NCBI GenBank assembly: GCA_016219025.1
Contig: JACRCM010000066.1
Span: forward strand, 1 to 39,987
Length of the DNA: 39,987 bases
Source: Deltaproteobacteria bacterium
GTDB taxonomy: Bacteria > Desulfobacterota > GWC2-55-46
Reading direction: 5' to 3'
Within the stretch, counting starts at the first letter, position 1. Each line of letters starts with the position of its first letter. The position numbers and the translations under genes were made by a program. A model generated the notes under the pieces. The model did no database searches. It was not told the origin of the DNA and worked only from the letters and a program-made list of their open reading frames with translations. Below, one piece after another: positions 1 through 39,987 of the stretch.

Positions 1-81
1 CGCACAAAGGCTTTTAGCTATTGTAAGAGCTCCCATTTTACATGTGCAAATATGCTATTATAGCTAGTTTGAGGCCTATTG

Positions 82-160
82 CAGGTTGTCCGGTTAAAAA
101 GATGGGCGCAAATAAGACATAAATCTTTAAAGAATTTTCAGTTTTTACCGGACACTGCTG
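82..160. repeat. MITE-like inverted repeat, family C
   Basis: The left arm (82-100) and the right arm (142-160) are near-perfect reverse complements sharing TGTCCGGT followed by an A run. Each arm differs from the other by small indels only. The 41 bp between them is AT-rich and has no coding sequence I can recognise. The compact form suggests a small non-autonomous element or its remnant. No clear target duplication was found, so it could also be only a hairpin. Confidence 0.4.
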
Positions 161-248
161 AGTATTGATACCATATACGATACTATTATATATGTAAAAA
201 ATTAATAAGTCAAGCATTCCCAGTGATAGCTTAATCACCATTTCTTCC

Positions 249-278
249 TTGACACCCGCAACACAGTTGCGTTATACT
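249..278 (+). promoter_or_regulatory. sigma-70 promoter of the zur-znuCB operon
   Basis: A perfect -35 hexamer TTGACA (249-254) is followed after 18 bp by TATACT (273-278), one mismatch from the -10 consensus. It lies about 30 bp upstream of the Fur-family start codon at 308. This is the only strong promoter seen upstream of the three metal-homeostasis genes. The spacer carries a palindrome that could be an operator. Confidence 0.75.
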
Positions 279-296
279 CTTCCCACCAAACGCAAC
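257..296. promoter_or_regulatory. Putative Fur-family (Zur-like) operator
   Basis: A perfect 6-3-6 palindrome, CGCAAC-ACA-GTTGCG (257-271), fills the promoter spacer. Its right half, GTTGCGTT (266-273), also pairs with AACGCAAC (289-296) downstream of the -10, so three related half-sites surround the promoter. A regulator bound here would block RNA polymerase. Fur-family genes are commonly autoregulated, so the adjacent Fur-like protein is the obvious candidate ligand. That link is inference. Confidence 0.5.
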
Positions 297-307
297 CGGA
301 TTGCATT

Positions 308-733
308 ATGAAGACAGACGCGATACTCTCGAACCTGAAGGAAGGCGGCTACCGCATGACGCGCGTGAGGCGCGCAGTCGTGGCGGCGCTCTCCGGGAGC
401 GCGGTTCCGCTATCTGCCCTCGACCTCAAGACCCTGCTCTCTGAGGCGGCCATGCGGGTCAACAAGACGACCGTATACAGGGAAATAGCCTTTCTGATGG
501 ACCGGGGCGTCATCCACGAGATACAGTTCGGCGACGGCAAGATGCGCTACAGGGTCTGCCCGGAGGCGCATCACCACCACGCGATATGCGTCCGTTGCAG
601 CAGGGTCGAGGAAATAACGATGGAGAACGACATGAAGAAGCACGAACGCGCGATAGCGCGGCGCAGGGGCTTCAAGGTGCTCAGCCACACGCTTGAGTTC
701 TTCGGCCTGTGCAACTCATGCAACGGTAAATAG
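308..733 (+). CDS. Fur-family metal-responsive repressor, probably Zur-like
   Basis: The 141-residue protein has the usual length and layout of the Fur family. A winged-helix DNA-binding half covers about residues 5-80, including the NKTTVYREIAFL recognition region. A metal-binding and dimerisation half follows, with a His-rich EAHHHHAICVRC segment and two CxxC pairs (CVRC, CNSC) for a structural zinc. The stop codon directly abuts the ATG of a znuC-like ATPase, so the regulator is cotranscribed with a metal importer. This favours a zinc (Zur) or possibly manganese role over iron. The regulator most likely represses its own operon through the palindromes just upstream. Family assignment is firm; metal specificity is inferred from neighbours. 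Confidence 0.85.
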   Translation: MKTDAILSNLKEGGYRMTRVRRAVVAALSGSAVPLSALDLKTLLSEAAMRVNKTTVYREIAFLMDRGVIHEIQFGDGKMRYRVCPEAHHHHAICVRCSRVEEITMENDMKKHERAIARRRGFKVLSHTLEFFGLCNSCNGK

Positions 734-1423
734 ATGAACGTAGTCGAGGTCAAGGGCCTCAGCATAGAGTTCGGCGGGGCAAGGGTGCTTGAGGATATCA
801 ACTTCGAGGTCGAACGCGGCTCCGTCCTCGCCATAATCGGCCCGAACGGCGCTGGCAAGACCGTGCTCCTTAAATCCCTCATCGGCCTCATACCGCACGG
901 CGGCGCGGTGAGATGGGCCGACGGCGTCAGGATCGGCTACGTCCCGCAGAGGATGGACATCGAGACCGACGTGCCGCTCACGGTGCGGGAGTTTGTTGCC
1001 CTGCGCGGGGCCGGCGTCTCTATGGCTAAGATTAAAGAGGCCCTCGGCTTCGTGCAGCTTGACGAGCGCCTCTTAGACGCCGGGCTCGGCGAAATATCCA
1101 TAGGACAACGCCAGCGCGTGCTCGTGGCATGGGCAGTTATAGGCGGGCCGGATGTGCTCCTCTTCGACGAGCCGACCGCGGACATCGACATAACCGGCCA
1201 GGAATCGATCTACAAGATGCTCTATCACCTTCAGAAGAACCTCGGCCTGACCGTCATCATGGTCTCGCACGACCTGAACGTCGTATACCGCCACGCCTCG
1301 ATCGTCATGTGCCTCAACAGGAGCAAGCTCTGCTACGGCGCGCCGAGGGAGGTCTTGTCGTCCGAGCAGCTATTCAACCTCTACGGCGGCGAAAAGGCGT
1401 TCTTTCAGCATAAGCACGGGTAA
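734..1423 (+). CDS. znuC: Zinc/manganese ABC transporter ATP-binding protein (ZnuC-like)
   Basis: This 229-residue ABC ATPase would energise metal import at the inner membrane with the ABC-3 permease encoded next. It has a Walker A motif GPNGAGKT near residue 36, a Q-loop (YVPQR), a signature region (EISIGQRQRV, a variant of LSGGQ), a Walker B motif VLLFDEPTADID and the switch histidine in MVSHDLNVV. The subfamily call rests on overall similarity to ZnuC/MntB ATPases and on pairing with a Fur-family gene and an ABC-3 permease. The start codon immediately follows the regulator's stop codon, which implies translational coupling. No substrate-binding protein (ZnuA) is present in the window. Confidence 0.85.
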   Translation: MNVVEVKGLSIEFGGARVLEDINFEVERGSVLAIIGPNGAGKTVLLKSLIGLIPHGGAVRWADGVRIGYVPQRMDIETDVPLTVREFVALRGAGVSMAKIKEALGFVQLDERLLDAGLGEISIGQRQRVLVAWAVIGGPDVLLFDEPTADIDITGQESIYKMLYHLQKNLGLTVIMVSHDLNVVYRHASIVMCLNRSKLCYGAPREVLSSEQLFNLYGGEKAFFQHKHG

Positions 1424-1424
1424 G

Positions 1425-1507
1425 ACCGTGGGCCGTGGGCCATGAACCGTGCAGAAGAAATTCGCGGCCACGGCATACGGTCACGGTATTTATCCCGGTC
1501 ACGGTCT
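1425..1507. repeat. Heptamer hairpin element, CCGTG family
   Basis: Four consecutive 7-bp units (ACCGTGG, GCCGTGG, GCCATGA, ACCGTGC; 1425-1452) face complementary units (GGCCACG, GCATACG, GTCACGG; 1466-1486) and further GGTCACGG copies up to 1507. The transcript would fold into a long imperfect hairpin between znuC and znuB. The same unit recurs at 31062-31082 and 32235-32261. Confidence 0.7.
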
Positions 1508-1515
1508 TTAAACGC

Positions 1516-2295
1516 ATGTTCAACCAACCCATCATACTCCCGCTCCTCGTGGCGGTCTTCGTGGCGGCGAGCGCATCGCTGCTCGGCTCCTTCGCCATCT
1601 TGAAGAGGATGTCCCTCGTGGGCGACGCGCTCTCGCACGTGGCCATGCCGGGGATAGCGCTCGCGCTCCTCTTCAGGTTCAACCCGTTCATCGGCGGCGT
1701 CGCGTTCCTCTTTGTCGCGGTCATCGGCATCTGGCTCGTCGAATACAGGAGTTCGCTCTCCGTCGAGACGATCGTCGGCGTCTTTTTTACCGCCTCGCTC
1801 GCCATCGGCGCGCTCATCATGCCTGAGCACGACCTCATCGAGGCGCTCTTCGGCAACATCACCGGGCTGTCTGCGCCGGAGTCCATCGCCTCCATCATCC
1901 TCTCGCTCGTCCTCATCGCCGCCATACTCTCGATATACAAACAGCTTACCCTCAACATGGTCTCGCAGGAGATCGCGCAATCCATCGGCATAAAGAACAG
2001 ACGGCTGGAATTCATATTCCTCCTGTCGTTCGCCCTCGCGGTGGCGCTCGGCATCCGCTTCGTCGGCGCGCTCCTCATGGGGTCGCTCGTCATAATACCG
2101 GCGGCGTCCGCGAAGAATATCGCAAGGTCGCTTACGTCCTTCATGGTGGAATCCATGACGTTCGGCATGATCGCAGCCGGGGCGGGCATCGTCATATCAT
2201 ACAGATACGAGCTCACCCCGGGGCCGGTATTCATCCTCATCAGCTCGATAATCTTCATCTCGACGCTCGTCATAAGACAGACAAGAAGGGCTTAG
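1516..2295 (+). CDS. znuB: Zinc/manganese ABC transporter permease, ABC-3 family (ZnuB-like)
   Basis: This 259-residue integral membrane protein forms the channel of the metal importer. It carries the hallmark ABC-3 N-terminus (LLGSFAILKRMSLVGDALSHVAMPGIAL) and about seven to eight hydrophobic segments. Other family-typical stretches are IGIKNRRLEF and ALGIRFVGALLMGSLVIIPAA. The ATG at 1516 is preferred because family members begin only a few residues before the first transmembrane helix. A longer in-frame GTG start at 1435 would translate the heptamer repeat and gives non-homologous sequence. No good ribosome binding site precedes 1516; the repeat occupies the znuC-znuB gap. Confidence 0.85.
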   Translation: MFNQPIILPLLVAVFVAASASLLGSFAILKRMSLVGDALSHVAMPGIALALLFRFNPFIGGVAFLFVAVIGIWLVEYRSSLSVETIVGVFFTASLAIGALIMPEHDLIEALFGNITGLSAPESIASIILSLVLIAAILSIYKQLTLNMVSQEIAQSIGIKNRRLEFIFLLSFALAVALGIRFVGALLMGSLVIIPAASAKNIARSLTSFMVESMTFGMIAAGAGIVISYRYELTPGPVFILISSIIFISTLVIRQTRRA

Positions 2296-2339
2296 GCTCA
2301 CAAAGCTTTCAATTTGAACAGGCTGCAAAGGAGCGCGCA

Positions 2340-3659
2340 ATGAACCATCTCGACAACCTCATCGGACTCATAAAGGAAAAGAAGGCGCACATAGGCGTAA
2401 TCGGCCTCGGCTACGTGGGCCTGCCTCTCGTGATGCGTTTTTGCGAGGAGGGGTTCCGGGTCACGGGCTTCGACGTGGACGGCCGCAAGGTCGGCTCCCT
2501 CAACAAAGGCGAGTCATACATAAAACACATCCCCTCGGAGGGGATCGCCAGGCTCGTAAAGGGACGCCAGCCGTTGTTCAAGGCCACGGCCGACTTCTCC
2601 ATCATCTCCAAGGCCGACGCGGTGATTATATGCGTCCCGACCCCGCTCTCGGACAAGCGCGAGCCTGACCTTGCCTACGTCGAGGCCGCGGGCAAAGAGA
2701 CCGCCCGGCACTTGAAGCCAGGGGCCATAGTCTCGCTCGAATCGACCACGTGGCCCGGCACCACGGACGAGGTGCTTGCCCCCATGTTCGCTGGGCGCGG
2801 GCTCAAGCCGGGCAAGGACTTTTTCCTCGTCTTCTCCCCTGAGCGCGAAGACCCGGGCAGGCGCGATTACACCACCAAGACCACGCCGAAGATAGTCGGC
2901 GGCGTAACGCCCGCGTGCGCCAGGGCCGGGGCGGCGCTATACGCGCCGGTAATCGAGCGGGTCGTGACGGTCTCGTCCGCGCGCGCCGCCGAGATGTCGA
3001 AGCTCCTCGAGAACATCTACAGGAGCGTGAACATCGCGCTCGTCAACGAACTGAAGATGCTCTGCGACCGCATGGGCATGGACGTGTGGGAGGTCATAGA
3101 CGCGGCCAGGACAAAGCCCTTCGGCTTTCAGGCGTTCTACCCGGGCCCCGGGCTCGGCGGCCACTGCATCCCCATAGACCCCTTCTACCTCACGTGGAAG
3201 GCGCGGGAATTCGACTTCTCAACGCGATTCATCGAGCTTGCCGGAGAGATAAACACCAACATGCCCTACTACGTCGTCCAGAAGGTCGTGGAGGCGCTCA
3301 ACGACCGGGGTAAATCCATAAAGGGTTCGCGCATCATGGTGCTCGGCGCGGCGTATAAGAAGGACGTCGACGACATGCGCGAGTCCCCTTCCCTCGAACT
3401 CATGCGTATATTGATGGACAAGGGCGCGCGCGTCTCCTACAACGACCCGTTCGTGCCCGTGGCCACGGGACACAAAAGGCCCTTCACCATGCGCTCGACC
3501 CGCCTGACCGAGGCCGCCGTCAAAGGCTCGGACTGCGTCCTCATAGCGACCGACCACTCGTCATACGATTACAAATGGATAGTGGCGAAGAGCCGCCTCG
3601 TCGTCGACACGCGCAACGCCACAAAAGGCATCAGGAGCGCGAAGATAGTAAAGGCGTAG
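2340..3659 (+). CDS. Nucleotide-sugar (UDP-HexNAc/UDP-glucose type) 6-dehydrogenase
   Basis: The 439-residue enzyme belongs to the UDP-glucose/UDP-ManNAc dehydrogenase family, which oxidises the C6 hydroxyl of a UDP-sugar to a carboxylate with two NAD+. The N-terminal Rossmann motif GVIGLGYVGLPL lies near residues 19-30. The catalytic cysteine sits in GLGGHCIPIDP at residue 276. A C-terminal substrate-binding domain includes LGAAYKKDVDDMRESPSLE. The sequence resembles WbpA/WecC-type enzymes more than UDP-glucose dehydrogenases, but the substrate cannot be fixed from sequence. AAGGAG precedes the ATG at good spacing. No other polysaccharide genes are nearby, so the product's use in capsule, O-antigen or exopolysaccharide is open. 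Confidence 0.88.
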   Translation: MNHLDNLIGLIKEKKAHIGVIGLGYVGLPLVMRFCEEGFRVTGFDVDGRKVGSLNKGESYIKHIPSEGIARLVKGRQPLFKATADFSIISKADAVIICVPTPLSDKREPDLAYVEAAGKETARHLKPGAIVSLESTTWPGTTDEVLAPMFAGRGLKPGKDFFLVFSPEREDPGRRDYTTKTTPKIVGGVTPACARAGAALYAPVIERVVTVSSARAAEMSKLLENIYRSVNIALVNELKMLCDRMGMDVWEVIDAARTKPFGFQAFYPGPGLGGHCIPIDPFYLTWKAREFDFSTRFIELAGEINTNMPYYVVQKVVEALNDRGKSIKGSRIMVLGAAYKKDVDDMRESPSLELMRILMDKGARVSYNDPFVPVATGHKRPFTMRSTRLTEAAVKGSDCVLIATDHSSYDYKWIVAKSRLVVDTRNATKGIRSAKIVKA

Positions 3660-3662
3660 GAC

Positions 3663-3690
3663 GCTTACCGGTGAACGGTTATCGGTTGTA
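3663..3690. repeat. GGTTATC heptamer array (single arm)
   Basis: Four 7-bp units in a row (GCTTACC, GGTGAAC, GGTTATC, GGTTGTA) follow the dehydrogenase stop codon directly. They match the heptamer family found in the motility cluster. No complementary arm is obvious here. Confidence 0.55.
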
Positions 3691-3733
3691 GTTGCCGGGA
3701 TTTACAAAGTAGCTCTACTTCATCGGCGTCTTT
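3688..3733. repeat. Dispersed repeat, copy 1 (GTAGTTGCCGGG family)
   Basis: Starts GTAGTTGCCGGGATTTACA, continues through an AGCTCTA core and ends ATCGGCGTCTTT. A second copy lies in opposite orientation at 35528-35577 with only a few differences. The ATTTACAAAGTAGCTCTA core also occurs inside the MITEs at 5696-5749 and about 38170-38190, and near 39690-39810. Confidence 0.65.
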
Positions 3734-3752
3734 TTTTAACGGAGGCTCGGCC

Positions 3753-4841
3753 GTGCCATTCCAGCCCGACCCTCAAAACCTCTCCGGCGCAAACGCCGTC
3801 CCACCCGCTCAGGGGCGGGGCAACGCATCAGCTGCGCCCGATAAAAAAGGCTTGATCCTCGCCGCCGCGTCCATAGCCGCCTCCGTTGCCGCGTGGTGGT
3901 GGATATGGAGGCTCATATCCCTGTTTTTCGCGGACAGGCTCCCCAATGACGCCTATGTCATCATATACCCGGTCGCCTGCCTTGAGGCCGCCATAGCCAT
4001 CTTCGTAATTACCGCCTTGCTCGTCAAAGAAGGCTGGATCGTCCTCATCGCCTCCGTAATCTGGGGCATAATACCGTTCGTTTTTTCACCGGCGGCGGGC
4101 TATGCGCGCATGGCCGTGGTTGCAACCGTCTTTTTCACGGTATACGCCGCGTTCCGCGTCCGGGGCGAGATGGGGCTTATCATAAGGCCGTCGCTGTGGA
4201 GGCTCTTCAAGGCCGGCGCCCCGGGCTTTTTTACGGCCGCGTCAATCGTCATCGCGTTCTACTCAGCGGCGAGTTACAGGCCGGGCGCTGACATAGCCGG
4301 GACGTTCATACCCAAACCGGTCTTCGATGTCATGCTCAAGGAGATTACCGGGACCGTCTCGCCGCGGTTCGCGCTGCCGATGCGGCTTAGGCCGTCGGAC
4401 GATAAAACGACGGACGTAACCGTTGTGGTGCCGAGGGGCAACGAGACCGTCGACGAATATCTGAAGACCGTCGCCATTGAGCAGATGTCCACGCTCCAGC
4501 CTGAGGAACGCGCCATGGCCGAGGCCAACCTCGACGCGGTGGCCGCGGGCCTGCGTGATGAATTGTCGCGCAGGGCCGGGATGCCGCTAACCGGCAGGGA
4601 ACGGCTGGGCGACGTCATCTACGGCATATTCGCCGCGCGCGCCGAGGCCGCGCTCGCGCCATACAAGGAATCCCTGCCCATCGTAATCGGCGCATTGGCG
4701 TTCGTGACCGCCAAATCGCTCTCGATTCTTGCGTACTACCCTACGCTCTTCCTTACTTTTATCTTGATTAAGGCGGGCCAATGGATGAAGATATGGAAGA
4801 TGGAGAAGAAGGAAGCGGCCGTGGAGAGGTTCACCCTGTGA
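3753..4841 (+). CDS. Unrecognised multi-pass membrane protein
   Basis: I do not recognise this 362-residue protein. A cytoplasmic-looking N-terminus of about 30 residues is followed by four or five hydrophobic segments (roughly residues 33-55, 67-90, 92-112, 115-135 and 148-170). Next comes a soluble region of about 135 residues, with acidic and Arg-rich stretches (PEERAMAEANLDAVAAGL). A final hydrophobic pair spans about residues 305-340, before a basic tail. The start is GTG, supported by GGAGG seven bases upstream. A lipoprotein gene follows 33 bp downstream behind its own ribosome binding site, so the two may be cotranscribed. Function is unknown; an envelope role is only a guess. Confidence 0.7.
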   Translation: MPFQPDPQNLSGANAVPPAQGRGNASAAPDKKGLILAAASIAASVAAWWWIWRLISLFFADRLPNDAYVIIYPVACLEAAIAIFVITALLVKEGWIVLIASVIWGIIPFVFSPAAGYARMAVVATVFFTVYAAFRVRGEMGLIIRPSLWRLFKAGAPGFFTAASIVIAFYSAASYRPGADIAGTFIPKPVFDVMLKEITGTVSPRFALPMRLRPSDDKTTDVTVVVPRGNETVDEYLKTVAIEQMSTLQPEERAMAEANLDAVAAGLRDELSRRAGMPLTGRERLGDVIYGIFAARAEAALAPYKESLPIVIGALAFVTAKSLSILAYYPTLFLTFILIKAGQWMKIWKMEKKEAAVERFTL

Positions 4842-4874
4842 CAACCGCCGCACAAAAACAGGAGGCATATAGTT

Positions 4875-5463
4875 ATGACGAAGACAGCGTTAAGCGTCAG
4901 GACGTTTCAGAAGACCTGTATCGGCTTGTGTTTCGCGCTCGTGGCCATAATCGCCGTCAGTTGCGGCGGCCAGAAGACGACGGTCTCTAACGACCCCTCA
5001 GCCCCACTCTACCGGGCGCAGGGCGTGGACTTCGGCTCTTACGAGACCGCCGTAATCCAGATGAACGACGTCAGCACGAACAACAACAAGGGGGTCGACG
5101 AGGTAAAGGCGGCCGCCAACCAGAGCCTTGAGACGTGGCTCAGGCAGTCCGGCATATTCAAGGGCGTCAAGAACGACGCGGTGGACGCGAGCGGCCTTGA
5201 CGTTGATCGTCAAGGGCAAGGTCTCGGTCAACTGGGGCAGCCGCGCCGCTCGCGCCATAGTCGGCATGGGCGCAGGAAGGGCGACGATAGCCATCACCTA
5301 CAACGTCTATGACAAGGACACCAACAAGCTAATCGCCAGGATGGACGTGTCCGACGTTATGACCGGCATGAGCGGTCAGGCATGGGGCGGAAGCGCAAAG
5401 GAACTCGTAAGGAACGGCACCGAGAAGTGGAACAAGGTCTTTGTGAACAACGTGCTGAAATAG
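4875..5463 (+). pseudogene. DUF4410-type lipoprotein gene interrupted by a frameshift
   Basis: The first frame (4875 onward) encodes a lipoprotein signal peptide ending in the lipobox AVSC near residue 30. It continues as a DUF4410-like body up to KNDAVDASGL. The homologous remainder (LIVKGKVSVNWGSRAARAIVGM and onward, to the stop at 5461-5463) lies in the +1 frame. Dropping one T of the TT at 5197-5198 joins the frames as ASGL-TLIVKGK with no missing residues. This is either a recent frameshift mutation or a base error in the assembly. The SRAARAIVGMGAGRATI core matches the DUF4410 pattern, a family of predicted outer-envelope lipoproteins of unknown function. AGGAGG lies nine bases before the ATG. 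Confidence 0.75.
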
Positions 5464-5469
5464 CTGTGC

Positions 5470-5507
5470 GCGGCTTGCCCCCGCAATAAACGCGGGGGAC
5501 AGGCCGC
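5470..5507 (+). terminator. Hairpin terminator after the lipoprotein gene
   Basis: GCGGCTTGCCCCCGC pairs with GCGGGGGACAGGCCGC around an AATAAAC loop, seven bases past the stop codon. The stem is long and GC-rich. The downstream T tract is weak, so it may act as a weak intrinsic terminator or as a 3' stabiliser. Confidence 0.55.
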
Positions 5508-5649
5508 TCATAAGACTAAGCCGTTCATTTTGAAAGAGGCCCGATTATGTATCAAAAAGAAGACTCTGACGCAATTACCCGCGTCATAACCACATGCCTG
5601 AAAAGACGCAGCAGCAGTGGTTTACAACCTGTTGCAAACCTGAACCAGC

Positions 5650-5830
5650 CTAAGGAAGCTCTGATTTATTTTGTTTTTGTCATTGCGAGGAGCGCGATTT
5701 ACAAAGTAGCTCTATTTACGGCGCGGCAAATAGAGCTACCTTGTAAATCACGTAACCCATTGATTTACCTATAGGACGAGATTGCTTCGCTGCGCAATGA
5801 CGGCTATGTAATAAATCAGAGGTTCCCTAA
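5650..5830. mobile_element. MITE family A, copy 1 (IS5-like ends, CTAA target duplication)
   Basis: The terminal inverted repeats begin GGAAGCTCTGATTTATT (5654-5670) and GGAACCTCTGATTTATT (complement of 5810-5826), with one mismatch. Both are flanked by the direct repeat CTAA (5650-5653 and 5827-5830). CTAA fits the YTAR duplication known for the IS5 group, and GGAAG resembles IS5-group ends. The body has inner arms (TCATTGCGAGGAGCGC facing GCTGCGCAATGA) and a nested palindrome at 5696-5749. There is no transposase gene, so it would need one acting in trans. Confidence 0.75.
5696..5749. repeat. Palindrome nested inside MITE A copy 1
   Basis: Two 22-bp arms (5696-5717 and 5728-5749) with one mismatch flank a 10-bp loop, ACGGCGCGGC. 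The arm core, GATTTACAAAGTAGCTCTA, is the motif shared by the dispersed repeats at 3.7, 35.5, 38.2 and 39.7 kb. Confidence 0.7.
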
Positions 5831-5982
5831 GTAGTTTTTCTCCTCCCCTTGCTTTTTGAAAGAGGCTGGGGTTATTCTTTCGGAGGCTTGGCCGCCCCCC
5901 CAGCCCCCTCTTATCCCGCAAGAGACGCGCGGGCCTGAGGGGAGTCCTTACCCCTCCCCCCCAAGCCGTAAGGGGCACCGCC

Positions 5983-6279
5983 ATAAACGTGTCCAACACG
6001 GTTGCGACGGCCGGCTCGGCGCGACCACGGCGTCCTGTCAAGTTCTATCTCTCCGCCGACGCGCTTTTCTACGGCGGAGACGTGCTCCTCGGACAGCGTT
6101 CCGTGGGCGCGATAACCTCGGCCACGCCATCGTCGATGACCAAGTCACTGACGATACCGGCAACGACCGTGCCCGGCTACTACAACCTCATCGCCCATGC
6201 CGACGCAACGAACACCAACGCGGAGTCGAATGAGACGAACAACGCCGGGGCAAGCGCCGCGGTGTCGGTGGGGCCGTAG
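5983..6279 (+). pseudogene. CARDB-domain fragment, gene relic
   Basis: The reading frame INVSNTV through NAGASAAVSVGP reads as one CARDB (cell-adhesion-related, bacterial Ig-like) domain. It includes KFYLSADALFYGGDVLLGQR, PATTVPGYYNLIAHAD and the terminal NTNAESNETNNAG. CARDB domains normally occur in large secreted or surface proteins. Here no signal peptide, upstream domain or ribosome binding site is present; the frame runs out of low-complexity spacer at about 5980. It is best read as the 3' remnant of a deleted surface-protein gene. A GTG at 5989 could start a 96-residue protein, but no evidence of translation is visible. Confidence 0.55.
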
Positions 6280-6316
6280 GGGCGCAGACCGGATATTTTC
6301 GAGTAGAGACGAACGC

Positions 6317-6362
6317 AAAAGGAACGGCCCTCCACGGATTATCGTGGAGGGCCGTTCCTTTT
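6317..6362. terminator. Strong bidirectional terminator
   Basis: A perfect 20-bp stem (AAAAGGAACGGCCCTCCACG and its complement) closes on a 6-base loop. A runs on one side and T runs on the other allow function on both strands. It separates the rightward genes from the end of the leftward motility cluster 25 bp away. Confidence 0.9.
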
Positions 6363-6386
6363 ACCGGCACAAACATGGGACAGCGT

Positions 6387-7952
6387 TCAGTGCCTGCCCC
6401 CGTGCGCTATGTCGCTCATTACAAAGGCGTCCACTAATTCAGGGTCGAACTGGGTGCCCTTGCACCGGACGATCTCTTCCTGCGCGGTCTGGGGCGTCAG
6501 GGCGGTGCGGTAGGGCCTCGTCGAGGTCATGGCGTCGTACGTGTCGGCTATGCTGAATATCCTAGCCACGAGCGGTATGTTCTCGCCGTGCAGTCCGGCC
6601 GGGTACCCGGCTCCGTCCCATCTCTCATGGTGATAAAGCACGACGGCCTTCTCCGTTGACATCAGGTTCAGCGGACGCAGTATCTCCTCGCCGCGAAGCA
6701 CGTGCGACCTCATTATCTCGCGCTCGTTGATGGTGAACCCGCTCCTCTTGAGAAGTATCTCGTCGCGCACGCCGATCTTGCCGATGTCGTGGAGCGGGCC
6801 TGCGAAGCTGATGGAATCGAGTATCTCCTGCTGGCAGTTGTAGGCACGGGCGATCTTGAGCGCGTACTGCGTGACCCTGTGCGAATGGTCTTTCGTATAC
6901 GTGTCCCTCGCGTCAAGGGCGTTTATGAGCGAATTTATCGCGCCGACTATGCTTGAGAAGATGTTCTCGGACAGGGCGATGTTTTCGAGCTTGAGAGAGG
7001 CCTTCGCGGTCAGGTTCTGCAGGAGGGTTATCGCGTCGGACGTTACCTCCCTGCCCGCCTCCTTGCCGTTGATGCCCAGGAGCACGACCACCTCGCGGTT
7101 GATAGTCAGCGGCGCTATGAGGAGCGGGCGCCTCCCGGAGGCCCTTACGCCGTCGGAGACAAGCGGGGAGAGTTCGCTGCCCTCCGGCATGAGGTATGAA
7201 TAGCACTTGTTCCTGACTATGCTCCTGAACGGCTCTCCCGCGGCGGGGAACCTCGTGCCTATGAGCGCGGCGCCGTCCTTGAAGCCGCTGGCCGCATGCA
7301 CGACGAATTCGCCTGACTCCGGCTCCGAGGTCATAATGAACGCGCTCGTCGAGTCTACGACGATCTGCGCGATGTCCATGGTCTTTCTGTAGATGTCCTC
7401 TTTCTCGTTCACCTCGTCGAGGGTTTCGCTTATCGTATGGAGTATGGAGAGTTCCTTTATCTTGTCCTCGAGCCGCCTCTTGGCCACCTCCGGCGTATTG
7501 CTGCTTACATGAGGCGTTGCCTGTCCAGCCGTGGCCGCCTCCGCGTTGGCGCGGAGCATCTTGGCCTCCTCGGAGGCCTTTCTGACGATGACCTCAAGCT
7601 CTTCGGCCTTGAACGGCTTGGGCAGGAAATCCACGGCCCCGTCCTTCATGGCCTCGACCGCGAGGTCGATCGAAGGGTATCCGGTGATCATGACCACCGG
7701 TATGAACGGCGCGGACTCCTTGGCCTTGGCGAGGAGGTCCATGCCGGTCATGCCCGGCATGTTGATGTCGGCGAGCACGACGTCATAATCCTGGCTCCGT
7801 CTGAGCGCGGCGATGGCGTCCTCGGCGTTGCCGAACTCGGCGACCTTCCAGCCCTTGCGGGTCAGTATCTCGCCGAGCGCCTCGCGCACCCCGTCGTCGT
7901 CATCGACAAGCATGATCCTGATCTGGTCTATCACCGCTGCGCCTGTGTGCAC
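6387..7952 (-). CDS. Response regulator with REC, GAF and HD-GYP domains
   Basis: The protein of about 521 residues has an N-terminal receiver domain (IMLVDDDDG; phospho-acceptor Asp in VVLADINMP). A GAF-like sensor segment covers about residues 165-320. The C-terminal HD-GYP domain has the metal motif LHDIGKIG (about residue 387) and HHERWDGAGYP (about 440-450), followed by ADTYDAMTS. HD-GYP proteins hydrolyse cyclic di-GMP, so phosphorylation would be coupled to c-di-GMP breakdown and to the motile/sessile choice. All canonical HD and GYP residues appear intact. GTG at 7952 is chosen because GGAG lies seven bases upstream; TTG at 7955 is possible. It is the last gene of the motility cluster and stops 25 bp from the bidirectional terminator. 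Confidence 0.88.
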   Translation of the reverse strand: MHTGAAVIDQIRIMLVDDDDGVREALGEILTRKGWKVAEFGNAEDAIAALRRSQDYDVVLADINMPGMTGMDLLAKAKESAPFIPVVMITGYPSIDLAVEAMKDGAVDFLPKPFKAEELEVIVRKASEEAKMLRANAEAATAGQATPHVSSNTPEVAKRRLEDKIKELSILHTISETLDEVNEKEDIYRKTMDIAQIVVDSTSAFIMTSEPESGEFVVHAASGFKDGAALIGTRFPAAGEPFRSIVRNKCYSYLMPEGSELSPLVSDGVRASGRRPLLIAPLTINREVVVLLGINGKEAGREVTSDAITLLQNLTAKASLKLENIALSENIFSSIVGAINSLINALDARDTYTKDHSHRVTQYALKIARAYNCQQEILDSISFAGPLHDIGKIGVRDEILLKRSGFTINEREIMRSHVLRGEEILRPLNLMSTEKAVVLYHHERWDGAGYPAGLHGENIPLVARIFSIADTYDAMTSTRPYRTALTPQTAQEEIVRCKGTQFDPELVDAFVMSDIAHGGRH

Positions 7953-8014
7953 CAAGAGACTCCGATGCCGATATCGTAAGAAAAAAAACGGGGTGGGCGT
8001 CCGTGCCGGACTCG

Positions 8015-8626
8015 TCAGACCTTCAACGCGAATTTATTCTTCAAAAGCCTGTCCGCCTCTTTTACATATTCCTGCTGTTTGAAGAGATCGGGGCTGTCCT
8101 TGCCGGGCGCAGCCGTGGCGCGTCCGGTCTGGGCGCCGATGCCGGCCGCCGCGGAATTATTCGCGGATTCGGCGAGCGCGGCCTTCAGTTGAGCGATCTC
8201 GGCGTGCGCCGAGTGCAGTTCATCGAGGAGTTCCTTATTCTGCGCCATCAACCTGATCCATTCGCACGCCTTCTTTATGACGATCATCAACTCGTCGAGC
8301 CTGAACGGCTTGGCGATATAATCATACGCGCCCGCCTGAATGGCGTTGACCGCCGTCTCTATGGTGGCGTACCCGGTGATCATTATCACCTGTATGTCCC
8401 TGTCCAGTTCCTTGATCCTCTGAAGAAGGACGAGACCGTCCATCTTCGGCATCATAAGGTCCGTAACGACGATATTATACCGCTCCATGCGGAGTTTTAC
8501 CAGCGCGTCCTCGCCGTCCTTGGCGACCACGGCCGTATACCCCCAGTCCCTTACGGCTTCAATCAGGAGTTCCCTCACGTCAGGGTCGTCATCCGTGATC
8601 AATATCTTGAAATTAACGTCCGTCAT
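8015..8626 (-). CDS. Single receiver-domain response regulator with coiled-coil/Ala-rich tail
   Basis: Residues 1-120 are a complete receiver domain: acidic triad ITDDDP, phospho-acceptor Asp56 in VVTDLMMP, Thr in MITGYAT and Lys in AKPF. A helical segment (about 125-160, NKELLDELHSAHAEIAQLKAAL) follows, then an Ala/Gly-rich linker and a basic C-terminus (KEADRLLKNKFALKV). No DNA-binding, enzymatic or other output domain is recognised, so output is probably by protein interaction. A heptamer repeat begins four bases upstream of the ATG and leaves no Shine-Dalgarno sequence. It lies between flgM and the HD-GYP regulator on the same strand. Confidence 0.82.
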   Translation of the reverse strand: MTDVNFKILITDDDPDVRELLIEAVRDWGYTAVVAKDGEDALVKLRMERYNIVVTDLMMPKMDGLVLLQRIKELDRDIQVIMITGYATIETAVNAIQAGAYDYIAKPFRLDELMIVIKKACEWIRLMAQNKELLDELHSAHAEIAQLKAALAESANNSAAAGIGAQTGRATAAPGKDSPDLFKQQEYVKEADRLLKNKFALKV

Positions 8627-8629
8627 TTT

Positions 8630-8657
8630 GGTTATCGGTTATAGGTTATCAGGTTAT
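8630..8657. repeat. GGTTATC heptamer array at the REC-protein start
   Basis: Four tandem 7-bp units (GGTTATC, GGTTATA, GGTTATC, AGGTTAT) begin three bases beyond the start codon at 8624-8626. They occupy the position where a ribosome binding site is expected for the leftward gene. Only one arm is present. Confidence 0.65.
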
Positions 8658-8681
8658 AAATTTAGGGATAGCGGGTCGTCC

Positions 8682-8996
8682 TCAGCCTTTATTCCTTGCG
8701 TATACCGCGTCGGTTATCGCGCGCTCGATTATCCTGACCGCCACCGCGTCGGGGTCAATCGCGTAGGTGCCGTTTTGCAGGACGCCCTTGACGCCGTCCA
8801 CCTTCTCGGCGCGAACCTCCGGGAGCGCGTCGATAAGTTTTCTCGCCTTCGACAGTTCCCTTGCGCCGGCGGATATGTCTACCCTGTCGGCGTTGCCGGG
8901 CCTTGCGGCGGCACCCTGATCCATCCTTGCGCCGGCGTCTACCTTGCCGGACTGCGCGACTGCAACCGGGGTTGTCTTTTTATCCCTTATCTTCAT
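8682..8996 (-). CDS. flgM: Anti-sigma-28 factor FlgM
   Basis: At 104 residues it has the usual FlgM length. It shows the C-terminal sigma-28-binding pattern: RVDISAGARELSKA, then ALPEVRAEKVDGVKGVLQNG and TYAIDPDAVAVRIIERA. The N-terminal third is polar and probably disordered, as expected for a protein exported through the flagellar channel. FlgM binds and inhibits FliA until hook completion allows its secretion. A sigma-28 promoter lies 73-99 bp upstream, giving a negative feedback loop with the fliA gene of the same cluster. GAGG sits nine bases before the ATG. Confidence 0.88.
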   Translation of the reverse strand: MKIRDKKTTPVAVAQSGKVDAGARMDQGAAARPGNADRVDISAGARELSKARKLIDALPEVRAEKVDGVKGVLQNGTYAIDPDAVAVRIIERAITDAVYARNKG

Positions 8997-9068
8997 ATAT
9001 GGATGCCTCTGGATATTGATCGTTCATAAGCTATGAACGACCAGCTTTCAGTGCGCATAATACTTAAT

Positions 9069-9095
9069 ATATCGGCCGCCTCCGGAAAAACTTTA
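9069..9095 (-). promoter_or_regulatory. Sigma-28 (FliA) promoter of flgM
   Basis: On the - strand TAAA (9092-9095) is followed after exactly 15 bp by GCCGATAT (9069-9076). This is one base away from the consensus TAAA-N15-GCCGATAA. Transcription would start just before flgM. The rest of the 204-bp gap (8997-9200) has no other recognisable feature. Confidence 0.85.
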
Positions 9096-9200
9096 GGCCG
9101 AGGAAGCCACAATTTCCGGGAGTAACGACAAAAATTTGACGGACTTGAAGAGGCAACGAAGCGGACGTAAACGGCATTTTGCAGGGAAAGACGTGGTTTT

Positions 9201-10028
9201 CTAATACAGCGGAAGTCCCCGGTCGAAGGCGACCTTTACATTTTCAAGTATCCTGGCGATGCCGTTATCATCTATGCCGAGCGTCTCGCCGAGGGTGCCG
9301 AAGGTCACGTCCGCGCCCGCGCGCATGGGCGCGCTAATGCCGAGCCTCAGACACATCCTGTCGGCAAGGGCGACTATCGACACGAGGTTATAGATATAGC
9401 GCTCCTTGAGTATGATCTCCGGGTCGTCGAAATAAAGTATGAGGGATTCAAAGACGTCCGGGAACCCCCACCTCCTGACCATGGCGGCTCCGACCTCCCT
9501 GTGGGTAAATCCGAACTCCTCCTTGCAGGCGTCGGAGAAGGAGATGCCCTCCTTGCGCGCCCTATCCAGCGTCCTCCGGTAGGCGTCGGGAAAGCCGTTT
9601 ACGATGGCGGCGGAGCCGGCGTCATGCAGGAGTCCGCCGATAAAGGCGTCTTCTACGTCGGAGAGTTTCGTGTGCCGCGCGATTATGCTTGAGGCGATGG
9701 CGGAACCCATCATGCCGCGCCAGATAGCCTGTTCGTCGTCCCCAAGCCTCTTGAAGAGTCCCTTGATGGACGCCGCCACGACGATATTCCTGACCGCGTT
9801 GAAGCCGAGGCGCATGATGGCGTCGGAGAGCGTCGGAGGCGTAAGACCGCCTCCGTAGAAGTCATAATTGGCGATGTTGAGTATCTTGGCGGCCAGCGGA
9901 CCGTCGCAGGATATGAGCCGTTTGACCTTTTCCACGGATACGTCCGGGCCGAACAGGAGGCTCAAAACCTTCCGGGCATTGTCCGGCAGGGCCGGTAGTT
10001 CCATCCCATCCAAGGCGTCGTTGCTCAC
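9201..10028 (-). CDS. HDOD-domain signalling protein
   Basis: The protein of 275 residues is dominated by an HDOD domain, a non-catalytic relative of HD phosphohydrolases often found in chemotaxis and motility operons. Characteristic parts are LPALPDNARKVLSLL, VKRLISCDGPLAAKILNIAN, LGFNAVRNIVVAASIKGLF, GGLLHDAG and EEFGFTHREVGAAMVRRWGFP. No second output domain is visible. The GTG at 10028 is preferred over a start 81 bp upstream because GGGAG lies eight bases before it and the domain begins right after. The partner signal is unknown. The position behind the MCP and chemotaxis genes supports a motility-control role. Confidence 0.8.
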   Translation of the reverse strand: MSNDALDGMELPALPDNARKVLSLLFGPDVSVEKVKRLISCDGPLAAKILNIANYDFYGGGLTPPTLSDAIMRLGFNAVRNIVVAASIKGLFKRLGDDEQAIWRGMMGSAIASSIIARHTKLSDVEDAFIGGLLHDAGSAAIVNGFPDAYRRTLDRARKEGISFSDACKEEFGFTHREVGAAMVRRWGFPDVFESLILYFDDPEIILKERYIYNLVSIVALADRMCLRLGISAPMRAGADVTFGTLGETLGIDDNGIARILENVKVAFDRGLPLY

Positions 10029-10256
10029 CTTGCACGCTCCCAATGTTTCAACGAATGCCCTGAGGCGCGCAAATACCGTAATGCGCGCGCGCCATGCGTG
10101 ATGCGGCATACGTTGTGCCGTTTGCGCGTTTCAACGGCAACGCATCGCAATCGTTCATAGCCACGCTCCGCCCCGAAGGCTCATGTTTGAAACAAAGCCT
10201 TTTCACCTTTACGTATCACGTATAACGCACACGCATCACGCTTTTTTTATTCCGTT

Positions 10257-12350
10257 TTACGCCTTGGCGGTGTCCCTGTTCATCTTGAGCAGGGGCGCGG
10301 GGCGCTTGGACGCGGTCTTTTTGACCTCGACCGGAAATTCCGCCCTCGGCTCAAACCGGAGTTCTCCATGAGCGGAGACGGAGAACCTCGTCACGAGGTC
10401 CTTGAGTTCGGCGGCAAGACGCGCCATCTCTCCGGTCGCCCTGGAGACCTCTCCTATGGCCGAGACGTTCGCCTTGGCCACCTCGGCTATCGAGTCCATG
10501 TTCTGGGTTATCTCGTCGGTCGTGGACGACTGTTCCTCCGCCGACGTGGCTATGTGGCTTATCATGTCGGTGACGTTTTCCACGCCTGAGACTATGCGCT
10601 TCAAGGCGTCTCCCGCCTCGTTGGCGAGCTTGACGCCGTTTTCGACCTTGGCCGTGCCCTCGGCCATCGCGGTTACGGCCTTACCGGTCTCGGTCTGTAT
10701 GGTGCATATCATCCCGCTTATCTCTTTCGTGGCCTTCGTGGTGCGCTCGGCGAGTTTCCTCACCTCGTCGGCCACAACCGCGAACCCCCTGCCCTGCTCC
10801 CCTGCCCTGGCCGCCTCTATCGCGGCATTAAGTGCAAGAAGGTTGGTCTGGTCGGCGATGTCGTTGATGACGGAGACGATGGTGCCTATCTCCTCCGAGG
10901 ACTTTCCGAGCTTCTTGATGGTATCCGCGGTGACGGACGTTGACTGCGCGACCTCCTTCATGGCGGTTATGGCCTGCGTCACCACGTCTCCGCCCTTGAT
11001 GGCGATGTTCTGGGCGCTCCTCGCGGACTCGGAGACCTGCTGGGAGTTCTTGGCGACCTCTATGACCGTGGCGTTCATCTCCTCCATCGCCGCAGCGACC
11101 TGCACGGTCTGGCCTGACTGCTTGTCCGCGCCCGTGGCTATCTGCGTGGCCGAGGCCGAGAGCTGCTCGGATGCCGAGGCGAGCTGACCCGACGAATCGG
11201 CTATCCTGCCGATGACGCCGGACATCTGCCCGGCCATCTCGTCAACGCTCCTGCCGAGCTCGGAGATCTCGTCCCTCATCTCGAAGCCCATGAAGGTGAG
11301 CTTGATGTTCGCCCTCTTCGTGAGGTCTCCCCTGGCAAACCCCTCCACCGTCTCCTTGACCATGATAAGCGGCGCGAGGAGATGCGCGTTCGTAAGATAC
11401 AAGAAAAAGACCGCCAGGGCGGCGGAGACGAGTATGCCCAAGGCCATGATGAGTATGCCCTTCATGGCGGATTTGCCGGCCGCGATGGATATCTCGGAGG
11501 TGAGACCCTCCGCCGCGGTGACCATCTGCGGCGTATGCGCGTTGGAGAGTTCATTGACCTTCCTGGCAAAGACGTCCTTGTTCTTCATGCCCTGCGCTAT
11601 AAGGGTCTTTCTCTTGGCCCATAAGACCTCTGCGTCCCTGAATTTGGCCAGCATGTCAGCGTGTTTGACCGGCTTGAGTCCGAGTTCCGCGCTTCCGTCC
11701 CTGAGCCCAGCGAAGGTCTTCTCGAAGTCGTTCATGGTGGTCTTCAAGTCTTCCGAGACCGCGTCGAGTTCGTAGTTGGAACGCGCGTAACGCTCCATGA
11801 GGTAGGCCATCTTGGCGGTCCTCATCCTCTGGAGACCGGCGAGGTCGATGGATTTGCCGTAGGACTGGTCTTTGAGCGCCACAAAGCCCTTGACGATGGC
11901 GTTGAGCTTGTCCACCATCGGGTACGTCGTGGTCTCGACCTCGATCATTATGTCCGAGAGGTGGTCGCCTGCGTCCATCGCCTCGTCGAGCGACTCGCGC
12001 ATCTCCTTCCATTTCTGGTTCACGACATCGAGCTTGGCGAGCACGTCGGGCTCGGTTATGGCCGGATAATCGCCGGAGCCTGTCTTGAGCCGTTCAAGGA
12101 CGGTTCCGAACTCCTTTTTCTGCGCCTGGAATACCGCCTCAAGCGGCTCCTCACCGTTCATGATGTGGCGGTTCAGGATATAATTTATCTCAACGGCCCT
12201 CTTTCTGAGCGACGCGACCTCGACTATCTGCGTGTACTTCCTGCTCATCCCGCCCACCAGAAAGTATATGATGGGTATCTGGATGAAGAAGAGCACTATC
12301 AGAAAAACGTAACTACCCACGAGACGCGTCTTTACCGAATAGATGTTCAT
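10257..12350 (-). CDS. Methyl-accepting chemotaxis protein
   Basis: The 697-residue transmembrane chemoreceptor has one hydrophobic helix at about residues 9-32, a helical periplasmic sensor to about 295 and a second membrane helix at about 297-318 ([19 protein letters not shown]). A HAMP domain follows, then a long cytoplasmic signalling hairpin with the invariant tip [20 protein letters not shown] at about 510-530. The sensor looks like a four-helix bundle and I cannot name a ligand. No CheR-tethering pentapeptide ends the protein. AGGAGG precedes the ATG by four bases. It is the only MCP in the window and sits downstream of cheW, so it probably feeds the CheA encoded here. Confidence 0.93.
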
Positions 12351-12499
12351 CCTGCCTCCTTGACCGGCACGACATGGCGCGTTTGATATCAGGCTAAGGC
12401 GCGCTTATCCCTTTCCATCTCTACGATCAACGGCGTTTTTATATGACAATCTCCCGGAGGCGCGCCGCTTTATTGCCGCGGGGCATCCGGGCGCAAACG

Positions 12500-12991
12500 T
12501 CAAGCGGCGGTCACCACGTTGCCAAGCGCGTCCTTCTCAGAGCGCGTGAGTATCCTGGCCACGTCGAGGAGTATGAGCAGTCTGCCGTCGAGCTTGCCTA
12601 CCCCTTTTATGTAATCAGATTCGATGTTGGTCACGAGCGCCGGAGGGGGCTCCACCGTGTCGGCGGATATGCGCAGCACCTCGGATACCGCGTCTACTTT
12701 AAGCCCTACCGTCCTGTCGTCCACGTCCACGACTATGATGCGGGTCTCGTGCGTCTTTGCGCCAGCGCTCAACCCGAAACGCTTGCGCAGGTCAAGCACC
12801 GGTATGACGCGGCCGCGGAGGTTGATGACCCCTTCGACGAAATCAGGCGTGCGCGGCACCCTTGTGAGTTCCATGTGCCTTATTATCTCCTGCACCTTCA
12901 AGATATCGAGAGAAAATTCCTCGTTGCCGAGCCTGAACGTAACGAGCTGCAAAATCTCCTTCTCTTTCTTATCTTCCGTCAAGTTAGACAT
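12500..12991 (-). CDS. cheW: Chemotaxis coupling protein CheW
   Basis: The 163-residue protein is a single CheW (SH3-like) domain that bridges MCPs to CheA. Typical elements are LVTFRLGNEEFSLDILKVQEI, the loop RVPRTPDFVEGVINLRGRVIPVLDLRKRF and ETRIIVVDVDDRTVGLKVDAV. ATG at 12991 is chosen over an upstream start because AGGAGG precedes it by five bases and the protein then has normal CheW length. Unlike the tightly packed upstream che genes it follows a gap of about 240 bp, so it may have its own promoter. Confidence 0.92.
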   Translation of the reverse strand: MSNLTEDKKEKEILQLVTFRLGNEEFSLDILKVQEIIRHMELTRVPRTPDFVEGVINLRGRVIPVLDLRKRFGLSAGAKTHETRIIVVDVDDRTVGLKVDAVSEVLRISADTVEPPPALVTNIESDYIKGVGKLDGRLLILLDVARILTRSEKDALGNVVTAA

Positions 12992-13080
12992 TGGCGCCTC
13001 CTGTTGTCCGGCCAAGTGATGAACACAATACGCAAAGCACATCTACTGCATGATACGTAAGACATTTCAACTGCTTGCCA

Positions 13081-13109
13081 AGTATACCTGAGCCGGTTTA
13101 TACCTGCAA
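13081..13109 (-). promoter_or_regulatory. Possible sigma-70-like promoter upstream of cheW
   Basis: On the - strand TTGCAG (13104-13109) and TATACT (13081-13086) are separated by 17 bp, about 90 bp upstream of cheW. The -10 is good but the -35 matches only its first three bases. It is the best candidate in the 242-bp cheB-cheW gap, where nothing else was recognised. Confidence 0.25.
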
Positions 13110-13233
13110 TGGCGCTCCAGCAGACGCAATCCCTGCGCTACCGGGCCTGACCGTCAATTATCGTGCATATAGGATTATTAACACAATATCCACAGCATAT
13201 CAATGAAATAATCGACTGCGCCTCATGGCCGCC

Positions 13234-14280
13234 TCATATCATATTCACTATCTCGGCGGCTATCTTGTCGAGCGGCGCGACCTTGTCGGCCAGCCCGGCC
13301 TCGACTACCGCCTTGGGCATCCCGTATACCGTGCAGGACTCCTCGTTCTGGGCTATGGTCTTGCCCCCGGTCTCCTTTATCGCCCTCATCCCCTCAAGGC
13401 CGTCGTGCCCCATGCCCGTCAATATGACGCCCATGGCCCTGCCCGAAAAGCTCTCTGCGACCGACGTCATGGCTATATCAACCGACGGCTTGTAGAGCGA
13501 ATTGAACGGGTCGTTGCTTATCTCCACCTGAAAGTCCGTTACCCCGCGCCGCCTTATCCGGGTCTGCGTGCCGCCAGGCGTTAGGAATACCCGCCCCGGA
13601 GTCACCTTTTCGCCGTCCTCGGCCTCCTTCACGGGTATCTTGCACAGACTGTTGAGCCTCTCGGCGAAGGCGCCGGTAAACGCCTTGGGCATGTGAACGG
13701 CCACGAGGAACGGCGTGCCGATGTCTCCGGGCAGGTGCGAGAGCACCTCCTGAATCGCGCGCGGCCCGCCCGTGGAGGCGCCTATGGCTACAAAGCCTAT
13801 CTTCTGAGTGACGTGCCCGGACGGCGTTGAAAGCGGCGGCTCCGGCCTCCTGTAGGCGCGCAGTCCGTGGAGCCTGTTGGCCTTCCTGCCGAGCGCCTTT
13901 ATCTTGGCGATAAGCTCGTCCTGAATCTTGAGCATATCGAGCGCCGAGGTCACGAGGTTCTTAGAGATATAGTCCGCGGCGCCCTTGTCCAGGGCCTCGA
14001 ACGTCGCGTGCGCGCCCTCGGTGGTGAGCGAGCTTACCATGAGTATGGGCGTGGGGAACTTCTCCATGATGACCCCGGTCGCCTCAAGGCCGTTCATCCG
14101 GGGCATCTCCACGTCCATCGTAATCACGTCCGGCTGAAGAGACGCCGCAAGCTCCACGCCCTCAGCCCCGTCGCGGCCGGAGCCTATCACCTCGATCTCC
14201 GGGTCGGTCTCCAGCATCTGCCGTATGATCCGCCTCATGAAGGCGGAATCATCCACGACCAATACCCTTAGCTTTGACAC
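13234..14280 (-). CDS. cheB: Chemotaxis methylesterase/deamidase CheB
   Basis: The 348-residue protein joins a receiver domain (residues 1-120; phospho-acceptor Asp56 in VITMDVEMP) to a CheB esterase domain. The catalytic serine is in GASTGGPRA, the histidine in VAVHMPKAFT and the aspartate in LTGMGHDGLEG. It removes methyl groups from MCP glutamates for adaptation and opposes the CheR encoded upstream. The start is GTG, preceded by GGGAGG. Length and motifs are normal for the family. A heptamer hairpin fills the gap to cheA. Confidence 0.95.
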   Translation of the reverse strand: MSKLRVLVVDDSAFMRRIIRQMLETDPEIEVIGSGRDGAEGVELAASLQPDVITMDVEMPRMNGLEATGVIMEKFPTPILMVSSLTTEGAHATFEALDKGAADYISKNLVTSALDMLKIQDELIAKIKALGRKANRLHGLRAYRRPEPPLSTPSGHVTQKIGFVAIGASTGGPRAIQEVLSHLPGDIGTPFLVAVHMPKAFTGAFAERLNSLCKIPVKEAEDGEKVTPGRVFLTPGGTQTRIRRRGVTDFQVEISNDPFNSLYKPSVDIAMTSVAESFSGRAMGVILTGMGHDGLEGMRAIKETGGKTIAQNEESCTVYGMPKAVVEAGLADKVAPLDKIAAEIVNMI

Positions 14281-14301
14281 TCTACGCCTCGCCTCCCTTG
14301 C

Positions 14302-14373
14302 GGTTATCCGTTATCGATGGACGGTTATCGGTGAGAGGTTATCCGTTTTTGTCTTTACCGATAACCGATGACC
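14302..14373. repeat. GGTTATC heptamer hairpin between cheA and cheB
   Basis: Six consecutive 7-bp units run from 14302 to 14343 (GGTTATC, CGTTATC, GATGGAC, GGTTATC, GGTGAGA, GGTTATC). A shorter complementary arm, ACCGATAACCGATGACC, occupies 14357-14373. RNA from either strand could fold into an imperfect hairpin. It separates cheA from cheB without an obvious terminator T tract. Confidence 0.75.
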
Positions 14374-14418
14374 AGCCTCAATTATAACATGTCCCCGCCG
14401 CGATGCCGGAGGGGGCCG

Positions 14419-16176
14419 TCATGCCGGCTCCCTGTTCAGGGTTTCAAGCAGCCCGGCCACGTCGAGTATCAAGATGACGTTGCCGTCGCCTGTTATGCAC
14501 GCCCCGGCGATCCCCTCGGTGCCCTTGAGATACTCGCCCATCGACTTCATGACGATCTCCTCCTGGCCGTGCAGCTTATCCACGAGCAGGCCGAACGACC
14601 GCTCGCCGACCCCGGTGATTACGATGTATTTCCAATCGGACGAGGCGGCCCCGGACGGGCGGTCCACGAGCGACTCAAGCCTTATGATGGGATAGACCTT
14701 CTCCCTTATGTGTATGACCTCCTTGCCGCGCACGGTCTTTATCTCGGAACCGGTCACCCTGATGTTCTCTATGACCGTCGAAAGCGGGATGCCGTAGACC
14801 TCTCCGGCGGCCTCCACCGTAAGCGCCTGAATGATGGCGAGCGTAAGCGGCAGGCGGAAGGTTATCCTCGTGCCCTTGCCGATCTCGGAGTCGATGTTTA
14901 TAACGCCGTTGATCCTCGTGATGTTCGTCTTTACCACGTCCATGCCGACGCCGCGCCCGGAGATATTGGAGACCTCCTTGGCCGTTGAAAAGCCCGGCAT
15001 GAATATGAGGTTCAGACATTCCTTGTGCGACAGCGCATCCGCGTCCTCCCTGGCGGCAAGCCCCTTGTCAACCGCGGCCTGCCTGATGACGTTGGGGTCC
15101 ATGCCCCTGCCGTCGTCCGATACCGACACGATTATGTGTCTGCCTTCCTGATATGCGCCGAGCTTTACGGCCCCGGCCCTCGGCTTGCCCGCCGCCTCCC
15201 TCGCATCCGGGGGTTCGAGGCCGTGGTCAACGGCGTTCCTTATGAGATGGACGAGCGGGTCGCCGATCTCCTCGATGACTGTCTTATCCACCTCGGTCTC
15301 TTCACCGCTTACGGTCAGGTCTATTTCCTTATTGTTGTGCCTCGCAAGGTCGCGCACCATGCGCGGAAATTTATTGAAGACCTTGGCGATGGGCTGCATC
15401 CGCATCTTCATTATAGCGAGCTGAAGGTCGGTCGTGACGAGGTCGAGCTGTCCTATAGCCTCTTCCATCTGGCCGGTAAGCTCGGACTCCGAGTAGTTCT
15501 CGTTCATCTTGGTCCCGAGGCGCATGAGCCTATTTCTGGAAAGGACCAGTTCTCCCGCAAGGTTCAAGACCGCGTCGAGCCTGTCGATGTCGACCCGGAT
15601 GCTCTGTTCCTTGTCCTTTGCCTGCGGCGCGTCCTCGGGCCTGGCCTCCCGCGGGGCAGCGGACTCCGCCGGCTCAACAGGGCGCGGCTCTTCTTTTGGA
15701 ATTGGAGCGGGAGCCGCCGGTATTACCGGCGCCGGTATCTCGTCAGGCGACGGTACGGAGGGCGCGGCGGACTTGGGCGCGGCGCCGCCCAGTATGTCAT
15801 GGAGCGAGCTTATGACGTGCTCGACGTTTTCCTGCCTTCCGCTCTTGTCCTTTATGTTCCTGAGGATCTTCTTGATAAGGTCTATGGCGTGAAGGAGGGC
15901 GTCCATTATCACGGGGGTGACGGTCATCTCCCCCTTTCTGAGCTTGTTGAGCACGTCCTCCGCGGCGTGCGTCGCCTCGACCATCTGCGTAAAGCCGAGG
16001 AACCCGGCGGCGCCCTTGATGGTATGCACCGACCTGAAGATGTCGTTCAAGAGCTTCGTGTCGCCGGGGTTCTTTTCGAGGCCGACGAATTTCTGGTCGA
16101 GCGCCTCCAGGGACTCGGACGCCTCGGCGACAAAATCATTTATTATGTCGTCCATCTCGTTGGATGAAAATGACAT
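14419..16176 (-). CDS. cheA: Chemotaxis histidine kinase CheA
   Basis: The 585-residue kinase has an N-terminal HPt domain with the phospho-accepting His51 in SVHTIKGAAGFLG. A Pro/Ala-rich linker covers about 135-190, a P3 dimerisation helix pair follows, then an ATPase domain (HLIRNAVDHGLEPP, DDGRGMDP, GRGVGMDVV). A C-terminal CheW-like regulatory domain (about 450-580) ends the protein. I see no clear P2 CheY-binding domain between HPt and P3; the linker there is low complexity. It phosphorylates CheY and CheB. ATG at 16176 is chosen because GGGAG lies five bases upstream; a TTG start four codons earlier would bury that site. Confidence 0.95.
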   Translation of the reverse strand: MSFSSNEMDDIINDFVAEASESLEALDQKFVGLEKNPGDTKLLNDIFRSVHTIKGAAGFLGFTQMVEATHAAEDVLNKLRKGEMTVTPVIMDALLHAIDLIKKILRNIKDKSGRQENVEHVISSLHDILGGAAPKSAAPSVPSPDEIPAPVIPAAPAPIPKEEPRPVEPAESAAPREARPEDAPQAKDKEQSIRVDIDRLDAVLNLAGELVLSRNRLMRLGTKMNENYSESELTGQMEEAIGQLDLVTTDLQLAIMKMRMQPIAKVFNKFPRMVRDLARHNNKEIDLTVSGEETEVDKTVIEEIGDPLVHLIRNAVDHGLEPPDAREAAGKPRAGAVKLGAYQEGRHIIVSVSDDGRGMDPNVIRQAAVDKGLAAREDADALSHKECLNLIFMPGFSTAKEVSNISGRGVGMDVVKTNITRINGVINIDSEIGKGTRITFRLPLTLAIIQALTVEAAGEVYGIPLSTVIENIRVTGSEIKTVRGKEVIHIREKVYPIIRLESLVDRPSGAASSDWKYIVITGVGERSFGLLVDKLHGQEEIVMKSMGEYLKGTEGIAGACITGDGNVILILDVAGLLETLNREPA

Positions 16177-16190
16177 GCAAGCTCCCAAAG

Positions 16191-16262
16191 GGTTATCGGT
16201 TATCCGTTATCAGTTACCGGCAGGATGCGCTTCACGATAACCTATAACTGATGACCGATAAC
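16191..16262. repeat. GGTTATC heptamer hairpin, 4 + 4 units, between cheZ and cheA
   Basis: This is the clearest member of the family. Left arm units are GGTTATC, GGTTATC, CGTTATC and AGTTACC (16191-16218). Right arm units are CGATAAC, CTATAAC, TGATGAC and CGATAAC (16235-16262). The arms are separated by 16 bp, all units are exactly 7 bp, and the arms are imperfectly complementary. The element fills nearly the whole gap between the two genes. Confidence 0.85.
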
Positions 16263-16265
16263 TGC

Positions 16266-16871
16266 CTACGCCCCAAGTTCCTTCAATATCTTGTCGACCA
16301 CGTCCTGATTCAGCCTCATGGGCTCGGCGGCGTGCGTCTCTTTGAGTTCGTTGAGCATCTCTTTTTTTTCTTCTTTTTTGATGCTGTCCGTAAAATCGAA
16401 GGTTAGCGCGAGTTCGAGGAGTTTGGACTCGATTATCGAGAGGCTGGCTATGACCTTTTTGAGCTTCTGCCCGGTAAGGTCCTGGAAGGACAGATTGGTG
16501 AATATCTCCATCAGGTCCCTCTTCTGCCGGGTGTTTATCCAGTCGAGCTGGACGAGCGCCTCGGACGCCTTCGACCTCTCGGGGTCCGGTATCCCGGCCA
16601 CCCAGCCTGCGAGGGCCTTGATGAGATACTGCGCCTTTTCCTGCTCGAGCATCATGGATTCGAGGAGCGTGATGATGTTGTTGGCCGCGTGTTCGATCTC
16701 GCCGGCCACGGCGGTTATCTGTCTCGACGCCTCCGGAAACTTCTCGGAGCCTATCTTTACGGTGGATTGCAGGCTGTCGAGCCCGTTGCGGGTCTTGTCG
16801 ACGAACCTCACCAGCAAGGAGAGCTCGCCCTTTATCCTCTGCAATGCGTCATTCCAGTTGTTGTCGGCCAT
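16266..16871 (-). CDS. cheZ: CheY-P phosphatase CheZ
   Basis: The 201-residue, almost entirely helical protein has the CheZ catalytic motif FQDLTGQKLKK. This holds the Asp that orients CheY and the Gln that positions the attacking water. The C-terminal helix LNQDVVDKILKELGA matches the CheY-binding tail. CheZ accelerates CheY-P decay and so ends the motor signal. It sits directly between cheY and cheA. GGAG precedes the ATG. The core motif is intact; the rest is divergent from the enterobacterial protein, as is normal outside gammaproteobacteria. Confidence 0.88.
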   Translation of the reverse strand: MADNNWNDALQRIKGELSLLVRFVDKTRNGLDSLQSTVKIGSEKFPEASRQITAVAGEIEHAANNIITLLESMMLEQEKAQYLIKALAGWVAGIPDPERSKASEALVQLDWINTRQKRDLMEIFTNLSFQDLTGQKLKKVIASLSIIESKLLELALTFDFTDSIKKEEKKEMLNELKETHAAEPMRLNQDVVDKILKELGA

Positions 16872-16922
16872 GTCCGTGTCTCCTTTTTATATAACGCGCG
16901 CGCCGCGATATTTTCAGCCGCC

Positions 16923-17327
16923 CTATTTGGACGCGGCCTTGACCTTGGCGAGGATGAGATCTATCCTCTCCTTGAGCACCGCGGCCGTGAACGGCTTTAC
17001 GATGTAATTATTGACCCCGGCCTGCACCGCGTTTATGACGTTCTCCTTCGCGGCCTCGGCCGTTACCATGAGGACGGGCATCGTCCTGATGGACGCCTCG
17101 GCGTCCTGCCTGATGGCCGTGAGGAGTTCGATCCCGGACATGTTGGGCATGTTCCAGTCGGTTATTACGAAGTCGAACCTGCCGCCTTTGAGTTTTTGAA
17201 GCGCGACGTTGCCATCCTCGGCCTCCTCGACGTTATGATAGCCTATCTCCAGGAGGATGTTCTTTATGATCCTCCTCATGGTCGAGAAGTCATCGACGAC
17301 CAATATCCTCATGTTTTGATCGAACAT
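16923..17327 (-). CDS. cheY: Chemotaxis response regulator CheY
   Basis: The 134-residue single receiver domain has the acidic pair Asp12/Asp13, the phospho-acceptor Asp57 in [12 protein letters not shown], a Thr in MVTAEA and Lys in VKPFTAA. DWNMPNM and the [12 protein letters not shown] start closely resemble motor-binding CheY proteins. Phosphorylated CheY binds FliM and FliN, both encoded in this cluster, to change flagellar rotation. AGGAGG precedes the ATG. It stands immediately before cheZ, the expected phosphatase partner. Confidence 0.94.
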
Positions 17328-17404
17328 TATAATGGCCTCCTTTAACCCGTAACAGGCAACCGGATTATGCCCGCATGCCTTTCATATAACGCATTCTACA
17401 GCGT

Positions 17405-17767
17405 TTACAATAACTTTTCAATCTCATAAAGGAGCCGCTGCGGCGAAAACGGTTTTGTGAGATACGCCGTGACCCCGGCGTCGAACCCCATCTTCCTGTC
17501 GGCGTCCCCGGACTCGGTCGTGACCATGATTATCGGAAGCTCCCTGTAGACCTCCTGCCCGCGCAGGCTCCTTGAGAATTCAAGGCCGTCCATCTGCGGC
17601 ATATTGAGGTCGGTCACCACGAGGTCCACCGGATTCTCGGCCATGACCTCAAGCGCCTCTAGCCCGTTGGAGGCCGCCAATATCTTATAGCCCCGCTCCC
17701 TGACGATATACGACAGGAGTTTGCGCGTGGTGTCGCAGTCGTCAACTATCAATATTCTTTTCTCCAT
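17405..17767 (-). CDS. Second CheY-like receiver protein
   Basis: The 120-residue single receiver domain has Asp9/Asp10, phospho-acceptor Asp53 in VVTDLNMPQMDG, Thr in MVTTES and Lys in LTKPFSP. It differs clearly from the neighbouring CheY: it has DLNMPQM rather than DWNMPNM and lacks the CheY-like N-terminus. It may be a phosphate sink, an adaptation regulator or a partner of CheR. ATG at 17767 is chosen because AGGAGGGG precedes it; the longer reading frame upstream overlaps cheR and lacks family similarity. Confidence 0.85.
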   Translation of the reverse strand: MEKRILIVDDCDTTRKLLSYIVRERGYKILAASNGLEALEVMAENPVDLVVTDLNMPQMDGLEFSRSLRGQEVYRELPIIMVTTESGDADRKMGFDAGVTAYLTKPFSPQRLLYEIEKLL

Positions 17768-17852
17768 CCATCCCCTCCTGCTCCTCGTCAGGCGGTTTGC
17801 CTTCGGCAAATCAGCCTGCGCCTGCGCATGTCCGCGACCGTCTTCGTAACCG

Positions 17853-18713
17853 CTATGATTTCTGATACACCACCGAACGCTCGATGGACACCGGCCTGAA
17901 GAGCCTTGTGATGTTGTGCAGCGACTCGGAGAACCCCACGAGCAGGTATCCGCCCTTGACGAGGCTGTCATAGAGGTGGCTGCATACCTTCTTCTTCGAG
18001 GCCTCGTCGAAGTAGATGAGCACGTTGCGGCAGAAGACCACGTCCATGCCCCTCACCGCCCTTGTCTCCGCCGTCTCAAAGAGGTTGATGCTCCTGTACT
18101 TGACGACCTCCTGCACCCGGCCGTTCACCATGAAATTGTCACCGTCAGGGACGAAATATTTGCGGAGATAGACCTCGGGGGTATTGCGGAGCGAATACCT
18201 GTCATACCGGGCGGATTGCGCGGTCTTGAGCACCACGTCGCTCAAGTCGCTGCCGATGATCTCTATGGTGATGCCCATCTTACAGATGAGCGGCTCCTCC
18301 ATGAGCATCATGGCGAGGGTATACGGTTCCTCGCCGGTCGAACACGCGGCGCTCCAGATGCGGATGTGCTTGCCGCCGGAGGCGAGCTTGGCCTCGATAA
18401 GGCGCGGTATTACCCCGCCCTTGAACACGTCGAGCTGCACGGGGTCGCGGAAAAAGGACGTCTCGTTCGTGACGACGGAATTGAGGAGGTGCCTGAATTC
18501 GGCCTCGCGCGCCGGGTCGTAGGTCAGAAAATAATAGTAGTCCTCGAAGGTCTTGAGGTTGCGCTCCTCGAGCCTTCTCATCAGCCTGGTCTCCAGGAGA
18601 TACTTCTTCGTCTCCGCGAACGCGATCCCGCTCCTCGCGTATATGACGTCGCGCAGAAAGCGGAAGGTGTCGTTGGAGAGTTTGGGCTTGCTGTTGAGGC
18701 CGAGCGTCAGCAT
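17853..18713 (-). CDS. cheR: Chemotaxis methyltransferase CheR
   Basis: The 286-residue S-adenosylmethionine-dependent enzyme methylates glutamates of MCPs. A helical N-terminal domain (FRFLRDVIYARSGIAF, KYLLETRLMRRL) precedes the SAM-binding Rossmann domain with WSAACSTGEEPYTLAM. DVVFCRNVLIYFDE and the terminal GGYLLVGFSESL are also typical. Its ATG overlaps the stop of the HEAT-repeat gene by 7 bp, so the two are translationally coupled. It pairs functionally with the CheB encoded downstream. Confidence 0.95.
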   Translation of the reverse strand: MLTLGLNSKPKLSNDTFRFLRDVIYARSGIAFAETKKYLLETRLMRRLEERNLKTFEDYYYFLTYDPAREAEFRHLLNSVVTNETSFFRDPVQLDVFKGGVIPRLIEAKLASGGKHIRIWSAACSTGEEPYTLAMMLMEEPLICKMGITIEIIGSDLSDVVLKTAQSARYDRYSLRNTPEVYLRKYFVPDGDNFMVNGRVQEVVKYRSINLFETAETRAVRGMDVVFCRNVLIYFDEASKKKVCSHLYDSLVKGGYLLVGFSESLHNITRLFRPVSIERSVVYQKS

Positions 18714-20647
18714 CTCAATATCCCTATTGCCGCCTCGGCGGCGGCCCTGACGTTTTGATCGGGGTGATCGAGATACCGCTCCAGCACCGGCACGGCCTTC
18801 ATCGAGCCGATGGACGCGAGGGCGCGGGCCGCCGCGGCCTTTACCGGGGGCTCGTCGCCGATGAGGAGTTCCGTTATAGCGGCCTCCGCCTCGGAGGCGC
18901 GCATCTCGCCCAGGAGGAGCGCGGCGTTATACCTCACCCAGAGATTCCCGTCCTTTAGCGCGCCCATGAGCGCCAGCCTTATCTTATCGCCCGACCACCC
19001 GCCGAGCGCCTTCATTACCGAGAGCTTGACCTCGTCGTCGCCGTCCTTGAGGCCGGCTATGACCGCGTCCGCGGCGTCCGGGATGCCTATCCTCGCAAGG
19101 GCGTTGTATACGGCCTTTCGCACGCCGCCGCTCTTGTCGGCGGCCGCGGCCCGTAGACACGCGACCGCCTCCTCGTCCCCTATGAGGCCGAGCCCGCGCG
19201 CCGACATCTCCCGCAACTGTTCGTTCGGGCCGCAGAGGAGCGCATAGAACCCGCGCTTTACGGCGTCGGAGGGTATGGACGCGAGCACGTCCGTTATCTC
19301 CTCCATGACGTCCCTGTAGACCTCGGCGCGGAGCGACTCAAAGAGCGGCGTGACCGCCCCTTCGCCCGCAAGGGACGCCAGCGCCCTCGCGGCTATCTTC
19401 CTGGCGTGGCCGTCCCGGCTGTGCAGGGATTTGGCCAGCACCTCGATCGACCCTATGGAGCCTATCGACTCAAGGGCTGAGACCACATCGCGGAGGTCCT
19501 GTTTTCCGGCCGTCTCCATGAGGTCTTCGAGGACCGGCACGGCCTCGGCGGATTTCATGGCGCCCATGGCCCTTACGGCGATCCTGAAATTCTTACCGCC
19601 GCGCTTGAGCTCCCCGGCGAGTACCGGCATGACGGGACGCGCGGGGTGCAGCGTTCGCATCGCCATTGATATAGAGACAATGGCGTCGACGATGACCGTC
19701 TCTTCATCTTCGTTGATTTCCTTGACGGAGTTGAGGAAACCGAAGACCTTCGGGAGTCCCTCCGGCGTCTTGAGGAGCCCGAGGCCGCGCATGGCCTCTA
19801 TCTTCACCGGCCTCTCGCACTCGCCCATCGCCTTGCCGAAAAAATCGAAATAGACCCGCCTGAACTCGTCCGAGGGCTTGAAGTCGGACGCCGGGGAGAA
19901 CGCCTTTTCAAGGAGCTCGACGACCGCGCCCACGCCGCTCAGGACGCCGCTTCTTACCAGCGGTTTGAGTTTGAGGAGGATCCTGGCGGAATCAGCCGGC
20001 CCCGCGAACTTGCTCACGGCGTCGACCGCCGCCTCGCGCGCAAGCCCGGAGTCCCGCTCTATGATTTCAAGGAGCCTGGGCAGCGATGCCCTGTCCTGCA
20101 GATGCCCCAGCCCTTCTATAGCCGAGAATCTCACCCACTCCTCCCTGTCGCCGAGCGCCTCAAGAAGGACCGCCGCCGAGTCCGGCGCCTTTATCCTGCC
20201 GAGGCAGACCGCGACCGAGGCGCGGACGTTGGGGTTAGCGTGATGGAGGAGCCCCATGAGCATCGACACGGCCCGCGCCTCCTTCATACCCGCGAGGATG
20301 TCGACGGCGAACTTCACCACGTCGTCGTCAGGGTCGTGGAGGAGCACGGATATCGCCGGGAGTATCACTGAGCCGAGCTGCTGGAGCACCTCTATGGCGA
20401 TATTGCGGAGCGCAGGCTCGGAAGAGCGCAGGAGCGGCGCGACGCACACGGCGACGGCCTCCCCGCCGATGGCCACGAGAGCGTTGAGCGCGGCCTCCTT
20501 CACCCCGGCGTCCGGGTCGCGCAGCACCTCCACGAGGCCGGGTATGGACTCCCTGTCCTTCCGTTCCCCGATGGCCTCGCACGCCGACCTTCGCAGCTCT
20601 GGTTCCGCCGAATGGAGATTCGCCATGACCGCGTCTTTGCCGTTCAT
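18707..20647 (-). CDS. HEAT-repeat protein of the chemotaxis operon
   Basis: The 646-residue soluble protein consists almost wholly of HEAT/PBS-lyase-type repeats of about 31 residues, as in LRDPDAGVKEAALNALVAIG and LGDREEWVRFSAIEGLGHL. They recur from residue 10 to the C-terminus (NVRAAAEAAIGIL), with a less regular stretch at about 230-330. Such solenoids are protein-protein scaffolds; no catalytic motif is visible. ATG at 20647 follows a GAGGCGG sequence and is preferred to one 24 bp upstream. It lies between fliA and cheR and overlaps cheR, so a scaffold or adaptor role in chemotaxis signalling is plausible but not shown. Confidence 0.82.
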   Translation of the reverse strand: MNGKDAVMANLHSAEPELRRSACEAIGERKDRESIPGLVEVLRDPDAGVKEAALNALVAIGGEAVAVCVAPLLRSSEPALRNIAIEVLQQLGSVILPAISVLLHDPDDDVVKFAVDILAGMKEARAVSMLMGLLHHANPNVRASVAVCLGRIKAPDSAAVLLEALGDREEWVRFSAIEGLGHLQDRASLPRLLEIIERDSGLAREAAVDAVSKFAGPADSARILLKLKPLVRSGVLSGVGAVVELLEKAFSPASDFKPSDEFRRVYFDFFGKAMGECERPVKIEAMRGLGLLKTPEGLPKVFGFLNSVKEINEDEETVIVDAIVSISMAMRTLHPARPVMPVLAGELKRGGKNFRIAVRAMGAMKSAEAVPVLEDLMETAGKQDLRDVVSALESIGSIGSIEVLAKSLHSRDGHARKIAARALASLAGEGAVTPLFESLRAEVYRDVMEEITDVLASIPSDAVKRGFYALLCGPNEQLREMSARGLGLIGDEEAVACLRAAAADKSGGVRKAVYNALARIGIPDAADAVIAGLKDGDDEVKLSVMKALGGWSGDKIRLALMGALKDGNLWVRYNAALLLGEMRASEAEAAITELLIGDEPPVKAAAARALASIGSMKAVPVLERYLDHPDQNVRAAAEAAIGILRC

Positions 20648-20754
20648 ATCGCCGCCTCTCGCATCTTTCATCTTGTTGTCACGCCCGTTGCCGCTTATTT
20701 AAACCGCTTATTGTTTATCGGATGAATGCGAAAATTCTTGAAGGCCGTGTCCCG

Positions 20755-21486
20755 TCACTCCGCCATAAATCCCTTGAGCCGGGCCTTGAGCCTGTGCATG
20801 GTCTGGCTGTGCAGTTGACAGACCCGCGACTCCGTAATCTCCATGACCTTGCCTATCTCCTTGAGCGTAAGCTCGTCGTAGTAATAAAGCGCGATTATGA
20901 GCTTTTCCTTCTCAGGCAGGCCGGCCACCGCCTCGGAGACGGTCTTTTTAAGTTCCATGAGTTTGGCCGCCGCGACCGGGTCCGCGCCGTTGGGGTCTTT
21001 GATGCAGTCGAGTATGTCCATGCCTTCATCGCTGCCTGCGACGCCCATGTCCTCGAGGTTCAACACGCCCAGGGACGCGACCTCGCTCAGCATGGAGTGC
21101 AGCTCTTCCGTGCTTATATGGAGCGCCTTGGCCACCTCCTCGGCCTCGGCCGGCCTGCCGGTGCGCCGTTCCACCTCGCCGTATGCGCGTTCGAGGTTGT
21201 TGGACTTGTCCCGCATGGACCTCGTCATCCAGTCCATGCTCCTGAGCTCGTCCATTATAGCGCCGCGCACCCTGATGGAGGCGTATGTGTTGAACTGGAC
21301 GCCCCTTCCAGCATCGAACCGCTCCAGCGCCTCCATGAGGCCGATCATGCCCGCGCCGATGAGGTCGTTCACGTCCACGTGCGGAGGCAGGTTCACGGCC
21401 ACCTGGTAAGCGATGATCTTCACCAGGTGCATGTGGTCGTTCAAGAGCTTCTCTCTGTCTATCCGCGCCGTCTCGCTTGTTTTCAT
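20755..21486 (-). CDS. fliA: Flagellar sigma-28 factor FliA
   Basis: The 243-residue sigma factor has region 2 (NDLIGAGMIGLMEALERFD, FNTYASIRVRGAIMDELR), region 3 (TGRPAEAEEVAKALHIS) and region 4 with a helix-turn-helix (LTLKEIGKVMEITESRVCQLH). The sequence MDELRSMDWMTRSMR is characteristic of FliA/WhiG-type sigma factors. It would read the sigma-28 promoter found upstream of flgM. ATG at 21486 is preferred to the much longer frame, which runs into flhG. GGAAGG is close to the start. The 20-bp gap to flhG indicates one transcript. Confidence 0.94.
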   Translation of the reverse strand: MKTSETARIDREKLLNDHMHLVKIIAYQVAVNLPPHVDVNDLIGAGMIGLMEALERFDAGRGVQFNTYASIRVRGAIMDELRSMDWMTRSMRDKSNNLERAYGEVERRTGRPAEAEEVAKALHISTEELHSMLSEVASLGVLNLEDMGVAGSDEGMDILDCIKDPNGADPVAAAKLMELKKTVSEAVAGLPEKEKLIIALYYYDELTLKEIGKVMEITESRVCQLHSQTMHRLKARLKGFMAE

Positions 21487-21506
21487 GCCTTCCGGGTTAC
21501 GGGCTG

Positions 21507-22373
21507 CTAATATCCCTTGTTCACGACGTTTCGCCAGAAGAGCTGCATCCCGCCCTTGATGCCGGTCGGCGGCGCGTGTTCGAGCGCTGCTGCAGCGACC
21601 TCGCGGAAGCACGCGCTTGCCCTGGAGTCGGGGAAGAGTTCCATGACCGCCTTCTGCCTGGCCACGGCCTTAGGCACGCATTCGTCCTGGAGGACGCATC
21701 CGAGATAATCTATCGAGACGTTGAGGAACCTGTCCGCGGCCCCGCATATATTGCGATAGACGGCGAGGCCGTGTTTTTTCGTCTTCGCGCAGTTTACGAT
21801 GAGCTTGAACGACCGTTCCCCGTGGCGTCCGAGGAGCACCTTCATCAAGGCGTAGGCGTCGGTAATGGCCGTCGGTTCCGGCGTTACAACGATGATTATC
21901 TCGCGGGAGGCGGCGTTGAAGAAGAGCACGTTGCCGGATATCCCGGCGGCCGTGTCTATGAGCATGAGGTCGAACGCGCCTTCCGAGGCGGCGTAGGACT
22001 CAAGGTGGGAGATGACGGCGAGCCGCTCCCCGGCCCCGAGGTCGGTAAGCTCGCAGACCCCGGAGCTTGCGGGGAGTATCTTTATGCCCGCCGGCCCGTC
22101 GACCACTACGTCCGACATGGCCTTCTCGCCCCGGAGCACGTGCCCTACGTTGTATTGCGGGGCCAGTCCGAGGAGCACGTCGATGTTCCCGAGGCCGAGG
22201 TCGGCGTCGAGCACCAGACACCTCTTGCCCGCCCTGGCGAAGGCTATGGCCATGTTGACGACGGCGTTAGTCTTGCCGACGCCGCCCTTGCCGCTGGTAA
22301 CCGAGATGACCCTCACCTGCGCCTGATCGCCGCCGCGGGCCGGAGGAGAATTTTCGTTGGATGCGTCGTTCAT
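21507..22373 (-). CDS. flhG: MinD/ParA-family ATPase FlhG (FleN), shortened N-terminus
   Basis: The 288-residue P-loop ATPase has the deviant Walker A motif SGKGGVGKTN and DADLGLGNIDVLLG. It also has LIDTAAGISGNV and the VTPEPTAITDAYALMK stretch typical of FlhG. FlhG controls flagellar number and placement with the SRP-type GTPase FlhF. Normally a conserved N-terminal DQAxxLR helix of about 20 residues stimulates FlhF. Here DQAQ runs straight into the first beta strand (VRVISVTSG), so that helix is lost, and flhF is absent from the adjacent position. A heptamer repeat starts five bases before the ATG, with no clear ribosome binding site. Confidence 0.88.
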   Translation of the reverse strand: MNDASNENSPPARGGDQAQVRVISVTSGKGGVGKTNAVVNMAIAFARAGKRCLVLDADLGLGNIDVLLGLAPQYNVGHVLRGEKAMSDVVVDGPAGIKILPASSGVCELTDLGAGERLAVISHLESYAASEGAFDLMLIDTAAGISGNVLFFNAASREIIIVVTPEPTAITDAYALMKVLLGRHGERSFKLIVNCAKTKKHGLAVYRNICGAADRFLNVSIDYLGCVLQDECVPKAVARQKAVMELFPDSRASACFREVAAAALEHAPPTGIKGGMQLFWRNVVNKGY

Positions 22374-22378
22374 GATTC

Positions 22379-22474
22379 AGTTATCAGTTATCGGTTGTCG
22401 GTAATGCTAAGATGCTCAGGCTGCCTGTTACCGGTCTTGTCCTTACTGATAACCGATAACCGTCCACGGATAAC
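22379..22474. repeat. GGTTATC heptamer hairpin between flhG and flhA
   Basis: Left arm units AGTTATC, AGTTATC, GGTTGTC and GGTAATG (22379-22406) face right arm units TGATAAC, CGATAAC, CGTCCAC and GGATAAC (22447-22474). The 40-bp centre includes TGTTACCGG, another degenerate unit. The element occupies essentially all of the 104-bp gap where flhF would be expected. Confidence 0.8.
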
Positions 22475-22477
22475 CGT

Positions 22478-24571
22478 TTAAAGGCTTACTACCTTGAGCG
22501 TCTTTACTCCGGCGTTGGGGACGATTTCATTATACGACAAGACGGCTAGCGCGGGCAACGCATTTTCAACGAGCCTGCGGACAAACCTTCTGGCCTCAGC
22601 TGAGACGAGCACGACCGGCTTTACGTCCCTGGACGCCGCGGCGTCGAGCGCGTCCTTTATCCCGCCGACGATGCGCTGGGAGAGCGCGGGCTCCATGGCT
22701 ATGAGGATGCCGCCGGGCGTGGGGCGCGCCGAGGACGTTATGGCGTCCTCTATCTCCCGCGTAAGCGCTATGGCGTGGATGACCCCGGCCTTGTCCTGAT
22801 GGTCCCTCGAAATCCTCCGCGCAAGCGACGCCCTGACGCATTCCGTCAAAACCCAGGCGTCGAAAGGCTCATCCTTGCCCTCCGGCGGCTCGGCAAGGGT
22901 CTCCAGTATGGTCTGAAGGTCGCGTATCGACTCGCGCTCGCGCAGGAGATTCCTCAACACCTTCTGTATCCCGCCGAGTCCGGCGCGCAAGACCGCCTCC
23001 GCCGCAAGCGCCGGGTGCGTCCTCGCGGCGGCGTTCATCAGGTCCTGGGTCTCCTGACGCCCAAGGAGTTCATGCGCGTGACCCTTTATCATCTCCGTTA
23101 CGTGCGTGGTAATGGCCGCGGCGTGGCTTACGACGGTATACCCGTGCGCGCGGGCGCGCTCCCCGTCCGCGTCCTTCACCCATACGGACGGCAGTCCGAA
23201 GGCCGGGTCAACGGCCGGTATGCCCTCTATGTTCAGCGTGCCTCCCCTCCTCGCGTTGCCCGGGTCGACGACAAGCGAATGGCCGGCGAGGAGGCGTCCA
23301 CGCGCGGCCTCCACGCCGCGCAGATGGAATACGTATTCGGTCGGCCCAAGCCTGAGGTTGTCCCTTATGCGTATGGAGGGCACGGATATCCCTGTCTCCT
23401 CGGCGAACTGCCCCCTTATGGCCCTGAGCCTCTCAAGGAGTTCCCCCGCGCCCTCGCCCGCGTCAGCGTCTATGAGCGGTATGAGGCCGTAGCCTACGTC
23501 AAGGCCGAGCGCGTCCACCGGCGCTATCCCGGCGTCGGGCTGGGGAGCGGCCACGGCGGAGACCAACGGAGCGGCGTCCAGCGCGCGCGTCTTCGCGCCA
23601 AGGTAGACGAGATAGCCCATCCCGGCGGTGGCCGCGCCGAGCGCGAAGAACGCGAAGTGGGCGAACCCGGGGATGAGGCCGAGGGCGAACATTACCGCGG
23701 AGGCTATGAATATCGGCTTGTGCTGGATTGTGAACTGTCTGCCGATGGACTCGCCGAGGCCGTAGTCGGCGTTCACGTGGGAGACGGCAAGACCCGCGGC
23801 GGTGGAGACGATGAGCGCGGGTATCTGCGCCACCAGGCCGTCGCCGATGGTAAGGAGCGTATACGTCCTCGCTGCCTCCGCTATCGGCATCCCGTGCTGG
23901 AAGACGCCTATGATAAGGCCGCCTACGATGTTTATCACGGCTATGAGGATGCAGGCTATCGCGTCACCCCTTACGAACTTGCTCGCCCCGTCCATCGCGC
24001 CGTGGAAATCCGCCTCGCGGCTGACAAGACGCCTCCTCTCCATCGCCTCGGTCCCGTCGATAAGCCCGGCGTTCAAGTCCGCGTCTATCGCAAGCTGCTT
24101 GCCGGGCATGGCGTCGAGCGTGAAGCGCGCCGCCACCTCGGCGATCCTGCCCGCGCCCTTGGTTATCACAACGAAGTTTATTATCACGAGTATCAGGAAG
24201 ACCACGAAACCGACGGCGTAGTTGCCGCCTACGGCGAACGTCCCGAAAGACCTTATCACCTCTCCGGCCGCGCCCGGACCTTCGGAGCCGCGCATGAGTA
24301 TGAGCCTCGTGGACGCGACGTTGAGGCCTAGCCGAAGAAGCGTCGTAAGAAGAAGCACCGCCGGGAACGTGGCGAACTCCAGCGGCCTCCTCACGTATAT
24401 CGCAAGGAATAGGATGACGAGAGAGGCCGTTATGCTGAAGGCAAGGCCGAGGTCGAGGAGAAACGGCGGCACCGGCAGTATCATCAACGCGACTATGGCG
24501 ATGACGCCCGCGGGCAGCGCGAGTTCGTAGCCCCTTCTCATGCTCAGTATGTTTTCCGTCATGTCCGCCAT
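22478..24571 (-). CDS. flhA: Flagellar type III export protein FlhA
   Basis: At 697 residues it is a full-length FlhA. The N-terminal half has about eight transmembrane helices with the highly conserved FHIPEP-family cytoplasmic loop (ARFTLDAMPGKQLAIDADLN, RRRLVSREADFHGAMDGASK). The C-terminal half, from about 345, is the cytoplasmic nonamer-ring domain that docks substrate-chaperone complexes. FlhA uses the proton motive force together with FlhB, FliP, FliQ and FliR, all encoded upstream in the same direction. AGGGAAACGATT precedes the ATG. No truncation or frame problem is seen. Confidence 0.96.
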   Translation of the reverse strand: MADMTENILSMRRGYELALPAGVIAIVALMILPVPPFLLDLGLAFSITASLVILFLAIYVRRPLEFATFPAVLLLTTLLRLGLNVASTRLILMRGSEGPGAAGEVIRSFGTFAVGGNYAVGFVVFLILVIINFVVITKGAGRIAEVAARFTLDAMPGKQLAIDADLNAGLIDGTEAMERRRLVSREADFHGAMDGASKFVRGDAIACILIAVINIVGGLIIGVFQHGMPIAEAARTYTLLTIGDGLVAQIPALIVSTAAGLAVSHVNADYGLGESIGRQFTIQHKPIFIASAVMFALGLIPGFAHFAFFALGAATAGMGYLVYLGAKTRALDAAPLVSAVAAPQPDAGIAPVDALGLDVGYGLIPLIDADAGEGAGELLERLRAIRGQFAEETGISVPSIRIRDNLRLGPTEYVFHLRGVEAARGRLLAGHSLVVDPGNARRGGTLNIEGIPAVDPAFGLPSVWVKDADGERARAHGYTVVSHAAAITTHVTEMIKGHAHELLGRQETQDLMNAAARTHPALAAEAVLRAGLGGIQKVLRNLLRERESIRDLQTILETLAEPPEGKDEPFDAWVLTECVRASLARRISRDHQDKAGVIHAIALTREIEDAITSSARPTPGGILIAMEPALSQRIVGGIKDALDAAASRDVKPVVLVSAEARRFVRRLVENALPALAVLSYNEIVPNAGVKTLKVVSL

Positions 24572-24588
24572 AATCGTTTCCCTGTTTC

Positions 24589-24602
24589 AGTTACCGGTTG
24601 AT
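24589..24602. repeat. Two degenerate heptamers between flhA and truncated flhB
   Basis: AGTTACC and GGTTGAT form two adjacent 7-bp units of the GGTTATC family in the 39-bp gap. They begin 9 bp beyond the flhB stop codon, close to where the missing flhB 3' region would have been. Confidence 0.4.
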
Positions 24603-24610
24603 TCGCGGCA

Positions 24611-25396
24611 TCAGCCATTTTTCCTTCCGCTGACCGCCTCTTGCTGCGCCCTTCTTATGCGCTCGCGCAGGGCCGGGTCGCCCTCTGACTCTCTGAGTTC
24701 GGCCATCAACTCCTCCCTCGTCACGCGCAGGCTCCGCTCGAACGCCCATCTCTCATACGCATAATCGAGCGCGGCTATCGCAAAGAGCGCCCAGAGGCTC
24801 TTCCGCATCATGGCGAAGACCATCGCGCCCATGTATCCCATGACCCCGGCAGGCTCCATGTCCACGAGCGCCGGGAGCGCGCCCCACTCCTGGGCCGCGC
24901 TTGCGTAGACGGCATAGCCGATGACCGCGGCCTTTAATAACGTCTTTGCGGCCGCCGCGCCTGATAAGAGCCTCTTGACGCCGTTGAATGGGTTCAACCT
25001 TCCCGCATCGGGCGCGAGCGCGCCGGGCGCGGCGAGAAACCCGTTTTGCGCCATGTACGAGAGCGCCGCCGCGACCGGCAGCATGACGACGGGCGCGGCA
25101 AGATAGGCAAAGGCGTAAGCCGCGCCCCGCAGAAGCGCCGCGCCGTGGTCTACGGTCATGCCGCCGGGGTTTAACAATGCGATTGCCTTGAAAGACCTCT
25201 GCATCAGACCGGCCGCGCCCATGAGCATCCATGCGCCGGCATAATAAAAGAGGAGCACGCCTGCAAGGGCTACGACAAAGGCGGCAACCTCCCTTGAGAC
25301 CGGAGCCCTGCCCACGCGGCGCGCCCTCTCTCTGCCCTGTTCGCTCGGCGCCTCGGTTCTTTCTCCAGCGTATGACCGCGCGTCTTCAGACGGCAT
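24611..25396 (-). CDS. flhB: Flagellar export protein FlhB lacking the C-terminal autocleavage domain
   Basis: The 261-residue product has the FlhB N-terminal signature (GERTEAPSEQGRERARRVGRAPVSREV reduced to its pattern ERTEAP...SREV). Four hydrophobic segments follow, with the conserved RLNPFNGVKRLLS loop and the cytoplasmic helix leading to ESEGDPALRERIRRAQQE. Normal FlhB proteins are about 350-380 residues; they continue with VPxADVVITNPTH, where they cleave themselves. Here the frame stops at SGRKNG and flhA begins 39 bp later, so the whole cytoplasmic domain is missing. The other two frames of the gap do not encode it. ATG at 25396 overlaps the fliR end by 11 bp. Confidence 0.88.
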   Translation of the reverse strand: MPSEDARSYAGERTEAPSEQGRERARRVGRAPVSREVAAFVVALAGVLLFYYAGAWMLMGAAGLMQRSFKAIALLNPGGMTVDHGAALLRGAAYAFAYLAAPVVMLPVAAALSYMAQNGFLAAPGALAPDAGRLNPFNGVKRLLSGAAAAKTLLKAAVIGYAVYASAAQEWGALPALVDMEPAGVMGYMGAMVFAMMRKSLWALFAIAALDYAYERWAFERSLRVTREELMAELRESEGDPALRERIRRAQQEAVSGRKNG

Positions 25397-26165
25397 GACC
25401 GCCCCCCGTTGCCAAGACAGTGATGCCATCGAACATCCTGTCGAATATCATCGCCAGCGCCGCCTCGAAAGACGAAATGGATAACATTATCATCAACAAC
25501 CCGGCGGCGATGGCGGCCGTGAACATGACGGTAAGGATGTCCAATCCCGGAACGGAGCGCGCGACTATCACGCACGCGGCGTTCACGAAGAGGCTTACGG
25601 CGATTATCGGGGCCGATAGCTTGACGGCTATGATGAAGACCTCTTTTGAAAAGACTATCATGCGCTCCATGAACGCGGGCGCAAGGACGAAGGCGCCCGC
25701 CGGGGCCGCCTCGAAACTCCTCGCAAACGCGCCGATGACCATGAGGTGTCCGTTCATGCTAAGGAAAACGAGCACTGCGAAGACGGTAAAGAACCTCCCT
25801 ACCGGGCTGCGCATCGGAGCGGACGCCGGGTCGTATACGGCCCCGAGCCCAAGGCTCATCTGCGCCGATGCAACCTCTCCGGCGTATTCGACCCCGGCGA
25901 ATACAAGCCTCATGGCGAAGCCGATGGCCGCGCCCGCGACCGCCTCGCACGCGATGGCCGCGACGAATAACGCCGCATCTGTGGAAGCGCCCTCTTTAAC
26001 CAGCGGCGCGATGACTACGGCCAACGCGAACGCAAACCCCAGCCTTATCCGCAAAGGCGTCTCCCCTGCCCCGAAGACCGGCGCGGTCAGGACGAGCGCG
26101 CCCGCCCTGGCGAGGACGAGGAGAAAGACCGCCGGATTGTAATCCATGAATCGGATGAATCCCAT
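25386..26165 (-). CDS. fliR: Flagellar export protein FliR
   Basis: The 259-residue membrane protein has the FliR pattern: FLLVLARAGALVLTAPVFG, PLRIRLGFAFALAVVIAP and GEVASAQMSLGLGAVYDPAS. Long hydrophobic helices follow. FliR combines with FliP5 and FliQ4 in the export gate inside the basal body. ATG at 26165 is chosen because it leaves 8 bp after the fliQ stop codon and matches the usual N-terminus. The earlier frame overlaps fliQ. It ends overlapping flhB, as is common for this gene pair. Confidence 0.93.
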   Translation of the reverse strand: MGFIRFMDYNPAVFLLVLARAGALVLTAPVFGAGETPLRIRLGFAFALAVVIAPLVKEGASTDAALFVAAIACEAVAGAAIGFAMRLVFAGVEYAGEVASAQMSLGLGAVYDPASAPMRSPVGRFFTVFAVLVFLSMNGHLMVIGAFARSFEAAPAGAFVLAPAFMERMIVFSKEVFIIAVKLSAPIIAVSLFVNAACVIVARSVPGLDILTVMFTAAIAAGLLMIMLSISSFEAALAMIFDRMFDGITVLATGGGHAV

Positions 26166-26173
26166 TTGACAGC

Positions 26174-26443
26174 TCACTTTATATAATTCGGCATGTCCAT
26201 GAATATCCGGCTTGCGAACCTCGTCATCACGTCCAGCATCCACGGCAGCGCGAGCAGGAAGACGGCGAAGACCGCCACGAGCTTGGGCACGAACGAGAGC
26301 GTGGCCTCGCGCACCTGCGTCACGGTCTGCAGGACGCCGACGGCGACGGCCGTAACGAACGCCGCGCCGATGAGCGGCATGGCCAACATGAAGGCGGTCT
26401 GCACAGCCTCCTTGCCTATATTTGCTATCGCCTCCGGCGTCAT
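26174..26443 (-). CDS. fliQ: Flagellar export protein FliQ
   Basis: The 89-residue protein has two transmembrane helices. It carries the FliQ signature MTPEAIANIGKEAVQTAFML followed by LIGAAFVTAVAVGVLQTVTQ and EATLSFVPKL. It forms the middle part of the export gate helix. The start at 26443 lies 7 bp after the fliP stop codon. Length and topology are standard. Confidence 0.94.
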   Translation of the reverse strand: MTPEAIANIGKEAVQTAFMLAMPLIGAAFVTAVAVGVLQTVTQVREATLSFVPKLVAVFAVFLLALPWMLDVMTRFASRIFMDMPNYIK

Positions 26444-26450
26444 ATCCGCC

Positions 26451-27209
26451 TCACCCGTTGAAACTACGCACAAGAGAACCCACTATCAGATACCACCCGT
26501 CAACGAGAACGAAGAGCAGGAGCTTGAATGGCAGCGACACGACGGCCGGCGGCATCATCATCATGCCGAGGGACATTAGCACGCTCGCGGCCACCATATC
26601 GATGACCAGAAACGGTATGTATATGAGGAAACCTATCTGGAACGCGGCCCTGAGCTCGCTCGTGACAAAGGCCGGGATGAGCGCGAGCGTGCCCGCGTCC
26701 TCGGGACGCGCGTTGTCCGGGGCCTTGGCAAGCCTCTGGAACATCTCCAATTCCTTGGCCCTCGTGTTCCTGAGCATGAAGGCGCGCAGTGGCGCCATGC
26801 CCTTCGTAAGCGCCGTCCCGGCGTCTATCCGGCCCCGCATGTAAGGGCCAAGCGCGTCTTCGTTCACCTTCGATATGACCGGCGACATGATAAAAAGGGT
26901 CAGAAAGAGAGAAAAACCGGTGATTATCTGGTTCGCGGGCGCGTTCGGGATGCCGATGGCCTGCCTGAGGATGGCGAAGACCACGGCGACCCTGGTGAAC
27001 GAGGTCATCAGGAGCACGAGGCCGGGCGTGACGGACAAGAGGGTAACGAGGAGGATTATCTCCACCAACGCCGCCTCTCCATGCCGCGTGCCTGTGCCGA
27101 GCGTCACCGAGAGATTCAAATCCCCGGACGCGGACGCGGCCTGCGCCGCGGCGCCTGAGGCCAGGAGCGCAAAGGCCGCAAGGATTATAATGGCAAGCCG
27201 TCTTTTCAT
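26451..27209 (-). CDS. fliP: Flagellar export protein FliP
   Basis: The 252-residue protein has an N-terminal cleavable signal peptide (MKRRLAIIILAAFALLASGAAAQA), as in many FliP proteins. The family core follows: TPGLVLLMTSFTRVAVVFAI, LRQAIGIPNAPANQIITGFS, AFVTSELRAAFQIGFLIYIP and SLGMMMMPPAVVSLPFKLLL. FliP is the main pore subunit of the export gate. ATG at 27209 is preferred because the signal peptide begins there; the longer frame overlaps fliO. No strong ribosome binding site is seen, so coupling to fliO is likely. Confidence 0.95.
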   Translation of the reverse strand: MKRRLAIIILAAFALLASGAAAQAASASGDLNLSVTLGTGTRHGEAALVEIILLVTLLSVTPGLVLLMTSFTRVAVVFAILRQAIGIPNAPANQIITGFSLFLTLFIMSPVISKVNEDALGPYMRGRIDAGTALTKGMAPLRAFMLRNTRAKELEMFQRLAKAPDNARPEDAGTLALIPAFVTSELRAAFQIGFLIYIPFLVIDMVAASVLMSLGMMMMPPAVVSLPFKLLLFVLVDGWYLIVGSLVRSFNG

Positions 27210-27222
27210 GTTGGGAAGACCG

Positions 27223-27570
27223 TTAAACCCGTTTGAACAGCCCGAACAACCCGGCGCACCTGCCGTTGCCGCGCCTTCTGAGTTCATCCGCCGCCTCCGG
27301 CCTTTCCACCTTCATCACCATATTCACCGAGGCCGGGGTGACGCCGAGCACGATGACCTCTCCGGCCACGTCGACAACGGTGAGACTCTTTTTATGCTCA
27401 AGCTGGAATACCCGCAAGACCTTGATGGGTTCGTCCGCGTCCATGCGGCGCAGCCCGGCCCTTTTCATAAGACGCTTCAGGCCGTAGAGAAATGCGCCCA
27501 GCATGACCAGCACGAGCGCCAATGAGAAGAACGCCTTGAGGAGCAGGTAGACGTAAGAATCGGTCATCAT
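27223..27570 (-). CDS. fliO: Flagellar export-gate assembly protein FliO
   Basis: The 115-residue protein has a single N-terminal transmembrane helix (about 8-30). A basic cytoplasmic part follows with IKVLRVFQLEHKKSLTVVDVAGEVIVLGV, whose pattern (a short beta-rich segment after the helix) is typical of FliO/FliZ. FliO helps FliP assemble and is not in the final gate. The start codon overlaps the fliN stop by 4 bp. Sequence conservation is low in this family; position between fliN and fliP makes the call secure. Confidence 0.85.
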   Translation of the reverse strand: MMTDSYVYLLLKAFFSLALVLVMLGAFLYGLKRLMKRAGLRRMDADEPIKVLRVFQLEHKKSLTVVDVAGEVIVLGVTPASVNMVMKVERPEAADELRRRGNGRCAGLFGLFKRV

Positions 27571-27914
27571 TTGAGCCTCTGGGCGCGTTCTGACGCGCTT
27601 ACGACCTCGGTGAGCCTGACGCCGAACCGCTCGTTGACGACAACCGCCTCTCCCTTTGCCACGAGCTTGCCGTTGACAAACACCTCCAAAGGCTCGCCCA
27701 CGGGTTTATCGAGCTCGACTACCGAATGTCTAGCGAGCCTGAGAAATTCGCGCACCGTCATCTTCGCGCGTCCTATCTCGACCGAGACCGCCACAGGAAT
27801 GTCGAGCACCATGTCGAGGTTGGGGGTTGCATCCTCGCGCCCGGCATCCGCCGCGTCCAGCCTCGCCGTAAGACCAACGGAGGCAATCGGATTATTGAGA
27901 TTGTCTTCTGACAT
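27567..27914 (-). CDS. fliN: Flagellar motor switch protein FliN
   Basis: The 115-residue protein has a variable N-terminus and a C-terminal SpoA domain: LDMVLDIPVAVSVEIGRAKM, LARHSVVELDKPVGEPLEVF and LVAKGEAVVVNERFGVRLTEV. FliN forms the base of the C-ring, binds CheY-P and docks the export ATPase complex. It overlaps fliO by 4 bp and begins 2 bp after the fliM stop codon. Confidence 0.95.
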   Translation of the reverse strand: MSEDNLNNPIASVGLTARLDAADAGREDATPNLDMVLDIPVAVSVEIGRAKMTVREFLRLARHSVVELDKPVGEPLEVFVNGKLVAKGEAVVVNERFGVRLTEVVSASERAQRLK

Positions 27915-27916
27915 TT

Positions 27917-28888
27917 TCAGATGCCTTGCGCGCCGATGCCGGTTATCCTAACGGCGTAACGGCCTCCTACCGCGCCCGGGGCGGCCAAGAAGACCGGCTG
28001 CCCGCCGGCCGTCACGGGAAGCGGTTCCCCGGCTTTTTTGTCTATTTCGATGATGTCGCCCGGCCTGAGTCCGAGAAGGTCTCCAGCGCTTATAAGCGCG
28101 GTTCCCAACTCGGCGGTCAGCACGAGCGGGGTTTCCATGAGGAGCCCGGTCAAGCGCCCAGTCCAGCGCCGCCTCTCCGTCTCATCGCATAAGTTCACCA
28201 GCCTGTGCCGCATGGCGGCAATGGCATGGAGCGGGATAGCGATCTGAAATCTCCCTGTCCCGCCGGCCGCCTCGACCCTGAAAGAAGAGAGGTGCATGGA
28301 CTCCGGCCCGATGCCGCCGGGGTTAAGACCCCACCGCTCGAAACGGACGCAAGAGAAGGCCGCGCCGGTTGCGCCCTTCCACGCCTCGCTTATTACATCT
28401 AAGAGCGTAGATGCCGCCCTCTCTATTACCGGGCGCGTGGCCGGGGTCAAGACGAAGTTGCCGCGCAAGCCGCCTGCGGTCTCGCCGCCGAAGTAAAGCT
28501 CGACGATAATCTCCGCAAGGGCGGCGTCGATTATAAGCGCGCCTGTACCCTCAAGCGGGGTCATGGCAAAGACGCAGACGACCGCCGGGTTTCGGGATTC
28601 CCCGGCCAATTCCGCATATCCGGCAACCGATACGCCCTCCGGCGCGACGGCAACGGCCCTGCCTGCAAACACGCCGAGACGCGGCGCGGCGGCGCGGCCA
28701 ATCCCTTCGTTTATCCGATTGATCCCCGGAAGCCTTAGCTGGTCGATCCTCTCCATGAAAGAAAGGTCGTAAAGACTGTAATCGCGTTCGACCGCATCAG
28801 CAGAGTCCGGGTCGTCACCCTGCGGCAAGACGCCGTCCCGAATGCCGCAGAGGAGCATATCTATCTCTTGTTTTGAAAGTAACGCCAT
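27917..28888 (-). CDS. fliM: Flagellar motor switch protein FliM
   Basis: The 323-residue protein starts with the CheY-binding motif LLSKQEIDMLLCGI. A CheC-like middle domain (about 50-235) and a C-terminal SpoA domain follow (VLTAELGTALISAGDLLGLRPGDII, VFLAAPGAVGGRYAVRITGI). The middle domain is more divergent than in well-studied FliM proteins, with the early DLSFMERIDQLRLPGINRINE stretch kept only in pattern. FliM passes the CheY-P signal to the rotor. ATG at 28888 fits the family N-terminus. It is the first gene behind the sigma-54 promoter. Confidence 0.9.
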   Translation of the reverse strand: MALLSKQEIDMLLCGIRDGVLPQGDDPDSADAVERDYSLYDLSFMERIDQLRLPGINRINEGIGRAAAPRLGVFAGRAVAVAPEGVSVAGYAELAGESRNPAVVCVFAMTPLEGTGALIIDAALAEIIVELYFGGETAGGLRGNFVLTPATRPVIERAASTLLDVISEAWKGATGAAFSCVRFERWGLNPGGIGPESMHLSSFRVEAAGGTGRFQIAIPLHAIAAMRHRLVNLCDETERRRWTGRLTGLLMETPLVLTAELGTALISAGDLLGLRPGDIIEIDKKAGEPLPVTAGGQPVFLAAPGAVGGRYAVRITGIGAQGI

Positions 28889-28935
28889 CCGGTTCCCGTT
28901 TATGCTAAGGACATAAACCACACAACTATAGACAT

Positions 28936-28951
28936 AGCAATACCCGTGCCA
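28936..28951 (-). promoter_or_regulatory. Sigma-54 promoter of the fliM operon
   Basis: On the - strand TGGCACGGGTATTGCT matches the consensus TGGCACG-N4-TTGCW completely, with the obligatory 10 bp between GG and GC. It lies 48 bp upstream of the fliM start. Transcription needs an activator of the NtrC/FlrC type, which is not encoded in this window. The remainder of the gap 28889-29212 shows no gene or other feature I can name. Confidence 0.9.
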
Positions 28952-29212
28952 GACGCGCAGTTAGAAATAGACTGCGAGAAGAGCCGTAACTAGCCGTAAA
29001 GTCAATGGTTTATACGTGCGGGCAATCAGGTCAAAAAATGAGCTGGGTTTGAGACAGGCTAGCGTCAAAGGATTGAACCTGATAACGTCATTATTATGAC
29101 AGGAACAGGCTCGTTTAGACGTGACGTAGAAGACAAAGGCTGCATCCTGGATTTAAACCTGAGAAGGGTGAATAAGGATAGCGAGGCGGCAATGTTTTTA
29201 AGCTGGTCTGGA

Positions 29213-29635
29213 TTAGAAATTGGGGTCTTGCTGTCCGTCGTCCTCGTTCCAGAGCTCGTCGAAATCAGAAGAGCCGGAGCAATCGGGGCTATCCGTAAAG
29301 TTCCGTCCCGCGCGCGCGCGTTCCTGCTCGCAACGCAGTTCCCTTTGCGCCTTAATCGCCCGGTTATGGCGCGTCTGGGCGTTTCCTTCGTTATCATCCT
29401 TGAATATCGGGTCGGGCTCAACCGGCGCGTTGGCCTCGGCGAGCCGTTCCTTCTCATCGGCCTGCCGCAGACACTCGTCCCGTTTGGCCGGGTCTGTCTC
29501 TTGCGCGGCCTGCGCCCTCAACCTGCCAGCCGATTCGAGATACTCGTCCTGGATGGTCCTGGCGGCAAACGCGGCCCCATGGAACGCACAGGGCACGATG
29601 ACGAGGGATATGATGACTATGACCAATCTCTTCAT
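29213..29635 (-). CDS. Small secreted hypothetical protein
   Basis: I do not recognise this 140-residue protein. Residues 1-24 form a clear signal peptide with a cleavage site after AAFA, and the mature part is hydrophilic, highly charged and probably helical (RLRAQAAQETDPAKRDECLRQ). It has three cysteines and an acidic C-terminus, with no lipobox and no transmembrane helix after the signal. GAGG precedes the ATG. It stands alone between the fliM promoter region and the flavodiiron gene, on the same strand. A periplasmic location is likely; function is unknown. Confidence 0.65.
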   Translation of the reverse strand: MKRLVIVIISLVIVPCAFHGAAFAARTIQDEYLESAGRLRAQAAQETDPAKRDECLRQADEKERLAEANAPVEPDPIFKDDNEGNAQTRHNRAIKAQRELRCEQERARAGRNFTDSPDCSGSSDFDELWNEDDGQQDPNF

Positions 29636-29694
29636 AACGTCCTCAATTCATGCAATTATAACACAAAACCGCGTGGCGTATCAATAATCCCGAA

Positions 29695-29710
29695 CAGGCT
29701 GCTGAAAAAC
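29695..29710. repeat. CAGGCTGCTGAAAAAC repeat, copy 1
   Basis: The 16-bp sequence CAGGCTGCTGAAAAAC recurs exactly at 39654-39669. It resembles the end of a transposable element, but no partner inverted end was found at either site. Confidence 0.4.
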
Positions 29711-29722
29711 TCGGAATGCCGT

Positions 29723-29841
29723 TATCCTTCAAAGCGGCACCCCGTTAACGCGGGCGAATACACCGTGCCACTATCCTTCAAAGTGGCGCCCCGTTAACGC
29801 GGGCGAATACACCGTGCCACTATCCTTCAAAGTGGCGCCCC
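29723..29841. repeat. 49-bp tandem repeat overlapping the flavodiiron stop codon
   Basis: Copies start at 29723, 29772 and 29821 with period 49; the third is partial. The unit includes TATCCTTCAAAGTGGCGCC and CCCGTTAACGCGGG. Copies two and three differ little, the first has a few changes. The last copy lies in the 3' end of the flavodiiron gene, so the gene's final codons and stop have been duplicated downstream. The unit contains short inverted repeats (AGTGGC/GCCACT) and could form hairpins. Confidence 0.85.
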
Positions 29842-31002
29842 GCTGTGCTTGGCCGCGATGCAGTCGGCAAGCGTGTCGAGGGATTTGAAGTCCTCCGGCC
29901 CGGGAGCGCCCTTTACCTGAACCGGGTTGAGCGCGTCGAGTTTCAGGCCGGACAGCATGGAATTTATCTGCTCCACCGCCTTCCCGCCCCAGCCATAAGA
30001 GCCGATGACCGATGAGAACCTGAGCTTCGGGCGCAGGGCATTGGCAAGAAACGCCGCGGATATGACGTGCGGATGGGCGCCCGCGAGGATCGTCGGCGTG
30101 CCGAAGACTATCGTAGCCGCGTCCACGAGAGACATGGCGAACTCGCCTAAGTCGGTCACGGCAAGGTTGAAGAGGCGCGCCTCTACGCCGTTCCTTGCAA
30201 GCGCCTCGGCAAGGTATTCGGCCATAATGGCCGTTGACCCGTGCATCGTCGAGTATGCGATGACCGCGTCATTGGATAGTTTTTCCGAGGTCCATTCGCC
30301 GTGGTATTGCACGACGCGGTCCGGGTTTGTGTGAACCGGGCCGTGAGACGGCGCGATAACGTCTATCTTCAGCTTGGCGAACCTCTCAAGGTGCCTTCGG
30401 ATGTTGGCGCGGAACGGCATCATCACCTCGGCGTAATACCTCCTGGCCGCCACGCATACGAGGTGATCGTCCTTTTCATAAAGACCCTCGGCGGCGAGGT
30501 GGGAGCCGAAGAGGTCGCAGGTAAAGAGCATCCTGTCCTCCCGCAGATACGTGGAGGCGGTCTCAGGCCAATGCACCCACGGCGTGTGCATGAATTCGAG
30601 CGTCTTGCCACCCAGGTCGAGCGTCTCGTTGTCGGCGAGCGCGCCTATCCTCTCGGCTGGTATCCCAATATGCACAGAGAGGAGTTCCTTGCCCTTTGGC
30701 GATGCGAGGAGCTTCGCCTCGGGGTGCCTTTCCATTACCGCTGGTATGGCCCCTGAGTGGTCCTGCTCCGAGTGCTGAGAGATGATGTAGTCTATCCTCT
30801 TCACGCGAGAGAGCCTTGCAAGAAGGACGCCGGTCTTCGTGGGGTCGACCCCGTCAATGAGGGCCGTCCTTGTCCCGCCCTCCACAAGATATGCGTTGTA
30901 GCTGGTGCCGTTGGGAAGCGGTATGAGCCCGTCGAAGAGCCTCCTGTCCCAGTCCGCGGCCCCCACCCAGAAGACCCCGTCGCTAATCTTTCTCGGTTCC
31001 AT
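29827..31002 (-). CDS. Flavodiiron protein (A-type flavoprotein, O2/NO reductase)
   Basis: The 391-residue enzyme has a metallo-beta-lactamase-like domain binding two irons and a C-terminal flavodoxin domain binding FMN. Diiron ligands are visible: HSEQDH, the His of TPWVHWPET, the Asp of LFTCDLFGS and the His of PSHGPVH. The flavodoxin domain starts with VIAYSTMHGSTAIMAEYL. Such enzymes reduce O2 to water or NO to N2O and protect anaerobes. No rubredoxin domain is fused. ATG at 31002 follows GGAGG at five bases; the longer frame runs into the permease gene and is not homologous. The last codons lie in a 49-bp tandem repeat. Confidence 0.93.
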   Translation of the reverse strand: MEPRKISDGVFWVGAADWDRRLFDGLIPLPNGTSYNAYLVEGGTRTALIDGVDPTKTGVLLARLSRVKRIDYIISQHSEQDHSGAIPAVMERHPEAKLLASPKGKELLSVHIGIPAERIGALADNETLDLGGKTLEFMHTPWVHWPETASTYLREDRMLFTCDLFGSHLAAEGLYEKDDHLVCVAARRYYAEVMMPFRANIRRHLERFAKLKIDVIAPSHGPVHTNPDRVVQYHGEWTSEKLSNDAVIAYSTMHGSTAIMAEYLAEALARNGVEARLFNLAVTDLGEFAMSLVDAATIVFGTPTILAGAHPHVISAAFLANALRPKLRFSSVIGSYGWGGKAVEQINSMLSGLKLDALNPVQVKGAPGPEDFKSLDTLADCIAAKHSGAPL

Positions 31003-31061
31003 AAATGCCTCCGTTTTACAAACCGTATAAAAACGCCGCCGCCGAACGCGCCCTGCCTCGC

Positions 31062-31082
31062 GGCCACGGTCCACGGTCACGG
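31062..31082. repeat. CCGTG-family heptamers downstream of the ABC permease gene
   Basis: GGCCACG, GTCCACG and GTCACGG are three contiguous 7-bp units. They are the reverse-complement arm of the units at 32235-32261, so the two arms flank the permease gene. The same family forms a complete hairpin at 1425-1507. Confidence 0.6.
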
Positions 31083-31096
31083 CATAGTCAAATATA

Positions 31097-32215
31097 TCAA
31101 AGAGTCCGCTTGAAGGCAAAGATGCCGGCGAGGATGGTCAGGGCGGCGAAGCCGGCGAGAAAGAAGATGTCGCCCCTTACGGCCGCGATGCCAGCCCCTT
31201 TGAAAAAGAGCGATCTCAGCGCGTGGACGGAATAGCTCTCAGGGTTCACGGCCGCAAACGCCTTGAGCCACGCAGGAAAGGACTCCACCGGATATATCGC
31301 CCCGCTCGGAAAGAAGAATATGACGTTGAGGAACCCGCCTAGCACGCCGACTATCCTCGGATGGCCTATCCTGCCCATGATGAGGAACATCAGCCCCTGT
31401 ATCCCAAGCGTCGAGAGCATTATCACGGCAAGCACGAGCATGGCCGAGCGGGCGTCGAGCATCCGCCACAGCGGGATGCCGGATATGAGGGCACCGAGGA
31501 AGAGCACGACGAGCGCCAGCGTGGTGGTGATGATGAGCCCGCTCGCCACAAGGCCGACGACCATGTCTTTTTTGGTAAGCGGCGTGAGGAAATAACTCTC
31601 GTCAACGCCGAGAAACCTGTCCATGACCAGATTGAACGCGCCGGTCATCATCGCCCCGAGGAATATGGCCATGATGACGACCCCGGGTATGAGCGTCTGG
31701 TCGTAGTCTATCTTGCGGTATATCTCGACCCGGCGCAGCGCCGGGACCGCGCGGTTCTCCCTTATCCTGACGAACCCCGTCCTCACCTCCGGCAGCGCCC
31801 GCGCTATAGCGGCCTCAAGCGTCTGCGCCGATATCGTCTCGGCGTTGTCGAGGAAGAGTCCCAGCTCCGGCCCGGTCGAACGCTCGATTTCGGCGCTCCA
31901 GCGCGGGGGTATCACCAGCACCGCCTTGTACGCGCCGTCGCGCAGCCCGCGCATCGCGGCCTCCTCGTCCGGGGAGACCGTAAGCCTTACGGTCCTCGTG
32001 CCGGACTCGATGGCGCGAAGGAGCTCCATCGCGCGCCTTGCATAAGGCCCTGCGTCCTTGTCTACGACCGCAAGCGGCAGGTTCTTCAATTCGCCCTGGA
32101 AGGAATTTCCGAGTATGACGAGGTATATGATGGGCATGAGTATGCTCACGCCCACGACGATGGGGTTCCGCGCAAATTTGCGGAGGTCTCTTTCTATGAA
32201 CGCAAGGAGGCGCAT
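31097..32215 (-). CDS. ABC-2 type efflux permease
   Basis: The 372-residue membrane protein follows the ABC-2 exporter layout. One transmembrane helix near the N-terminus (NPIVVGVSILMPIIYLVIL) precedes a large extracytoplasmic domain (about residues 45-180). Five C-terminal helices follow (GVVIMAIFLGAMMTGAF through GFAALTILAGIFAF). It resembles YbhS/YbhR and YhhJ-type permeases that work with an HlyD-like fusion protein. With the ATPase and fusion protein encoded just upstream it forms a probable drug or lipid efflux pump. Substrate unknown. Only one permease gene is present, so it would act as a homodimer. Confidence 0.88.
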   Translation of the reverse strand: MRLLAFIERDLRKFARNPIVVGVSILMPIIYLVILGNSFQGELKNLPLAVVDKDAGPYARRAMELLRAIESGTRTVRLTVSPDEEAAMRGLRDGAYKAVLVIPPRWSAEIERSTGPELGLFLDNAETISAQTLEAAIARALPEVRTGFVRIRENRAVPALRRVEIYRKIDYDQTLIPGVVIMAIFLGAMMTGAFNLVMDRFLGVDESYFLTPLTKKDMVVGLVASGLIITTTLALVVLFLGALISGIPLWRMLDARSAMLVLAVIMLSTLGIQGLMFLIMGRIGHPRIVGVLGGFLNVIFFFPSGAIYPVESFPAWLKAFAAVNPESYSVHALRSLFFKGAGIAAVRGDIFFLAGFAALTILAGIFAFKRTL

Positions 32216-32234
32216 GGCGGTTATCGATTTAAAT

Positions 32235-32261
32235 ACCGTGAGCCGTGACCGTGGCCGTGAA
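32235..32261. repeat. CCGTG-family heptamers upstream of the ABC permease gene
   Basis: ACCGTGA, GCCGTGA, CCGTGGC and a partial unit lie in the 72-bp gap between the ATPase and permease genes. A GGTTATC unit at 32219-32225 adjoins, so both heptamer families meet here. Confidence 0.55.
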
Positions 32262-32287
32262 GGATTTAGCGCCGTTCAACCTGCCCC

Positions 32288-33292
32288 CTACCGCCCGAAC
32301 CTCGTCGGGATACCCGCGCCGAGGAGGAAGCTCACCTTCTTCGCCTCCTCCTCCCTTATCGGCCTGCCCGTATAGTGTATGAATACGTCCTCGAGGGTCT
32401 GCTCCTTGAGCACTACCCGCGTCACCTTCGCGCCGAGATTTTTGAGACCGTCCACCATGACCGGTATTATCTCCGCGCCGTTGCCGGTCGATGCCACGAG
32501 CACGTCGCCCCGCGCCAGGCACCTCGTGACCGTGGGCAGCGCCCCGGCGAACTCCACGGCGCGCTCGGCTGCGATGCCTGCCACCGTCACCTCCAACACG
32601 TCCTTTTCGGGTATCTGTTTTTTAAGACCCTCGACCGTGTCGAGCGCGACTATCTTTCCATAGTCTATTATGGCCACGTGGTCGCACAGGGACTCGGCCT
32701 CTTCCATGTAGTGCGTGGTCAGGAGTATCGTAAGGCTGTCAAGGCTCCTGAATTTTTCAAGAAGCTCCCATACGACGTGCCGGGACTGCGGGTCAAGACC
32801 GATGGTAGGCTCGTCCAGTATGAGTATGAGGGGCTTGTGCACAAGGCCGCGCGCTATCTCAAGACGCCTCCTCATGCCGCCGGAATACGTCGCTATCAGG
32901 TCGCGCGCCCTGTCCTTGAGACCCACGAGTCCGAGAAGCTCGTCTATCCTTTCGGCCCGCTCTTTTCTGGGCATCCCATAGAAGCGGGCGTATATGTCAA
33001 GCGTCTCATATCCGGTAAGGTCGAGGTCGCTCGTCATGGCCTGCGGCACCACCCCGATGACGTTCCTGACCGAGCCGCTCTCACGCACGACGTCGAAGCC
33101 GCCTATCGCCGCGCTCCCGCCAGAGGGCGGCAGGAGCGTGGTAAGTATCCTTATGAGCGTGGTCTTGCCCGCGCCGTTCGGGCCCAGAAGCCCAAAGCAA
33201 TCGCCGGACGGTATCGAAAGCGACACGCCGCCAAGAGCGGTTATCCCGCCGTATTTCTTTACAAGGCCGGTTGTCTCGATGGCCAGCGTCAT
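32288..33292 (-). CDS. ABC-2 efflux ATP-binding protein (DrrA-type)
   Basis: The 334-residue ATPase has Walker A GPNGAGKTT, Q-loop GVVPQA, signature YSGGMRRRLEIARGL, Walker B LILDEPTIGLD and the switch His in LLTTHYMEEAE. The C-terminal extension of about 100 residues with a ferredoxin-like part and EQTLEDVFIHYTGR is typical of the DrrA/YhiH group of drug or polymer exporters. It overlaps the start of its own frame with the end of the fusion-protein gene (ATGA, 4 bp). It powers the permease encoded downstream. Confidence 0.93.
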   Translation of the reverse strand: MTLAIETTGLVKKYGGITALGGVSLSIPSGDCFGLLGPNGAGKTTLIRILTTLLPPSGGSAAIGGFDVVRESGSVRNVIGVVPQAMTSDLDLTGYETLDIYARFYGMPRKERAERIDELLGLVGLKDRARDLIATYSGGMRRRLEIARGLVHKPLILILDEPTIGLDPQSRHVVWELLEKFRSLDSLTILLTTHYMEEAESLCDHVAIIDYGKIVALDTVEGLKKQIPEKDVLEVTVAGIAAERAVEFAGALPTVTRCLARGDVLVASTGNGAEIIPVMVDGLKNLGAKVTRVVLKEQTLEDVFIHYTGRPIREEEAKKVSFLLGAGIPTRFGR

Positions 33293-34374
33293 CGGTCCCC
33301 TGCCCCCTGCTTTTCCCCCCCCGCCTCACCTATCCTCACCGTGGCCGTCATGCCCGGCTTTAACGCGCCGTCCGGGTTCGCAAGGCGCGCCTTGACCCTG
33401 AAGGTCTTTATATCCTGTCTGCCGCGCGTCACGTCGCGCTGGGTGGCGAAACCCGCGAGCTCGCCTATCTCGATGACCTTGGCGTCATAGACCTTCCCCC
33501 CTGCCCAGTTCACAAACACCTTTGCCAACGCCCCGAGCCTGACCCTGTGGATATCGGTCTCCTCTATATCCACCCTGACCCAGACGTCCGCGAGGTCGTC
33601 AACGGTATAGATGGACTGCCCGGGGGCTACGGTCTCGCCGAGTTCAAAGGATTTATAGACCACCACGCCGCCTATCGGCGCGTTTATCACCGCGTCCGCG
33701 GCCCCGGTCTCGGCCACCCCTATCCTTGCCTCGGCCTCGGTTACGCGGGCCTCGGCGGTCTGGATGCGGGACTGCGCGCCTTTTATGCCAAGTTCCATGT
33801 TCTTTACGTTCGCGCCCGCCCCGCGCCTTCGCGCAAGGGCCGAGACGCGCTCCGCCGCCAGCGCGTCATATCTGGTCTTCGCGCCGTCCATGTCCTTCCT
33901 CGATATGAAGCCCCCTGCGAAAAGCCCGTTGGCGCGGTCAAGATCGGACTTTGCCTCCGCCGCGAGCGCATCGACCCTCTTTACCTCGGAAGCGGCGGCA
34001 TCCGCCTCCTGCCGGGCGCCGTCGAGGGACGCCTTCGCGTTCTCAAGGGAGACCCTTACCTCGGATGCCGCCTCGGCCGCGCTCGCAACTCCGGCCTTCG
34101 CCTCGGTAAGACGCGCGTCAAGCTCGGCGCCGTCGAGCCTTACGGCAACGGTCCCCGCCTTGACGTGATCGCCCTGGCCGCAGCAGAGCCAGACAATTCT
34201 GCCGGATATCCGGGAGGATACCTCAACCTCGGTGGCCTCGACCTCGCCGGTGGCCTCTATGTAGTCCACGGCCTGCTGGGGCCGCAAAAACTCCATATAC
34301 GCGATTGCCGCGGATATCGCCGCAACGGCCGCTATGACCGCGATTGTGACCCTGACGCGCTTTGAAGCAGGCAT
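33289..34374 (-). CDS. HlyD-family membrane fusion protein
   Basis: The 361-residue periplasmic adaptor has an N-terminal membrane anchor (about 8-28). A lipoyl-like half (VSSRISGRIVWLCCGQGDHVKAG) follows, then a long coiled-coil hairpin (about 90-225, Ala/Glu/Arg-rich), the second lipoyl half (INAPIGGVVVYKSFELGETV) and a beta-barrel domain. It would link the inner-membrane ABC exporter to an outer-membrane channel, which is not encoded nearby. Two adjacent cysteines in WLCCGQG are unusual in the lipoyl half. ATG at 34374 follows GGAG; it heads the three-gene operon. Confidence 0.9.
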   Translation of the reverse strand: MPASKRVRVTIAVIAAVAAISAAIAYMEFLRPQQAVDYIEATGEVEATEVEVSSRISGRIVWLCCGQGDHVKAGTVAVRLDGAELDARLTEAKAGVASAAEAASEVRVSLENAKASLDGARQEADAAASEVKRVDALAAEAKSDLDRANGLFAGGFISRKDMDGAKTRYDALAAERVSALARRRGAGANVKNMELGIKGAQSRIQTAEARVTEAEARIGVAETGAADAVINAPIGGVVVYKSFELGETVAPGQSIYTVDDLADVWVRVDIEETDIHRVRLGALAKVFVNWAGGKVYDAKVIEIGELAGFATQRDVTRGRQDIKTFRVKARLANPDGALKPGMTATVRIGEAGGEKQGAGDR

Positions 34375-34458
34375 TAGACAATCTCCATGAACCAACCCGA
34401 CCGACGCTTTACTGAGCATACCAGAACAGACGGGTCTTTTCCATGCCCGCTGGCCGCA

Positions 34459-34502
34459 AAAAGCTCAGGGGTTATAGACTATGCTATAACCCCTGAGCTT
34501 TT
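34459..34502. terminator. Strong bidirectional terminator
   Basis: A perfect 19-bp stem (AAAAGCTCAGGGGTTATAG and its complement) closes on a 6-base loop, with A and T runs on the two sides. It isolates the efflux operon from the tRNA and translation genes upstream. Confidence 0.9.
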
Positions 34503-34547
34503 GGCCGTCTCTAAAAATCGCTCTTTTCCCCGATCTCTGCGTCAGGC

Positions 34548-34599
34548 CGAAAATAAAAATGCTCACATATTAACATATATGCTGCGCATTTTATTTTCG
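34548..34599 (-). terminator. AT-rich hairpin downstream of tRNA-Pro
   Basis: CGAAAATAAAATGC on the - strand pairs with its complement about 25 bases on (one bulged A), with an inner CATAT/ATATG stem. It lies about 65 bp past the tRNA 3' end and could be a terminator or processing structure. The AT content makes it a weaker candidate. Confidence 0.4.
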
Positions 34600-34662
34600 T
34601 CCTTTCCATGAACCGGTCTCGTGAAAAATAGCTGATTTCAAGAGACAGCCTTTTGGCAATTC

Positions 34663-34739
<77 letters not shown>

Positions 34740-34749
34740 ATTACCTGAA

Positions 34750-34769
34750 CGCCGCGCGAACGCGCGGCG
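34750..34769. terminator. GC-rich hairpin between merR-type gene and tRNA
   Basis: CGCCGCGC pairs with GCGCGGCG around a four-base loop. It lies 29 bp beyond the MerR stop codon. There is no T tract, so it may be a weak terminator or a processing site before the tRNA. Confidence 0.4.
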
Positions 34770-34798
34770 GATGGATGGATGTCTATAGTTCTATTTTG

Positions 34799-35149
34799 TT
34801 ACCCCAACGCCTCTTTTATCGACTGGAGGTCTTTCTTGATCGACTTCAGCGTGTTCTGATAAAGCTCCTCGTTGAACGGGAACTTCATCTGGTCTCCGGC
34901 GCCGGTCTTGACTTCCCGGAGTTTCTTCTTCGCGCCTTCGAGGGTGTATTTTTCCTTATACAAAAGCCTCTTTATTTCAAGGATCGCCTCCACGTCGCGC
35001 CGCGTGTAGACCCGCTGCTTGGTCAGGGATTTTTTCGGGCTTATTATCTTGAACTCCGCCTCCCAGTACCTGAGCACGTGCGGCTTTACCCGCGTAATCT
35101 TCGCCGCCTCGCCGATCTTGAAATAGAGCTTTTCGGGTATCCGCGCCAT
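34799..35149 (-). CDS. MerR-family transcriptional regulator
   Basis: The 116-residue protein has an N-terminal MerR winged helix (YFKIGEAAKITRVKPHVLRYWE, with the wing region KQRVYTRRDVEAIL). A helical region leads to a short coiled coil at the C-terminus. There is no metal-binding cysteine set and no effector domain. Small MerR proteins of this type commonly follow ihfA and pheT in deltaproteobacteria, and the ligand and targets are unknown. It lies 41 bp after ihfA, so the two are probably cotranscribed. Confidence 0.88.
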   Translation of the reverse strand: MARIPEKLYFKIGEAAKITRVKPHVLRYWEAEFKIISPKKSLTKQRVYTRRDVEAILEIKRLLYKEKYTLEGAKKKLREVKTGAGDQMKFPFNEELYQNTLKSIKKDLQSIKEALG

Positions 35150-35190
35150 AGGGTATTTTTAATCTCCGCTCCCCGGTACGGACGCCGTCT

Positions 35191-35484
35191 TCAGGCGTCA
35201 GCGGGCGCAGAGGTGTTTATGGCCTTTTTAAGGAGCTGAGAGGCCTTGAACGTCATCACGCGCCGCTCGTCTATCGTTATCTCCGTGCCGGTCTGCGGGT
35301 TCCTGCCCCTCCTGGCCCGCTTCTGGCGTATGGTGAAGTTCCCGAAGCCGGATATCTTGACCTTCTCCCCTTTCTCCAACTCGGCCTTTATGCTCTCAAA
35401 AACCTCTTCGATTACGGCGGCGACGTCTTTCTTGGAGTAGCCAACCTTCTCAAAGACGATGTCGACTATATCCGCCTTGGTCAT
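35191..35484 (-). CDS. ihfA: Integration host factor subunit alpha
   Basis: The 97-residue protein belongs to the HU/IHF family: MTKADIVDIVFEKVGYSKKD, the conserved GFGNFTIRQKRARRGRNPQTG and the DNA-intercalating arm, then MTFKASQLLKKAIN. Position directly after pheT is the classic location of ihfA. IHF bends DNA and often assists sigma-54 promoters, such as the one before fliM. The beta-type partner is not in the window; assignment to alpha rests on synteny. GGAGGAGAAT precedes the ATG. Confidence 0.9.
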   Translation of the reverse strand: MTKADIVDIVFEKVGYSKKDVAAVIEEVFESIKAELEKGEKVKISGFGNFTIRQKRARRGRNPQTGTEITIDERRVMTFKASQLLKKAINTSAPADA

Positions 35485-35527
35485 ATTCTCCTCCAGCCAT
35501 GTATCCAGTAGTCGCAGGGCACAATTT

Positions 35528-35577
35528 TAAAGACGCCGATAAAATAGAGCTGATTTGTAAATCCCGGCAACTACGAT
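35528..35577. repeat. Dispersed repeat, copy 2 (GTAGTTGCCGGG family)
   Basis: Reading the - strand, CGTAGTTGCCGGGATTTACA, an AGCTCTA core and ATCGGCGTCTTT match copy 1 at 3688-3733 over about 46-50 bp with few changes. It fills about half of the 105-bp gap between pheT and ihfA. Confidence 0.65.
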
Positions 35578-35589
35578 TAAGACCGCCCG

Positions 35590-37974
35590 CTATCTTATCA
35601 CGGCGCCGAACCTGGAGGTCAATTCACGGCCCACCAGGCCGTGCAGTTCTTCGACCTCTTCATACCGGAGCGTGCGCTCCGCGGACCTGTAGATAATCCG
35701 CAAGGCCATCGAGCGATACCCAGGTTCAATGCCTTCGCCATAGTATACATCAAAGACCGAAACCCTTTCAATAAGTTTCGCATCCAATCTTTCGATGGCG
35801 CGGATTATTTCTTCGTATGGCATGGACTCGCCTATTACAAAGGCTATGTCCCTTGCGGATTCAGGGAACCTCGGTATCGCCGAGTAATGAGCCGGGCTTG
35901 CCGCGCGGGCTATCGAGGCCGCGTCCAACTCGAAGATATAAACCGGGCGCTTGAGATCAAGGCGCGCATTCACGCCGGGATGCGCCTCGCCGATATATCC
36001 CGCGTTCGCGCCGTTAAGCTCGATTGAAGCGGACTTTCCAGGATGCAAAAACACAGGGGCGCCCTTAGGATTGAATGCGGCGCTCGCGGCGCCGAGCTGA
36101 CCAAGGAGCCTCTCCACCTCGCCCTTGCAGTCGTAGAAATCAACCCGGTCTCCCGGCGCGTTCCATCCTTCGCCATAGCGGCTCCCGTGCATGAGTCCGG
36201 CTATCTTCCAGCGCTCCTCCGGCAGCTTCTCTCCGGGACGGGTCTGAAATACCGGGGCTATCTCGAATATCCGCACGTCCGCGTTCTTCCTCTGGAGGTT
36301 GTAACAGAGGTTCCCAAGGAGCGACGGCGCAAGGGACTGCCTCATGACCGAAAGTTCATCCGAGAGCGGGTTCAGTATCTCCACTGGCTCCCCGCCGCCT
36401 GCGAGCTCAAGCATCCGGCGCGACACGAAGCTGTAATTGACGACCTCTGAAAAACCCGCGCCCGCAAGGACGGCGGCGGCCCTGGTCCTAAACCGCGCCG
36501 ACCCCGGAATCTCAGGCGTTACAAGCCTTGCAACCGGCGGGTGAGGCGGGATATTATCGTAGCCATTTATCCTCGCTATCTCCTCGATAAGATCGGTCTC
36601 GCAATTGAGATCGACCCTGAAAGAGGGCGGCGTTGCCGTCAATACGCCCTCGCCCGCGTCTTTAGCGTCCATGCCGAGCCGTTTGAATATATCCAAGCAC
36701 GCGGCCCCGGTCAACGCCGTGCCAAGCAGGCTTTCGGCCCTCTTGACCCTGAACCTTACCGGCTCCCTGCTCTGTTTTTCCTTGCATACGTCTATCACGC
36801 CCTTTGCAACAGCGCCACCGGCAAGCCTGATTATCATATCGGCGGCCATGTCAATGGCGGCCCTTGCGCCTTCGATGTCAACCCCGCGCTCGAACCTGTA
36901 GGATGATTCCGACGGCAACCCGGTCTTCTTCGCGGTCTTTCTTACGGAGGACGGGACGAACCACGCTGCCTCCAATAAAATGTCTTTTGTGGCGTCCGAG
37001 ACCTCGCTGGCCTTGCCGCCCATTACGCCCGCGAGCGCCACCGGGCCGTTTACGTCCGCTATCACGAGCATGGACGGGTCAAGGACTCTGGCCTTGCCGT
37101 CTATCGTCTCCAACCGCTCTCCATCGGAGGCGAGTCTTACGTTTATCCGGCCTCCGCCCACCTTCGCAAGGTCGAATGCGTGGAGCGGCTGTCCGGTCTC
37201 AAGCATTACGTAATTGGTGACGTCGACGACGTTATTTATCGAGCGGATGCCCGCGGCCTCAAGCCGCGCCTTGACCGCCGCCGGGGACTGCCCGATAACC
37301 GCGCCCTTTATGACCCTCGCGCAGTATCTCCCGCACGGCGCGCCCTCGGCGATGGAGACCGATACAAGCCCGTCTATCGTTGCGCCGGTTTCCTCAACCC
37401 TGATTTCTTTGTCTTTAAACGCCGCGCCGGTAATGGCCGAGAGTTCCCTTGCAACGCCCCTGATGCTGAGAAGGTCGGCGCGGTTAGGCGTTATGCTGAC
37501 CTCAAGGAGCGCATCCCTGCCCCCGAGGATAGCGCCTATCTCCACGCCAAGGGGCGTATCAGGCGGCAATATCAATATGCCGTCCGAGGCGTCTTTAATG
37601 CCAAGCTCGTGCTCCGAGCACATCATGCCCTCGGACTCGACCCCGCGTATCCTCGATTTTTTTATCTTTATGCCGCCGGGAAGCTCGGCCCCTGGCATGG
37701 CGAGCGCGACCTTGTCGCCCGGCTTCATGTTCTTCGCCCCGCAGACGATGGAGTGCGTCCCCTTGTCCGTGCGGACGCCGCAGAGCGAGAGCTTGTCGGC
37801 ATTAGGGTGCTTGACGACGGTCAAGACCTCGGCTGTCACGACGTTGGCTGCCGAGACGCCGGTCTCGGTAACGGACTCGACCTCGGTGCCCGACATGGTA
37901 AGCGCCTCAGCCGCCGCCTTTGGGGACGGAAGACCGGCTGCATATTCTTTAAGCCAATTATAGCTGCAGGGCAT
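35590..37974 (-). CDS. pheT: Phenylalanyl-tRNA synthetase beta subunit
   Basis: The 794-residue protein has the full bacterial PheT plan. An N-terminal segment (MPCSYNWLKEYAAGLPSP) and tRNA-binding OB fold (EVLTVVKHPNADKLSLCGV, SEGMMCSEHELGI) come first. A B3/B4 editing domain, a B5 domain (FKRLGMDAKDAGEGVLTATPPSFRVDL) and a catalytic-like domain (EIARINGYDNIPP) follow. A C-terminal anticodon-binding FDX-ACB domain (PRFPESARDIAFVIGESMPYEEI) ends the protein. It forms an alpha2beta2 enzyme with PheS. The usual tight pheS-pheT spacing is replaced by a 263-bp gap full of repeats. Confidence 0.97.
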   Translation of the reverse strand: MPCSYNWLKEYAAGLPSPKAAAEALTMSGTEVESVTETGVSAANVVTAEVLTVVKHPNADKLSLCGVRTDKGTHSIVCGAKNMKPGDKVALAMPGAELPGGIKIKKSRIRGVESEGMMCSEHELGIKDASDGILILPPDTPLGVEIGAILGGRDALLEVSITPNRADLLSIRGVARELSAITGAAFKDKEIRVEETGATIDGLVSVSIAEGAPCGRYCARVIKGAVIGQSPAAVKARLEAAGIRSINNVVDVTNYVMLETGQPLHAFDLAKVGGGRINVRLASDGERLETIDGKARVLDPSMLVIADVNGPVALAGVMGGKASEVSDATKDILLEAAWFVPSSVRKTAKKTGLPSESSYRFERGVDIEGARAAIDMAADMIIRLAGGAVAKGVIDVCKEKQSREPVRFRVKRAESLLGTALTGAACLDIFKRLGMDAKDAGEGVLTATPPSFRVDLNCETDLIEEIARINGYDNIPPHPPVARLVTPEIPGSARFRTRAAAVLAGAGFSEVVNYSFVSRRMLELAGGGEPVEILNPLSDELSVMRQSLAPSLLGNLCYNLQRKNADVRIFEIAPVFQTRPGEKLPEERWKIAGLMHGSRYGEGWNAPGDRVDFYDCKGEVERLLGQLGAASAAFNPKGAPVFLHPGKSASIELNGANAGYIGEAHPGVNARLDLKRPVYIFELDAASIARAASPAHYSAIPRFPESARDIAFVIGESMPYEEIIRAIERLDAKLIERVSVFDVYYGEGIEPGYRSMALRIIYRSAERTLRYEEVEELHGLVGRELTSRFGAVIR

Positions 37975-38030
37975 GGTTAGGTTGCCGGTTAAAAGTAGAT
38001 GCCGTCCCGCCAGTCAAGCGGGATTTTGCT

Positions 38031-38104
38031 TAGGATGGGCTGAGCGCAGCCCATCGGCTGTTGCGTGCAAGTTGTTGATGGGCTTCGTCCCTCAGCCCAT
38101 CCTA
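38031..38104. repeat. REP-like palindrome pair between pheS and pheT
   Basis: TAGGATGGGCTGAGCGCAGCCCATC (given as its two halves TAGGATGGGCTGA and GCGCAGCCCATC) is followed about 25 bp on by its near complement, ending CAGCCCATCCTA. Each unit is itself a short hairpin (GATGGGCT/AGCCCATC) and the pair forms a larger one. This is the architecture of REP/BIME elements found between genes in many bacteria. Confidence 0.75.
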
Positions 38105-38121
38105 CGGCTTCCAAAGGAAGA

Positions 38122-38241
38122 CTAAGGAAGCTCTGATTTATTCTTTTTTCCTGTCATTCCGAGCGTAGCGAGGAATAGAGCTACTTTGTAAATCGCGCTC
38201 CTCAGAATGACAGACAACGGGATAAATCAGAGGTTCCCTAA
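38122..38241. mobile_element. MITE family A, copy 2, inserted at the pheS stop codon
   Basis: Ends GGAAGCTCTGATTTAT (38126-38141) and the complement of 38222-38237 (GGAACCTCTGATTTAT) differ at one base. Both are flanked by CTAA (38122-38125 and 38238-38241). The duplicated target read on the - strand is TTAG, which contains the TAG stop of pheS. Internal arms (TGTCATTCCGAG, CAGAATGACA) and the GAGCTACTTTGTAAATC motif match copy 1 at 5650-5830. Confidence 0.75.
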
Positions 38242-39257
38242 AACTGTTTTAAAAACCGCAGGTCATTCTCAAATAAGAGCCTGAGATCATCTATGCCGTA
38301 TTTGAGCATGGCGATCCTCTCGACGCCGAGGCCGAAGGCGAAGCCGCTATACTCCTCGTAGTCGTATCCAACCGACCTGAAGACCTCTGGGTGTATCATG
38401 CCCGCGCCGAGTATCTCAAGCCAGCCGCTCCCCTTGCATACCCTGCACCCGGCGCCCTTGCACAGGACGCAGCGTATGTCCGCCTCGGCGGAAGGTTCCG
38501 TAAAAGGAAAAAACGACGGCCTGAACCTGACCCCGGTATCCCGTCCGAAAAAAGTCCGCAGAAAATCGGCGAGCACGGCCTTGAGGTTGGCGAAGGAGAC
38601 GCCCTTATCGACCATGAACCCCTCCACCTGATGGAACATGGGCGAATGCGTCACGTCCGAGTCCCGGCGAAAGACGGTGCCAGGGGCAATGACCCTTACG
38701 GGCGGCCTCTTATTCTCCATTACCCTTATCTGTACCGGCGAGGTATGGGTCCGCAGAAGCACGTCAGAACTCACGTAGAACGTGTCCTGCATCTCCCTGG
38801 CGGGGTGGTCTTTGGGGATGTTGAGCTTCTCGAAGTTGTAGCTGTCGAGCTCTATCTCAGGCCCTTCGGCAATGTCGAAGCCGAGGCCGAAGAAGACCTC
38901 CTGTATCTCTTCCATCACCTGCATGACAGGGTGTCTCTTGCCGAGTGGCATCGTCCTGCCGGGCAGGGTAACGTCAAGCCGCTCTTTTGCAAGCGCGGCC
39001 TCCTTCCAGCGGCCCTCAATGCCGCCGATGAGTATGGCTATCGCGTCTTCGAGCCGCGTCTTGGCCTGGTTTATCGCCTCGCCCGCGGCCTTTCTGTCTT
39101 CGGCTGGAAGCGCGGCGAGTTCCTTTAGAAAGCCGGAAAATTCGCCCTTCCTCCCAAGGTATCTCGCCTTGAGCTGAAGCAGGGCGTCCTTATCGGAAGC
39201 CGCGGCTTCAATGGCGCGTTCCGCCTCTTTCGCAAGGAGTTCCAGCCGCTCTTTCAT
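38238..39257 (-). CDS. pheS: Phenylalanyl-tRNA synthetase alpha subunit
   Basis: The 339-residue protein has an N-terminal coiled coil (about 1-85) and the class II catalytic domain. Motif 2 lies in RVIAPGTVFRRDSDVTHSPMFHQ and motif 3 in FAFGLGVERIAMLKYGI. The ending LRFLKQF matches the normal PheS C-terminus. It makes the aminoacyl adenylate and charges tRNA-Phe together with PheT. A C-x2-C...C-x2-C cluster (CVLCKGAGCRVCKGSG) is present as in some family members. The stop codon TAG lies inside the target-site duplication of a MITE, but the protein is not shortened. It follows rplT by 8 bp. Confidence 0.97.
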   Translation of the reverse strand: MKERLELLAKEAERAIEAAASDKDALLQLKARYLGRKGEFSGFLKELAALPAEDRKAAGEAINQAKTRLEDAIAILIGGIEGRWKEAALAKERLDVTLPGRTMPLGKRHPVMQVMEEIQEVFFGLGFDIAEGPEIELDSYNFEKLNIPKDHPAREMQDTFYVSSDVLLRTHTSPVQIRVMENKRPPVRVIAPGTVFRRDSDVTHSPMFHQVEGFMVDKGVSFANLKAVLADFLRTFFGRDTGVRFRPSFFPFTEPSAEADIRCVLCKGAGCRVCKGSGWLEILGAGMIHPEVFRSVGYDYEEYSGFAFGLGVERIAMLKYGIDDLRLLFENDLRFLKQF

Positions 39258-39265
39258 ACGCGGCC

Positions 39266-39625
39266 TCAGGCCGCCAGCGCGTGCTTCGCGGTCTCCACGA
39301 TCATGGAAAACCCGGCCGGGTCCTTGACCGCCATGTCCGCGAGCGCCTTCCTGTCCATCTCGACCTTGGCCTTGAGGAGCCCGTTTATCAAGAGGCTATA
39401 GGTAAGCCCAAGACCGCGCGACGCGGCGTTGATCCTCGCTATCCACAGACTCCTTATCTCGCGCTTCTTGGCCTTCCTGTGCGCGTAGGCGTAGACCATC
39501 GCCCTGTCAACCGCCTCGGTGGCGATGCGGTAGAGCTTGCCCCTGCCCGCCCTGAAGCCCTTGGCGGCCTTTAAGACCTTTTTCCTGTTCTTCTTGGCGT
39601 TTACGCCTCTTTTTACCCTCGGCAT
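39266..39625 (-). CDS. rplT: 50S ribosomal protein L20
   Basis: The 119-residue, very basic protein shows the L20 pattern: [58 protein letters not shown] and [20 protein letters not shown]. It is an early assembly protein of the large subunit. AAGGAG precedes the ATG by about eight bases. Its usual upstream partner rpmI is not in the remaining 360 bp of the window, which is filled with repeats. Confidence 0.97.
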
Positions 39626-39653
39626 GACGTTACTCCTTCCTTTTTTGCTTTTG

Positions 39654-39669
39654 CAGGCTGCTGAAAAAC
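39654..39669. repeat. CAGGCTGCTGAAAAAC repeat, copy 2
   Basis: Exact 16-bp match to 29695-29710. It lies just upstream of the rplT leader and begins a 330-bp block of repeats. Confidence 0.4.
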
Positions 39670-39688
39670 ATCCATCTGCTTCGTTGTC

Positions 39689-39987
39689 ATAGAGCTACGA
39701 TTTACAAAGTAGCCCTATCTGTAAATCCGCGCTCCTCACTGCGGCGCACTACAGATGGAGCTACGACTTACAAAATAGCTTTATCTGTGAAATCGTGCGC
39801 CTCATAGAGCTACTTTGAGACCCCTGAAAAAGCCTGTTTTTTGTCTTTCTGAGGAGCGCCTTTGCGACGAAGAATCTCGTAACATATTGAATTGCCTAAG
39901 CGCGAGATTCTTCGCTGCGCTCTGAATGACACTCTTTTGAGGGTTTTTCAGGGGTCTCACTTTGTAAATCCGTCGCTCCCCTATTTA
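39689..39987. repeat. Tandem degenerate GAGCTAC...GTAAATC repeats upstream of rplT
   Basis: The motif GAGCTAC followed by TTACAAA(G/A)TAGC and CTGT(A/G)AAATC occurs near 39690, near 39755 and near 39803. The third copy is split by a MITE at 39817-39958. The units belong to the same family as the palindrome at 5696-5749. No gene is recognised in 39626-39987. Confidence 0.6.
39817..39958. mobile_element. MITE family B with ACTTT target duplication
   Basis: Perfect 15-bp terminal inverted repeats, GAGACCCCTGAAAAA (39817-39831) and its complement (39944-39958), enclose 142 bp in total. ACTTT is duplicated directly on each side (39812-39816 and 39959-39963). Removing the element and one ACTTT restores TAGAGCTACTTTGTAAATC, the sequence found intact near 38173-38191. 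The body has inner arms AAGAATCTCG / CGAGATTCTT. There is no transposase gene. Confidence 0.85.

Follow-up and report, generated by a model that had tools for sequence, protein, structure and literature searches.

FlhG without FlhF beside a trimmed, flagellum-derived export core in a probably non-flagellated genus of Desulfobacterota

Genes of the window and the flhA-flhG junction

The window, i.e. the whole stretch of 39,987 nt analysed here, is a complete contig of a MAG (G000; 2.18 Mb in 170 contigs, 86.8% complete) of an uncultured groundwater bacterium. It carries genes in the order fliM-fliN-fliO-fliP-fliQ-fliR-flhB-flhA-flhG-fliA-HEAT-cheR-cheY-cheY-cheZ-cheA-cheB-cheW-MCP. The features are as follows, where G001 is a MAG of a congener (94% complete) and G003 a flagellated relative.

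27917-28921, reverse strand: fliM, strongly diverged (31% identity to that of G003), with the N-terminal CheY-binding-like motif LSKQEIDMLL kept
27567-27914, reverse strand: fliN, 115 aa
27223-27570, reverse strand: fliO, matching the fliO position in G003
26451-27287, reverse strand: fliP
26174-26473, reverse strand: fliQ, start probably internal, identified by its sequence and by similarity to G001
25386-26243, reverse strand: fliR, start probably internal
24611-25429, reverse strand: flhB, membrane part only, 272 aa (PF01312 positions 1-243 of 335), autocleaving NPTH domain absent
22478-24571, reverse strand: flhA, full length; the flagellar-type model TIGR01398 scores 780.9 bits (over cut-off) and the SctV model 600.8
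22374-22477, reverse strand: flhA-flhG gap of 104 bp, the site of flhF in flagellated relatives, with a dispersed intergenic repeat inside
21507-22373, reverse strand: flhG, a MinD-type ATPase in which Walker A and the C-terminal membrane helix are retained and the DQAxxLR enhancer helix is absent
20755-21486, reverse strand: sigma factor of the FliA/WhiG family, start inferred at MKTSE
18707-20671, reverse strand: HEAT-repeat protein of the conserved flhG-fliA-che operon
17853-18713, reverse strand: cheR
17405-17971, reverse strand: cheY-like response regulator, start probably internal
16923-17327, reverse strand: cheY
16266-16871, reverse strand: cheZ
14419-16188, reverse strand: cheA
13234-14280, reverse strand: cheB, named from its sequence, 67-85% identical to same-place orthologues in relatives
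12500-13042, reverse strand: cheW, standing together with the MCP gene in place of the motA-motB of G003
10257-12350, reverse strand: methyl-accepting chemotaxis protein (MCP)

The first-pass annotation had pointed out that flhF is missing between flhA and flhG, and this has proved correct: the gap between the two genes is exactly 104 bp, and the congener has the same direct junction, no flhF and a FlhG without the helix. Among the 59 relatives surveyed, the flagellated genomes with an assembled locus carry flhF or a divergent flhF at this site; one further genome that appeared FlhF-less (G023) was rejected as an assembly gap. The genome-wide search for flhF, which had been suggested as a check, found no FlhF at or above the TIGR03499 cut-off in G000, and none was found in G001. 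The Pfam SRP54 search of G000 yielded two true SRP GTPases only, an FtsY-like one (contig C88) and an Ffh-like one (contig C80), and the idea of a hidden flhF among them was therefore rejected. Thus, flhG of G000 keeps its position between flhA and fliA and is not encoded directly downstream of a flhF. The gap contains copies of a dispersed TTATCGGTTATC-type repeat, other copies of which lie elsewhere in the window; because the gap of G001 is without it, its presence in the G000 gap is incidental, and we have rejected it as a flhF relic or regulatory element, since it is too short, dispersed in the window and absent in G001.

FlhG and the DQAxxLR helix

FlhG of G000 shows the features of the FlhG/FleN/YlxH ATPases, namely the deviant Walker A KGGVGKT, the catalytic and dimer motifs and the C-terminal membrane helix, and is without the N-terminal DQAxxLR enhancer helix of the FlhG family. 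Its N-terminus is MNDASNENSPPARGGDQAQVRVISVTSGKGG. Upstream of the ATG a single codon is open and the second is a stop, which leaves no room for a hidden helix; a wrong start call was therefore rejected as the cause. In the AlphaFold model, residues 1-17 are unstructured (pLDDT <50) and the first strand comes at residue 21 in a MinD-like fold, with the C-terminal amphipathic helix retained at 274-285. The helix is absent also when the N-terminus is aligned with that of G001, which has GAGI at the place of the "DQAQ" of G000, and the latter is thus a chance match. The upstream stop, this alignment and the model together bear out the earlier statement that FlhG is without its FlhF-activating helix.

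To relate the helix to flhF we have tabulated 102 unique FlhGs, 100 of which were classifiable. Where flhF is adjacent (n = 93), the DQAxxLR helix is present in 51 and a DQAxxLR-like motif is absent in 42; where no flhF is nearby, the helix is absent in 7 and present in 0. Loss of the helix is thus not diagnostic of FlhF loss, and was rejected as proof of it, because 42 of the 93 FlhGs with an adjacent flhF are also without the motif; such FlhGs are common outside the family (Desulfobacterales, Nitrospira). Within the lineage, the helix is missing in all FlhF-less FlhGs, i.e. those of G000, G001 and two relatives described below (G008 and G005). The first-pass annotation had regarded the absence of both flhF and the helix as co-elimination. 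Both are absent in these four genomes, which represent at least two independent losses, and in this respect the view holds; the 42 FlhGs that lack the helix beside an flhF weaken it. As far as sequence comparison tells, the pattern is consistent with a helix loss that followed the loss of FlhF.

A review (PMC12826062), in which FlhF is reported to recruit FliF and to bind FliG, calls the DQAxxLR motif conserved and states that flhG consistently follows directly on flhF. Neither statement holds without exception in these genomes, and the helix is not constant among FlhG orthologues of these phyla. The G000 protein resembles the FlhG of the canonical FlhF-FlhG pair (PMC12826062) in its place between flhA and fliA and in its intact ATPase fold and membrane helix, and differs in the lack of both FlhF and the enhancer helix.

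Flagellar parts lost and kept

Flg_bbr_C proteins (FlgC, FlgE, FlgF, FlgG, FlgK) are found in neither G000 nor G001, and most relatives whose flagellar gene set is full have 5-6 matches. Genome searches found no flagellin in the two genomes, and FlgC, MotA and FlgI (P-ring) were likewise found in neither, a control genome (G006) yielding all three with the same query; for FliE, FlgB, MotB, FlgD, FliK, FliL, FliD, FliS and FlgH, the judgement is from the gene clusters only. FlhA is present in 40 of the 59 relatives, and FlhA without any rod or hook protein occurs only in G000 and G001. Several deletions can be seen within contigs: flhF between flhA and flhG, the C-domain of FlhB before flhA, and that of FliG before fliH. 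In addition, the genes flgB-flgC-fliE, found in G003 between fliF and the region of the sigma-54 regulator, are gone, with 214 bp left in G000, and motAB, between an HDOD gene and cheB, are replaced by the MCP gene and cheW. Concerning the features of a bacterial flagellum, the export gate and ATPase of flagellar type are found in G000 and G001, and the Flg_bbr_C rod, hook and HAP proteins, flagellin, the stator protein MotA, the FliG torque domain and the FlhB NPTH switch are not. Of the parts outside the inner membrane (rod, hook, filament and P-ring) almost nothing is left, and torque and substrate switching are gone as well. The truncation of FlhB next to flhA and the absence of rod, hook, filament and stator genes from the genome had been missed in the first-pass annotation.

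The core that has been kept consists of FliF, FliG (N and middle domains), FliM, FliN, FliH, FliI, FliJ, FliO, FliP, FliQ, FliR, FlhA and the transmembrane part of FlhB, with the flhG-fliA-chemotaxis operon intact beside it. A second cluster (contig C122 of G000 and contig C88 of G001) contains a sigma-54 response regulator, fliF, fliG, fliH, fliI and fliJ. In both genomes FlhB breaks off directly ahead of the NPTH autocleavage domain, which more than 50 relatives retain in their intact FlhBs; a frameshift was rejected as the cause, because the end is the same in both and the flhB-flhA gap is 39 bp in G000 and 125 bp in G001. The C-terminal torque domain of FliG (Pfam FliG_C) is missing in both. 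The C-domain of FliF is partial or missing by Pfam in the two genomes, and an alignment assigns the loss to the beta-collar, with RBM1, RBM2, both membrane helices and a C-terminal FliG-binding-like tail retained; RBM3 is additionally lost in G001, and the AlphaFold model of FliF, which is of low confidence (mean pLDDT 61, three sequences), hints that G000 has RBM3 without the collar. Downstream of fliJ, both genomes carry genes for a multi-pass membrane protein (59% identical between them) and a lipoprotein (60%), for which no match was found in the loci of the other relatives compared and no Pfam family over cut-off; these two are candidate new parts of the base.

The trimmed core has been maintained by selection. 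Between G000 and G001, dN/dS is 0.15-0.31 for flhG, flhA, flhB, fliR, fliQ, fliP, fliO, fliN, fliI and fliH, and 0.46 for fliF; dS is about 1, near saturation, and these ratios are therefore rough. All 11 core genes are open in G000, as are those of their counterparts that were recovered from G001, and no stops are seen. Neutral simulation at this divergence gave about 60 stops over the 11 core genes per lineage, with a minimum of 40 in 200 runs, so that the core has been maintained since the loss of the axial genes. At the same time, core genes evolve 2-3 times faster than neighbouring genes: the ratio of the FlhA distance to the Che/FliA/FlhG distance is 0.61-0.64 in flagellated pairs and rises to 1.3-1.8 where a member of the genus is in the pair, and FliM of G000, whose identity to that of G003 was given above, compares with 66-73% among flagellates. 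FliM, FliR, FliF and FlhB are all strongly diverged in the genus, and the chemotaxis genes evolve at normal rates.

Profile scores are higher for flagellar than for Sct models, not only for FlhA (as listed above) but also for FliP (269 versus 182 for SctR), and gate proteins of the Sct clade, a feature of injectisomes, were not found in G000. FlhA of the genus nests inside the bacterial family in the tree (UFBoot 100), and the core therefore descends vertically from a flagellum and is not an acquired injectisome.

Two relatives, G005 and G008, have gone further: FlhA, FlhB, FliF, FliG, FliI, rod proteins and flagellin were found in neither, and both retain flhG-fliA-HEAT-cheR-cheY-cheZ-cheA-cheB in unchanged order. 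The concatenated FlhG-FliA-Che-HEAT tree places G008 as the sister of the genus (UFBoot 100) and G005 apart from both, beside G035 (90); because of these separate positions, FlhF was lost at least two times, each with or after the flagellum. FlhG has thus outlived FlhF together with FliA and the chemosensory operon.

A putative rodless export base and its alternatives

We consider it likely that the genus has no flagellum and holds in its inner membrane a stripped, flagellum-derived type III export base, beside the ancestral flhG-fliA-chemotaxis operon. The best reading of the data is a rodless export base of flagellar origin that has been repurposed or is slowly being lost. FlhF, whose reported roles in flagellates are to recruit FliF and to bind FliG, would have been lost together with the axial parts and motor, having no task left; flhF would be absent because the whole flagellum is absent. 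FlhG may then have dropped the useless FlhF-stimulating helix, with the ATPase and membrane-binding parts retained. An inner-membrane base without an axial tube might release its substrates into the periplasm or act as a platform; a FlhB without switch domain would fit a machine that never changes substrate class, a FliG without C-domain would fit a non-turning ring, and CheY could still signal to the base through the CheY-docking-like motif LSKQEIDMLL of FliM. We infer that the base, although it has no axial structure, may still export something or serve as a platform in the membrane. FlhG probably now regulates FliA and the chemosensory module or the number of export bases. Some observations weigh against the reading of a rodless base: the core evolves unusually fast, G008 without the core fits a slow decay, and both genomes are MAGs (87% and 94% complete). 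We also propose, more tentatively, that this is a recent, independent and still active exaptation of the flagellum into a rodless inner-membrane export machine, in which the two genes that follow fliJ would be candidate new parts and FlhG would have been turned over to FliA and the chemosensory module.

The alternative that survives best, although unlikely, is that the core proteins have been recruited to type IV pilus function, the chemosensory operon steering pili, with no export machine of their own. It has an experimental precedent in the non-flagellated Lysobacter enzymogenes, in which a retained flagellar T3SS secretes a test flagellin and plays a role in twitching, FlhA, FlhB, FliI and FliR being needed for the latter (PMC7277350, PMC9927559), and the chemosensory operon is retained in the genus without a motor; the full gate-ring-ATPase set including FliP, FliQ, FliO, FliM, FliN and FliJ, however, suggests an assembled base. 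Also rather unlikely is a slowly decaying flagellum without present function, in which case the genus would be a snapshot on the way to the G008 state with flhG-fliA-che only. The absence of the export core from G008, a sister in the same clade (UFBoot 100), the acceleration of core genes relative to their neighbours and the different trimming of FliF in G000 and G001 speak for decay; the open frames at dS of about 1, where about 60 stops per lineage are expected neutrally, the dN/dS values far below 1 and the clean ends of FlhB and FliG at domain borders in both species speak against it.

It is very improbable, and already largely refuted, that the bacterium is an ordinary flagellate whose flhF and axial genes lie in unassembled parts. 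G000 is indeed 87% complete in 170 contigs, and the incomplete assembly of another genome of the phylum, G328, is without rod genes, yet has flhF, MotA and full FlhB; against this, two independent MAGs agree, the deletions are seen within contigs, at several gene junctions as well as within three proteins, and axial genes, which occupy several loci in relatives, are all missing. That a flagellum is present and is placed by FlhG alone or together with a different partner, as the first-pass annotation had inferred, is scarcely credible: neither flhF nor the enhancer helix is there, but no flagellin, rod, hook/HAP or stator genes, nor FlgC, FlgI or MotA, were found in G000 or G001 and FlhB, FliG and FliF are trimmed, and with no flagellum to place the inference of a placement scheme fails.

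Comparison with known systems and evolutionary meaning

Lysobacter enzymogenes and G000 have in common that the gate (FlhA, FlhB, FliP, FliQ, FliR) and ATPase genes persist in the absence of flagellin and flagellum, with motA, motB and fliE lost. Secretion and the role in twitching have been shown by experiment in Lysobacter. The two MAGs have FlhB without switch, FliG without torque domain and FliF without collar, a trimming in which they may differ from Lysobacter, and they keep flhG-fliA-che along with the core. Abby and Rocha (PMC3459982) have noted flagella-like loci in a dozen non-flagellated species, and regard a Myxococcales system without FlgBCDEK, FliEG, FlgH and MotAB as the descendant of a flagellum-to-injectisome intermediate. 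This "Myxo" NF-T3SS resembles our case in the lack of FlgBCDEK, FlgH, MotAB and needle, in being conserved and argued to be functional, and in its proposed descent from an exaptation intermediate. It belongs, however, to a single old NF-T3SS clade, whereas FlhA of G000 is flagellar in type and nested in its own family, so that the derivation here is recent and independent; in addition, the N and middle domains of FliG are kept in G000 and G001. The basal bodies of Buchnera, as far as they are cited in that paper (PMC3459982), are similar in that the gene set of a non-motile bacterium has been reduced and a secretion role proposed. Cases of this general kind are thus already known from Lysobacter, Buchnera and the Myxococcales T3SS. 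In Buchnera, going by description only, the reduction stops at the basal body, and in G000 and G001 rod genes and the P-ring protein are also gone. What distinguishes the present case is the recent independent origin in a flagellate family, the clean domain trimming of FlhB, FliG and FliF, and the loss of FlhF with FlhG kept.

The change of a flagellum into another machine, and the order in which its parts are lost, have been argued mostly from one ancient event, that of the injectisome. Here a single family forms a series: some members are complete flagellates and have FlhF, one genus has a rodless base that is trimmed, under selection and without FlhF, and other species have only flhG, fliA and the chemosensory operon. 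It can therefore be tested whether the losses ran from rod and motor through FlhF, the FlhB switch and the FliG torque domain to the gate. The genus is possibly a natural halfway stage between flagellum and secretion machine; if the rodless exaptation is true, it would be the kind of halfway state proposed for the injectisome origin, with flagellate family members as near-ancestral controls. That FlhG can outlive FlhF and the flagellum suggests that it has a role in gene regulation or chemosensing, one that is inseparable in studies of flagellates.

Similar cases have been searched for among 395 sampled genomes of the phylum. A FHIPEP match occurs in 249 of them, and Flg_bbr_C is absent despite this match only in G000, G236, G285, G328 and G400 (a weak fragment). 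G328, which has flhF, MotA and full FlhB, was rejected as a further rodless genome and attributed to an assembly gap; G236, G285 and G400, the last with its weak-fragment match, could be injectisomes or of the same kind as G000.

Truncated FlhB and a gene pair shared by the two genus members

Neither species of the genus has any of the C-terminal autocleavage/switch domain of FlhB, a domain that is kept in more than 50 relatives with an intact FlhB. Directly 3' of fliJ, in the second cluster outside the window, we found two genes that, among the loci compared, are common to the two genus members only. One encodes a multi-pass membrane protein (59% identical between the members) and the other a lipoprotein (60% identical); no Pfam family exceeded the cut-off for either product.

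Truncated flhB: window 24611-25429; L129:12684-13469
Gene pair downstream of fliJ: L194:11715-12814; L195:9291-10441

Chemosensory loci in relatives without a flagellum

The gene order flhG-fliA-HEAT-che is retained in G008, the sister to the genus, and in G005, placed elsewhere on the tree, and flhA, flhB, fliF, fliG, fliI, rod and flagellin genes are all absent from both genomes. In these two relatives, FlhG and a FliA-type sigma factor accompany a chemosensory operon in the absence of a flagellum. Next to their flhG lies a gene for a response regulator that carries a GAF and an HD-GYP-like (HD_5) domain, and a homologue is encoded near the che operon in the window; this regulator is possibly an output of the chemosensory system via cyclic di-GMP.

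flhG-fliA-HEAT-che loci: L130:8921-10686; L131:9500-11316
GAF/HD_5 response regulator: window 6387-7955; L130:10959-12413; L131:7098-8663

FlhG N-termini beside flhF, and repeats

Several FlhGs adjoining flhF do not have the DQAxxLR motif. Those of Desulfobacterales have in common another N-terminal motif, approximately VISLxxRR/KI, which is possibly an alternative FlhF-activating element, and those of Nitrospira share an MQPGILDPQ-like N-terminus. The relative G012 has two flagellar export gene sets, with two copies each of FlhA, FlhB, FlhF and FlhG, and one of its two FlhGs no longer has the helix, even though flhF lies next to it.

Desulfobacterales: L067, L071, L072, L074, L080, L082, L089, L096, L099, L101, L112, L114, L116, L123
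Nitrospira: L083, L091, L102, L105, L107
G012 export sets: contigs C12 and C21 (L136, L149)

Two families of dispersed intergenic repeats, of the TTATCGGTTATC and GATTTACAAAGTAGCTCTA types, occur in the window, and a 49-bp tandem repeat of about 2.3 copies (29717-29863) lies near fliM.

Dispersed repeats: window 3663, 8630, 14301, 16191, 22379, 22452; further positions 3696, 5693, 35543, 38174, 39696

Follow-up and report, generated by a model that had tools for sequence, protein, structure and literature searches.

How is an FlhB that stops directly ahead of its NPTH domain to be understood when it sits in the gene order fliR-flhB-flhA? The question is raised by a 39,987-nucleotide contig of a deltaproteobacterial assembly (GCA_016219025.1, JACRCM010000066.1), the whole of which is called the window here. 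A preliminary description of the window, made from the letters alone, proposed that FlhB lacks its autocleaving domain, that flhA starts 39 bp beyond the flhB stop codon and that the neighbouring flagellar genes all look intact. It went on to suggest that the missing half is encoded elsewhere as a stand-alone FlhX/FlhB2-like protein, or that the flagellar system is decaying or uses another switch.

The truncation itself is confirmed. The flhB product is 261 amino acids long and ends in ...ESEGDPALRERIRRAQQEAVSGRKNG followed by the stop codon, the flhA start at 24571 leaves the stated 39 bp between the two genes, and the Pfam Bac_export_2 family matches positions 1-243 of 335 only (180 bits). 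The longest flhB frame starts at 25429, and the start is placed at the ATG at 25396 (MPSEDARS), which matches the start in the sister species (MPSEEVYG). The N-terminal membrane domain of the FlhB/YscU family is present; the window protein is an FlhB ortholog by descent without the defining NPTH and C-terminal part. Residues are numbered on the 383-residue FlhB of PDB 36hu, which we take to be that of Salmonella and in which NPTH occupies 269-272. On this scale the alignment puts the end of FlhB at about residue 258 in the window and about 257 in the sister species; the stop codon of the window gene falls at about 259. A six-frame search of the window's genome (G000; 2.18 Mb, 170 contigs, 86.8% complete) found no second FlhB match at E <= 0.001; loosening the threshold to E <= 1 added only matches at chance level, none of them in the FlhB C-terminal part. 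In both species the autocleaving NPTH motif and the C-terminal cytoplasmic domain are absent from the gene and from the genome.

It is clear that the truncation is common to two species. The sister genome (G001, 94% complete), the sole other genome of the genus compared, carries an FlhB that is also 261 amino acids long, 55% identical to that of the window and ending in RIRKAQAEAIGRGGR. The preliminary description had named relatives with a full-length flhB and no separate domain as the outcome that would speak against it. Other genera of the family that carry flhB do encode the whole protein, but the sister species shares the truncation; several other family members have lost flhB entirely. 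Among 63 genomes of the class, a membrane half without the C-terminal domain is clear for the two genomes of this genus; the partial matches in G017 (positions 1-266) and G020 (positions 1-40) may reflect contig ends, and in G022 and G055 the two halves occupy adjacent frames. Judged by E-values alone, none of the other matches listed for 394 genomes across the phylum falls in the range of the window FlhB.

The claim that the neighbouring genes are intact stands only in part. FliM is strongly diverged, and flhF, fliL, flgE, flgD and fliK, which lie beside flhA or fliM in relatives, are missing. These losses were followed through both genomes with a joined query made of pieces of thirteen flagellar proteins and FlgM from the complete relative G006, with four control genomes. 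Every piece was found in the four controls, except FliS in G002. In the two genomes of the genus the query found no FlgB, FliE, FlgD, FliK, FliL, FlhF, MotA, MotB, FlgH, FlgI, FlgA, FliS or FliD; its matches there were limited to FlgM and FtsY/Ffh-like GTPases. The FlhF-like matches reached 33-47 bits, whereas true FlhF in the controls scores 130-228; they were taken as FtsY/Ffh-type GTPases. Family searches of both genomes found no member of Flg_bbr_C (the family of FlgC, FlgE, FlgF, FlgG and FlgK), no flagellin (Flagellin_N), no FlgL and no FliG_C. FliK, which the preliminary description had marked for a search, is not found in either species: the FliK domain search gave nothing above the family cut-off, and a weak 29-position match in the sister (E 0.004) was rejected, the FliK piece of the joined query having matched neither genome.

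In sum of genes, both genomes lack the rod, hook, FliK, hook-associated, filament, P/L-ring, stator, FliL and FlhF genes, all of which relatives possess. Neither genome encodes the rod, hook and filament proteins of a bacterial flagellum, nor the torque-generating set of MotA, MotB and the FliG C-terminal domain. Compared with G006, the joints are clean: motB-motA are gone between cheW and cheB, flhF between flhA and flhG, the flgF-to-flgJ genes ahead of flgM, fliK-flgD-flgE-fliL before fliM and flgB-flgC-fliE before fliF. Nothing resembling a pseudogene of a lost gene was seen there. Incompleteness does not explain the absence of about 20 genes, in several clusters, from both assemblies.

What has been kept is the base (Table 1). 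A second contig in each genome carries fliF, a short fliG, fliH, fliI (which retains its motifs) and fliJ behind a response-regulator gene, so that the export base is represented by FlhA, the FlhB membrane part, FliP/Q/R, FliH/I/J, FliF, FliG, FliM and FliN; in the sister, whose gene order is that of the window, the contig corresponding to the window ends before fliM. FlhA retains the equivalents of Salmonella D456, F459 and T490, the docking pocket for late chaperone-cargo complexes, and the MDGASKFVRGD stretch. Of the known late export substrates, FlgM alone was found. Family membership and gene order mark every part found as flagellar, and in its tree FlhA falls within the proteins of flagellated relatives.

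Table 1. Features of the window and the sister flhB
Feature	Position	Strand	Basis or remark
flgM	8682..8996	(-)	anti-sigma-28 factor
sigma-28-type site TAAAGTTT-N11-GCCGATAT	9069..9095	(-)	upstream of flgM; best-scoring site of the window; consensus only
MCP, cheW, cheB	10257..14280	(-)	no motB-motA between cheW and cheB
cheA, cheZ, cheY, response regulator, cheR	14419..18713	(-)	
HEAT-repeat protein	18707..20671	(-)	heads the che gene row
weak sigma-28-type site	20715..20741	(-)	upstream of the HEAT-cheR row; clearer in sister species and relatives
fliA (sigma-28)	20755..21612	(-)	true start probably within the frame
flhG-like MinD/ParA ATPase	21507..22373	(-)	Pfam, synteny; no flhF between flhG and flhA
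flhA	22478..24571	(-)	full length; Pfam, alignment
flhB	24611..25396	(-)	membrane part only, 261 aa; ORF, Pfam, alignment to sister
fliR	25386..26243	(-)	Pfam; start codon uncertain
fliQ	26174..26473	(-)	Pfam; start codon uncertain
fliP	26451..27287	(-)	Pfam; start codon uncertain
fliO	27223..27570	(-)	Pfam
fliN	27567..27914	(-)	Pfam
fliM	27917..28921	(-)	Pfam, alignment; 29-32% identical to relatives
sigma-54-type site TGGCACGGGTATTGC	28937..28951	(-)	upstream of the fliM-to-flhA row; consensus match only
sister flhB	L032 9684-10469		same truncation as window

Several of the retained proteins are themselves reduced. FliG consists of its N and middle domains only in both genomes. FliF is 416 residues long in the window's genome and 359 in the sister, as opposed to 522-528 in relatives; on the domain layout of PMC8092281 it retains RBM1, RBM2 and the extreme C-terminal segment, with RBM3 and the collar missing partly in the former and wholly in the latter. 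FliM keeps its N-terminal motif LLSKQEIDMLL, with GGDG changed to GGET. By what is established about the flagellum, every lost domain (the switch of FlhB, the motor domain of FliG, and part or all of the S-ring and collar of FliF) faced a lost partner. The loss can be read domain by domain: contacts with rod, hook, FliK and stator go, and exporter parts stay.

Promoter-like sites accompany the retained genes. TGGCACGGGTATTGC is the only perfect sigma-54-type match in the window, and contigs C122 and C88 have a single perfect match each, upstream of fliF; by consensus alone, then, such a site lies upstream of fliF in both genomes and of fliM in the window. Near-matches to the sigma-54-type site occur no more often than in shuffled sequence. 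For sigma-28, where the sites are likewise matches to a consensus, the top site in each reduced cluster is found upstream of flgM (in the sister at G001 C75:57352-57378). The same holds for G006 and G007, and G003 has a site upstream of flgM too. Genome-wide, the sigma-28 pattern has 9 and 8 matches in the two genomes, and the reversed pattern 2 and 1. Besides flgM, the sister has a match at the HEAT-cheR row. No wider sigma-28 regulon can be drawn for the two genomes, most genome-wide matches other than flgM lying in or before unrelated genes. Both species also carry a sigma-28-type site at a distance of 8 bp from the start of an ispD-like gene, on its upstream side (G000:C88:10769-10795 and G001:C17:14300-14327).

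What might such a gate do? An answer is suggested by Salmonella strains without rod-hook genes and without Fluke, in which the mutations that allow export of FlgM-Bla to the periplasm lie in the C-terminal domain of FlhB (PMC13344023). One of these is a stop at FlhB residue 258, and the truncation in the window falls within a residue of it. Deleting residues 270-383 has the same effect, does not require FliK and abolishes export of the early substrate FlgE-Bla (PMC13344023). The window's genus shares these features of the genotype: its FlhB stops short of the cleavage domain, the rod-hook genes are missing, and FlgM and sigma-28 are present. Because FlgM and FliA are kept and the truncation matches the Salmonella mutant, the simplest reading is a late-locked gate that exports FlgM.

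Spelled out, the genus would have stripped its flagellum down to an inner-membrane base made of the gate (FliP/Q/R, the FlhB membrane part and FlhA), the ATPase complex FliH/I/J, a shortened FliF MS ring and a cytoplasmic ring of FliG N/middle domains, FliM and FliN. There would be nothing left to switch, since rod, hook and FliK are absent from both genomes. We propose that FlhB dropped its C-terminal domain, the docking site of rod and hook subunits and the target of FliK, because these substrates and FliK have disappeared. Without it the gate would stay in late mode and send late-type cargo to the periplasm; FlgM, the one known late cargo left, would be exported and sigma-28 freed, and other late-type cargo may travel the same way. 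We put the chance that the gate is locked in this mode, with FlgM export freeing sigma-28, at about one in two, export and cargo being read from the genotype. The freed FliA might then transcribe flgM and the chemosensory genes. A purpose can be suggested more tentatively, at roughly one chance in three: an appendage-free regulatory exporter, in which sigma-54 leads to the gate, the gate to FlgM export and this to free sigma-28, may have been kept as a chemosensory signalling circuit. This account draws on the genes and domains of two species, the common truncation, constraint and promoter-like sites, all of them features of sequence. Some observations count against the late-locked gate: flagellated relatives show stronger constraint, FliF and FliG have diverged strongly, the Salmonella FlhB without this domain performed well only when components were overproduced, and the sigma-28 sites before the che genes, though clear in the sister, are weak in the window. 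Moreover, if FlgM is exported with FliA as its chaperone, this alone leaves the retention of the FlhA pocket for other late chaperones without an explanation.

Perhaps the base genes are instead relics in slow decay, left without an export function after the flagellum was lost. Rates of change in protein sequence bear on this. Synonymous differences between the two genomes are high (pS 0.46-0.74), and pN/pS is 0.33-0.36 for FlhA, FliP and FliI, 0.41-0.49 for FliQ, FliR and FlhB and 0.64-0.65 for FliF and FliG. In flagellated pairs the same genes give 0.14-0.39, so the values for the gate, FliF and FliG genes are about 1.5 to 3 times as high, which speaks for decay. FliF has been trimmed to differing extents in the two species, FliM and FliG are strongly diverged and the loss of flhB in other family members fits as well. 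However, all frames are open in both species at this divergence. In 300 runs of a neutral simulation (substitutions only, at an assumed 0.5 changes per site) the frames of FlhA, FliF, FliG and FliI stayed open in none, those of FlhB and FliR in one each and that of FliP in three, FliG being represented by its longest frame instead of the likely gene; the longer frames, that is, would have closed. The gene row is common to both species, the promoter-like sites are retained and the joints are free of visible pseudogenes. The pattern is one of protein-level constraint, relaxed relative to flagellated relatives; for the chemotaxis genes constraint is about equal to that in relatives or stronger. 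Intact frames, constraint and sigma-54/sigma-28-type sites argue for a working system, and slow decay is considered unlikely. The earlier alternative of decay or another switch is nearer the mark than a split FlhB, but neither half of it fits fully: the substrates and partners of the switch are gone, and the remainder is under constraint.

Another idea is that the base serves a different machine, either type IV pili or a CheY-responsive C-ring hub, and that export through the gate is not the point. The precedent is the non-flagellated Lysobacter enzymogenes OH11, whose retained flagellar type III apparatus exports foreign flagellin and affects twitching (PMC7277350, PMC9927559); its FlhA, FlhB, FliI and FliR mutants lose twitching (PMC7277350). 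PilT is encoded in both genomes of the window's genus, and the chemotaxis genes and FliM N-terminal motif are retained. However, PilT is equally present in relatives, which removes any special link, and the genus retains the full set of five gate proteins together with FliO and the ATPase complex; among the gate proteins is FliP, which is dispensable for Lysobacter twitching (PMC7277350). This makes a different machine improbable, if worth keeping in mind. The likeness to OH11 is that gate and ATPase genes remain after those for filament, hook junction, rod and stator have gone. A difference is that Lysobacter is reported to be without fliG and fliM, whereas the window's genus keeps both, reduced or diverged. 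The FlhB truncation, the trimming of FliF and FliG and the kept FlgM/FliA are described here for the window's genus.

Could the gate export a new cargo, with FlgM and FliA kept merely as ordinary regulators? The FlhA pocket residues are kept though FliS and FliD are absent, and two conserved genes follow fliJ in both species (L039 14714-15819 and L040 14290-15446). Yet no candidate cargo or chaperone was identified, and the two genes look from their sequences like a membrane protein and a lipoprotein rather than export cargo, which leaves this reading with a slim chance. Nearby in the window, an orphan ORF (29213-29635, (-), 140 amino acids) with a likely signal peptide lies upstream of fliM, in the place that fliL/flgE have in relatives. 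Pfam places neither the neighbouring orphan ORFs nor the genes after fliJ in any family above cut-off.

The split FlhB of the preliminary description is largely refuted: stand-alone C-terminal ORFs do occur in other families of the class, where the identical search readily detects them, but it finds none in the window's genome (87% complete) or the sister (94%), and the domain's substrates and FliK are gone too. An assembly or sequencing artefact is likewise largely refuted, because a second species with a 55% identical FlhB carries the same truncation: both assemblies are fragmented and from metagenomes, yet they agree on truncation point, gene set and order while FlhB differs by 45%, and the genes that enclose the roughly 20 missing ones in G006 adjoin on intact contigs.

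The export system is best read as inherited from a flagellated ancestor, since the FlhA tree places the pair, as a fully supported clade on a long stem (0.6), among the flagellated members of its own family; the fork joining the family is weakly supported (80/78). An FlhB tree was set aside for placement, the pair lying there on a still longer stem with odd composition. CheZ (window 16266-16871, (-)) is 87% identical between the two species and 42-52% identical to relatives, whose own CheZ proteins are 55-65% identical among themselves, which could reflect a shift on the stem followed by strong constraint.

How does the late-locked gate compare with known systems? The Salmonella strains resemble it in lacking rod and hook, in an FlhB that ends before the cleavage domain, in FlgM with sigma-28 and in not needing FliK (PMC13344023). 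They were made by selection and deletion and need Fluke to be absent, and FlhB without its C-terminal domain worked well only with overproduced components (PMC13344023), whereas in the genus the combination is natural, predates the split of the two species and comes with further trimming of FliF and FliG. Partial flagellar gene sets are known in non-motile genomes (ISME J 2025, PMC12199754), and FliI, FlhA and FliF orthologs in Chlamydia pneumoniae (PMC2830194); both share with the genus flagellar base proteins without a filament. The genus differs in having a whole export base, a rotor remnant, a control circuit and a chemotaxis set, and in domain-level trimming that matches the lost partners. 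Its FliF resembles the injectisome SctJ only in being without RBM3. FlhX/FlhB2 stand-alone proteins concern the same FlhB domain, but they add or replace it, whereas here it is absent. What is new is the coordinated domain loss, a natural FlhB truncation common to two species and the kept sigma-54/FlgM/sigma-28 circuit.

The genus offers a natural counterpart of a laboratory genotype used for working out the flagellar export switch, and a definite, testable case for the question of what use half a flagellar motor is (raised in PMC12199754). It also accords with the idea that the C-terminal domain of FlhB is there for early substrates and their lock, not for the gate itself.

Some variants of flhB elsewhere deserve mention. 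Stand-alone C-terminal-like ORFs of the FlhX/FlhB2 kind were seen in other families of the class and not in the window's (G049:C97:8763, G058:C41:5732, G031:C14:17257, G053:C295:10472, G055:C83:21728, G050:C27:1913 and G054:C29:5086); that of G031 adjoins a second Flg_hook ORF. The adjacent-frame flhB genes (L033, G055:C51; L034, G022:C17) could reflect a frameshift, a sequencing error or a natural split. In G315 and G401 (family f65) the FlhB E-values, about 1e-86 and 1e-88, are weaker than in other full-length cases, and the proteins may be divergent or shortened. G012, of the window's own family, has two full-length flhB genes (G012:C21:3129-4145 and G012:C12:103389-104405).
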